From Antitrichia curtipendula (taxonomy: Eukaryota; Streptophyta; Bryopsida; Hypnales; Leucodontaceae), in NCBI GenBank assembly GCA_951230915.1, contig OX579637.1, positions 26,536,001-26,600,000 of the forward strand: 64,000 bases of DNA, in the 5' to 3' direction. Shown here in pieces: positions 1-64,000 of this stretch. A program made the translations under genes and the position numbers. Under the pieces are notes generated by a model. The model saw only the letters and a list, made by a program, of their open reading frames with translations, searched no databases and was not told the DNA's origin. Every line of letters begins with the position of its first letter. The first letter of the stretch is position 1.

Positions 1-3000
1 AAATACCATTTTCCAATTATTTTGACTATTATATGTAATCACGTTTGTAAAGAAAGCATGGATTAAACCATTTTGAATCTGTGAAATCAAATTTATAGAG
101 CATTTTTTTGGCAAGCAATCAAATCACTTCATTTTTTTTGCAACAAATTGTATTGTTTTCTACATAGAAAGTTCTAATTCGTTACACTATGATTAAGGGT
201 GTGAAAGTTATGAAGCATCATCTTTTGTAGGCAATGAAAGCATTTTTTTCAAAAGTTAAAATAAAAAAGATTTGTTGTTTAATTATCTTTCAATATTTTC
301 TTAGAACAAAGGATTCCATAAGTTTATTTTCTATTAGAACAATTCACCAATAGTAATAGTGAATTTTATTTTATCATAAAGCTAGTAATAATAATTTTTT
401 TTCCTTATATCATATATATTTTTTTACTTAATTTCTTTTTAAATCATGGAAAAAAAACTTTGTTTTTTATTGAGTATTTGTAATTTTTATAATCTTGATT
501 CAATTTTAAAATGATAAGAAAAATTAAATCTAGAATGCCCAATTCTAAAGTTAGACTACATCTAAGCCAAATTTCAAAATTAAAACTCTTCCAAACTGCA
601 AGATCGTGATGCTTTAAAAAAATCAAAAGTAGAAAGAAGTAGAAAATACAATTATTTGTAAAGTGTGTATAATGAGGGACTAGTAGCTAGAGTTTGACCA
701 AAATAAAAGATGAAATTCCTTAAAGCATTCAAACTTGGTTTCAGGGAGTTTGGTTTTGTGTTTCATTTGAACTATTCTTAAGTTGAACCTTCTTTTAATA
801 TTCCTTCAACAAACTTGAATTTGCTTTACAGTTAACTCTAATTCTAATTTGAAATATTGAATAAAATATTGAATTTCTTCACAAACAAGTTACATTTTAC
901 AGTTAACTCTAATGATTTGAAATATTTAACGATATATTTAATTATTTTGGTGCAAGATTGGGGTTGCGAGAATAGCTTTGGAGCAAAGTTGGATCTGAGA
1001 TAGTACCGGCCTAGTCTAGATTTGGGTTAGCCTTGGCTAGTCATTGTCCCCGTTTTGCATGGATTAGTGTGTTCCATTCATCATTTTTCTTTTAAGTTCT
1101 ACTACTGCTATTGTATATCCTATTTTTAAAGGGTTTTTTCTTGTTATATTGTTGTATATATTGTTGTTAAGCATTCAACAACATTTTGCTAGTTTTTCAT
1201 ATTCCAGTGAGTTTTTTTGGTTTTGTATTTACATATTTTGTTTTGCCACAACATTTTCTCCAACTATTTCCTTGGCATTCTCTACTTTTCTTTTGCAACT
1301 TCATTTTCTTGTTTCAAACTTGATTGGTTGACAGCTTGATCATGCTAAAACTTGCACTTGTAGAGCTTTTCAATGTATTTTTTTGGTGTGAATTCAAATT
1401 CCCTTGTCTTAGTAATTCATATTTTTAACTTTTGAATTATGGTCTATGCTTGACTATGCTTGTAGTGCTATCTTTGCATTAGCATATGCTTATTAATTTG
1501 GTATTATTGTTTCTTTTTCATTAGAAGGTTTACAATTTATTGTGCTTTTTTGCTTGTATTTCCTTTCATTGAAGGGTTTAGGATTTGTTAAGTTTGATTC
1601 ATACCTAGCTTCCTCGTCTAGTTTTTTTGTTAACAATGCATTGTTAATAATGAGGTTTTGGATTTAAACTAGATTGCAATGAAACTAGATTTGCTTCAGA
1701 TTGCTAACATTGGTGGAGGTTTAGGATTAAAACTACACTTGAATCAAATTTGATTTCCATTCTATTAGAAGGTGCATTTTTTAGTGTTTACATAATTGTG
1801 AATTGTTCTATAGAAAGCACCAACCCTTTATTTCTACAACAAATTGCAGAGTGTGCAATTGCAAACCATGTCAATTATAATTTGAATGGGCGTATAAGTC
1901 TATTTTAGCGTATTTTTACCCTAAGTATGCAAGTAATGTTTTACTAACATTTTGTTAGAGGAATTATACACAATACTTTTAGAGTTTTATTAAGATTTAG
2001 GATGAAATAATATTAATTTTAGGATTAAAGAATTCAAAAGATCCATTGTAAATTTAATATATATACTACAATCAACATTATCTTTGTCTTGAAGATAATA
2101 ATCTTCAAGACAATGGTAATTTCCAAAGGACAATGAAATCACATTGCTTGTCATTTAAAGATAAAAAAAAGTTGATGGTAGAAAAATTCAATTTCAAATT
2201 CCTCTCTATAGCACTGTAGTTCATTTTCTTACAAAGACAATTGGGTGATTGCACACTACGGTCATCCTCCAATCAAGTATACAATCTACTAAAAAGTAAT
2301 ACAAAATGTACACATTATTGGTACAAAATAATTACACATTGGTACTAAATGGAGCCAAAATGCCATTTATACCAAAATTCAGTATTGGCCCATTTGAATT
2401 AAAAGGTCTTAGTATTTTAATTTATGCAAAATATAAGACTCCGATCCATTTATTATTTGTTTTTTAAGTCACAATATCTAAAGAAAAATTGACTCCAAAC
2501 TTTCATCTTATGCAAAAAATTTGTCATGACTACAATTTTGGACAACTATAGCATCCTTACTTATTATGGAATCAAATATACTTATATTTGACTCAAAGGT
2601 AATTATCTTTAATTTGAAGATAATGCACAAATGTTATAAAAATTCTCGACACCTATGTACAATTTTTTTCTAAAACAAATAATATTTTAAATAAATAGCT
2701 TGTAAAAAAATGATATCAATTAGAAACCGTTATTACCAATCAAGATGGAAAGTATGATTTGTCCAAACCCATTTCGACAAAATCAAGATGGCAACGTTAG
2801 AATCCATTAAAGCGAGGAGGTAAGTTTCTAACTTACTACAATAAGTAAAAAAATAAAATAACTGATAATTATTGCCTTTGACCCAATACTTTTCATTAAC
2901 AAATTTTTATAATCATCAAAATTATGGTGACTGAACACGACTGTACATCTGTCATATTTGAGAGGAGGACTTCTGCTGGCTTGTCATTTTTCACGGTCTC

Positions 3001-4546
3001 CACCTTCCTCCGCTTGATGCCTTCTTTTAAGGCCTTCTTCCTTTATGCCACACACCTTGTGTCTTCTTTCATATGCGTGCATTTGTCTCTTTGAAGTTGA
3101 TGTACAAGTGTAGTTTTGCTGCGTAGTTTCTTTTGCATGTGAAAGTGCTTGGAGAGGAGTACATTGAACCTTTTGACTACTTATAGAGTTTGTTAATGCT
3201 GCTAGAAGGTGCGGGTGTCATAGGGCAAAATATGCTTGATCGAGAGGTTTGGGATTTCACAGAAGTTGGTTGAGTGCACCTAATTGTGATGAGAGAGGCC
3301 CCTTTGCAAGGGGAGGAGGCAAGCACGGAGGGAAACAAGTCTGCAAAAGTTGTGGGACTTACAAGATAGGTGTTGTTGTTGTTTTGTATTTTGTTGTTGT
3401 TTTGTTTTGATGCAATGCTAATTCAATAGTGTAGTGCATGCAAGGTGGAATGTGTGCTATTTGTAACTTCAGAGATTAATTGATTGGTTGGGAGGAATTT
3501 TGCTAAGAAATTGAGTGAGTGGGTAGGATGAATTTTTGTGGTCTTCATTGTATTAGAGGCAACAAATGTTAGTAACTAAACTGATGAGAGTGAGCTTTGA
3601 TCACTTAGTAATTAATAAAATTTTCCTTTTTCTATTCATTTGGTGCAAAATTAGTTCTTTGATTTTTTGTCTTATTTATGTGTCTTGTCAAATTGACAAG
3701 GTTCAAATGACAATGAAGGTTCTTTGTTCATTCATTATTGTTTGAGCCATAATCTAGTAGGATTAAAATGGCCATTATATATGTTAGTATGCTTTCAGGG
3801 TCTTTGACACTATCATTGTTATTGTTTTTTAATTTAAATGTGGAGTTGTAAAATAATTAGTTCAATTGGCAAAATAATGATTGAAACACACAAATTAGTT
3901 AATGATGTATTCCATTGTTGAATGTGTGTTCACCTGCCTTCAAATACTATCATCATGGGATTCCTGTCCAGTTTTTGAGTTTATAGTAATTCACTTTAGT
4001 GCAAGCTTTTGATAAATCATAATTTAATGACTTGTATGTGCCTTGTGTTGTTGTAGCCAAGGTTATGTTGCATTATATTGGATTGTATTTGGAGTGCGCA
4101 TGATGACAAGAGGGTCTATGGGAACGGCACAACTAGGCGTATGCCTATAGAATGATCCATATGTATTGTTTTCCTTGTCTTTGTGAATCTTCTCTTGTTA
4201 ATATTATTGGCTTGATGTAGTATTTAATACACTTAAGCAACAACAAAAATCTAGAGTATAAAGTACCTTAAATACTAAGCCCGCATTAAACGGTCATAGA
4301 AATAGGTGCCTAAATTCTATTACCGAACATTCAGAGATCTTAGGATATTGCATTAGAGATGGGGTCATCTGGAGATTCTCCACTAATGAATATAGAAAAG
4401 AGACCAACAAAAAAATTATATATATAGCATAGAAATGGGTCAAACAGAGATCTTTTAATGATGACATTTTCCAATTCGGTTGTTGATGCTGATCATTTGG
4501 AGATCTATTGGTGAAAGATAATGTTCTAGGTACAATGTCTAGGTGA
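1..4546. other. AT-rich sequence without recognisable genes
   Basis: Reading frames here are short (60 codons or fewer) and show no family motif on either strand. The stretch is AT-rich with many A and T runs. The only clear structure is the perfect hairpin at 2084-2113, listed separately. The right limit is the target duplication of the CACTA element. Confidence 0.6.
2084..2113. repeat. Perfect inverted repeat, 13-bp arms
   Basis: Arms at 2084-2096 and 2101-2113 (TTGTCTTGAAGAT and its exact reverse complement) are separated by only AATA. It can form a cruciform or an RNA hairpin. No gene lies beside it, so a terminator or microRNA role is not supported. Confidence 0.8.
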
Positions 4547-4549
4547 CAT
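4547..4549. repeat. Target site duplication CAT, left copy of the CACTA element
   Basis: CAT immediately precedes the CACTA terminus and matches CAT at 8454-8456 directly after the other terminus. Confidence 0.88.
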
Positions 4550-4784
4550 CACTACAACAAAATGGATGCTTTATGATTGCAAAAGAAAGATTGCAATGAG
4601 TCGTAAAATCTCAAAATATGACTGCTGCAGAAATCATTGTAGATGATGTGCAATATGATTAGGTCTAGTCATTACCGACTAGTCATATTTTTAATGAGTC
4701 ATATTTGTAGTTATCTAGATTGGGAGTATAATACGCCATATTATACCAACGTGGTTATCTTACCAAAGAATATTAATAATGATA

Positions 4785-5190
4785 GAAGAAACAAGAAGCA
4801 AAAGATAATAAGTGCTAAGAGGTAAGATGCAACAAGAAGTAAGAAGAAGCAAGAATTACTATCTAACAAGAAGCAACAAGAAACACAAATTAAGATGCAA
4901 CAAAATGCAACAAATAATAAGAAAAAACAAGAAATAAGATGCAATAAGAAGCAAAAAGCAACAAGAGCAAACAATGAGCATGAACTAAGAAGCAACAAGA
5001 AACATGAACTAATAAGCAACAAGAAGCAAAAATTAAGAAGCAAAAAAAACCAAGAGCTAAAAGGTAGCAAGAAACGAAAACTAAGAGGCAACAAAATTTA
5101 GGAGACAACAAGAAGCAAGAGCTAAAAGGTAGCAAAAAACAATAACTAAGAGGTAACAAAATCTAGGAGACAACAAGAAGCAAAGAAATA
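4785..5190. repeat. Purine-rich tandem repeat (AACAAGAAGCAA-like units) inside the CACTA element
   Basis: About 400 bp of degenerate units of roughly 12-24 bp, built from AACAAGAAGCAA and AACTAAGAAGC. Low complexity keeps frames open on both strands: Lys/Asn/Gln-rich on the plus strand, Leu/Phe/Cys-rich on the minus strand. These frames follow from base composition and are not called as genes. Confidence 0.75.
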
Positions 5191-7739
5191 AAAAATAGCC
5201 AAATGTTGCACTTTGAGGGGGAGGTACAAAAAACAGTGACTAGAGTTTCAAAATCCTAATCATGTGGCTTGCCTTAGTCATGCGCATGACTTGTTTTAGT
5301 CATGTGACTTGACATAGTTTTACAACCGACCAAATATGACTATACTAAGCAACTAAGCTAGTTTAATAATCAAATTTGATCCGAAGTGAATACATACTAA
5401 CACTACAATTCCACAAAATGCTTAAAAGAAAATTGCTAGGCCTTAAGCACCTATAGCTATAGAAAAAAAAGTGTGCAAAAAATATGGGAGTGAAAGTATT
5501 TAGTAGAGGTGCTATTTAAATGCATCTTTGAAGCAAAATAAGGGATTATGCTTTTATAGTCTAAGTATATCCTTGTAAGAACATCCAAACAACCATTTTT
5601 TAATTGTAATATAAGCATGCGCATACTTACAATGAACCTCAATCTTCATATGAATAATTTTGTGACTCTTATAGGGCCTACAGAGACCCTCTAAATTGTG
5701 GCTTGTATAACATTGTTGAGAACCTTCCTAATAAATAAACAAACTTCAATACAAAACATGTGTGAGTGTTTTAACTATATCCTTGAGATAAAGCATGCAC
5801 AACCATGTTTTTTATTGCTGGACTAAGTCCTAAGTTAGATATTCAAGTATTATTCAATTGGCATTCTAAACATTGAACAAATTTTTTCTAATGGTAAACC
5901 ATAAGTGGTTCACATCTTAATTAAAACTAACAAAAACTATAAAAATTAGAAACTTGAGGTGGTTTTGGATGGTTTTGGCCAATCCAAGCCAAAGCTCTAG
6001 ACTTCCAAATCCAAGTTGAAAATTTAAAAATTTTGATAGCTTAAATTGTAGAGTGTTGCATGCCTATTCAAGAATAGTAAAATCTTTATAATGGGATATT
6101 TTTAGCAAAAATTATGGGTGGATGAAATTCTATCTCTTATTCTTTTTTCAAGACTTTATCTAACATTTTCTTCTAGCCTATAAGTCTAAATTAACTTTTA
6201 CTTTCAAGATTGCATTGTAAATGTCATCTAAATGTAAGGTCCCTTCCTAGCTTGAATTAAATGAATTTTGATGTTTTTAATCCAAAATTAATGCTTTTGA
6301 TTATTCAAATTCATTATAATCTATTTTCTTTATTTTTTATCCATTTTTAAAAGTGTGATATATTCTTGAAAACCTTTAAGAATTACCTAAATGATTTTGA
6401 ATTCAAAGTTGGATTTTAATAAATTCTTATGCTTGAGTTAAGCTTCTAATTTCTAATGTAATTATGGTTTCTACCCCAAAAAATAACAAAGTGTCAAATT
6501 GAAGGACATGCCTCAAAATCCATTTCCACCTCATCCCCATTTTTCAACATGCATATTATGGTTGTATCATAAGGCCTGCCTTGATGCATTTTTGTTGTGT
6601 TCTTTGTGTTTTGTATACAACTTAAATAACGACTCTTACACTAAAGTGAATAAATTCTATCTATGATCAAAAAAAAATTCTTTCAACATATTTCTTTCTA
6701 TTTCTCTCTCTTGATTTTTTCCAAAATTTTTTCTACATTTTTTTATTTTTCCTCTTTTTTTGAATTATTTTAGAACTACAATCTTTGGTTTCAATTACTA
6801 CTAATTAATTTTTAATAATTCTAGAAGTCAAACAATTGTAATGACATAATCCTCATAAGTGCTAAATAAATATCTATTGAAGACCTTAAAATTTCTTTTG
6901 GTCAACTATGCATATTACAATCAACAATATTTGTTTAATACAAAGTCAAAACTCTATAAGGGGGTCAACTTAGTCTCTTAACTATGCCCAACAACCTAAA
7001 GCTTTAAGTAGCAACTTGGAACCTATACTTCTACTTCAAACTTTTAGAGTTCGAATACAAATGGCATTCCTCACTTGCTCTTGCTCTATGAATACTCAAG
7101 TATAGATTTTTCCTTCATTCTTTTTTCTCTCCTTAAATTAGATTTTTTTCAAGCTTCAAGTATTTTTTCTAAACCCTACAATCTTCAATCTACATCACTA
7201 GTTAACTACAATAGATTTTACTTTGTATCAAGCAATCTAACTAGCTCTTAATTTGTATTAGCCACCACAATCAATTAATATAATTAGTTAATCTGCTAGT
7301 GCAACAAACCTGTTAGTTTACAACTAGATGTGGATTCATGTCCTCATGACTTAAGGTATTTGTTAAACAATATTCTTTCTCTCTCATTAAAGAAATCAAC
7401 AATCTCTATATTTGAACCAATATAGGACTATCTTTATAAGACTATCTTTGTTACCAAATATATATTTCAACTTGAAAAAAATCCGCCATAAAGAACCAAA
7501 ATATATTTAATATGCATTTTGAGACCCTTTTCCTATCCTTTCCAACATCTATTGTCTCGTGTTGTTAATTGTTTCACTTTTCTCTACTTCCTTTGTAATC
7601 CCTACGAGAAATTTAAATTTATTAATTAAAATATAAACATATGCCACTCCAAATATTTGAACACAAATTCTATAATAGGCACAACATACAACAACAATAA
7701 AAACTTTTTAATAGGCATGAAATAAAGTTATGCTTATAC

Positions 7740-8250
7740 TTTAAAGAATGAGATCTATAACCAAAATAGTAGAAGGTCATCTTAGATTGACCCTCTTTTC
7801 CTTGGACTATCCAAAAAATAAAAAAATGACTTTCCCCCCCCCCAATATGACTAAAACAAAATATAACTAGGTGCTCTCCAAATATGTTCCTTGTCCAAAT
7901 TTTCCATCGGTGGCCTCCAAAAGAGATAAAATGACTATTAAAATAATGTGACTGCAAAATATGACTCCCCCCAAAATATGACTCAAGCAAAAATATGACT
8001 GGTTGCTCTTCAAAGATGTTCCTTGCTCAAAAAGAAAAAAAAAAATGACTATGGAAAAAATGTGACTATAAAACATGACTCAAGCAAAAATATGACTGGG
8101 TACTCTTAAAACATGTTCCTCGCCCAAATTTTCCTTGGGCTACCCAAAACCAAAAAAATTATCATTACCAAAAAGATATGATTACAAAATATAACTTACA
8201 CAAAAATATGACTATATAATATGACTAGACCTTCCTTGTATATGTTTCCT
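7740..8250. repeat. Tandem array of about 115-bp units in the right subterminal zone of the CACTA element
   Basis: Four imperfect units share the order: a TATGACT-rich stretch, a segment like CTCTTCAAAGATGTTCCTTG, then CCAAATTTTCC, then A-rich sequence. Units are recognisable around 7740, 7850, 7970 and 8085. A C10 run lies near 7830-7845. The array multiplies the subterminal TATGACT motif. Two overlapping minus-strand frames (7670-7990 and 7867-8076) are reading-frame shadows of this array. Confidence 0.7.
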
Positions 8251-8453
8251 ATTGTTCCTTATAAAGTACTTAGCTGTTTTCAATGGGCATATACTATATG
8301 CTCGTGAAGTACAAGGCCAAAATATGAATGGCAGTCATATTTGCAGTCATATTTTTTCCCAAGATGTTGGCTTTCCAAAATATGACTACGAGCAATTGCC
8401 AATCATCCCTAGTCATGTTTTTCCGGTCATAAAATGCAAGTTTTGTTGTAGTG

Positions 8454-8456
8454 CAT
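8454..8456. repeat. Target site duplication CAT, right copy of the CACTA element
   Basis: CAT directly follows the right terminus GTAGTG and matches the three bases before the left terminus at 4547-4549. Confidence 0.88.
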
Positions 8457-8821
8457 CGTGAAAATACCTAATGATGAATTCAAAAAAATGAACCTAGAAC
8501 AATTGATGGTAACAATTCGGAAGTATGGGAGTTGATTACTGGATCCTAGAGGACTTTAAATGGTATGTTTAAAGTAAAAGTGTACTACAATAGATAGATA
8601 AGAACTCCGGTCTTCAAAGAAGGCCGGCGTGAATAAAGTGTCTGTTCGTAATGACAATGAGCCGTTGTCCAGTGGATCAAAGGCCATTGATGCAAAACTA
8701 CTCTTCCCTTTCGAGAATAGACACTTTAGTGACTAGTACCCAAAATTAAAAATAACCAGTATTAAGAAGCATGTGGATATGCAGAATAAGTGCAAGGGAG
8801 AGGGATGTTGAAAACAATGTC
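8457..8821 (-). other. 3' untranslated region of the LINE
   Basis: Non-coding sequence between the ORF2 stop (8822) and the CACTA insertion. It holds a short hairpin (8607-8627: CCGG-T-CTTC, loop AAA, GAAG-G-CCGG) and a longer-range 10-bp inverted pair, TAAAGTGTCT at 8634-8643 and AGACACTTTA at 8719-8728. LINE reverse transcriptases often recognise structured RNA at the 3' end, so these may be recognition elements. That role is inferred. Confidence 0.5.
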
Positions 8822-8824
8822 TTA

Positions 8825-9484
8825 TTCAAGTGGGAGTGCTTGGTTATTTTTTATTTTTCTTTTATACATGATGATTGATCCGGCAAATTGTATGGCAATG
8901 GTGTTGAGTGTTTTAAAAGTTTGTGTCACAGCTGTTTCAGGTAGTTTGAGTTTGTTGACAAGAAGTTTCATTGATGGGGTATGTGTTGTTCCCTTAGCTC
9001 CTGCTGCAATGACAATAAGTGGGTCCACATTCCATCCTTGGGCCATAATGTTATTGATTAATGGTTGGTACTTTTGGATTTTGTTATCTATTGTTATTTG
9101 TGAGAATCGATCATTAGTATATGTGAATTCTATGAACTGTATAGTGATATTGTTATTTGGGGTAGTTGGTGGATTATTCTGGTATGGAAGTCTTTTAACA
9201 CAGAGGATGTCCGGTTTGAATCTAGCATTACAGTGACAGCGTTGTCTTTCACACGAGCAAGGTAAGAGCCATGAAGGAACAGTGTTTTCCTGTAGATTAT
9301 TGTTGAATGTGCCTGCGTTCATTAGTGTATAGAATCTACTTTTTTTGTTGGATATAATTAGCTTTCGTAGTTCCCATATTGCTTTGTTATGTCGTTTTAC
9401 TCTGAGAGCGTGGATATGCGGTTGATTACATTTTAAAAGTACATGGAGCCATGTGTCGATATTTGGTGATTGACATATAGAGCA
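8825..9484 (-). other. CCHC knuckle plus restriction-like endonuclease (RLE) domain at the C-terminus of LINE ORF2
   Basis: Codons count from the Met at 10120. Cys213, Cys216, His226 and Cys231 form C-x2-C-x9-H-x4-C. After it come KRHNKAIWEL (codons 242-251), a second Cys group CSCERQRCHC, FKPDIL (Pro303-Asp304), FIEFTYTNDRF (Glu331) and KIQKY (Lys350), then GWNVDPLIVIAAGAKG. A knuckle followed by RHN, PD, E and K-x2-K-Y is the signature of the PD-(D/E)xK nuclease at the C-terminus of R2-class LINEs. Elements with an N-terminal APE nuclease normally lack it. The domain looks complete up to the stop at 8822. Confidence 0.78.
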
Positions 9485-9850
9485 TGCGACTGATGGAAAT
9501 CTTTCCACACCAAAAAATAGTTGTTTTCTAGCGTTTCCCATGTATTGGCCAGTGCGGAATTTTAATAGACTTGTTTTTTGTGAATCTGTTATTTCAGGGT
9601 TGGACCAAAATTCATTAGAGAGGTCATTGTCTATATCAGAATTGAGTGTCCATTTGCTAATGCTAGGAAATCTTTGTGCCAATATTTCTATGTTTTTTTC
9701 ACGGTCTTGTTTATTGATGTATGTTTGTAGGCATCTAACCGGTCCTTTATCCGGTCGATGGGCTGGACTTGGCCATTCATCTTTTTGGTAATAGAATGGC
9801 GTAGTGTGTGCAAATTCATATGGTTTAGAGGCAAATTTGTATTCCTTTGT

Positions 9851-10282
9851 TGTACCATGTTTTGCGAGTTTGTCTGCATTTTCATTACCTACAATATTAA
9901 TGTGGGCTTTGATTTTGGAGATTGTGGTGATCTTTATTCGACTCTGAAGCATTGCTACCATAGATTCTAATATGGTTTTATCAGCATAGTTGCGGTGCAG
10001 CATAGGATGTTTTAGTTGTGTATTAATTACATATAGACAATTTAGACAGTCAGTGAATATGTGTGCTGGTTCATTTGGATATCTTGTAATGATTATTTGA
10101 AGTGTTTTATGTATGGCCATTAGCTCAGCTCTAAAACAAGTTTGTAGTCCTGGTAGTCTTTTGGAGACTTGGATTTCTTCCTTAGAGGGATTATATATAC
10201 CATATCCCGCTTTTTCACGTATCCAGTGGCCATCTGAATGTTGTTTTGGTGGTATAAATCATCCATCAGTGTAATAGCTATA
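9851..10282 (-). other. RNase H domain of LINE ORF2
   Basis: Motifs: YYTDG (first catalytic Asp) at about 10262-10276, RAELMAIHK (catalytic Glu) around 10120, IFTDCLNCLY (second Asp, codon 24 of the frame from 10120), and KAHINIVGNENADKLA (the His and last Asp). The order and spacing are those of RNase HI domains that remove the RNA strand after cDNA synthesis. The TGA at 10259-10261 replaces the residue after DG, usually Ser or Gly. Confidence 0.85.
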
Positions 10283-10507
10283 TTGCGCTGGGAATTTGAG
10301 TTGGGGGGTAGTTGTATATGTTGGGAATGGTGGTATGTGCATATTTATTGGGTTGTGATTGGTTTTATATGAGAGTTTATTCCAATTGGTATGCTTGTTC
10401 ACTGCTACATTATTAGGTGTGGGAGGAGCAATTTGTATGTGATATTGTGGTATTTGCATATCTTCGAGAATCGATGAGAGAGAATTTGTCTGGTTGGATG
10501 GGCCGAT

Positions 10508-10867
10508 ATTATGATTTTGGTGGTGTATACAAAGAATGTGTATGGCAAGGGGTTCAGTATGCGGGTGTTTTTGTAGTTCAAAGGGGATTGTTGGTTCTTC
10601 ATATGTAATAGTGTCTGCAGCAAAATGGACAATAACGTGTGTATCGTCAAATGGTCCGGTATATGGTGAAAAGTTTTGGTACCAATTTATATCTGGTATG
10701 ACTAGTATAGTTATGGTGTTTTGATCATTCTTGGATGCTAATCTAGCCCAGTGTAATGCTTGTTGGGCTGTCTCCTCATTATGAGGGTGGGCAAAACCTA
10801 TACCTTTCCATTTGTATTCAAAGGCATTACCGAGGGAACCAAATATTCTATCTCTGTCAAATTGAGA
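10508..10867 (-). other. Conserved-looking segment in the RT-RNase H linker, possibly derived from an N6-adenine methyltransferase
   Basis: Codons 729-848 of the frame starting at 13051 read FDRDRIFGSLGNAF, then GIGFAHPHNEE, then ALHWARLA, then ITILVIPDINWYQN. The pattern resembles PCIF1-like and related methyltransferases: a glycine turn, a strand ending in (N/D)PP(F/W/Y), a helix, then a strand ending in a P-x-W motif. Here the catalytic NPP(F) position reads AHPH, so the fold would be inactive or divergent. This is pattern memory only. The rest of the roughly 600-codon linker (about 12060 to 10280) has a Cys cluster, CYPKCTLECSKPC, near 11725-11765, and nothing else I recognise. Confidence 0.3.
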
Positions 10868-12399
10868 GTAAAATTGCGTGATTTGTGTAGAGCAGATAAT
10901 TGGTGAGGAGAAGTATGAATGAGATATGTTAAATGTTGATGTTATAGAATGTAGTATATTTTGTGGTAGGGTGTGGTGTGAAGTCTTGAATGGAATTTTT
11001 TTGGATTTTTTATATTTGTATCTTTGATAGAGCCATATGATTTCGGTTTCAAATGATTGTGTAGGTGGTACTAGGTCATTTATGTTATGTTTAGCAGTGT
11101 GATATTGTTTCCATAACCATTGTAATCTGGTAGTGGGGATAGTAATGAGGTATTTACCAGTGTCTTGATATAGGTGTGTGTGTTCATTTTGTGTTGTTAT
11201 GGTGTGTGTGTTTGTTAGTATGTCTTTTTCTGGGTTGCATTCGGTAGTGGAGATAGATATAAGTGGGATTATTGTTGGTGGTGGAATGAATCTTATATCT
11301 CTAAGTTGTTCATGGTTGAAGTTTATCGTGATGATGTTATTGTAGTGTTTGTGTTTTTGTTTTGTGTAATATTGTGTTAACAAAGTGATGTTATGTGTTA
11401 TTATTGTTGGTTGATTAAACGGGAAAAGGTCTCTTTGTGGCATCCATTTAGTATAGATTGTATTATCTTGAAGTGTCCATTGACATAGGTATGTATTATA
11501 TTTTTTGGAGATGTTATATTTGTCTTTTGTTTCTTTTGTTTTATGGTTTGTTATAATATGTATGGGAAGTGCATTTAAGTTGTATGGGATGTGTGTAGGT
11601 GGATTTTGTTGTTGTGGTAGCGGTGGTGGTTCTAGGTGGGTGGGATTTTCTAATGTTATTGGGTGTACATCGTGATTATCTGATACGTATTGTGCTTTGA
11701 GAGTTTGTGGTAGTGGGTGTCTTTGGCAAGGTTTTGAACATTCAAGGGTACACTTTGGATAGCAAAAAAGTTGTTCAGCAATGTTCAAAGCTCTTTTTTC
11801 TATTTTGGTTGGGATTTTATAACATATTTTGAAGTCTTTCGGTGACATGAGATTCGTGCCATTAGGGAGTGTAATGTGTTTTATTTTATAGATATTATGT
11901 AATAAGAGTTTATGTATCATTTTAAGAGAAAAGTTCTGGTTTATATGGGGTAGAATGATATTGGTTTGCGACAACCATTCTTTTTCAAGTTCTGTTGTAT
12001 ATAATTGGAAGTTGTCTTGTATACTATTGAGGTGGAGGCATGTTTCATGTTTTAGTAAAAATAGAGTCCTTGTTGTAGGCGATCGAATGCAATCCTGTGG
12101 TTTAATTCTAGGGATGTTTTCTGCACCACCAAATTTGGCTAAGATATGATGAATAAGTCCTTTATATATTATTCCTAGTCTTTCTGGATCATTCAAGGCG
12201 TTTCTAAGTTGTTCACTAATGCAACATAGATATGCATTTTTGAGTGAGAAGGCTTCTAGGCCAAATAATTCATGTGGGAGTTGTGCTATTACATTTGCAG
12301 TGCATTTTGGGAGTCCACATATTGTTTTTTGAATTCCAATAATCTTTTTATCTAGTTTTTTAATTGTTGGTAGTGAGTATGGAACTGCAAAAAAGCTAT

Positions 12400-13490
12400 A
12401 GGCTATGCCAACTCTAATTACGGTATCAATCATGTTGATTTTTTGTTTTATTGTGGCTGGACAGTTTGTAAGTTGTGCACATTGATCAGTTACTTTTTTG
12501 GTGGTGATATGGGTTTGTAGGTTCCATTTTAGCAATGGTATTAGTTGTATTCCTAAATATGTGTAAGGCTCATTTTGGTGTAAGATTGGTATTGGCTGAT
12601 TTCTATAGCTAATATTCATGGTTTGTATTTGGGTCTTGAAGGTGCCAGGTTTTATTTTTGATTTATTTGGGCATCCTGTGATTGCACATTTTGGTACACC
12701 TAAGTCCATTCCGGACCATGCACAGAATTTATCGAGTTTGTTAAGTTGATTTTGAAGTGATTTAAGTTTAGTTGATGTAGCTGCTAGGTCATCTGCATAT
12801 GCTGCAGAACTTACATATATTTTGGATGTACCTAATGTATAACCATTGTTGCCTTTTTGAAGCCATCTCAATAATGGTTCTAGAAAAATAAGAAAAAGGT
12901 AGGGGCTTAGTGTGTCTCCTTGAATGGTACCTCTATGTATTGGTATTGGTTTAGTACTACCAAATTGGTTGCCTGTATATATTGTGGTGGATTGCGAGTA
13001 GATATTTCCTATTAGTGATACTGCATCTCTAGGATACCCAAGGTCTAACATTATAGCAAGGAGTCTTGCGTGGTCTATGGATCCAAATGCATTTTTGAAA
13101 TCTATGTATAATATATAAATGTCTTGGTTTGTAAATCTTGCGTCTTCTAGAGCTGCTATGAGGAGTTGTAGCTGTCTTGATGTGCTTCTTTCTACTCTGA
13201 ATCCTTCTTGGCTATCATGTAGGATTTGGTTGCTTTCTCCGTATTCGGAAAGGATTAGAGTTAAAGTACTAGTGAAAAATTTATAGACAGTATTTGCAAG
13301 TGCAATAGGTCTATGGTTAGATAATTGGGAAGGATCTCCTTTTTTAGAGTAATATAGTTAGGCTAGTTTTCCATGATGCTGGGATTTGTTTTTGTTTATA
13401 GCATTGTTTGAAGAATAGGAAAAGTAGGTTATGGAAACATTCTGGCATATTCTTTAGGATTATATTAGGGATTAAGTCTGGACCTGGTGT
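12400..13490 (-). other. Reverse transcriptase domain of LINE ORF2
   Basis: Readable motifs: KTPGPDLIPN, then after the frameshift GDPSQLSNHRPIAL, DSQEGFRVERST, ILYIDFKNAFGSIDH (first catalytic Asp), HRGTIQGDTLSPYLF and AYADDLAA at 12788-12799 (the catalytic Asp pair). This matches the fingers and palm of non-LTR reverse transcriptases. A +1 shift at about 13345-13365 separates the first motif from the rest. Confidence 0.92.
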
Positions 13491-14432
13491 TTTATTATTG
13501 GCTAAGTTTTTTAGACAGATGTCATATGTTTCTTTATTGAGGTAAGTGTATAAAGGGATTTCGGGGGTTCCTCTTTTATCTATAACAAAGCCGTCTAGAT
13601 CATGCCATGGGTATTGTCTTACTCCACATGTACAGTATGGTGGATGTTCTGGTAAATAATAACATGTTGGTACTGTGGGTTTGTTACTAATTGATTGTTG
13701 AATGTGTATTTTGGTGGCAATGTCTTCAGGGTTTGTTAATAAGTTATTATTTCTATCCATAATGCAGTCTAATAGAGGTGTGTTTAGATTTTTAAATACT
13801 TTTTTATTTATTTTTTTGGGACTTTTTTCATATAATTGTCTGTATTTTGATATTGCTTTTTTAATACAACTTTGAGTATATTGTGTAGTAATTTTACGGG
13901 CTTGTATGTTAGCATTTTTGGCTAAGTTGGCTAGTGTTTTAATCCATTTTTGTTGATCGGGTTCTTCTATGGGAGGAGGTGGAATGTAGATATGGGTGTG
14001 ATTTTTTAGTTCTTCCATTATAGGGTGTCTTATCCAGTTTATGTTAGATTTTGTTATATATATTGCTTTCCTGATTAAGTGGTATGAAGCAAGGTGAGTT
14101 TTCCATTTTTTCTGTAATTTTCTTGGTAAAAACCCGCCTTGTTGTGCTGTGCGATTTGTTAGTTGGGGAAGTGGAGGTGCGGTGCAATTTTCAAGTATTT
14201 TATTAGATATGCTTTGTATGAGGTGATCTAGTGTGGTGCATGCTATGTGCCATTGATGGTTTGTTAGATGTTCGTTGTTGAGATTAATAGTGAGTTCATT
14301 TATTTGTAATATGTGTTCTTCGAAAAATTTTGTTTTAAATTTTTCTATATTTTCTTGTGGGATAGGGTTTAAAATTCTTGGTGGTTTGTTTTGAATTGGT
14401 AGTATAGGGCGTGCTACTAGAGTATTTGGTGG

Positions 14433-15200
14433 TATGTGTAGTGTGACGGGTGAGTGGTCTGAGTTTAGATTGTGATTATAATTAATTGTTGATGTGTATA
14501 AGTTTGGATTAGGTCCATGTATATAGTATCCATTTATTAAACTAGTGTGAGTATAGTTATTACCTCCTTGTCTGTAAAATGGGCTATTGGTAGGTATGTA
14601 ATTGAGTTGAAGGTTGTCTGTAAATGTACGCCATTCTACATCTTCTGTTTGTGGTGGGGTTATGCTAAATTCATTTTGTCTCCCGATAAGAGCAATGTCT
14701 CTATTGAAGTCACCGCACAAAATATGCATATGTTGGGGGTATAAAGATATGTGATGGGTTATGTGGTGTTGTATTTTTGGTATCAATTGTAGGTCATCTA
14801 TGTGTGAAGGCATATACATATGAAGTAGTAGCCATGGTTGTAACGGATGGTTATTTATTTTTATTATTTGCAAGTATGGTGAAAATTCGGCTTGAGTTGG
14901 GATTTTTGTGATGTTTCCTGGATATGTATATTCTTTATGTATGAGGGTAAAGAGTCCACCTCTTCCTGGTGCATATGGTCTTCTTTGTTGTATACATCTA
15001 ATTAATGCATGGGTATTGTTGAATATTAGTTTATATTTTGAAAATAAATTTTGAATGTAGTTTGTGGATTTGGTTGCAGTTATTTTTGTTTCCTAGATTG
15101 TTATTATAGCAGGGCTATGAGGTGTAAATGTTATTAATTGGTGTAGTCTTGGTAGAGCTGTATTAATTGATGAAGCATTCCATGTGGTAATATATGTTTT
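14433..15200 (-). other. APE-type endonuclease domain of LINE ORF2
   Basis: Motifs in order: TWNASSIN (strand 1 with the Asn of APE nucleases), an AIITI strand, a stop codon, ETK (the Glu of the metal site), GRGGLF, CGDFNRD (catalytic Asp and Asn) and NSDHSPVTLHI (the terminal Asp-His pair). This is the standard order in exonuclease-endonuclease-phosphatase enzymes that nick target DNA for APE-class LINEs. Only the stop at 15093-15095, next to the ETK motif, breaks it. Confidence 0.85.
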
Positions 15201-15830
15201 TGGGTTTGTTGTTGGTGTTCTTATTACATGGGTTAGTGGTAGGTCAGGTAACGGAAGAGGGTGGTAGTATTCGTCCAAGGTGTCATTACATTTCACTGCT
15301 TCTAAGAGTAATTTTTCTGGTAGAAATGGAAATTCGTTAAGCAGAATTTGTAAGGTTATTGGTTCATTTGTTTGTGTAATAAAATTATAAAGTTCTTTAT
15401 GGATGGAATTGGAAGGTACAATGAGTTTGTGGTTTCTTTCTTTAAATTGTGTGTATGGGTGTGGTGTTTGAATGTGCTGTTCTGGTGGGTTTGGTAGTAA
15501 AGCCATTTTCTGTAATAGAGACGAGGTCCAATCTGGGGATGGTGTTTGTATTAGTTGTTGGTCACATGTTTCTAATTGTGGGCTAATTGTAACAATAAGT
15601 GCAAACAAAAGTCTTGGTGGTGGATAGTGTTGGTTTCGGTAGATATATCGTGATAAGTGTGGGAAGTCTACAATTGTGTTGTGGTGTTGAGGATGTGTAA
15701 TGTTTAGTGTGGATGCAAATTTGTTTGCTAGGTGTTGGTATTCGGGTTGTAGTATTATTGTACTTGGTATAAAATACATTTTACATCTTTATTTATGTGT
15801 AGATGGATGTGTTGTAAGTATATCTGGCAT

Positions 15831-15857
15831 GGGTCCTGGATTGGTTTCTATATCTCC
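15831..15857 (-). other. 2A-like ribosome-skipping motif (GDIETNPGP) at the N-terminus of LINE ORF2
   Basis: The nine codons read Gly-Asp-Ile-Glu-Thr-Asn-Pro-Gly-Pro, an exact fit to the 2A consensus D-(V/I)-E-x-N-P-G-P. They follow a leucine-rich run (LQLHLLILLC), the usual upstream context. In 2A peptides the ribosome skips the bond between the last Gly and Pro, so this would release a peptide of about 99 residues and restart the enzyme part at Pro. Similar motifs are known at the N-terminus of ORF2 in several animal LINEs (CR1/L2/Rex-type) and in trypanosome L1Tc. An in-frame TAA lies 13 codons downstream in this copy. Confidence 0.85.
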
Positions 15858-16216
15858 ACATAGAAGAATTAGTAGATGCAATTGAAGTTTTTGGTGTTTT
15901 GAGGTTAACTTAGTAGTATTAGATTTTATTTGATTGTAAAGATAAATTTGTGTAATTTTATTAAAATGGGTGATAGTATGTGAGGTATGTTTATATATGT
16001 ATGAATGTAGTTTTGAGATATTTAATTGGTGCTTTTGGCATTGAAAATAAAAAGAAGAGTGAGAATATGAAAAAGATATGAGAAAGTACAGAATATATAT
16101 ATAGTATTGCCAGCAGTTGGCAGCGTACAATAAGATAATGCAAATAAGAGGAGGTGTAATACTAAGGTATATGTCTATGGCACTCTTTTTTTGGGTGATG
16201 GCGTTGTAAAACTGAA

Positions 16217-18527
16217 CTAGTTTGACGGTGAAGAGGGTTCTGGAGCAGTAATAGTCGGGCGGGCTAAGTTTTTGACAACTTGCATGCTTTTTGTCAAAAT
16301 ATCTTCCAAGTTTGTGAGAGCACCTCTAAGGTCATTGTCTACCTTGTTTGCATAGCTTTGTGCCTCTGTTTGCAACTCCTCTTTCATCTGGCTCATGTCT
16401 GACTTGAATTCGATCCGTAGTTTTGAATTCTCTTTGGATACTACTTCCCCTATTAAAGTTGATATTTCTTTTTTGTTGAGTGATTGCTTTGGAGCAGAGG
16501 ATGAGGCTGTGTTTTGCATTGCTTCAACTGTACTGGCAAGAGCAGTGTTTATATCCAGGAAACCCCATTTCTGGAGTGCTTCATCATCGGGTTTTGCAGA
16601 ACCGTCTAGAGAATTGGGATGGGGCTGAAACTCCACCCATTTGTGATGAAGGCGTGTCGATTTCTTCACGTGTTGTTTGTATACCGCTGCATTGAGACAT
16701 TCAATGTTGGCTATGCCGCTATGAGCGTCTCCCTTCTGTCGTGGGAAGAAGATGGATTTAACATTTCTGGGACCAATGTGATCACGTAGGGCCAAAAGAC
16801 ACTTCAGCGACAGATTTGGTGAGGTTTAGGTTTTTGACAATAAGAACTAGGCAGTTTCTCTTGTTCACCTCCTCCCGAGTTAGCTGGTTCAAATCAAGAT
16901 TGACTGGTTGTAGCAATTCTCCCAATATTGCAATCCGTTGTTGCTTAATCTTTTTGAGTTGTTCCGGTGATGTTGTTGTCAGCCATCCATAAGATTCAGT
17001 AGTGGATTTTTGAACCTGGGTTAGTTCAAATTCAAATCCTCGGCGAAAGCTCTCTTCCAGCGTTTGTTTGAAGAGATGATGGGGTTCCACGTTCCTGATG
17101 GTTTCACTGTTGATTTTGATGGAGAGTAAGGTGCTGGAGGCTATGAAATCAAATGACTTAGCAACTTTGGCAATTGTGAGCATTTCATTGTCAAGTGGAA
17201 TTGCAAAGACTCTAATGCCACGAAGTAAGGCTTTACCATCACCTTCAGGATTCTGTAAGTGGATCCTAGCCATACCTGACCAGACTTTGGAGTTTTTGGC
17301 ACCATGACACAATATTGCTATTGGGTCAGCAATGCTATCTCCTATCTGTATATTCATTTCTTGGAAAAGAAGTAGGATTTTTTGCATGGCTTGTTTTTGA
17401 GTCAACGAAATCTGAGGTTTTTCGAAGTGAAGCAATATGTGATAGTCTAGAGCCAGTTGAGTGTTCATATTTACCTCCACATCAAAAGGAATTTGTGTCA
17501 GGTTGAAATGCTGTCCGACAATGTTGTCAGGTCTGGATGTTGGCCACAGCTTCTGTTGAACACGAGGGAATGACATACGAGCTTTGGAGAGTTCCGTTGC
17601 TTCTTGTGCGTTGTATCCCTGGGCGATGAGGTCAGGTACAGATGCTTTGGTGATGAGTGGTGGCATGCCGGCTTCATAGGCAAGGGTTTCCATAGTAGGA
17701 AAACCATACCAAAATTCGTACGGAATGTGGTCTTGGGGCAGAGTCATGGTGGTGATGGTGCCTTTGGATTTCTTTTGTCCTGACTTGTCAGCTTCTGGGG
17801 TGGTGCGCTTATGAGATCCCAAAGCATCTTCCATCTCAATGTCTGGAATTGGTACATGCCTTCGTGCCTTGTTGCTGTAAGAGGGGTCCGACATTGTGCC
17901 TATATTGAGGTGTGCTTGATTAGGAGACCATATATATAAGAGTAGAATATTTTGAGCATTTTTAAAGTAGGGTGGTTTGTTATTTTTGAAATAGGGTGAA
18001 GATTTGGAAGGTTGGTGTTTTTTTGAGTAATCAAATGTTATAATAGATGTGGTGCAATGGATTTGTCTATGTATTGCACTGGGGTTGATATGTTTTTGAA
18101 TCCGCTTAAGGTATAATGTAAGAGCCCTCCCGGGAGCAAGAGGCCCCCAGGCATGAGTGGGATTGCAATATACATATAGGGGAGGGGCTGGGAAGATATT
18201 CCTGTGTAATAAGATAAAACAAAGAGGGTATAAGTTGAATAACATACCTCTGTTAGTATGTTGTACTGGACGTGAATATGGAGGTGGGGGTGTGGATGTA
18301 GCTGGGCGTCTTTGAATTCGATATTCCGTGTTCACTAGTTCAATTGGCAGAGTAGTGGGTTCTGAAGAACCGCTGGGCTTTGTGTTTCGAGCTGACTGTT
18401 GCCTTTGTACATTCACTGGAGCCTTTGGCGTTGGGCGCGGTCTAAGCTCCTTCTCAGTCCGTTTGGGATGCACCACCTTGTCTTCGGGCCTGGTCTTCAT
18501 ACAATTTTGATTGTAGTGGAGGAACAA
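16217..18527 (-). pseudogene. LINE ORF1: RRM-like and coiled-coil RNA-binding protein (one frameshift)
   Basis: Likely the RNA-binding chaperone of the element. The main frame opens at 18527. The best start by context is ATG 17892-17894 (MSDPSYSNKARRHVP), giving about 558 codons to 16217. Codons just before the shift read CLVLIVKNLNL, like RNP2 of an RRM. After the shift, HSGIANIECL (about 16694-16723) resembles RNP1. Between them the frame changes by one base at about 16782-16795, inside a TTTTGG run. A Lys/Glu-rich heptad region (roughly codons 105-165 of the 192-codon distal part) predicts a coiled coil. RRM plus coiled coil is a known LINE ORF1 type. The 211-codon upstream extension is Pro-rich (PPPPYSRPV) and may be leader sequence. 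ORF2 begins 86 bp downstream. Confidence 0.75.
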
Positions 18528-18530
18528 GTA

Positions 18531-20660
18531 ACTATTTGTTGGGGTAAAGGGAGGGTAATGCAGCTATTGTACAAATAAACATGTAAATTGGTAAATAGAG
18601 ATGTTAATGAGTAAGCTCGTTAGTTGAAGAACATGACAGTAATTGAACAAACTGAACATGAGATCAATGGAGCTGATGAGCTGAACATGAACATTTGAAG
18701 ATGTAAGCATAGTAGAGAGGATGGGCGATGAGCATTGGAGTAGATAATAATGTGCATTGAAATTGTTTGGAACTTGTGAGTACGAGTATGGGGAGGCAAA
18801 CAGGATTGAACATGTAAGCTTAATGTTTTGAAAATTAACAATTGGGCAAGTGAGTGTAATGATCTGAAATTTGACAATTGAGTAGGTAGGCATACTAAAA
18901 GGTGAGCAATAAGGTAAGAAATTTTTTGAACTAAGTATGAAGAATTGTATAGCATGTGAGTAGGGGAATGCTGTCGCATGAGCCTAGAGCCTAGAGCGTA
19001 GAGCGTAGATTACAAATGAATTTCTGAGAAGATTTGAAGTTTATAAAAAAGAAAACCTATTACCGTGTGCAATTAAAGACCTAAGACCGTGTAGTAAATT
19101 GAAGGTGATTGGGGTAAGGTTAATATAAACAAATTCAGTTGAACTAAATTTCATTGATACAAATTAAACATGTAATTATTTTGTCAATATTTTGGGTTTC
19201 AACATGTAGTAGACTTAATAATATCAAACAATTTTCATAGCAACCTATTTATGCATTACACACGTATATGAATAAAGATTTACAATGATGAAATTTCAAC
19301 TTGTGAATAGTGGGGTAGAGAATCAAACTTGTCCAAAAAAGTTCGCATGTACAGTGTGTGGTGGCGATGATGTTCAGTGAGTGATGAGTCCTTCTAGTTG
19401 TTTTGGCTCCACATGTACAGGAGTTGCTGGCTGTGTAAGGGAGGTGCTATGGCGATGGGCTGAGTCGTTTGCCTGTGCAAGGAAATCCACTTTGGCAGCC
19501 AGGCTTTGAATATTTGCGTTGGTGCAGTCTCCGTTGTTAGCTTGTCCGAGCAGGTTGTGGATCTGCTACTGCTCCATGTGCGATTCGGTGTGCTCTCCAG
19601 ATGGCGTTCGAAGTATTCCACCGAGTCTCGGGCCCTTGTGAGTTTCGGTGCGCTTGCTTGCAACTGCGGTAGAAGTAGATGGAGTTGCAACTTTGGCAGA
19701 GGGAACTTGTGGTGCCGTAGAGTATGAGCGGATGTCTGTATTACTGGGACAGAATCTTGAACTAATGGGACGTGTGTCTGTGCTAGCAGGGCGTGACCTT
19801 CGACGAGTAATGGGACATGTGTCTGTGCTAGCAGGCCATGACTGTTGGCGAGTTGGGCGTATGGACTACCGAGTGCGTGTGTCTACGATAGCAGGGCGTG
19901 ACCTTCGGCGAGTTGGGCGTATGGACTACCGAGTTGATGAGCTAGCCTGTCATGTTGCGAAGCGGAGTATTGATGTGCTAATTGGACGTGATCTACAGCA
20001 AGTTGGGCGTGTGGCTGGTCGTGTGTCTGAGCTAGATTATCTGGCTGTTGAACGAAGTAACGATGTGCGTAGGGGATTCCGGAAAATGGAGTATGGGAGC
20101 ATAGGTGTAATGCGGTAGTTTGGAGTTGCAATGCGATAGCTGGTAGGAGAAACAAGAAGATATAAGCTGGAAAGAAAGAAACTTTGAACTGAGCGAAAGT
20201 GATAGCACTTGGTACTTTTTGGATCTTCATGCGCTTGCGGATGACGGTGATGCCTTGGTTGCTGGAGTGCGCTCCAGTTAGCTTCAGTTTTTCGGTGATG
20301 TGCATCGGAATCTCAGTCCCTAGTACTCAGCGGCGCCTCCCTGCCTCCCCAGCCGCTTCAGATTCAAACGAGGCAGGGCTTCCAACGAGCTCTCCGCATG
20401 CAGACTAGGAGACCTGAAATTCCGGATCTGGCTTGTTTTTCGAAAATTTGTACTTCACTGGAGCTAACTGTTGTTGTTGTCGTGTTGAGCGTCTTGATTG
20501 GCGTAGCGACGACCCCAACCTCCAGCAAACCGAGACATCACCGCCACTTCCAACTTCAGCTCCGCTCCGCCATCGACCTCAGCGTGGTCCTATTGTTGCT
20601 TTTCTACAGAGACAGATAGTCCAGCTATTTAAGAGGTGTACTACAAAGTTATTGTGAGAT
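18531..20660. other. Probable 5' leader of the LINE, or unrelated repeat DNA
   Basis: No recognisable gene. 18560-19000 is AT-rich with recurring TGAACATG-like words. From about 19400 to 20640 the sequence becomes clearly richer in G and C and contains a minisatellite (19724-20075). Open frames run on both strands here (for example 19648-20118 plus and 19883-20305 minus), but they reflect the repeat and base composition. The position directly upstream of ORF1 suggests a LINE 5' untranslated and promoter region. That is inference. Confidence 0.4.
19724..20075. repeat. Minisatellite of about 45-60-bp units
   Basis: About seven imperfect units begin with GTGTCTGTGCTAGCAGGGCG or a variant, and several end in GAGTTGGGCGTATGGACTACCGAG. 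The two closest copies lie at about 19811-19930. It sits upstream of LINE ORF1, where some LINEs carry tandem promoter monomers. Confidence 0.65.
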
Positions 20661-21620
20661 CTTTGAAAGTATTTTACGTGGATTATAATATTGGTAGCTA
20701 TAGTCTTCAGCGTCTATCATTTGAACCAGTTACTAAGGCATGTCGATCATTTGTAGATCTCATGATGATTAAGAAAATATACTATCTAATGTGATCACGG
20801 GTGCTAATTAAATTCCATGTCGTAATGTAGTGAATCATAAGTAAAGAAAGTCCAATAGACTTCATCCCTAGGAAGCTAGCCTCCTTTGTTGACAAATGGA
20901 TTTATGCATTCCATTATGCGGAAGATCATCACCTAAAAAGCGTTTATTGATGTAGGAAGCGAGTTACGGTTTGGATTGTATAGAAGAACAATGATGAAGG
21001 GATTATTGTCAACATTCCAAAACTCATGAATGTAAAAATGATGCATTAAACAATTAGGCTAAATGTGTAGGAGTTGCAGGCCTTAGATATGGAGGGCGTA
21101 TGATCTAAGTGGGAAGATGACGTACTACAATGGATGCCTCTCCAAAAAAAAATTTTATCGTTAACACGCACTATTACATAATTGGAGATCAATACACTGT
21201 TGAAATTTATAAGACTTTAATCTCATATGGAGAAATCACAGAATCAAAGAAGGTGGAGGCTTCAACCTTCAAAATTATTCCTATCTAGACACTGAAGAAA
21301 CAATTTGATAATGTTATATACTTGTCTTGGGCTTTCAACCAGAATATTGCTGAAACACAAAATGAGTAAAGATTTACTCAACAACTTCTAAACTCTAAAA
21401 TCAAATGGAGAGATATGGAAAGTCCACTGCTAGCCAACATGGGCAGACTACAGTTTGTAGAGTACGTGGTAAGGATCATTTTGATTTTCTTTGCACTTAG
21501 AGTTCATGTGCAAGATATCATTATAAGATTTCTTGATGGTGATCTAGCTATGTCTATTTCAATCCCTACACTAAAAGGCTAAAATACAGATTCTTGTACA
21601 CATTGTGAGATCTCTCAATG
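20661..21620. other. Decayed coding-like DNA of unknown origin
   Basis: On the plus strand, peptide-like stretches such as IGDQYTVEIYKTLISYGEI and NSKIKWRDMESPLLANMG appear around 21178-21590, interrupted by several stops. I do not recognise the family. Together with 28680-30700 it may be old repeat sequence into which the GC-richer island was inserted. 21620-21880 shows nothing. Confidence 0.3.
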
Positions 21621-22256
21621 GTTGTCTAGACACTCCATCTCAGCCCTTTTTATTTTCATTTTCAACTAACTTTATTTTTGTTCTTTAGCAAAAAATTTTA
21701 CCTACAATATCAACAATTTTCACAATTGTCAAGGGCCCTGACATTTCTAACCTCAAAATTCTCCTAGTCTTCTTTGAAGATGACACAAATGCAAAGAGGT
21801 AGAGTAACATCTGTCACCACATGGAAACTTGATTTCCGCATGGATAGAGTACAATAGATGGAATAGATAGAAAATTTTAAGTCTTTGTGTTTAAGAAACG
21901 GTAGTTGTCTTCCGGAGAAGCTCAAGTTTGGAATAAGCCTTCACCCGGAAAATGGTTTCCGATCCGGCTACAATAGGGTATCCGAAAATGGATCGGAACG
22001 CCGCCACCTACGGACTAGGGATCCGGGCTACAAGGCTAGAGGACACACCTTGGGAATAGAATCCTAATCTTGTTCCATTTCGGGAACTGGCGGTGGCTTG
22101 TTGGCTACTTAAGGGCCACCACCGACCTATCTCTCCTCACTTTTTGAGTTTTCCAAACTCCTCCGCGTGTAGATAGTTGAGAGAAAGTCTGGTGAGAGTG
22201 CGTTTATGGATAGAGAGAGGTGAGGTCGAATTAGGGTTTAGTCTGTCGGTGCAAAT

Positions 22257-23162
22257 ATGGCAGAAAGTTGCGGGCTAAAATCCGTTAAAGCGTCGGTCGT
22301 TGCCCGGATGGTGAGTCTGACCATACCGACTGACCCTACTGCTCGTCAGGAGTTGGAGCAGGACCTAAAACGATTAGGGTGTGCCAGATTATTGGAGAGG
22401 CCGTGGAACTTGAGAGGAGAAGATCTGATTCATGAGTTGATCGATAAGACTTCTAATCAATACGAGCTGACGGTGCGAAAACAGCCCAAGGGATGGACAG
22501 AAGATGTGTGGGCGGAAGTCTACTCATTCCGGAAGTTCGGAGAGGGACTAGCTTCTCGGGCGGATAAGTACGCCACCGGGAAGTTCCAGAACCCACCTCA
22601 CGCAAAGGAAAGGTACGCGATTAGCGACTGCGTGGACAAGCGCCATAGGAGGGTGTTAGAGTTCTTAATTTCCATACTGTATCCGGAAAAGCCTAGCCAA
22701 TTCACAGTTATGGCCGCTAACACAATTTTCGGAGCGATGGAAGAGAGGGTAGTGCATTGGAGGTGGGTCATGGCGCAGGTGGTCACAAAGCTTGCGGATC
22801 ATGTATCCAAGAGCAGGTACAATTTGATTAGCCCCTACGTGTTTCACCTCTACCACCACGGAGACGTTGATGTTGAGGACGAGATGTTGATGTACAAAAT
22901 CAGAATGGCACTGGTTAAGTACGAGCTCACGAATGAACTAGAGCAAGATGATTAGGTTTCCGAAGAAGAAGAGGACCCGAAAGAAGGAACCTTAGAGCGG
23001 AAGAAGCCCAGGCACAAGTCAACAAACCCGGGTTCACGAGGGAAACAACTAGAGACGGAATCGGGTGAACCCAACCTAGTTCCGGAAGAGGAGAAGCTGA
23101 CACTCAGGGAGTTCTTTGACATTGGGTTTGACTGGATGCACCAAGACTGGAACTTACACTAG
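22257..23162 (+). pseudogene. N-terminal part of an unrecognised repeat-borne protein, outer copy
   Basis: ATG at 22257 in good context (A at -3) opens 232 codons (MAESCGLKSVKASVVARM...). After a TAG at 22953 the same frame continues, acidic then Lys-rich (EEEEDPKEG, ERKKPRHKS), to a TAG at 23160. Readable blocks: GWTEDVWAEVYSFR, SDCVDKRHRRVLEFLISILYPEKP, ANTIFGAM and SPYVFHLYHH. The same blocks appear in the minus-strand copy at 25312-26035, so the protein was under selection in the family. I do not recognise it. A non-enzymatic, gag-like or accessory protein of a mobile element is one guess. The sequence is far less AT-rich than its flanks. It stops being collinear with the family at about 23160, where the inner copy begins. 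Confidence 0.55.
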
Positions 23163-24352
23163 AAGGCCTGTCGCAGCACATGATAGGTAAATTCCCCATT
23201 ATACTCACAAAAATCATCGTAGAATATAACTAAGTGACTCTAAAAATCAAACCCATGAGATTCTATGAAGTATCTAGCCTTATAAATCAACTAAGCAAAG
23301 TCAGTAGCAAAATCCTTTCTTCTGGTTCTACTTCTAAAATCGGAAACACAAACACCAAGAAAACTACTGACCAGATTCCCTCTACCTTCCGATTTCAACT
23401 AGTCTTCCAGTTGTCAAATCCAACACAACTCCAGGATCCTACCTCTTTCGATCTTGGTATCCGTTTAGACCAATTCGCTCTAAACGACTTACAACTATTT
23501 CTTCTCGTATCCGATTTGTTTTTTCCTCTGTTTAGTCATCAGAGGGTTCGCTGCTTGTTTTTGAGAGTGGTAGGCCCACCACACCTTCCGTGACTTATAG
23601 TGGCTAAAGACCCACTTTACTAACTTCTACTCCCCTAGACTAATACGGATCCGGTTTGGTCCTTCACAGCAACCCGGATAATCATCCGGTTTGCAGGTCA
23701 CGCAAAGACCCCCCAGACGATCCTCTCAATACTACAACGACCTTAATGCAATTCTAATCCATGCGAAGCTAAGGCGATTACAAGTGCACCCGTCCGTTCC
23801 AACATCAACTAGAGTTCTTCCGTTTATCGCTAGGATGGCGAGACCTCACAAGAGATCGGACACTCGACCGGATTTCCCACCCAGGAGTTCTAGCGCGACT
23901 AAGGAATCCCTCCTTATCCGCCTAGCCTAATAATGGCTTTCTCACCCGGAATCTCAAACTCTAGACGCGTTGAGGCACTGAATTTCACTCCCAACACTAT
24001 CCTATCCGCTCACATACACTTAGAATCAAGAAAAACACCAAGGGGAGAAATTCCCAACACATCCGCTCACGTTTCCCTAACTCCCTCACATACAACTCTG
24101 CCAAGTTTGGGAGAACGTACAACAAGAAAGCATATAGAGAACACAAAAAAAATGTAGAGGAAAAAACTCCCAGTCTCTAGCACAGGCACTGATTTATATA
24201 CACTTTGTAAACTTCCAAAAATACAAAAGGCAAAAGTGCTTGTAAAAATCAACCTTTTTCCGGATCCTAACTTCCGGTCCGTCCTAACACTACCGGATCA
24301 GATTACAAACCCGGATCCGTTCCTGTCCTATCCTACAAAAAACTAACTTAGT

Positions 24353-26035
24353 TTACATCGCTATACCGCGCCCCAACAAAGGATTCTTGGGCTCCGCCTC
24401 CAGTTGCTCGAAGACATCTCTCAAGTTCTTGTTCCGCTCGCCAACTATCGGGTTCGGCAGATCGGAACCGGGAGAGGAATCCAGGTTGATAGGTGTTGTT
24501 TGAGAAGGCTGACTCTTCCTTGACTGAGGAGTCTGATCCTTCTCGTCTTTTGTTTTGGTCCCATCCGAAAACGACTCAGGCTTGGAGATGTCCAATAGGT
24601 GGATCCTCATGGATCCGGTCAGCTTCTGTGCGCATTCCTCCATCTGATTTGTCGCCTCTCGCGCTTGGACCAACGTCTTCTCCACTTGCTCGGAGAAGTC
24701 TGTCAGGATCCGAACTATCCGGGAACCGGATAGTTTCTTATCCTCCAAGACCTTCTTGTCGAAGAGCCTAGCCTTGACTGCCGCGCTTCCGATTTCACCG
24801 AAAGTTGTCTTCACCGCTTCGGCGACCTTCTGCGTCTCGTCCGCCATCTCCCGGGTGGCGGTCATGTCTTCTTTGAAGGTCGCAGCTTTCGCCTTCAACA
24901 TGTCGACTTCCTCCTGAAGTCTACGGATCTCGGCCTCTTGTTTCCAGATCTTGGCCGGATTCGTGATGCAATCCACCACCTTTGTCGGTAACTCGCCGTT
25001 TGGTGCAGCGTGCACCATCTTTCCAATCCTCGAGAGGATCCTCCTTTTTGCCTCTCAATCTTCGCGGATGTCGCAGAGGATCTTGACTAGTTTCTCGAAC
25101 GGATCTCCAGGTTCCTTCTTCGAGGTACCTGCCTTTTCCGCTTCCGGTGTCTTCTCCTTACCGGATTTGTCCCCGATTGGCGATCCTCTTCCGGTTGGAG
25201 ATGTTGTCTTATGCCGCTTGGGCGGCCTCTCCTTCTCTTCTTCTTCTTCTTCTTCCTCGGTCTCAGATTCGATTTCTTCTTCCTCATCATCTGATTCTGA
25301 CTCTCCGTACTTCAGAAGATTCCCTCGTCTTCATCATCTGATTCCGACTCTCCGTATTTCAAGAGAGTTGTTTGAGCCTTCCACTCCTTCTCTTCTGAGT
25401 CCAACAGGAGTTGGTGATGCTTGTAAAGGTGGAAGAGGTAGGGACAAACCGGTGTGGGCCTACTTCTTCCGACCCTTGTTGTGAGCTGGGCCACCAGATC
25501 GAACATGATCCGAGCCTAGTCCGCCTTCCGGTCTCTGCTTAGAGCTTCGAAGATTGTGTTGCCAAGGGTTATCGTCACCCTCGTCGGCTTCTCCGGATGC
25601 AGGATTGGGATCAAGAATTGGAGAAGTTTCCGATGCCGGTCGTCTACGCAGTCCTCTACCACGTATCCGTCCTTGGGATTGACAGCTCCCCGGAACTTGC
25701 CCCGGATGTACTCGTTGTTCCAGTTCGCCATCCCGTGACCCCTACCCGGAACTTGTACACCTCTCTCCAGATCTCTTCCGTCCAATCAGCCGGAATACAT
25801 CTCAGCATATTGTCAAATTGATTCGTCCATTTCCCCTGGATCTCTTTTACCATCCGCTCATCTTAAACCCCCAGAGTTTGTCTAGCAGACCCTGACATCC
25901 CATCCGGGTGAGATATGTCCTAAGCATCTCCGTCTCCTCCTCTGTTGCGGGGAGAACTAAAACGACCTTCCGGAGTTTAAACGGAACTGATGTGGATGCC
26001 CCTGGTCTATGCTTCCTAAGCTGCGGCATGGACAC
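24353..26035 (-). pseudogene. Inner, inverted copy of the unrecognised protein with C-terminal coiled coil
   Basis: Starts at ATG 26033-26035 (MSMPQLRKHRPG), about 240 bp downstream of a TATA box. Family blocks DWTEEIWREVYKFR, EDCVDDRHRKLLQFLIPILHPEKP, GNTIFEAL and CPYLFHLYKHH appear in several frames, so there are multiple shifts between 25860 and 25310. An acidic run coded by a GAA/GAG microsatellite (about 25230-25260 on the plus strand as TTC repeats) and a basic tail (RPPKRHKTT) precede a 221-codon intact coiled-coil stretch (25018-24353, KIWKQEAEIRRLQEEVDMLK). A TGA separates DPFEKLVKILCDIRED from this final stretch. Function unknown. Confidence 0.55.
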
Positions 26036-26278
26036 AAACTAGATCTAAGACGATGCCTTTCCGATTCTACCTCACTCGCTCCTAGCCGCATGTCCCGTTC
26101 TCACTTTCTCTCTCCGATCTCAACCGGAAACCTGCACAACAAATGGTATGCGATCGGAAACCTACCCTGCAGCACACTTCTAACACTCACACACTCACAG
26201 CGTTGAAAACGAGGAGCGCAAAGAAACAACTCTCACCAAACGGAGTTTGGGAAAGGGGCGCGACTGAGGTGGTCCTGG

Positions 26279-26288
26279 CCTTTTATAG
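26279..26288 (-). promoter_or_regulatory. TATA box upstream of the inner copy
   Basis: On the minus strand the sequence reads CTATAAAAGG, a strong plant TATA box, about 245 bp upstream of the ATG at 26035. A similar though weaker arrangement (TACTTAAG, then CCAAACTCC) precedes the outer copy at 22257. Confidence 0.55.
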
Positions 26289-26584
26289 TTTTCATGACCT
26301 AAAAGTGGTCATAATGACTTTTACCGATCCGGCCCCACCATTCCGATCTATCCCTAATCCGATCGTCCTCCATTCCGGATATGGTTCCGATTCCATTCCG
26401 GTTCCTAAGTAATACTGTACAGACCGGATTAGATCCAACTGTTCCGTTACTTTAATGCCTTTCTTATTTTGCCGTTCTCTTCTGTTTCTAAATGGAATCT
26501 GGATACTAAGTGATAGTTTCCATTCCATCTTCTAGATAGACACTGAAATCCAAAAATTCTGGTTGCGACAAGGCCATCTAGTTT

Positions 26585-27548
26585 ATAGAAGAGGTGGCGA
26601 TCAAACTGAACGTGCCACTTGGAGAAATCATGGAAGAGATTAGGTAGAGGCCGAATTCAGAAGTTATCCGTCAAAAGGAGGAACAGATCCGAGCTTGGTA
26701 GAGAAGCCGGGAGGAACTGGGCACAAGGGGAGTGCGAGGCGGCACAGAAGAATGAGAAGGATGCCATGCAGTTGGTCCAAAATCTTCAGGCTTTGATCGG
26801 CCAGCCAACGGATGTGGTAAATAAGGCAAGGCTCTACGACACCCAACTGGTATTGGGTGGACACGTGGCCGGATCAAAAGTACTTATGATCTTGATGGAC
26901 TTTGAGGCCCGGATGGAAAAGGTGCTCCAGGAAATGCAGACCTTGGTAGCACGGGTCGATCCAAATAGGGCAATGAACTTCTCGTCCTTTCCGGAAGCGG
27001 ACCTCACCACCAATCCGTATCTCCAGACTCCGGTGAAGCCAGTCGTAGGGATTCCGGTCTTGTCCCAACCAGGATGATTGGTATTCCTCTTGAAACCACA
27101 TGTGCAGTGAGAGTGGTTGACGTAGAGGAGCTACTCTTTAGTCCAGAACCAAGGGGATGAGCAGAGTATTCCAACGCGGGGCGGAACTTCCACCCTGAAC
27201 CAGACCTGGCCGCAGGAAGAAGGCAAGCAGATCAAGAGTAACCTGTTCGACCGGATGGGAGCTCTGGAAAATCCGACCAAGACTCATCCGGAAGATTTCA
27301 AGCACATGCAGGAGGAGACTCCGCTAAAGCCTCCATCGCCGAAACCAGTAGATGAGCCGATCGACTTGGACTCACCGGTAAGGGCCATGGAGATTCTCGA
27401 ATCTGAGAAGAAAGACTTTGAGACGGAATCCGCCATGGAGACGGATGAAGAGGATGATTCCCTGCTGAAGAAGAGGAAGATCCAGATTTGCGTGGCCGGA
27501 AAGCTCACGCCTTCATTGAAGACCAAGACGAGGACATCCATAGCGTAG
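26585..27548 (+). pseudogene. C-terminal part of the outer copy of the unrecognised protein
   Basis: The plus-strand frames around 26590-27077 (EVAIKLNVPLGEIM; then KARLYDTQLVLGGHVAGSKV and MDFEARMEKVLQEMQ) match the coiled-coil part of the minus copy (KARLFDKKVL, SGSRIVRILTDFSEQVEKTL). A following block at 27255-27548, in the same frame as 26619, is Pro/Ser/Glu-rich and ends near KTKTRTSIA. Stops at 27075 and nearby and at least one shift near 26730 make it non-functional. With 22257-23162 it forms one gene interrupted by about 3.4 kb of inverted DNA. Confidence 0.5.
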
Positions 27549-28640
27549 ACGGGGAGCAGCTCGAAGAAGACAAAGAAAGTAGGATTTAGGTAGTTAAATT
27601 TAGACTTTAGATTTTCCGGAACGGATTTTCCGTATGTGGGCCCGTTTCCGAAATTTTAGGGATAACTGGCATTGGTGTTTTGGATATCTCGGATGCGTCT
27701 GCAATTGATTAGCTTGATTTTTGGTTGTCCCTTTTTGCTTTCTGCTTTTAGTTTTTAAATGGTGGGCAAGTCTGTTGCCCATTCATTCCATCCTTGTGTG
27801 CTTTCATGTTTGCATTTCATTTCCTTACTTTAATCTGAGCCACCAAGTGGACTTTTCACACTCTAAGTGTTGTACGAGGGCTTGGGTTCTATGTTTGCGT
27901 GTTAATAAGGTGTAAGGAGGAACCGGGAAGGAGGAATCCGGATTCATATTGTTTGAATTTAGACAGTAAAGGAGGATTTGTGACGAAGCTAGGTTGGATC
28001 TGGAGGACTTGTGCATTTAGAGTCTTTAAACTATTGGAATGGTAATCCAATTGGAGTGGTGAGGGTGAAGTTCCGGAACTAAGATTGGTTCCGTGCGGAG
28101 TTAAGCGACCGCCAAGGGCAAAACCCCCACTTACCGGAAGATCTGCCAGCTGCAGTGTTAGACTAATTCCTAGGAGATTTCTCCTTGTGTTGAATTTGGA
28201 TAAGTGTGTATCTGTCGTTGTAGTGGAAAGGAGTGACCGGATTCTGCGTGACCTGCTTCCCGGATAGACCATCCGGAAAGTTGTGAGGAGACGGAAACCT
28301 ACTTCGTCGCAACTTTTAGATCTGTTGGTTGTCTTGGGTTGTTTTAGAAAAGTTAGAATGTGCGATTTATAAGTGGTGGAGTCCCTACCCCTTTAAAGAA
28401 CGAAAGCGGACCTCCTAAAGGTAAAATAGGGGCATAGCAAACCAAAGGGTAGTGAAACCGGATTCCAGAAGTAGACGGATCCGGATCGAATCCGGAAAGA
28501 AGTTAGTTCCGGAAGAGGGGAAAGAGGTTTTGTGTTCCCCTTGGGTGTTTTTGAGATAATCCAAATAATCCAAACTCATAGCAGCATAGTAGAGTCTCCT
28601 GGGACAATATTCCGTGTCATCTAACCACAATTGTGTGTTA
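27549..28640. other. GC-richer repeat flank without a gene
   Basis: Still in the island style with many CCGGAT and TTCCGG words (for example around 28070-28130 and 28440-28510), as in 21885-22080 and 23640-24350. This suggests the outer element continues to about 28640. Open frames here are short and share no family motif. Confidence 0.4.
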
Positions 28641-28679
28641 AAGGTGCTTACACCTAGATTACATGTACGACAACATCAA

Positions 28680-30700
28680 AGAGAATTTTTTTAAATGAGG
28701 TATTTAGGATCATACAAGGATGTATGGAAGAAAAGAAAGAGGCAAAAATGCAAGCGCTTGATCCAATATGACTTCAAGACTCTTTATGTACTCCAATCAA
28801 AAGACATAAGGTACTTTGCAGATCTTATTGGTTTCAGAAAGGTTTGAATAAAGAGCTCAAAGACAAAAACATGGATAATGTACCTACCTACTACTAGAGC
28901 CAGGTTGAGTATGGTTAGAGCAATGAAGAACAAATTAATGAATCATTACAGACAAGTTCTTTTGCCTAGCAAGCAGTCGGAGTACGTCTCATACAGTACA
29001 GCTGAATGGGATGAATTGGCAAGCAAAAAGAATATTGGTTGTATTTAGGAAAGATGTGGTTGGAGGAATGCATGAAGCCCAAAGAATTGTAGAAGCTGCA
29101 CATTTATGCCATGACCAAAATTGTAGTGATGGAGGCCATAGCAAACCATTTTGTAAAGAATTATCATTGCAAAACCATGGACAAAAGCATGTGGAATATC
29201 AATGCTATTCTAGCACTTCTTGAAGTAATCATGTGGCGCAGTGAGAAGAAAAAACATGTTTATTTCTAGTTCATGTTTGAGGTCACACCTACTAGATCGC
29301 GAGTGAAAAATCTTAAAGATCAAAAACTTAGGAGACTTTTCATCGTACTAGAATTGCACAACCTCAATGCAAGGACTTTAGTATCTCGATCTCCAAGCGT
29401 TTTCATGATGGATGTCTAAGGATTCAACGTGATTGTATGTCACCTCGAGCAAAGAAAAATTGAGGCAAAACTTAAAGTTTTGGACCATCACATTATACAT
29501 TGCTACGCTTGTCAATGTTTGTGGCTGGAAGTAAATATAATGTCTTCATTTATGCTACTTTGGGCACTATACATGCCATAGTAGGCAAGGTTCTTTTTAT
29601 TCCTTCTAGTGTGGGTTTAAATTGTTGCAGGTTGTATACAAGTTAGAGGACATGGACAATGATTGTCTTTACTAGAGATATTATCATCTGCCACATTTGA
29701 TGATAAGCATTGCTCTTGGAATATTTGCAAAGATTATTGATGTTGGGATGGGCATTGTCAATGTAAATGGAGGTCCTAAGTTTAACTTCCTAGAACTACT
29801 AGTCCGCATGTTTTCCATCTTCATGGAGTATGTTTTTTTTCTTATTTCTAATCACTCTAATGACTGTGGAGCTTTAACCTCTATTTTTGTCAGGACCTGA
29901 AATAGAAAGGCATGAAGGTGTTGGAAATTGTTCATTGTAAGAAGGCTTTGAAGAAAACTAAGTTGATGGCCAAACAAATCTTGTACAACTATCATCCTAA
30001 ATAAATCCTTATTGCCTATTTGATGAAGGATTGAATAACGAGCTAGCGGCTGAAGTTCAAAACCAAATTGCATATAAAGTTCAAAATCAACCAATGGATT
30101 TTGAGGAGACTAAAACGGATCCATATCCACTACACACTTTGCACAGCAAAGAGATAAATAAGTTATGTGGATAGATAGAGGTTTGTCTCCTTCCTATTTT
30201 CTTAAATTAGGAGATTACCAAAATGTTGGATTGTGGATAATGCCATTGTTAGCTTCAAATTGATTCTAATATACTATTTGTTTGAACCCAATGCAAGAAG
30301 ATGCACCGACACCAAGAAAAATTCCAAAGAAATTGAAGAATTCCATATAAAAAGCAACCTTCGAAATAGATGCATAGAGGAAAAAAAAACCAAGACAAAA
30401 GGAGGAAGCCAAGCTGTAAGAGCAATTTGTCTGCAACAAAGAAGCAAACAAAGAAGAAGAGAGAATCAAGGGCACCAAAAATCAAAAGAGGAAGGAGAGA
30501 TCTAGAAAGAAGACGCTTAATGCATTGGATAAAGCACATGATTTCTTCAAGGACCCAACAAAATTATATGTGGTTCTTCTTGGGGAATCAAAATCTAAAG
30601 AGTCTCAACAAGAACCTTAGCTTGTACCATGAGTGTCCTTGCCCAAAATTTAGACTCCTGAAGACATTAACATGTCTTGGTTTTTAGTTTCTTATTCTGT
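28680..30700 (+). pseudogene. Decayed coding-like region of unknown family
   Basis: Plus-strand fragments include NHYRQVLLPSKQSEYVSYS (about 28940), YKLEDMDNDC then HLPHLMISIALGIFAKII (about 29640-29740), VNGGPKFNFLELLVRMFSI, and a Lys/Arg/Gln-rich tail (about 30370-30560) followed by DKAHDFFKDPTKLYVVLLGE. Stops and frame changes are dense. No family is recognised. An old repeat or processed gene remnant is likely. Confidence 0.3.
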
Positions 30701-30750
30701 AGGCCCTTTAATAGAAAATAATACTAAATTAATCATTCTTCATACCCTAG

Positions 30751-30779
30751 GAGGGTGTGAGCCCTCAAGTTAGCACTTG
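30751..30779. repeat. Two adjacent short hairpins
   Basis: GAGGG (30751-30755) pairs with CCCTC (30762-30766), and CAAGT (30766-30770) pairs with ACTTG (30775-30779). The pairs sit shortly upstream of the region where the gypsy element starts. Function unknown. Confidence 0.4.
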
Positions 30780-31293
30780 AAGCTCTGGATTTATTTTTCG
30801 CAATTTACTGTTAGTTTTTAGTGTTAATTCACGCAAAATAGCATGAATTAGTAGTTGAGAGGAGTTTGGTAGAAGTCCCTACCAGATTAGTGAGGAACCT
30901 TTCTAATTCATGGAAAGCACAAAATACTGTACTTTTCTATGTTTATGTCTTAAGTTCAGTGTCTTAGAGTCCATATTAACGTATTAGAGAGATGTGATGA
31001 AGTGAGAGTTAGCCAGTTCTAGTGTCTTGTCCATGTAACACGTGACATGTGAATACATGTGACATCCTGGCTAAAGTGCAAGAGTCTATATCAAGGTTTA
31101 GAAGTATCTCGATCCAATTCATGTAGAATATGGATTAGTTACATGAAGACCTATAAATGTTGAAGAATATGAATCAGAATGCAAAGTAGAAGAAGGGCAA
31201 GGTGATTGGAGCTTACAGAAAGGTGCTTTTAGGGTAAAAGCATGCCAAGAGATCAACAGCGGAACTAATCATCCACAACAACCCCGGTACCAG

Positions 31294-31322
31294 AATAATT
31301 TCCCCCCCGGGCGGAAATTATT
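31294..31322. repeat. Palindrome at the left limit of the gypsy element
   Basis: AATAATTTCC (31294-31303) and GGAAATTATT (31313-31322) are exact inverse arms around a CCCCCGGGC centre. Closely related sequences occur at 43849-43877 and 43897-43923. Confidence 0.75.
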
Positions 31323-32293
31323 AAGGAATTGCTAAAATTAGCATCCTTATTAGAGGTTTGATTTTGCCCTTGGCCTTTGGACACTTCCCAAAAGATTGCC
31401 CAAAAGTTTCGAGATTTTACAAAACTCCACGATGACTCCATAGGAAGTCAACCCCCTTTGAAACTGATGGTAATTTTTTAGAAATTACCCAGAGTGCGGT
31501 AAAATCTCACTAAAAATTAGATTAGAGTTTTATGTATTAGATGAGCGACCTGTCAAGTTTGAAGACTTTCTGATAGTCAGAAGTACCCGAATCGGCAACA
31601 ACATCAAATTTAACAAGAATTTACAACACGACGGCGAGTTGACCGGCGAGCCAGGAGCTAGCGGTGTCCGAATGTCGCAAATAAGGAATGTTTTCTTACT
31701 ATCACGAACCTTCCAAGCAACCCTAGCCAGTTAGTTTTCTCGGGAAACTCAAATTCCATTAGTTGGGATTTTGACTTTTCTTTAGAATTACTGTTAGTGG
31801 TTTTTACAAATATTTACAGCCTGGAAGAAGGGGGTAGGGGGTCCCCTAAACTAATTGGGGTCTTCTGAACGCGATGGCGCAATTGGTTTTCAAATTGGAG
31901 TTTTTCCCTAAAAGATAGATAGGGTCAGCTCTTAGTTTGACTTTTTTAGAGTAATTTGTAGTAATTCGAGGTTAATTAACAAAATATCTTGGTGAAAATC
32001 GAAGATTGGATTTAGTTAAGATGTCAAATCTTTCCTTTAAAAGCCAATTTAGATTAAACTAAGAATATTTGGGATTGACCTAGGATTAAATTGCAAAATA
32101 TCTAGGTTAGTTAGGGTTATTTTCATAAAATCTTTGGGGACAATCAAGGATTTGATTTAGGCAAGATTTCAAGGCTAATTAAAGCCTCCAAGGAACTTGC
32201 TTGAGGACCTTCCTTCCTATTAAACAAAGATTAAATGCAAAATATCTCGTAGTAGTTTAGAATTTAGTTAGGTAGTTAGTTAAACGTTTTTTA

Positions 32294-32356
32294 ACCGACA
32301 ACTTACCGGGGAGGGCTTGGCTCGAGTATAAAAGGCCTCCCCTCGAGGTTGTCGGT
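32294..32356 (+). promoter_or_regulatory. TATA box within a nested palindrome (probable LTR promoter)
   Basis: TATAAAA at 32327-32333 lies in the loop between GGGGAGG (32308-32314) and CCTCCCC (32336-32342). A second, outer pair, ACCGACAAC (32294-32302) and GTTGTCGGT (32348-32356), encloses it. Both pairs are exact. Transcription would start about 30 bp downstream, near 32360. It is the only strong TATA box upstream of the pol frame. Confidence 0.6.
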
Positions 32357-32760
32357 ACCCTCATTCTTATTTCCAAACCCTCATTTTTCTTGATACTGAC
32401 ATGTTGTCAGACCAAACCTTATTTTCATTTCCTTATTGTTGCTCTGCTGTGCTACCAACACGTTGTTGGAGCACTTTAAGCCAAAAATTGGCTAATTCCT
32501 TCTATTTCTTTGCATTTCTCGCTATTTCCCTTGCGTTTTGAAGGACTAGAGGGTCCCTTCAAAACCTATTGCTTTCTTGTTTGAATTTGGAGGTTGAAAA
32601 CCCCAAAACTTGATTCTTTACCTAAATTACTTGAATACTAACAAATTGTGAGACGTGAACTGTACTTGGTACTAAAATACTTAAAGCGGCAAAGCTTGAC
32701 TTTGCCAAAAGTATTTTAGACTAATTTCCCACTCAAAGTTCGTTGTATAATGGAATTTGA

Positions 32761-32900
32761 GAATTTGGTCGCTAATGTTCGGTTAAACACTTTCATCTGT
32801 ACCTCCTTTAGCGATTAAACGTTAACTGTGATTTGAAATTTTGGAAGATTTGGTTTCTAATATTCGGTTAAACACTGTCATGTGTACCTCCTTTAGAATC
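32761..32900. repeat. Tandem duplication of about 85 bp in the gypsy leader
   Basis: GGTCGCTAATGTTCGGTTAAACACT...GTACCTCCTTTAG at 32766-32811 is repeated with small changes at 32852-32896. A further related pair (GGTTGC-CCC-CACGACGGAGCTTT) occurs at about 32950 and 33033. Confidence 0.65.
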
Positions 32901-35900
32901 TAACTTTCAAAATACTTAAATTGGCTTAAGAAGCTTCGGTTGTCCTAGGGTTGCTCCCACACGACGGAGCTTTGACTTTTGAAACTTGGAAACGGGTACT
33001 TGACACTTGAAATTATTCGATTTGACCTGGGGTTGCCCCCGCACGGCGAAGCTTTCACCTCAACGAAAGTTTACCTTGAAACTTGAGAGAATACTTGGGA
33101 AAAACCCTCGGGGTGCTGGCTATTTAAGCCAAAAACCTTCATCAAGTGGCTCCCTTCCGCTAGAATTTGCTCATTTGCTTTCTGCTTTCCTTGCCAAAGT
33201 TATGGATTTTATTTGATTGTTTAGCTTTTAGTTTAGTCGTTTTGCTAGTTATTAACCAAAAAAAACCAAAACATTTAGTTTAGTTGCTTTTCTTAGTTAT
33301 TACCCAAAAGATCCATTAGTTAGAATTTGCTTGCTAGTTGCTTTAGAAAAACCATCCAAAAAGCCTCAAATTATTAGTTAGATCCCATAGAATTGCTTGC
33401 TTTAGTCATTATCCCCCCAAAACCCAAAAAACAATTAGTTAAGAGTTGCTTTGTTTTAGAAGTAATCAAATCCCAAAAATTAGCTTAGTTGATCTCTTTC
33501 ATTTTAATTAGTTTAGTTTTGTTGTTTTTTCTTTCCAGTTAACCAGTTAGTTAATAGAAATTAGAACCAGTCCAAAGATCAGAAAAGTAGCCAGATCACA
33601 TCAGAACAAGGAGCCAACAAGGAGCCAAACCACATCAGGAGAAGACGAACTGATCGAGGTCCCAAGGTGCTGATTGAGGTCTCAAACGTACGAGTGAAGT
33701 CCCGATTGAATTTGGGTCGAAATTGGACCATCGGGACTGAAAATTGGCCATTTGGTCTGTGTTTTTAATGCTTTGGGGTTTGGTTTGGTTGGCCAGGTCC
33801 TAACCAATAACGTCGCACCACGTGGCAACAAAAAGTAGTGACTGGGTAGTACTCGAGGGAGCCAGGCAGTGAGTGGAGGTGTTGGGAGAGTCCAGGCAAG
33901 GTGGGAACAGAAGACGATTAAGCCATCAAAGTCAGCTTAGAAACAATTTGGTGAAGTCCAGGCCATCAAATCATTCAACTGTTGAACTAGAAAACTAAAA
34001 TTATAATTTGCCATGTTTGCATACTAACTTGTGATTTTCTACATGCTAAGGTCCACAGCCATCTAACAACTAAACTGAATTAACTTTGATCTAATTTGAT
34101 TGATTAGACATACACTACCAACTCAACAACCAAACTTTGAAGGAGACAAGTGAAGTGAAGAAAACAAGTGAAGTTGGAAGTTGAAGAGACTTAGAAGTGA
34201 CAATTAAGAAGAAGGAGGAGGTTAGATACTCTCGGAAGGAAGGTCGGAATTAAAAATCATTAAGGTAGTATCTCACTATTCATTTACTATTCAATTGGCA
34301 TTGTTCTTTGTTTTGTTTGTTTTCCCTATTCATCTAACTATTCACGTGGGCCTTGGTTTTGTTTTGTTGTGCTTTTACTATTCATCGATAGATTTGTTTT
34401 GATTATTTTAGCTTATTTTATTAGATTACTATTCATTTGGTTGATTTTAGTTATTAATTAGGATTCCAAAGACAAATTAGTTGTTGTTTTGTTGTTTGGG
34501 TTTTGTTTTATTAGGCCTGATAAGCCTAATAGATACAAACAAACACCAAATAATATCTTGGAATATTTAACAAAATAACGATTAAACAATTGGCAATCGA
34601 ATAAACTACTATTCATTGAAAACTTGGGAAAAATGAATTAAATTTATCATTTAATTTAATTTCCTAAAATCAAAGGATTAGTTTTAAATTGCCAAAACTA
34701 ACAAACTTGGACTTTTTAGATAGGTTTAGAAACAATAATACTAAGATTTCTTCCAAATACATGAAAGACAATGGAGAATTTCGAGGAGACGATTATGATG
34801 GTGTTTTGCGATGATGGGACGATCGACATTCTCGATACTGAGGTATGAATTTCAAAACTTTTCTTTTGTTTTCTCTTTTGCTTTCATTCTTTAAAAATTA
34901 GATTAGAAAACTAAAACTAACGAAATTAGGAATCCGATAGCTAGTTAGAATTTAAAATCATTGGAAAACCTTAAAAAACTTAACTATAACCGTGAAAGTA
35001 ATAATTAGATTAACTTTGAGTGAATTTGGAAATCGAAATAGTAATTTCATCCAAAGGAATTTCAAAAGAAATCTAACGTAATTTAGGAATCTAGGAAATA
35101 TTAGAATAATTGGGAAAATTAAACCCTAATTTATCCTTTAAATTCTACACAAAACTTATTGAAACCGAATTCCATCCAACTGAGGGGAATTTTCATTCAT
35201 TCATAAGTTCTTACCTAGAAGTCCAAAATTCTTACTTTTTATCATTATAAAAAAGTAATTTATCACTTTACCCATAAAAACCATAAAACTATAGAAAATC
35301 ACTAAAATTAGAATAATAACTTAGAATTAGGCTTAATTAAAGAACAATTAGGAATATTCTCAAGAAACAACTAGGGAATATTTGGAAACCATAATCTTTT
35401 AGAGAATCTTTTTAAGATTCCAAATCCACCTTTTACTTTTAAAACTACTTTAATTTGAAAGGATAAAAGTGTGGATAAAGATTTGGCCTAAATTTGGATG
35501 AAAATTCCGAAACTAGGTTAAAATTAGTTTTTTCTCAAAATTCCATTAGTTAACTTAATCAACCTTTTAACCCTGAAATTTAGATTTATTTCACATTATT
35601 TTGCTATTTTTAGTTGACGGATGAAGTTTTTAGAATAGAATTAGGGCCGGATTTCATCCACGCATAACTTTTGCTAGGAATATCAAAATCCAGCTTGCTT
35701 TACCATTTCGGAAAGGGCAAATTGTATTCTTTGATTTAGATTAGGTAGAATTTTAGTTTATTTAGAAGTTTAATCACATTTAATTAACCTTTAACAACCT
35801 TTATTTCTTAACTATTAGTGTGTTTTGAAGCATTTAAATTAGGTAAAATCAACATAACAAAGTGTCCATTGCTTGGAAGGCCAAAGAACACTACGTTTAA

Positions 35901-35989
35901 TTTCATCCCCTAGAAATTACTTTTCATGCCACTAGAATCCGTGTGCACGTTTTACCTCTGAAGGGGGGAGATTAAAACACTCACATTTT
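32901..35989 (+). other. AT-rich leader of the gypsy element, no gene
   Basis: No frame with gag motifs is seen on either strand. Between 33230 and 33540 there are degenerate repeats of AATTAGTTAGTTGCTTT with C/A-rich spacers. A 25-codon frame at 34771-34848 (MENFEETIMMVFCDDG...) runs into GAG-GTATGA, a plausible 5' splice site, so a spliced leader is possible but unproven. A short hairpin (TATTAGGC/GCCTAATA) lies near 34510-34532, and a G-rich purine tract (AAGGGGGGAG) at 35961-35970. Confidence 0.4.
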
Positions 35990-36007
35990 TGGTGCGTCTG
36001 CCGGGAG
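35990..36007 (+). promoter_or_regulatory. Primer-binding-like site for tRNA-Asp
   Basis: TGGTGCGTCTGCCGGGAG matches the complement of the tRNA-Asp 3' end (TGGCGCCGTTGCCGGGGA) at 12 of 18 positions, including the TGG start and the GCCGGG block. tRNA-Asp-type sites are common in Tat/Athila gypsy elements. It lies about 260 bp before the open pol frame. Confidence 0.5.
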
Positions 36008-36389
36008 TTAGTAAAAAGATTTAATCTTTTTGACTGACTTTTAGGCATTCAATTAAAAGTTCGTTATTGCCAGTCGTCAGATACATTTTGATGTGACCGT
36101 CAAAAAGTCTAGAGTTATCCCTTTAAGGGCCTAGACTTGTTCAGGCATTTACTTAGATTTATTTTACTAACTTAGTACTAGAATTTTTACAGAATTTCAA
36201 GATAGGTGTGGGGCAACGTCAACCATGATCCTACTACGACATTCTCCCGCAACATTAGGTTAGAATATTAAAGTAGGAATAGGAAGCAGCTCAATATTAT
36301 CAAGATTCAACAGCCCTCCAGTAGTACCTAGTTTTCACATTTCAAGAGAAGTAAGTAGCCCTTTTAACCTTTTCAATTATATTTGTGAT

Positions 36390-39300
36390 TTGCTTGGATC
36401 GGTCACTAAAGCACCCTTGCCCTGTACGGTTGGATTAGGTTCACTTTTACTAGATAATGGTAATCAAATCAGAACACCACTCACGTCAGGACCAGAGTAC
36501 TTTAAAGTTTCTAAAGATGAAACCAATTTGTTACCCGTTCCTAAGGACTCGCTATTGCCTCCATTGATTGAAGGCAAACAAATTATAACTCCACCAATTT
36601 TGGAACGGGAACATGAAAATCTTTTGGAAAATGAAAACGAACAAGGACTCGTGCCATTAGTGGACGACATTCCTTTTGAGGAAGCTTGCCTTCTGGAGAT
36701 AGATGGTACTCAGAACATAGACTGGGACTCCATCTTGCCAGAAGAAGCCCTTTTACCACCATTATACGTACGCAAGACCGCTGAAGGCTTGCAGATAGGG
36801 TCTGATGTGATTACATATCCATCAGTACCTAATGACTGGTATCATGGACCAACCGATCCGGTTCATGTCCAGACTTCTAACTGGAAAGAGATAGATGTCT
36901 CATTTCCAGGAGAGGAACCCAAGCTCATAAAGGTGGGAACCCATCTCGAAGGAGAAGAATTACAAGCCTACAAATCTTTGATTATGGAATACTGAGATGT
37001 ATTTGCATGGTCCTATTTAGATTTTCGAGGAATTCCCACTCATATCATTGAACACACCATCCCAGTAATACCGGGAACTTTGCCTATTAGACAAAGGCAA
37101 AGACTGATGAACCTGTCCTTGCAACTTGTAGTCAAAGCCAAAATCGAACGATTACTCCAAGCCCAATTCATCCAACCCATAGAAATTACTGATTGGGTTT
37201 CACCGATGGTATTGGTAAAGAAGAAAAATGGTAAACTTCGAGTGTGCATAGATTATCGACAATTGAACAAGCACACCCGAAAAGATCATTTCCCTCTTCC
37301 ATTCATTAATACTATAGTGGACGAGGTAGCGGGAAACGAACTTTTCACTTTCATGGATGGATACTCAGGCTATAACCAAATCTCGATCGCTCCTGAGGAC
37401 TGGTCGAAAACAGCCTTTATCACCCCATGGAAAACATTCATCTACAAGGTAATGCCATTCACCCTCTGCATTCCAAAGAGTCATGAGTTTCGCTTTCTCG
37501 GATTTGCTCCATAAATCTACGACAGTTTACATTGATGATTTTAGCACCCAATCTACTAGTAAAGAGCATCTCTCTTTGGTACGGGAGTGCCTCATTCGAT
37601 GTAAACAGACAGGGATAGCATTAAATCCTGCCAAATTGTTTTTAGGAGTTAAAAGGGGAGTTTTATTAGGATTTGTAGTGTCCAAAGACGAGAAAATGGC
37701 CGACCCTAAAAAGGTAGAAGTCATCGTCAAGCTTCCTCCTCCTACTGACGTCAAAGGTATACAACGAGTCTTAGGACATGCGGGATATTACCGTGATGCT
37801 ATAGAGGATTATGCCACCCAGGCATTACCTCTCACAAATTTAACCAAAAAGGCTGTTAAATTTGACTGGACTCCAGAATGCCAAAGCAGTTATGATGAGC
37901 TTAAAAGAAGGTTGACCACTGCCCCCGTTTTAAGAGCTCCGGATTGGAACCGTCCATTCCATATATACTGTGACGCATCTGCAGTAGCCGTGGGCAGTAC
38001 GTTATGCTAGGTGGCGGATGATACAAATCACGAACATCCGATCGTGTTTGCCAGCCGACAATTAACATCCGCCGAACGCAATTATACTACTACCGAAAGG
38101 GAATGTCTTGCGATGATATTCTCCGTTAAAAAATTTCGACACTACCTCCTAATGAACCAGATAGTTTTTTTTGTTGATCATATGGCTATTAAGTATCTGT
38201 TTAACAAACCTGACTTAAGCGGTAGGCTCGTGCGATGGGTGCTACTACTTTCAGAATTTGATTATACGGTGGAATTTAAGCCCGGAAAGAAACACCTTCG
38301 GGCCGATCATTTATCACGGTTATCCATGGAATTGGGAACTGAAGATGTTAATGATGAATTTCCTGATGATCAACTATTTGCAGTACGATCGGTACCTACT
38401 TGGTATGAGCATATTGCTCAATTTCTAAATTCTCAGCAATATCCTGATGGTTTAGATAAGAACGAACGTCGGAAGATCCGGATTAATAGTACCCACTTTG
38501 CAATAGTGGCCGGTAAATTATACCGGCGAGGTGTTGACGGAATCCTTCGACGTTGTGTATCTTATGATGAAGTGGCATCTATATTGGAAGCATGCCATGG
38601 TGGGGCATGTGGAGGCCATTTCTCAGGCCGATTAACTGCTCAAAAGATCCTCCGAGCAGGATACTTTTGGCCAACCTTGTTTGCAGACGCCGAAGACCAC
38701 ACTAAGGGGTGTGATGCATGTCAGAGATATGCACGCAATGACATGCGATTGGACTTGCCTCTCCATCCATCACTACCCATTGCTCCATTAGAAAAATGGG
38801 GAATTGACTATGTTGGACCGTTTGCCCCAATTTCGTCATGGCATAATCAATATATCATCGTTGCTACGAAATATTTGACCAAATGGACAGAGGCCAAAGC
38901 AGTAAAAACTGCAGATGGAAAACAGACGGCGCTTTTTCTCTATGAGAACATCATCTCTCGCTTCGGTTGTCCAAAGATCTTAGTCAGTGATTGAGGATCG
39001 CATTTTCTCAACGAAACTATTGAGTTGATGACCAATATGTTTCAAATTAATCACCAAAAGACTACGCCCTATCACCTCCAAACCAATGGTCACACCGAAC
39101 GAGTGAATCAAACATTGGTCCGAATCCTCCGCAAGACTGTTACTGACAATAAACGAGATTGGGATGTCAAGTTACAAGCAACATTATGGGCTTATCATAC
39201 TACATATAAGGTCACTACTCAGACTACTCCTTTCGCCTTAATGTATGGAATTGAAGCCATTTTACCAATTGAATTTGAAGTACAATCATTACGAATTGCT

Positions 39301-39648
39301 ATCGACGCACGTATGGACGACACGAGTTCTCTACGAGAACGCTTAGAACGACTGGAGGCACTCAGTGAATCTCGGAGATTGGCTTCGCAACATGTAGAGA
39401 CCATACAAAGGCGTCGGAAGGTGGCCTTTGACAAACGAAACAAAGTACGTTCTCTTGAAAAGGGTATGTGGGTTATGGTCCAAGATGCCCGGAAACTCGA
39501 ATTTCCCGGAAAATTTGATGCTTTATGGACTGGCCCATACATCATTGAAGAAGCCTTCATCAACAATTCTCTTCAACTAAAGAATTTAGATGGCTCGGTG
39601 TTCCCCACCCGAACAAACGGAAGTAGGTGCAAAGAATATCGAGTATAA
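36390..39648 (+). pseudogene. Gypsy pol: reverse transcriptase, RNase H, integrase (broken)
   Basis: The frame is open from about 36254. Codons before TGA 36993 are a spacer without a protease signature. RT motifs: LRVCIDYRQLNK, FMDGYSGYNQI (Asp) and VYIDDF (37525-37542). RNase H: FHIYCDAS, TTERECLAM and FVDHMAIKYL. Integrase: an HHCC knuckle around CHGG, GHFS and CDACQ; then GIDYVGPF (Asp), LVSD just before TGA 38992, and TERVNQT (Glu); then a WTGPYII tail. No chromodomain follows, which fits Tat/Athila. Breaks: TGA 36993, a deletion with frame change at about 37463-37483 that removes the RT segment after MPF, TAG 38008 and TGA 38992. The last stop replaces a residue next to the second catalytic Asp. 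Confidence 0.9.
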
Positions 39649-39792
39649 CAAACCAGGTACTCCCTTTAGTCTCTTCTCATATTTTTTACAATTTGCTTTT
39701 TGAATTTTTTGCTTTTTATTTGATTTTCATTGTCTTGTTTTGTTTTGTTTGCTTTTAATTGCTAAGATTTAGAATCCTAATATTTGGAAGAG

Positions 39793-40690
39793 GCATTATG
39801 GTTATGATTTCCGGCAAAACCTTGAATTTTACAATTCATGGTTTTGATTTCCAGATTAGAGCTAAAGTATCTAATCTTTGACCTTGGGTTTCATACTGGT
39901 GGAACCCTAAAAAAAGGAAGTAGTCGGCAAATAATTGAGGTAACCAATTTAGCTTCGCATAGAAGTTAACAGGACCTATCAAAAGCCACTATCCCGGAAA
40001 TCATGTAAAAATAAAGGCGTCTTAGTGCCCACCATGTCCTAAACTAAGCATACTCCATTGGTCCTCCAATAATGGACGGCCAAAGGCGTATGATCTACCA
40101 GATAAAACACCCAAATGAACCTATCACCCTAATTTTTTCATTTTATTTTTTATTTTATTTTTTATTTTTTTGTTTTTGTTTTTTTGTTTTGTTTTTTGTT
40201 TTTGTTTTGTTTTTGTTTTGTTTTTGTTTTGTTTTTAGTTTTAAGTTTATAAGTTCCGTTTATTTTAAATTTTCGTTTAAGAACCGCATTATGGTTATGA
40301 TTTCCGGCAAAACCTTGAATTTTACAATTCATGGTTTTGATTTCCAGATTAGAGCTAAAGTATCTAATCTTTGACCTTGGGTTTCATACTGATGGAACCC
40401 TAAAAATAAGAAATAGTAGGTAAATAATTGAGGTAACCAATTTAGCTTCGCATAGAAGTTAACAAGACCTATCAAAAGCCACTATCTCGGAAATCATGTA
40501 AAAATAAAGGCGTCTTAGTGCCCACCATGTCCTAAACTAAGCGTATTCCATTGGTCCTCCAATAATGGACAGCCAAAGGCTTATGATCCACATAACCAGG
40601 TAAAACCTATCACTTAAACTTCTTTTATTTATCTATTGTTTTTCTTTTAAGTCTACAAGTTTTGTTTTAATTTAAAATTTTCGTTGAAAA
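39793..40690 (+). repeat. Direct tandem duplication, about 493 bp and 405 bp
   Basis: GCATTATGGTTATGATTTCC begins both units (39793 and 40286). They stay closely similar through CTTTGACCTTGGGTTTCATACTG and CCATTGGTCCTCCAATAATGG, and differ mainly by expansion of a TTTTGTTTTG tract in the first unit. The second ends at about 40690. Confidence 0.9.
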
Positions 40691-41891
40691 CAAATGTTAT
40701 GCTTTGATTTACTAAAGTGATCAAGTTGAGCATTTTCAAGGTATTCCTAACCAATTGTGTCTTGATCAGTTTGTGTGTCTTGATCGGTTTGTGTGTCTTT
40801 TAGATACAGATTCAAACCATCACATATTAGGTCACCTATCACATTTTGGTGCGACTTGGCGTCAAGCTAGGATAAGTTAGGCGCTTCTGCTGAATACTCA
40901 TCATCAACTACTTACTATAGGTAAGTCCTCATTTTAAAAGTTCTGTTTTAAAATCTTCAATTTGAAGTGGCGACCATGTTGAAGATAACCCACATGTAGG
41001 TGCATCTGTGGTGGTCAATTGGACCCCACATTGTTATGTAACCTTTCCATTTTCACATTTTTGGTAGCTAGGTTGCGAAATTAGGAAGTCGGTGCAGCAA
41101 TTTCCTTAACTAGCATAAAATTAAACATTGAAGCGCGAGCAATGTTTAAATCCTTACCTATCAATCTAAGTTCTAATTGCTTCAATTTTCTTTAATTATT
41201 TTCAAAGTTCTATTTTATCCTTTTAGTTGGTTGTGAAGGTTAGGGCAGTGATTTTCTAAGCCCAACGTAAAAGAAAAGACATCGGGGCAGCGGTGTTAAT
41301 CCATCAATTACTAAAGCTACTAAGTTCGATATTTTCTTTATTACTATTTGCTTTATTTGCTTTAATTGTTTTCTTGATTTTCAGTTAACTTTCGCCTAGT
41401 AGTGGTTGTGAATACAGAATGGAATGTGTAGCTAATTTTAGTATCAGTCTTCACGAACAAGCTACCCAGTCCCCTTGGGCTTTACTTTAAGACGTAATCC
41501 TTCACAGTTAAGTGGTCTTGGTCCCTGAGGCTGTTTCTTGGGTGTCAGCCTTACACGTGAAGCTACTAAAGATGGTTGCATATGACATCTGAACTAGCGT
41601 AAAGGAAAAGCATTGGGGCAGCAATGTAATCCATCACTAGGCTTGAATCATGCTACTTTGATACTTCAAATCTAGTATAAAGCCAGAGAAGACCTCTTGG
41701 CTTGACACTAGTATTCATTTTGCTATATTGCTATCTCAACTCAAAATTTTAGTTTAGTTCCAGCCTTTGGCTATTCATTAGTTAGTTCATGATTAGGATC
41801 TGGTAGAGTGTGAAATGCACCCGGATCCATAGTCAAATTCTTAGCAACGAGAACCCGGTAGGTCCCGGTTGAATCCATGTCGTATTATTTC

Positions 41892-42050
41892 AGCCTTACG
41901 CTCGCATAGTCGGTAGATTCGTGGGCCAACATCATCATCAACAATTAGCCTTACGCTCGCATAGTTGGGAGATTCGTGGGCCAACATCATCATCAACAAT
42001 TAGCCTTACGCTCGCATAGATGGGAGATTCGTGGGCCAACATCATCATCA
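41892..42050 (+). repeat. Three 55-bp tandem units
   Basis: Units start at 41892, 41947 and 42002 with AGCCTTACGCTCGCATAG and end in an ATCATCATCA microsatellite. They differ at only a few positions (TCGGT, TTGGG and ATGGG after CATAG), so amplification was recent. Confidence 0.93.
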
Positions 42051-42110
42051 AATTTTTAGTTTAGAAAAAACCAACTTCAAAATTAGCGTAGGAAAATTAG
42101 TTTAGGAATC

Positions 42111-42755
42111 ATGAGTCAGGATAGTAATGCTAGAAATGCATTGCCGCTGACACCCATCTATGAAGAAACCGCTACTTCAACGGAGAGCCTATAAAGGTCA
42201 AGTTCAGCACCTCTGGTTGATTCCAAGTCACTTCAACATCCACAAGAGCCACTCCAAGAACAATTTACACAACCATCAAGCGACAATTTTATTTTTCAGC
42301 CCTTAGAAGAGCCAACAACCAATCCACTAGAAGAATTTAGGATGAGATCATCGGAGGAGCAAGCGCGAGCGCCCACTGAAGATCCACATTTACAAGATTT
42401 GTTACCATTGATTGAATCTAGACAGGAGCGAACACAACAGCCCACGACGGATCCAAATGCACATGAACCAATCCAACTTTCTCAGTTACCGAATACACGC
42501 CGAAGGTCTCGAGAGGAGCAGCAACAGCCGGGACGTGATACACCACTCGAGCGAGTTCCACCGATTCAAGAGTTTCCCGGACCTTGGCCACCAAGGGCTA
42601 GATCTTTGGTGATTTATCTAGAGAATGTAGAGGTCCTTCAACCAGGCCATAGAGTCATGTTTGAAGGACAATTCGCAAATTTAGATGAAGTCATCAACAT
42701 TACACGCCAACCGTCGGAAGGTGGTCACGTACTCACTGTACGAGGACCGTTATGA
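42111..42755 (+). pseudogene. Extra Pro/Gln-rich reading frame downstream of gypsy pol
   Basis: ATG at 42111 (MSQDSNARNALPLTP) opens a 214-codon frame interrupted once by TAA at 42192-42194. It continues through PTTDPNAHEPIQLSQLP and a basic stretch (TRRRSREEQQQ) to EGGHVLTVRGPL before the stop at 42753. The N-terminal two thirds are rich in Pro, Gln, Glu and Ser and probably disordered. The last 50 residues look folded (ARSLVIYLENVEVLQPGHRV). No homologue is recognised. Its place between pol and the 3' end matches the extra frames of some plant Tat/Athila elements. A gag remnant of a neighbouring element is the alternative. Confidence 0.45.
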
Positions 42756-42856
42756 GTCTTTCCGCGGGAACGGTGGTCACTTTATGTCTTAGAAGTAATG
42801 AGTCAGCTTACTACTTTCTTTGACTTATTGTAGGAACGGTCGTTACCTACAGTCCA

Positions 42857-43205
42857 TAGTTTTCAGAAAACTTCGAGATTGGATCATCCAAACATCATAG
42901 TTTGGAGGTATACAAGACATACTATTATAACGGGTGTTGGTATTTATACCACGAATTAGGCCAACTGGACTTTTCAAGTCTGGCGGTACACAGTAATATT
43001 CCTTATAACCAGGCCCTTTCGTAGAAATTAAAAATATAGTTTTCAAAAAACTTCGAGATCGGATCATCCAAACATCTAGTTTGGAGGTATATATGACAAT
43101 TACTGTTATAACGGGTGTGGGTAGTTTTACCACAAATTAGGCCAACTAGACTTCTCAAGTCTAGCGGTACGCAGTAACAGTCATTGTAACCAGGTCCCTC
43201 TTTCA
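42857..43205 (+). repeat. 180-bp tandem duplication with internal hairpins
   Basis: Units begin at 42857 and 43037 with TAGTTTTCA-AAAACTTCGAG and share GGATCATCCAAACATC, GTTTGGAGGTATA, TATAACGGGTGT, AATTAGGCCAACT and TAACCAGG. In unit 2 CTAGACTT (43146-43153) and AAGTCTAG (43157-43164) form a perfect hairpin around CTC, and CCAAAC/GTTTGG forms another. Confidence 0.88.
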
Positions 43206-43445
43206 AAAATAAAACAAAAATAAAAACATTGTATACAGTCAGGAGAAAGGAGCGGTATTTCTACAACCAGCGGAGACCAACGGACGTCTCCAAACCGTCG
43301 GGACTCGATGGCACGTTACCTTATCGAGCCGTAGTTTACTCCGCTGGCGACAAGGGTTCGAACTGTGGACCATCGCCAGGGCGCCTCCCACCCCTGAACT
43401 AGTGACAAGGCAGGAATGATCACCGATTACCACGGCTAGGGACAC
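43206..43445 (-). mobile_element. Possible tRNA-derived SINE
   Basis: On the minus strand this more GC-rich block contains AGTTCGAACCC (about 43353-43363), close to the Pol III B-box consensus, inside GGCGATGGTCCACAGTTCGAAC. It ends downstream in a T-rich tail (TTTTTATTTTTGTTTTATTTTT, plus 43205-43228). T-rich tails are known in some plant SINEs. A convincing A-box at normal spacing is not seen, so this is tentative. Confidence 0.35.
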
Positions 43446-44879
43446 TTTTCGAGTAAAGCTCCTAGCATTGAGGTCTAGACTACTTGCCTTTTTGTTTTTT
43501 CTTTTCTCATCTTTTAAAATCCAAATCAACTCCGATTGAGACGGATATCACAAGAAAATTACAAGATAAATTTAATGAACCATGCTTAGAGTCATAGAGT
43601 CTGATGTCAAATCTTTTAAGAAACACATCAATAGTCCAATTTGGAAAGTGGGTCCGTAGACTTGTCTTAAACCCATAAATCATGTGTCAGTGAATTTCCG
43701 GTGGAATTTTCATGATGATACAAATTATTCATGGAACACCAACTTGAAATAGTGTTCACTATTTTTGGTGTCCATATCCATACTTGAGTAAGATTTACTC
43801 AAGATTCTGGTACTTTCTACTTGCAATTTCACAGAAGTATGCGTCCAGAATGATTTCCCCCTCGGGCGGAAATTATAAAAGACTTTGGTGCGTCGAATGA
43901 TTTCCCCCTCGGGAGGAAATTATAAACAAACCTTATTTTAATTTTGGAGCATCATAGTCCGGAACTAAAATGGATAGCCATTGTGCCCTAACCCTTGGCT
44001 TTTGACATAATCTAGCTAGTTGTCAGTCTAGCCAGATTTAAACATTTTAGTGCAACATTGTCCAGTCTGGAACCTTATAATCCACCTTCATTTTACATTA
44101 AATTTTGATTCCACTATACTAAATGTTTGTGATTGCACTTGCCTTCTTATTTTGTACGCGCTCTTGTATTGTTGAAAGGATTATAACAAGAGATCTCTTA
44201 ACCTTGAATTTTAGGTAGGATCAAAAGTATTAGATACAAATATTTGAGCTGAAATAATTCCAAACTATTTAAATTGAAATCATCCCAAATTCATTGATTT
44301 CTTGCAATATTGAGAATTTTGTATTTGTGATATTTCCCTACTTCTAGAAATTTCCAAATGATTCTTCTCACTATAAGTAGTTAAACGCAAAATGGGTGTT
44401 TCACTATAATTGATATTTTTTGGCATGTTTTTATATATAAACATGTTGTAATGTCCTATTTTTCTTTCTACTGTCTAAAGCCTTGTAGTTTCTAAAATCA
44501 TATTGAAAGACCTCTTGTTAAATAGTATGTCATTTACAAATACATCATGCCAAGATCATATCGTGCCAACATGAGAGACAGCATGCTATAGGTTAACAAT
44601 GGGCCTTGTAAGTGGCTAACAATCTAAATATATTAAGGTTTAATAGGTCTTGACCAACGGCGGACATTGTGGTCATAGGAAAAACACAATGTGATTGTGA
44701 TGTATATCACAATCACGGCAAATTCTGCAAATAATAAAAGAAATTCAAAAAAACCCTATCAGTACAAGCACTAAACACTAGCAACATCCACAGTAAAGCA
44801 AAAAAAATAACATTCATATTACACAAGTACAACAAGTGTATTAAGTAGTTTTACAACCACCTTTTTACTCATCTCCTTT
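43446..44879. other. Non-coding sequence with two copies of the palindromic motif
   Basis: No gene-like frame. 43849-43877 and 43897-43923 carry ATGATTTCCCCCTCGGGCGGAAATTAT-like palindromes 48 bp apart, related to 31294-31322. 43930-44870 is AT-rich with nothing recognised. Confidence 0.5.
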
Positions 44880-45601
44880 GCTGCTGTCGAAGCCCTTTTT
44901 ACACTAGCAAATTTGGAAACCTTCTTCGAAGAATCAACAAGAACAGAAGGGAAAACTCTACAAAAATGAAGACAACTGTCCTTTTTTTAACACACATTTG
45001 GAACAAATCCATCAGCCCACCGAAATTTCTTGCAATAATGGACTCAATCAATTTGTGTGTACCTAGTAGAACAAATATTGCACATTACTACAGTGACAAC
45101 ACTCTTGGCGCTTCCACACAACACACATTTCAACCCAATTGAAATTCGGGAACTACTAGAATCAACCCGCCTATCAATGTAAGGCAAATAATATGGCGCA
45201 CAATTGCACGTGTGATCCTTCCTAATTTTGCCATTACCACTCTCTAAGAGCAAAACTTCCAACTTGGATACCTCACATATTTGTAGAATAATACACCCTA
45301 CAATCACAGCAAAGGTGGTTGGCGTGGTTTGATGCTAGTACACGTAGTTGTTAGGCAAAAAACGTCGCATATGAGACCTATAGCCTTCTCCTTGTATTGT
45401 AACAGAACACAGAGTGTTTCTATATTGTGCAACAGAAAGGTTTTCTAAAGCCATTGGTATCACCTTTTTGTACAAATCTACACATTGTTTGTATATGCAA
45501 GCCCATGTATACAAATCATCAATGTTATCCAATATCTTGTCTACATCTTGTTTAATAGCCATTGATAAAATCAAATGGTGCCCAAATTGTAAAAAAACCA
45601 A
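44880..45601 (-). other. Integrase C-terminal tail with paired CxxC motifs
   Basis: The frame from 45601 reads VDLYKKVIPMALENLSVAQY, RFLPNNYVY, a stop at 45335, EVLLLESGNGKIRKDHTCNC, then LKCVLCGSAKS and VVMCNIC. The YVY segment and the following barrel-like strands fit a gypsy integrase C-terminal domain. The tail adds Cys-x2-Cys-x10-Cys-x2-Cys, half of a PHD-like zinc finger. Such finger-tailed gypsy integrases occur in some algal and early plant elements, as I recall. The finger after the second pair is lost or degraded here. Confidence 0.45.
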
Positions 45602-48021
45602 AGAAGCTTGCTTACTAAACTAGTAGCCCATTGCTATTCACGATAGTTGTAAGTTCCAATCTCCATGATGCCCCTTCTCCAAACTATATTCCTGAAGTCC
45701 CCTCTTGATAGTTTGTACTATACGCTTCGTCAATCTATCCGCTTTGGATGATCTTTTGAAGTAGTGCAGTGATCAATCATTGCTTGTTTATATAAGGCTT
45801 GAAATTCACCAAGAAATTTGTGTCTTTGGTTTGTCAACACCTCTGCTGAAATTCCAAAGTGACTCAGAACGCAATTGAAAAATAAATAACTTGCCCCTTC
45901 ATTGAACTTGTCAAGCAATGCCACCAATTCAATCCACTTAAAAAAATGTTCAATCATTACCAACACATACTTGTTATGTTCTAGTGTCACTAGCAATGGT
46001 CTTGCAAAATCCAAATTCCACCTATAGTCCAATCCCATGATTGACAATGGTTGTAATTGAGGCATCGGGGTATTAAATGATGTCGACATTCTATCCTAAA
46101 CCGTGCATCTGGCTTCCAATTGTTGGACTTGCATTTGCATATCTTGCTACTAATAGTGAATTTGAAGCAAGTTGTAAGTACTCTGAATTCCAAAGTGCCT
46201 CAAGTCCTTGTGTGCATGGATAATCAATTTCACTCTTTTATGAGGCGATGGTACTACTTTCTTGTTGCATCTTACAACACTTGAAGCAAATGAGCCTCTT
46301 CCTATACACACCACTTGGCTCGCTGTAGAATCTGGTCTTTCTCTTTGGTTGACAATGTAGTTGCCAATTTGCCATGCTTTAAGTATTTCATAACCTCTAC
46401 ATCATCAAAATTATCTTTGGTGCCTCTAGACTTTTCACTTCCATCCGCATCCATTGTGGCCACAATAGCTTCCTCAGAAGGTCTCTCTAGTCACCGCTAA
46501 CATACTTAAGTAGGTGGCACAATGCCAACTTAGTAACAAATGTTTTTCCTCCTCTACGTGCCATTGAGCCCTCATAGAGTTCACTTGGCTAAGACTTGGA
46601 TTGTGGCTCAAGACGTTAGCATCTATATTCACCAAATCGGCATAGTATACAACTTTAAAGTCATACTCCATTAGCATTAGAGCCCATTGTGCAAGATTTC
46701 TTGTGAGTTTGTTGGACTCCATTAGACACTTCAACAATTGGTGGTTTGTCACTAATATAAATTAGTTACCAAACAAATAGCATAAAAAATGAGCAATGAC
46801 ACAAATCACTACTAAACACTCTCCTTCATATGAACTATATTGAACCTCCACATTGTTGTTAAAATGGCTAGCATAAGCTACCACAAATACTTTGTCATTG
46901 TCATCCATTTGAGTCAACACCACGCCAATCCCTAATGAACTCCAGTCAATATGTAATTGATATGTCCTACCAGAAATTGGCCTCCTCAATATTGGTACTG
47001 ATACTAAACATTCTTTCAAATGCTTGAAGGTGCTTCTTGCTCATCTTCCCACATCCAAGGTTGATCACTCTTTGTCAACATGGTTAATGACTTTACAATG
47101 GCACTAAATGTCTTCACACATTTTCGGTAGTAATTACACAAATCAAAAAATGCTCACAACCTACTCACATCTTTCAACCTAGGAATAAAAATCATCACAT
47201 CCACCTTACTAGCTACTAATCCTACTATTCCTAATCCACCATGATATATCATGTGATCCAAATACTCTACATAATCATAACAAAACTTACATTTGTTTGG
47301 ATGTAGTTTAAAATCATGAAGCCTTAGTCTAGTAAACACCTCCATCAAATGAGCTTTATGTTGTTTTTGATTAATGCTATAGACAATAATGTTATCAATG
47401 TAGCATTTCCACAAAATTCAAGCTAAAAAACATGTGATCTATAATTCTTTGAAATTCCGTTGGTGCATTTTTCAAACCAAATGGAAAGAATCTCCATTAA
47501 TATAGGCAATCTTTCTTATTCTCATCAAATCTCCAAAATGCCATATTTTCTTTATTACTTTCTTAAATATCAAGTTGGTGATAACCTGACTAGAGATCCT
47601 AATTACCTTAGCATGGCTAATAGCATTGAAATTTCTTCTGATGTTGGCATTGCATAATGGTCCGACTTGGTAAATTTATTAATTCTACAATAGCCACCAT
47701 ACATCTTTTTCTTGGTCCAATTTTCATAGACATCTTGGATGGTATAATCGTTGCTAATGCATATTTATAATTCAATGAAGCTAACTCCACCAATTCTGCC
47801 TCCAATGACTCCTTAGTCCAGGCTTGGATCATCTTGCATATAATCTCACTATACTTGTATGGCTTGTAATAAATTGGCACATCATTTGTCAAGTTCATAA
47901 GAACCTCTTGTCCCTTCAACACTCCTAATTCTTTGAGACTAAAGACAAAACCATTCATGTACACTTTGAAGAACTCTTGTTCCTCCTTCATCTTTGCTTC
48001 ATCTTCGAGATCTACTAACAA
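44880..48021 (-). pseudogene. Second, heavily decayed Ty3/gypsy pol
   Basis: Fragments in order on the minus strand: RT N-terminal part (48021-47617: NDVPIYYKPYKYSE, LASLNYKYALATII); RT core (47414-47154: CYIDNIIVYS, where the usual YxDD reads YIDN, then FKLHPNKCKF); RNase H (47019-46762: YQLHIDWSSLGIGVVL, SSYEGECLVVI); connection (46752-46474); integrase core (46089-45730: MGLDYRWNLDFARPL, YVLVMIEHFFKWIELVAL, and the SHFGI region); integrase tail (45601-44880). Each part sits in a frame broken by stops or shifts, and YIDN lacks the second catalytic Asp. Decay is clearly deeper than in the plus-strand element at 36390-39648, so it is older. No LTRs were identified. Confidence 0.85.
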
Positions 48022-48087
48022 CTACCAAATTTTTTTGGCCATTGCATCTCAAACTTAAGGAAGGACAATTTTTTAACAGATATTGTA

Positions 48088-48359
48088 TTGATTCAGTGGC
48101 TTCATACCTGCGTACTATAATCGTACATATTACGTGTATTTGGACACACTGAATCAGTGCCAAAACAATGAATATCAATAACGTATGATTCTTATACTAT
48201 TATCAGTATAGTTTAGGTGCATTTTGGATATCACATTTGTATAATTAAAGTACATCAATCGTACGCTTTTGGAAAACTTTTTAATGACATTGATTCAGTG
48301 CGTCTAAATACACGTAATATGTACGATTATAGTATGCAAGTATGAAGCCACTGAATCAG
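48088..48359. mobile_element. MITE with long terminal inverted repeats and TA flanks
   Basis: The first about 72 bp (TTGATTCAGTGGC...) are the near-exact reverse complement of the last about 72 bp (...GCCACTGAATCAG). Matching blocks include TACTATAATCGTACATATTACGTGTATTT. A roughly 130-bp loop lies between them. TA flanks both ends (48086-48087 and 48360-48361), which fits a Tc1/mariner-like origin. There is no coding capacity. It sits just upstream of the decayed minus-strand gypsy pol. Confidence 0.85.
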
Positions 48360-48749
48360 TACGATCATTGTACGCAAGTATGCAGCCTCAAAGTTTGAGA
48401 TGTGCATCTTCATTTTCTTCTTTTGAAGCAAGTTTTTCCATCCTTGGTTGCAGAGTCCTCTTGCTCCACCCTAGCCATATTATAATACCCTTCAATTTGG
48501 ATTCAGTGCTATAGTTCTTCTGTTTGGTCCTCTATATTCTCCTTAAACAATAACTTCTCTACGTGCTCTTTTTGTTTGATTTTATGTTTGTCTAGTTGCT
48601 TCCAACTAGGCCAACTTGTTCATGAAAAATAAATTATCCTTCCACAAGTCCCATGAATGAGCTACAAAAGCTTCACCTCCATCACAAGTTTAGACCCTAC
48701 AATTTGGCAACAATTATTATGCAGTTATCGTTGTTTCATGGGTTTGTAC

Positions 48750-48960
48750 CATAAACGCACTAACTCAGTGTATATTTACACACTGAATCAGTACAAAAAC
48801 AATGAATATCAATAGCGTACGATTTATGTACTTTAACTATATGATTGCTGTGCAATTTTGACACACTGAATCACTGAATACTGAATACTGAATTTTTAGT
48901 ATTTTGACACACTGAATCACTGATTTTTAGTATTTTGACATACTGAATATTGATCTTAGA
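48750..48960. repeat. Degenerate relative of the MITE plus ACACTGAATCACTGA repeats
   Basis: CACACTGAATCAGTACAAAAACAATGAATATCAATAGCGTA at 48779-48819 matches 48147-48187 of the MITE almost base for base. It is followed by short repeats of TTTTGACACACTGAATCACTGA and TTTTTAGTA (48857-48950). A poly-G run lies nearby at about 48988. Confidence 0.7.
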
Positions 48961-51180
48961 AGAAAGAGTGATTACTACTTTTACATGGGGGGGGGTTAAA
49001 TGGCCTACACTAATTTCCTCAAAAAAATACATTCTTGAAAATCTTTCATTTCACGCAAAAATATACGCAAAAGTTATTATTTGAAATTTTAAATACTTAA
49101 ATCAACATGGGGGACTAATCAACACATTCATATTTTTTTTTTGGCCTTCCAAATAGTACATGCAAGCAAAGAAAGTCGGCCTATATTAATTCCCGTAAAT
49201 GAAATCATTCATGTACATCTTATGTTTCACGTGAAAAGGTACCCTAAGATTACACACACGTTAAGTTCTAAATACTTAATGTAATCAATGAGTAGGTTGT
49301 TTAAATGATTTCACATACTAATAGAGAAATATTTATTGTTGACACCTTGTAATCTAAGTTTTGCTACTTTTACAAATACCCAGAGGAGTAGAATAGGGGT
49401 TCGAAGTCTAGAAAATAGTCAAATAGTCTAATGTTTTGTGACTAGGGTCACTTGTATTTAAGATGGCAGTGAGATTTACTATAATATTTCACAAATGTCA
49501 ATGAATCATACATTCATTTTTATGCCCATTTCGTATAATTTGGTTGCCAGTCTGTTAATTAATGCTATGGACGCAGGAAATGCCGTCTTGTTCCTTTCTA
49601 ATGTGCTATGGTCATTTATAGTCAATTTGTACAGGTGTTTTGGCAATTTGTCATGCATGATCTAGAACTTAATGCAATATTCATAGACTTATAATTATAT
49701 ATATAGAGATTACAGACAAATTCTTTAATTACTAATTATTCTCTTTTACCAAACCAATTTGACCAGTCCCTATTTATCTAGCTTAATTACTAGATTACAA
49801 TGAGTAACAAAACGGTCTCAATTCATTGGCAATTTGTCTCTAACTAAATGCAAGAGGAATGACTGTGTAATGCAACTCCATTCAGTTTCTTTTGGCACAA
49901 CTCAAACAATTTGTTAGAAAGCAAAGATGTCAATCACTAAGGAACTCCCAATTAGTGAATTTGGTGACTCATCATGCTTAAGTTAATTCGACTCCTTCCA
50001 TTGACTTTATAACTTTTCAATACTATAACATCACTAAGTCAATTTGTTCATAGTCATTTTTTCTTTTATTAATTAATTAAAACGTAATGGTTATCAGCTT
50101 TACATTCGGTAATCTTGTACCAGATTTGATTAGCTTCACAGTACTTAGACAATTTGTCTCTGCTAATACACTTATCGCTACTGTTAGAAGAACTATAGTG
50201 ATTAGCCTATAAATTGCCTTTCTCTTTGAAAGTGAATTTATACAATTACTTTAATCCACAATTTCATCTATACACCATTTCATTTAACTTACAACATTAA
50301 TCAAGACTAATTCTTACATTTGAAGATTACTTACGAGATGAAGGCTTGAATCTTGAACTGCACAATTTGTTTAGTAAGTGGAAGAGGTAAGTTATCACCA
50401 ACCTCAAATACCTTAACCCCTAAGTGCCTAAGCCTTTCCAAGTGTGTTCTTCCGATGAAAAAAGAGCATGGACTTATAGTTAGCCCCAATGATGCAAATT
50501 GTGTTTTTTTCAAAATCTAACCTTACAGATGTTTAAAGAGCTACCTTATTAGTGTATATACTAGTTTTGGGTGCAAAATTGCATAGGAGTTGTGAGATCA
50601 TAACAAAGAGAAATGTATGCTTTCTATTTTTAGTATGCTGCCCCTCCCCACAATGTTTGAGAAATTTGCAAATAAATATTTTTGGGGATTGGAGGTGACA
50701 TTAACAACTACAAATTATGTTAGCACACTAAAATACCCTTTCAAAAATCTTAATTTCATATGAAAAGCTATCAAACTCCTTACACAATCCACCTTGCAAT
50801 TGTTGAAATGCAATTTTTTTTATAAGTAGACATCGCAAATAATCCAAATCAACGCTTACATGTTTAAATTTTCAACGGTGAAAATCATGCCACATATAAC
50901 TACTTCTGGACTTTAGCGAGAATTCTGGACTTTGTGAAGGTTTAGGGCATCATAGGATATCCTGATCTTATGTAAACTGAGGCCGCAATGCCTTTCGATG
51001 GAGGCTTAAACCGCCTTAGGATGTGGAATCATTGGGAGATTGTTGATGTAGTGGAATTGTATCCCTTTTGGATGTAAAGTGTAGGAACAAATTGATGCAT
51101 TTTGGATGATGTCAACTCCCATATTTACTGTAAGGAGTGGCTTCGTATTTAGGGTTGGCTTTAAATATGCGACATTACAG
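48961..51180. other. AT-rich sequence, at most one exon-like fragment
   Basis: No gene family recognised. On the minus strand, 50513-50335 reads as 60 codons (MKKTQFASLGLTISPCSFF...), and CTC-GTAAGT, a consensus 5' splice site, lies at 50329-50337. It could be a short first exon, but no continuation was found. Confidence 0.3.
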
Positions 51181-52690
51181 ATCGGGAAATGTCACGACAT
51201 ATTTCGCAAAGCATTACCCAAGAAGAAAGATGTGATGAGGCAAAACAATCATGCAGTTACGGACATTTGATAAGTTGTAATAACAGTGAAATACAGAAGG
51301 TGGATTTACCGATTCATAATCATCTTTTACTTTTTGGTGAAACAAATAGGGCAAACCCACTACTTGAAAATACAATATAAAATAGCCAAAGCGATAACTC
51401 TACACAACCCAAGTGATAACGAGCAAAAAAGATTTTATAATCATTTGGATGCAACAAATACGTGCCATTCAAATCGAATGGGTTGCAATCAAATAAGTGC
51501 CACTAGTTCCATGTGAACCTATGTTTATTTCTAGGCCAACGACCAATCAAAGCGCGGTCCTGTAACGTGCACACATTGCCAATCTGAAATATCTACATCA
51601 TTCCTCACATGCAACGCCGGTTGAAGTAAATGCGGACGTGCCCAATTCAGAGGATCAAGAACAAGCATTACGACAATGTCATTCACGAATACCTTGCGTG
51701 TCCAAGGATTATTTGAAAGAGTCCTCAGTAGTGCATGACGTCGCGGATACAGTTGGTTCTTGCATGGATTGTCGGATCCAGAAAAGAAAAGGAACCTTGA
51801 AAGAATCTTCAGCGATAGAATACGTCAAAGGAGAACGGCTAATGTCGAAGGTTGCACTGCCGCCCACAAGCCACAGTGAGTTTCTTCAATGAGATATCGC
51901 AGAAGATCGTGGAAGCCAACCCGTATTTGTATATTCTGTGGAAGATCCTCCACACCGCCCTTAATGCAGAGATCCCCAGTCAGTACAAGGAGCATTGCCT
52001 TCTGCAAAGACCAAGTACATCTCAACACACAGAAATGATGTAAAGACAGAAGAGGATGTCAAATGATCGTGAGATATCACGATCACTATGCATTACTACA
52101 GAACCGCGTACTGAATAGAACCAGCGGATTAGAAAAGAGAACATCAAGTGAAAATCTCATTTGCAGATGAGCTTAGGAAAGTTAACAATACGTGTAGAAT
52201 GTGACTGCAGTCCAAAAATGCAAGACTAGTGAGGCATGCAAATAAATGATTCTTTTAAACACAGAAAGTGGAATTAGGCATAAATAATAAAAGATCCAAA
52301 ATACAAAAGAAAAGAAGGATCTGCATTACATTGCAGCGAAAGAGTTGCAAAGTTCAGAGTATCCATTAGAGGCAAAGTCACACGACCATGAAATATCCCG
52401 ATCAAGCCATAGAGACAAGATTACGTAAACAAATTCAAATCAAGACTTTAGCAGTTTTAGGGTGAAGTCTTGTTGACAATAGGAGGAACACGTCCAACAA
52501 ATTGCAAAAGCACAACTACAACTATCATCCCCTATTACATAAACCAAAATGGAGGACATTACGGGGACGAAAGACGCACAACTGTTTGTACTATCAGACA
52601 TGTACATGGTGATCCGTTAAATTCCCTGGACGGCAAGAGGGAAGATCGTGCGATCTCCTGATTGAACTAAGTAGCTAAACATTATGAGGC
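51181..52690 (+). pseudogene. Coding-like fragments of unknown family
   Basis: Around 51560-51892 one plus-strand frame reads HIANLKYLHHSSHATPVEV then VPNSEDQEQALRQCHSRIPC, SSVVHDVADTVGSCMDC and ALPPTSHSEFLQ, and a neighbouring frame continues VSFFNEISQKIVEANPYLYI to 52043. Composition looks coding (fewer stops, less AT), but stops and frame changes prevent a gene call. A last open stretch (52470-52661) is Thr/Arg-rich. No recognised domain. Confidence 0.3.
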
Positions 52691-53460
52691 CCACTCTAAT
52701 AAAATCTACTGAAGATACCGCTTCTCAGCATTCCCCCATCTTCGCGAGACGTGATGGGACCTTACCATTGTCTTCAGACGTGATAGGGATTGTTGAAGTG
52801 TAGGTCCCCCACTCTGCTCCTTCACTTAGTCTTCATGATTCCCTTTGCTCCATTATCTTCATTTATCTCTTTACTTTGCTCTAATTTCTTAATGCCATAT
52901 GTCATGGCTTCAATCTTGCTTACCATTTTAAATGCAATGATCCATCAGTTGTTTTGGAGAAACAGAAATAAAATACTTCAGAGTTAAATACAATTTCATT
53001 ATCCCCAGCAACATGATATGCAATTTAACAAAAAAAAAAAGAGAGACTGACGTTGTGCACAATGAGTACGACAATACATGTCAGTTAAAATTGCCCCTAC
53101 AGTCCATTGTGAGATCTCATGACAGGAAATGAACTTGCATACTATACAAACACATCTTAGTATATTCACGCACGACAATAATTATGGAGGTCAAAATTAT
53201 CCAATTGAAATCATAACTCTAACTTACAAATGGATTTCACATATAACCATACAATAATATTTACAATGTGCCTTAGAAAATGAGTAAAATTTAAAATGAC
53301 TCTTAAGAAATGAGAATGTCAAGTATTTAAAAAATGCATTTACAAAATTCACAATGAGTTCAAGAGTATTAAACAGTAAGTACTGAAGTATGATAGAATG
53401 AGATCATGATATCCCCGGATCCAGTCCCACGCAGAAGAATAACCACATCTAAATTACACC
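52691..53460. other. No feature seen
   Basis: AT-rich with short frames only. A 12-base A run lies near 53030. Confidence 0.5.
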
Positions 53461-53995
53461 CTTCAATTTGTCACACCCCGGTTTGGTCAACGGGATCTCC
53501 GGAGGTGACGGTTGGCAAGCACATGTCAGAAGTATGCCTGCCGCATGTGATGCTTTGAGATTCACAATCCCAATTGAAATCTGCGGATCTTGTTCCCCCT
53601 CGGCGACGTCCTTGTTCAGATTCGCTTTGGGATTGACCAAGACAATGGCGGACAAGAGGCTCGAAGACAATGGCGAAAAAAATTTCAGCACCGTGGACGC
53701 GCTATGTGACCGATGTTGCCATACAGAAGCATCGTTCACGTCAAAGAGCAGGAAGAAACTGGCGCCAAAATCTGGAATTCAAAAACTCACGGAATGGACG
53801 CCATACATTCAGGTCGTTCATGCAGAATCTCTGAGATTTTTGGCGGGGCGTTCGCCCGCCCGCCCGAAGAAAACGACACCAAAACATTCCGTTCGTCCAC
53901 TATTCCCAACTATTTTCGAACTTGGTTGACTTCTGGAAGCACCTGCCTTGCCGTGACAGCTTCAAAAGCTAAAGTGGCATTCTTTCTTTAGTACT
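53461..53995. other. GC-richer block, unassigned open frames on both strands
   Basis: Frames of 153 codons (plus, 53468-53929) and 96 codons (minus, 53739-53449) overlap. Neither has a recognisable motif. The block starts with TGTCACACCCCGGTTTGG, a word like the ends of some plant LTRs, and contains GGCGTTCGCCCGCCCGCCCG. It may be a solo fragment of a retroelement. 53996-54430 shows nothing. Confidence 0.3.
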
Positions 53996-54839
53996 ATCCC
54001 GCGGGTTACTAGATGGAACATATTATCTTTCACGTGAATTCTGGAGGTAATTAAGGTTGATGGAAATCCGATTTGAGGTTCATGCATTTCGAGTTCAGCA
54101 AGTTATAAGGTCCAAAAATCACCCACCTAAGGGCTGGAATCAAATTTTGGGGCGTTAAAATATCTCGAAATTTTCATTTCCATAAAATCTCCTTGAACGC
54201 AAATTGGAATTAAATGCTAACTCAACTCGTTTCATATTCTGTTGAATTTCGTGAGATTAGAAATAAAATTTTGAAGATAAACTAATGTAAGTCTTCAAAA
54301 TCGTCGAACCCTAAACTGTAGAATGTTTGTATATCAATGACAAAGAGCATCTACAAACTGTGTGAATTTTACAGATGAGTGATTCATAATGCCCGAACTA
54401 ATGTCAAGCCTTCCACCTTACATGGAGGAGAAACATGTCGAATGAAAATTGATTGGAGTCCTAGAATTTCAATTTCAAACTAAAATCAACCAAATAGTGA
54501 ACGTTGTAAACACGCTCTAATTTTTGAATGCACAAAAATATTTACTTTTTGTGTGAAATTTAATGCACCCACACGTGAATAAAAGAAAATGGGAATTAAA
54601 CCGGACCTGTACTTTATTAATCCACCCCCATCAAATGTCATAGAATTTCATTTTGAAAGTGAGTTGAATAAATTTGTATAAGTTGTAAACACGCTCTAGT
54701 ATTTGAATGCACAAAAATATTTACTTTTTGTGTGAAATTTAATGCACCCACACGTGAATAAAAGAAAATGGGAATTAAACCGGACCTGTACTTTATTAAT
54801 CCACCCCCATCAAATGTCATAGAATTTCATTTTGAAAGT

Positions 54840-55320
54840 GAGTTGAATAAATTTGTGTAAATTTTAAATACGCTCTAATATTTGAATGCACAAAAATATT
54901 TATTTTTTGTGTGAAATTTAATGCACCCACACATGAATAAAAGAAAATGGGAATTAAACCGGACCTGTACTTTAGGTGCGGCCCACATCAAATGTCATAG
55001 AATTTCATTTTGAAAAAGAGTTTATGAAATTGGTGTAAGTTGTAAACACACTCTTGTATTTGAATGCACAAAAAGATTCAATTTGTGTCTAGAATTTAAT
55101 CCACTTACACGTGAATGAAAAAAAAAATGGGAATTAAACCGGACCTGTACTTTAGGTGCGGCCCACATCAAATGTCATAGAATTTCATTTTGAAAGTGAC
55201 TTTATGAAAATGGTGTAAGTTGTAAACACACTCTTGTATTTGAATGCACGCAAAGATTTAATTTGTGTCTAGAATTTAATCCACCCCCACGAGAATGAAA
55301 AAAAAAAATGGGAATTAAAC
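54840..55320. repeat. Diverged edge monomers of the satellite
   Basis: Units around 54840-55200 replace TTTATTAATCCACCCCC with TTTAGGTGCGGCCCAC (54972-54987 and 55152-55167). Two of the three following half-units read ACACACTCTTGTATTTGAATGCAC with AAGATTCAATTTGTGTCTAG. They sit next to the array border, where satellites are least homogenised. Confidence 0.8.
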
Positions 55321-57862
55321 TGGACCTGTACTTTATTAATCCACCCCCATCAAATGTCATAGAATTTCATTTTGAAAGTGAGTTGAATAAATTTGTGTAA
55401 CTTTTAAATACGCTCTAATATTTGAATGCACAAAAATATTTATTTTTTGTGTGAAATTTAATGCACCCACACGTGAATAAAAGAAAATGGGAATTAAACC
55501 GGACCTGTACTTTATTAATCCACCCCCATCAAATGTCATAGAATTTCATTTTGAAAGTGAGTTGAATAAATTTGTGTAAATTTTAAATACGCTCTAATAT
55601 TTGAATGCACAAAAATATTTATTTTTTGTGTGAAATTTAATGCACCCACACGTGAATAAAAGAAAATGGGAATTAAACCGGACCTGTACTTTATTAATCC
55701 ACCCCCATCAAATGTCATAGAATTTCATTTTGAAAGTGAGTTGAATAAATTTGTGTAAATTATAAATACGCTCTAATATTTGAATGCACAAAAATATTCA
55801 CTTGTTGTGTGAAATTTAATGCACCCACACGTGAATAAAAGAAAATGGGAATTAAACCGGACCTGTACTTTATTAATCCACCCCCATCAAATGTCATAGA
55901 ATTTCATTTTGAAAGTGAGTTGAATAAATTTGTGTAACTTTTAAATACGCTCTAATATTTGAATGCACAAAAATATTTACTTTTTGTGTGAAATTTAATG
56001 CACCCACACGTGAATAAAAGAAAATGGGAATTAAACCGGACCTGTACTTTATTAATCCACCCCCATCAAATGTCATAGAATTTCATTTTGAAAGTGAGTT
56101 GAATAAATTTGTGTAACTTTTAAATACGCTCTAATATTTGAATGCACAAAAATATTTACTTGTTGTGTGAAATTTAATGCACCCACACGTGAATAAAAGA
56201 AAATGGGAATTAAACCGGACCTGTACTTTATTAATCCACCCCCATCACATGTCATAGAATTTCATTTTGAAAGTGAGTTGAATAAATTTGTGTAACTTTT
56301 AAATACGCTCTAATATTTGAATGCACAAAAATATTTACTTTTTGTGTGAAATTTAATGCACCCACACGTGAATAAAAGAAAATGGGAATTAAACCGGACC
56401 TGTACTTTATTAATCCACCCCCATCACATGTCATAGAATTTCATTTTGAAAGTGAGTTGAATAAATTTGTATAAGTTGTAAACACGCTCTAGTATTTGAA
56501 TGCACAAAAATATTTACTTTTTGTGTGAAATTTAATGCACCCACACGTGAATAAAAGAAAATGGGAATTAAACCGGACCTGTACTTTATTAATCCACCCC
56601 CATCAAATGTCATAGAATTTCATTTTGAAAGTGAGTTGAATAAATTTGTGTAAATTTTAAATACGCTCTAGTATTTGAATGCACAAAAATATTTATTTTT
56701 TGTGTGAAATTTAATGCACCCACACGTGAATAAAAGAAAATGGGAATTAAACCGGACCTGTACTTTATTAATCCACCCCCATCAAATGTCATAGAATTTC
56801 ATTTTGAAAGTGAGTTGAATAAATTTGTGTAAATTTTAAATACGCTCTAATATTTGAATGCACAAAAATATTTACTTGTTGTGTGAAATTTAATGCACCC
56901 ACACGTGAATAAAAGAAAATGGGAATTAAACCGGACCTGTACTTTATTAATCCACCCCCATCACATGTCATAGAATTTCATTTTGAAAGTGAGTTGAATA
57001 AATTTGTGTAACTTTTAAATACGCTCTAATATTTGAATGCACAAAAATATTTACTTGTTGTGTGAAATTTAATGCACCCACACGTGAATAAAAGAAAATG
57101 GGAATTAAACCGGACCTGTACTTTATTAATCCACCCCCATCACATGTCATAGAATTTCATTTTGAAAGTGAGTTGAATAAATTTGTGTAACTTTTAAATA
57201 CGCTCTAATATTTGAATGCACAAAAATATTTACTTGTTGTGTGAAATTTAATGCACCCACACGTGAATAAAAGAAAATGGGAATTAAACCGGACCTGTAC
57301 TTTATTAATCCACCCCCATCACATGTCATAGAATTTCATTTTGAAAGTGAGTTGAATAAATTTGTATAAGTTGTAAACACGCTCTAGTATTTGAATGCAC
57401 AAAAATATTTATTTTTTGTGTGAAATTTAATGCACCCACACGTGAATAAAAGAAAATGGGAATTAAACCGGACCTATACTTTATTAATCCACCCCCATCA
57501 AATGTCATAGAATTTCATTTTGAAAGTGAGTTGAATAAATTTGTATAAGTTGTAAACACGCTCTAGTATTTGAATGCACAAAAATATTTACTTTTTGTGT
57601 GAAATTTAATGCACCCACACGTGAATAAAAGAAAATGGGAATTAAACCGGACCTGTACTTTATTAATCCACCCCCATCAAATGTCATAGAATTTCATTTT
57701 GAAAGTGAGTTGAATAAATTTGTATAAGTTGTAAACACGCTCTAGTATTTGAATGCACAAAAATATTTACTTTTTGTGTGAAATTTAATGCACCCACACG
57801 TTAATAAATGAAAATGGGAATTAAACTGGACCTGTACTTTATTAAACCACCCCCATCAAATG

Positions 57863-60800
57863 TCATAGAATTTCATTTTGAAAGTGAGTTGAATAAATTT
57901 GTATAGTTTTTAAACACGCTCTAGTATTTGAATGCACAAAAATATTTACTTTTTGTGTGAAATTTAATGCACCCACACGTGAATAAAAGAAAATGGGAAT
58001 TAAACCGGACCTGTACTTTATTAATCCACCCCCATCACATGTCATAGAATTTCATTTTGAAAGTGAGTTGAATAAATTTGTGTAACTTTTAAATACGCTC
58101 TAATATTTGAATGCACAAAAATATTTACTTGTTGTGTGAAATTTAATGCACCCACACGTGAATAAAAGAAAATGGGAATTAAACCGGACCTGTACTTTAT
58201 TAATCCACCCCCATCACATGTCATAGAATTTCATTTTGAAAGTGAGTTGAATAAATTTGTATAAGTTGTAAACACGCTCTAGTATTTGAATGCACAAAAA
58301 TATTTACTTTTTGTGTGAAATTTAATGCACCCACACGTGAATAAAAGAAAATGGGAATTAAACCGGACCTACACTTTATTAATCCACCCCCATCAAATGT
58401 CATAGAATTTCATTTTGAAAGTGAGTTGAATAAATTTGTATAAGTTGTAAACACGCTCTAGTATTTGAATGCACAAAAATATTTACTTTTTGTGTGAAAT
58501 TTAATGCACCCACACGTGAATAAAAGAAAATGGGAATTAAACCGGACCTGTACTTTATTAATCCACCCCCATCAAATGTCATAGAATTTCATTTTGAAAG
58601 TGAGTTGAATAAATTTGTATAAGTTGTAAACACGCTCTAGTATTTGAATGCACAAAAATATTTACTTTTTGTGTGAAATTTAATGCACCCACACGTTAAT
58701 AAATGAAAATGGGAATTAAACTGGACCTGTACTTTATTAAACCACCCCCATCAAATGTCATAGAATTTCATTTTGAAAGTGAGTTGAATAAATTTGTATA
58801 GTTTTTAAACACGCTCTAGTATTTGAATGCACAAAAATATTTACTTGTTGTGTGAAATTTAATGCACCCACACGTGAATAAAAGAAAATGGGAATTAAAC
58901 CGGACCTGTACTTTATTAATCCACCCCCATCACATGTCATAGAATTTCATTTTGAAAGTGAGTTGAATAAATTTGTGTAAATTTTAAATACGCTCTAATA
59001 TTTGAATGCACAAAAATATTTACTTTTTGTGTGAAATTTAATGCACCCACACGTGAATAAAAGAAAATGGGAATTAAACCGGACCTGTACTTTATTAATC
59101 CACCCCCATCAAATGTCATAGAATTTCATTTTGAAAGTGAGTTGAATAAATTTGTATAAGTTGTAAACACGCTCTAGTATTTGAATGCACAAAAATATTT
59201 ACTTTTTGTGTGAAATTTAATGCACCCACACGTGAATAAAAGAAAATGGGAATTAAACCGGACCTGTACTTTATTAATCCACCCACATCAAATGTCATAG
59301 AATTTCATTTTGAAAGTGAGTTGAATAAATTTGTATAAGTTGTAAACACGCTCTAGTATTTGAATGCACAAAAATATTTACTTTTTGTGTGAAATTTAAT
59401 GCACCCACACGTGAATAAAAGAAAATGGGAATTAAACCGGACCTATACTTTATTAATCCACCCCCATCAAATGTCATAGAATTTCATTTTGAAAGTGAGT
59501 TGAATAAATTTGTATAAGTTGTAAACACGCTCTAGTATTTGAATGCACAAAAATATTTACTTTTTGTGTGAAATTTAATGCACCCACACGTGAATAAAAG
59601 AAAATGGGAATTAAACCGGACCTGTACTTTATTAATCCACCCCCATCAAATGTCATAGAATTTCATTTTGAAAGTGAGTTGAATAAATTTGTATAAGTTG
59701 TAAACACGCTCTAGTATTTGAATGCACAAAAATATTTACTTTTTGTGTGAAATTTAATGCACCCACACGTTAATAAATGAAAATGGGAATTAAACTGGAC
59801 CTGTACTTTATTAAACCACCCCCATCAAATGTCATAGAATTTCATTTTGAAAGTGAGTTGAATAAATTTGTATAGTTTTTAAACACGCTCTAGTATTTGA
59901 ATGCACAAAAATATTTACTTTTTGTGTGAAATTTAATGCACCCACACGTGAATAAAAGAAAATGGGAATTAAACCGGACCTGTACTTTATTAATCCACCC
60001 CCATCACATGTCATAGAATTTCATTTTGAAAGTGAGTTGAATAAATTTGTGTAACTTTTAAATACGCTCTAATATTTGAATGCACAAAAATATTTACTTG
60101 TTGTGTGAAATTTAATGCACCCACACGTGAATAAAAGAAAATGGGAATTAAACCGGACCTGTACTTTATTAATCCACCCCCATCACATGTCATAGAATTT
60201 CATTTTGAAAGTGAGTTGAATAAATTTGTATAAGTTGTAAACACGCTCTAGTATTTGAATGCACAAAAATATTTACTTTTTGTGTGAAATTTAATGCACC
60301 CACACGTGAATAAAAGAAAATGGGAATTAAACCGGACCTATACTTTATTAATCCACGCCCATCAAATGTCATAGAATTTCATTTTGAAAGTGAGTTGAAT
60401 AAATTTGTATAAGTTGTAAACACGCTCTAGTATTTGAATGCACAAAAATATTTACTTTTTGTGTGAAATTTAATGCACCCACACGTGAATAAAAGAAAAT
60501 GGGAATTAAACCGGACCTGTACTTTATTAATCCACCCCCATCAAATGTCATAGAATTTCATTTTGAAAGTGAGTTGAATAAATTTGTATAAGTTGTAAAC
60601 ACGCTCTAGTATTTGAATGCACAAAAATATTTACTTTTTGTGTGAAATTTAATGCACCCACACGTTAATAAATGAAAATGGGAATTAAACTGGACCTGTA
60701 CTTTATTAAACCACCCCCATCAAATGTCATAGAATTTCATTTTGAAAGTGAGTTGAATAAATTTGTATAGTTTTTAAACACGCTCTAGTATTTGAATGCA

Positions 60801-63769
60801 CAAAAATATTTACTTTTTGTGTGAAATTTAATGCACCCACACGTGAATAAAAGAAAATGGGAATTAAACCGGACCTGTACTTTATTAATCCACCCCCATC
60901 ACATGTCATAGAATTTCATTTTGAAAGTGAGTTGAATAAATTTGTGTAAATTTTAAATACGCTCTAATATTTGAATGCACAAAAATATTTACTTTTTGTG
61001 TGAAATTTAATGCACCCACACGTGAATAAAAGAAAATGGGAATTAAACCGGACCTGTACTTTATTAATCCACCCCCATCAAATGTCATAGAATTTCATTT
61101 TGAAAGTGAGTTGAATAAATTTGTATAAGTTGTAAACACGCTCTAGTATTTGAATGCACAAAAATATTTACTTTTTGTGTGAAATTTAATGCACCCACAC
61201 GTGAATAAAAGAAAATGGGAATTAAACCGGACCTGTACTTTATTAATCCACCCCCATCAAATGTCATAGAATTTCATTTTGAAAGTGAGTTGAATAAATT
61301 TGTATAAGTTGTAAACACGCTCTAGTATTTGAATGCACAAAAATATTTACTTTTTGTGTGAAATTTAATGCACCCACACGTGAATAAAAGAAAATGGGAA
61401 TTAAACCGGACCTATACTTTATTAATCCACCCCCATCAAATGTCATAGAATTTCATTTTGAAAGTGAGTTGAATAAATTTGTATAAGTTGTAAACACGCT
61501 CTAGTATTTGAATGCACAAAAATATTTACTTTTTGTGTGAAATTTAATGCACCCACACGTGAATAAAAGAAAATGGGAATTAAACCGGACCTGTACTTTA
61601 TTAAACCACCCCCATCACATGTCATAGAATTTCATTTTGAAAGTGAGTTGAATAAATTTGTATAAGTTGTAAACACGCTCTAGTATTTGAATGCACAAAA
61701 ATATTTACTTTTTGTGTGAAATTTAATGCACCCACACGTGAATAAAAGAAAATGGGAATTAAACCGGACCTGTACTTTATTAATCCACCCCCATCAAATG
61801 TCATAGAATTTCATTTTGAAAGTGAGTTGAATAAATTTGTATAAGTTGTAAACACGCTCTAGTATTTGAATGCACAAAAATATTTACTTTTTGTGTGAAA
61901 TTTAATGCACCCACACGTTAATAAATGAAAATGGGAATTAAACTGGACCTGTACTTTATTAAACCACCCCCATCAAATGTCATAGAATTTCATTTTGAAA
62001 GTGAGTTGAATAAATTTGTATAGTTTTTAAACACGCTCTAGTATTTGAATGCACAAAAATATTTACTTTTTGTGTGAAATTTAATGCACCCACACGTGAA
62101 TAAAAGAAAATGGGAATTAAACCGGACCTATACTTTATTAATCCACCCCCATCACATGTCATAGAATTTCATTTTGAAAGTGAGTTGAATAAATTTGTGT
62201 AAATTTTAAATACGCTCTAATATTTGAATGCACAAAAATATTTACTTTTTGTGTGAAATTTAATGCACCCACACGTGAATAAAAGAAAATGGGAATTAAA
62301 CCGGACCTGTACTTTATTAATCCACCCCCATCAAATGTCATAGAATTTCATTTTGAAAGTGAGTTGAATAAATTTGTATAAGTTGTAAACACGCTCTAGT
62401 ATTTGAATGCACAAAAATATTTACTTTTTGTGTGAAATTTAATGCACCCACACGTGAATAAAAGAAAATGGGAATTAAACCGGACCTGTACTTTATTAAT
62501 CCACCCCCATCAAATGTCATAGAATTTCATTTTGAAAGTGAGTTGAATAAATTTGTATAAGTTGTAAACACGCTCTAGTATTTGAATGCACAAAAATATT
62601 TACTTTTTGTGTGAAATTTAATGCACCCACACGTGAATAAAAGAAAATGGGAATTAAACCGGACCTATACTTTATTAATCCACCCCCATCAAATGTCATA
62701 GAATTTCATTTTGAAAGTGAGTTGAATAAATTTGTATAAGTTGTAAACACGCTCTAGTATTTGAATGCACAAAAATATTTACTTTTTGTGTGAAATTTAA
62801 TGCACCCACACGTGAATAAAAGAAAATGGGAATTAAACCGGACCTGTACTTTATTAATCCACCCCCATCAAATGTCATAGAATTTCATTTTGAAAGTGAG
62901 TTGAATAAATTTGTGTAAGTTGTAAACACGCTCTAGTATTTGAATGCACAAAAATATTTACTTTTTGTGTGAAATTTAATGCACCCACACGTGAATAAAA
63001 GAAAATGGGAATTAAACCGGACCTGTACTTTATTAATCCACCCCCATCACATGTCATAGAATTTCATTTTGAAAGTGAGTTGAATAAATTTGTGTAACTT
63101 TTAAATACGCTCTAATATTTGAATGCACAAAAATATTTACTTGTTGTGTGAAATTTAATGCACCCACACGTGAATAAAAGAAAATGGGAATTAAACCGGA
63201 CCTGTACTTTATTAATCCACCCCCATCACATGTCATAGAATTTCATTTTGAAAGTGAGTTGAATAAATTTGTATAAGTTGTAAACACGCTCTAGTATTTG
63301 AATGCACAAAAATATTTACTTTTTGTGTGAAATTTAATGCACCCACACGTGAATAAAAGAAAATGGGAATTAAACCGGACCTATACTTTATTAATCCACC
63401 CCCATCAAATGTCATAGAATTTCATTTTGAAAGTGAGTTGAATAAATTTGTATAAGTTGTAAACACGCTCTAGTATTTGAATGCACAAAAATATTTACTT
63501 TTTGTGTGAAATTTAATGCACCCACACGTGAATAAAAGAAAATGGGAATTAAACCGGACCTGTACTTTATTAATCCACCCCCATCAAATGTCATAGAATT
63601 TCATTTTGAAAGTGAGTTGAATAAATTTGTATAAGTTGTAAACACGCTCTAGTATTTGAATGCACAAAAATATTTACTTTTTGTGTGAAATTTAATGCAC
63701 CCACACGTTAATAAATGAAAATGGGAATTAAACTGGACCTGTACTTTATTAAACCACCCCCATCAAATG
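57863..63769. repeat. Higher-order repeat structure within the satellite
   Basis: A marker monomer with CACGTTAATAAATG and AAACTGG starts at 57684, 58579, 59653, 60548, 61801 and 63591. It is always followed by a monomer with TATAGTTTTTAAACACG (57863, 58758, 59832, 60727, 61980, 63770). The spacings are 895, 1074, 895, 1253 and 1790 bp, that is 5, 6, 5, 7 and 10 monomers. The third monomer alternates between TGTAACTTTTAAATAC and TGTAAATTTTAAATAC types. Confidence 0.85.
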
Positions 63770-64000
63770 TCATAGAATTTCATTTTGAAAGTGAGTTGAA
63801 TAAATTTGTATAGTTTTTAAACACGCTCTAGTATTTGAATGCACAAAAATATTTACTTTTTGTGTGAAATTTAATGCACCCACACGTGAATAAAAGAAAA
63901 TGGGAATTAAACCGGACCTGTACTTTATTAATCCACCCCCATCACATGTCATAGAATTTCATTTTGAAAGTGAGTTGAATAAATTTGTGTAAATTTTAAA

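Follow-up and report, generated by a model that had tools for sequence, protein, structure and literature searches.

LINEs normally carry one endonuclease. R2 elements, which insert site-specifically into 28S rDNA, are not known to carry APE, RNase H or a PCIF1-like domain; the L1 and RTE LINEs of plants, some of which carry RNase H, insert at dispersed sites with target duplications, and we know of none with an RLE or a PCIF1-like domain. LINEs of the Dualen/RandI group were reportedly described from green algae by Kojima and Fujiwara in 2005. A cysteine protease, which we take to be an accessory domain of Chlamydomonas Dualen, was not used here as group-defining. PCIF1 (CAPAM) is a cap-specific adenosine N6-methyltransferase acting on the first nucleotide of mRNAs. 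In PMC4640811, Dualen/RandI is given as a group encoding both APE and RLE and is placed among the clades with RNase H. In PMC9033089 the LINEs of land plants are described as limited to L1 and RTE, so that a dual-nuclease family in a plant-like genome is a system for testing the roles of both nucleases. Dual-nuclease LINEs are the best witness of how the change from RLE to APE occurred.

The window (the whole stretch of 64 000 nucleotides analysed here) contains on its reverse strand, to which all coordinates below refer, an element of approximately 11 989 bp (8590–20578). With high confidence, it is best explained as a decayed LINE copy belonging to the Dualen/RandI group and residing in a streptophyte, probably a land plant; the element would be autonomous, would move by target-primed reverse transcription with nicks made by both nucleases, and would carry a noncatalytic PCIF1-like module. 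Its 3′ end is exact to a few bases, position 8590–8591 being common to five other copies in the same genome (L013, L015, L019, L023 and L026; L013 and L015 are 5′-truncated). The 5′ end is approximate: copies L018 and L026 match the window piecewise up to 20575/20578, and the match of L019, L022, L023 and L025 stops at 18808, their 5′ region being different. At its terminus, the 3′ untranslated region (8590–8821) carries a hairpin together with a tail resembling (TATC)n; non-A 3′ repeats are shared with RandI, for which (ATT)n and (CTATTT)n are tabulated (PMC3747384).

The enzyme domains of ORF2 were located as follows. The segment from the 2A motif to the APE (15096–15788) contains the first APE motif, TTWN (15144–15188); the APE-type endonuclease as a whole (14442–15188) further comprises ETK (15069–15092), CGDFNRD (14697–14717) and NSDHSP (14442–14465). 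The reverse transcriptase core (12542–13345, YADD region at 12779–12805), identified by PF00078, R2 structures and trees, is followed by the PCIF1-like domain (10463–11212), by RNase H (9836–10282; YTDG at 10262–10282, RAEL, TD and GNENAD), which is crossed by an in-frame stop in the window copy, and by an R2-type zinc knuckle plus restriction-like endonuclease (8834–9652; CCHC at 9428–9484, RHN at 9362–9394, PD at 9203–9220, E at 9119–9142 and KIQKY at 9059–9085). Profile checks of the ORF2 segments recognised all four domains named in the earlier note, namely APE (matching L1 endonucleases), RT (PF00078, E 7e-29), RNase H and RLE. The window copy is broken into several frames and is thus by itself no proof of one protein; this counts in favour of a rival reading, an APE LINE and an R2-like RLE LINE nested or mis-assembled side by side. 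The probability of such a false dual-nuclease element is practically negligible: in copy L009 a single frame of 2726 aa runs uninterrupted from 2A to RLE and comprises APE, RT, the PCIF1-like domain, RNase H and the R2-type RLE, about 7 kb of the window copy is matched at 72–80 % identity by L010, L011, L012 and further copies, and the same domain order was found by Pfam and profile in single proteins of relatives such as P0151, P0164 and P0197. The claim that APE and RLE occur together with RT and RNase H in ORF2 was thereby borne out, in one open frame.

The RT is related to that of R2 (PDB 9nl2, 9nl3, 9dou and 8gh6), which is its best PDB match (96 bits, versus about 55–56 bits for human L1 ORF2p), and the C-terminal zinc knuckle and RLE module has the same fold and order as in R2. 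In the RT tree, however, the element was placed apart from three R2 rows, as well as from 14 other LINE rows, inside a clade of 49 rows (support 100/96). Names are attached to three of these 49 rows, all green-algal: one is from Pleodorina and two are from Haematococcus. The clade was identified from its domain architecture and from these algal members rather than from curated Dualen sequences, and the position relative to plant L1 and RTE was judged from scores and from this clade; one of the named members, P0185 from Haematococcus, combines APE and RLE with RT and RNase H. Weak matches to the RLE profile were also obtained in 9/24 other LINE rows, so that an RLE alone is no marker of the Dualen/RandI group. 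The assignment to this group, as proposed in the earlier note, is supported by the combination of APE and RLE in the frame of L009 and by the RT clade, which is not that of R2; the element has in common with Dualen/RandI the set of APE, RLE, RT and RNase H and an RT clade holding named green-algal proteins. APE and RT are shared with plant L1 and RTE LINEs as well, but the RT scores against R2 and human L1 ORF2p, the clade and the presence of the RLE argue against membership in either. No cysteine protease was found by Pfam in the L009 frame, unlike in Chlamydomonas Dualen; Josephin is present in the relatives P0085 and P0185 and is not listed for P0121, P0151, P0164 and P0197, so the protease varies within the group.

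Purifying selection was detected among the host subfamilies on APE, RT, the PCIF1-like domain, RNase H and RLE. The APE catalytic columns E1, Y93, D128, N130, D212 and H213 are invariant in alignment A6, and the window copy deviates at one further conserved acidic position. In the RLE, which combines CCHC, RHN and PD...E with an R2 fold, the catalytic residues are invariant, and the zinc knuckle is invariant or nearly so, in a 29-sequence alignment of distant relatives. Seven copies each have different flanks, with no 28S-specific insertion, in contrast to R2; target duplications of 9–12 bp flank six of the seven tested copies at dispersed sites, and the window copy has a flank repeat of just 5 bp. 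Dispersed insertion with target duplications is compatible with APE alone, and one nuclease could be a disappearing vestige, the element then functioning with either the APE or the RLE only, like conventional LINEs. We consider this unlikely, since dN/dS is low for both nucleases (APE 0.08, RLE 0.14) and the RLE catalytic residues persist in distant relatives; purifying selection on both in the same lineage argues against either being vestigial. The suggested bearing on the RLE-to-APE transition was advanced only in part. With both nucleases working, staggered nicks would be produced by APE and RLE together. APE is the likelier first-strand nicker, given insertion without site specificity, and the RLE would serve in DNA binding, second-strand cutting or both.

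A further difference from the Dualen/RandI elements of green algae is the host, a streptophyte and probably a land plant. The Ty3 element adjoining the LINE has plant relatives. Auxin-response-factor exons are present in the same assembly, and 38 PF12237 matches were found on contigs C1 to C10 of a 400-Mb assembly, nine of these contigs each being 25–56 Mb long. On these three observations a land-plant host, as suggested in the earlier note, is likely, short of proof. The closest named RT relatives are chlorophytes (Pleodorina, Haematococcus), which speaks for green-algal contamination of a plant assembly or for horizontal transfer from an alga. Such an origin is nevertheless quite improbable in view of the spread of PF12237 over contigs C1 to C10, the separation of the window clade from rows labelled algal RandI (98/96), the division of the family into several subfamilies within the host and the plant affinity of the Ty3 neighbour, although an ancient transfer keeps some probability. 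The dual-nuclease family is diverse and partly intact, in a plant-like genome with large contigs.

The PCIF1-like domain was matched by PF12237 over the methyltransferase core, even though Pfam labels this model 'WW domain'. The fold match covers model positions 116–365 against human PCIF1 417–668, and FASPLN, FGS.G and the position of NPPF are common to both; by methyltransferase fold and sequence the domain is a PCIF1 homologue, for which activity is not claimed. It would descend from a cap-adenosine methyltransferase. Unlike in PCIF1, it is embedded in a retrotransposon polyprotein, and the catalytic Asn and the Phe are replaced in the host copies: the Asn position reads His in the window copy (AHPHN, within 10772–10798), and NPPF is replaced by HPHN, HPDT or HPPN in 15/15 readable host copies. 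Mutation of either residue lowers PCIF1 activity (PMC11550742). The domain is present in 75/75 relatives, a count that is biased because that search was seeded with PF12237-carrying sequences; in an unseeded search, three of 14 relatives longer than 700 aa were without it, perhaps ending too early. Asn-Pro is kept in just 22 of the 68 aligned rows with letters at that position, so its loss is not special to the host, and NPEY is kept in 17/74 aligned rows of relatives, a minority in which methylation may be retained. In the host lineage, loss of both Asn and Phe suggests that catalysis was probably lost, and the domain, still conserved, would bind RNA or the cap and thereby assist the protein in taking its own capped, full-length transcript. 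A methyltransferase still active on the element's own RNA or on target DNA, with His in place of Asn, is less probable but deserves some weight: the His is invariant in the host copies, the domain is under strong purifying selection, the fold is matched, NPEY persists in some relatives, and His could support other chemistry; against this stands the replacement of both activity residues in every readable host copy. No report of a PCIF1-like domain in such LINEs was found in the literature search, including the accessible parts of the Dualen/RandI descriptions, from which it is absent. More tentatively, and with the balance somewhat against it, a domain captured from the cap-adenosine methyltransferase of the host may be an ancestral hallmark of all Dualen/RandI elements, turned in the plant lineage into a catalytically dead, strictly conserved reader by which the ORF2 protein recognises the capped 5′ end of its own full-length RNA; dual-nuclease LINEs would then have survived into land plants with both nucleases functional. 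The PCIF1-like domain ties a retrotransposon to mRNA cap modification and suggests a testable route by which a LINE finds or marks its own transcript; two nucleases together with a cap-methylase-related piece may change views on element evolution and own-RNA recognition.

Upstream of ORF2, ORF1 (16220–17894, first Met at 17894) is split over two frames in the window copy and is preceded by a region (17895–20578) with short tandem repeats at 19763–19934. ORF1 of the window copy matched no Pfam family above the cut-off, and its C-terminal half has a coiled-coil appearance by eye; ORF1-like DNA lies upstream of ORF2 in L009, L011, L012, L014, L018 and others (70–97 % identity). Shortly upstream of the ORF2 enzymes, and again unlike in Dualen/RandI, the D(V/I)ExNPGP 2A/StopGo motif is present as GDIETNPGP (15831–15857). 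This motif or a variant was read in 12/20 own-genome copies and in the relative P0063, and it would separate the ORF2 leader from the rest of the product while translation proceeds.

The LINE is on the minus strand of the window, and in a six-frame reading ORF2 is spread over pieces at 15789–16325, 15093–15788, 13344–15092, 10259–13357, and 8822–10258 (all minus strand). Pfam recognised RVT_1 (7e-29) and RNase H (8e-12) in it and, unexpectedly, a PCIF1_WW match (PF12237, 1.7e-13) between the two; APE was weak (PF14529, 1e-3, under the cut-off), and the RLE part was recognised by no Pfam model. The earlier note's claim that APE, RT, RNase H, and RLE lie in one ORF2 was confirmed in another copy from the host genome, L009, which reads through in a single uninterrupted frame of 2726 aa, 2A motif included, with RT, PCIF1_WW, and RNase H above the Pfam cut-offs and APE below (E 4.8e-4). 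L009 served as the RLE reference, and the window RLE piece aligns to its C-terminus. Long frames were also found in L010 (1962 aa) and L011 (1878 aa). The APE catalytic columns are common to all six aligned sequences, the window among them, and in the PDB the APE profile matched LTX and L1 endonucleases best (2e-16 to 3e-13) and exonuclease III next. At one conserved acidic position the window copy deviates from the other five sequences, in keeping with decay of that copy.

The host assembly comprises 400,189,583 bases in 303 contigs, and the window corresponds to C5:26536001–26600000. At least 38 PF12237 matches were found, distributed across contigs C1 to C10; auxin-response-factor domain exons gave 14 matches in the same genome. 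These exons and the plant relatives of the window's Ty3 element point to a streptophyte host, most probably a land plant and perhaps a bryophyte, less probably a streptophyte alga. Twenty of the 38 were read as 10-kb stretches, together with 14 additional flanking stretches, and the copies compared were 72–98% identical in DNA to the window or to L009. The ORF1 region (window 16220–17894) was the faster-diverging, at approximately 70–72% DNA identity to L009-type subfamilies (ORF2: approximately 80%).

Selection was assessed from Nei–Gojobori dN/dS medians for 12 chosen copies (8 to 11 readable per domain), with pairs of dS > 0.25. Computed on stop-free stretches only and from non-independent pairs, the medians were 0.08 for APE (25 pairs), 0.09 for RT (21), 0.12 for the thumb (29), 0.15 for the segment before the PCIF1-like core (38), 0.13 for the PCIF1-like domain (28), 0.08 for RNase H (45), and 0.14 for RLE (19), at median dS values of 0.73–1.34 across domains. 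APE, RLE, and the PCIF1-like domain are all clearly under constraint.

The 3′ end, at window 8590–8591, is common to five copies and carries a hairpin and a (TATC)n-like tail. The match to the window extends to 20575/20578 in L018 and L026 and only to 18808 in L019, L022, L023, and L025; L013 and L015 are 5′-truncated. Exact flanking repeats of 9–12 bp were found in six of the seven copies tested (for L018, 9 bp by scan and 12 bp from the read-out flanks), against at most 7 bp in swapped-flank controls (n=42); the window copy has a repeat of 5 bp only. The six targets all differ, and each, read from the tail junction, starts with TA, a dinucleotide that the tail may share in part. Target duplications at differing sites fit target-primed reverse transcription at dispersed sites. 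Architecture, constraint, target duplications, and 5′ truncation can all be read from the genomic sequence; the two nucleases would presumably divide the labour.

A 2A motif, GDIETNPGP, lies at 15831–15857 (minus strand) and would cause skipping during translation. It or a variant was present in 12 of the 20 own-genome copies read and, ahead of APE, in the database relative P0063; P0142, P0185, P0209, P0211, P0212, and P0220 carry 2A-like NPGP motifs in their N-terminal parts. NPGP matches in P0014 and P0143 were rejected as not 2A-like. According to a 2026 study, StopGo motifs are almost absent from plant viruses, yet functional in plants (PMC12846837). A Josephin-type cysteine protease domain was seen in P0085, P0185, P0209, P0212, and P0220, four of which also carry a 2A-like motif; algal RandI elements may thus make use of StopGo.

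For RT placement, the window RT piece (best 120 of 277 relatives used) and a profile of six longer relatives (best 120 of 202 used) together gave 222 distinct proteins, of which 50 were dropped for incomplete RT from the 176-row FastTree; the 66 rows of the IQ-TREE were hand-picked, and the two trees were concordant. Together with 11 other rows, the window makes up one clade (98/96). This clade is nested in a larger one of 49 rows (100/96), in which the named rows belong to Pleodorina starrii (P0085) and Haematococcus lacustris (P0169, P0185). Three R2 rows and 14 other LINE rows fall outside, 'algal RandI' and 'other LINEs' being our own labels. The assignment to Dualen/RandI made in the earlier note is therefore upheld as a grouping with named algal rows apart from R2 and other LINEs, in trees built from the relatives found rather than from curated sequences of Dualen, plant L1, or RTE. 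LINE/Dualen elements have been reported from cryptophytes (PMC12747079), and L1 and RTE are the only LINE superfamilies given in a land-plant transposon review (PMC9033089). No report of Dualen in a land plant was found in the partly accessible literature on Dualen with retrotransposons or plants, a coverage outside which most subscription journals lie.

The catalytic motif of the PCIF1-like domain was aligned in 74 rows (73 relatives and the window), six of them without letters there. Since Asn-Pro is kept in only 22 of the 68 remaining rows (NPEY in 17), its loss is common across the group and not peculiar to the host. Among 21 host copies examined, 15 were readable at the motif (HPHN in ten, HPDT in four, HPPN in one). 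The His replacing the catalytic Asn is invariant in all 15, which hints at a positive role. In one study, N553A and F556G lowered human PCIF1 activity (PMC11550742). The domain could have become an RNA- or cap-binding module after the catalytic Asn was lost in the host lineage. Its core is 55–72% identical to the window in eight window-clade relatives, the HNP-rich and pre-RNase H spacers 33–55% in window-clade relatives, and RNase H and RLE 58–63% and 64–75%, respectively, in two. In the literature on PCIF1/methyltransferase domains and non-LTR retrotransposons, seen in part and with most subscription journals outside coverage, no report of a PCIF1-like domain in a LINE was found. Eukaryotic adenine methyltransferases were reportedly surveyed in 2016 by Iyer and colleagues, in work that may touch on such a domain in LINEs. 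Chromodomain-like stretches precede the PCIF1-like domain in P0045 and P0092 (Pfam Chromo E 1e-4 and 0.003, below the cut-off), and in P0151 a PHD finger comes after RT and ahead of the PCIF1-like domain; these may be chromatin-reading modules.

Elsewhere in the window, a Ty3/gypsy polyprotein is spread over several frames at 36264–39645. The closest protein match of its piece at 38011–38991 was a JGI entry (75% identity); named or labelled relatives among the matches listed were Calypogeia fissa (43%), PITA_25310 (44%; the prefix presumably denotes loblolly pine), Tanacetum (42%), and Adiantum (42%). Decayed Ty3/gypsy-like fragments were seen by eye at 45733–48021 (minus strand), and an inverted repeat with arms of 122 nt (80% complementary) lies at 48082–48365. 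Related frames of unknown kind, with a common DCVDxRHR stretch, lie on opposite strands at 22242–22952 (plus) and 25519–25785 (minus). A 179-bp satellite (53 copies, 96% matches) occupies 54503–64000 and continues past the window end.
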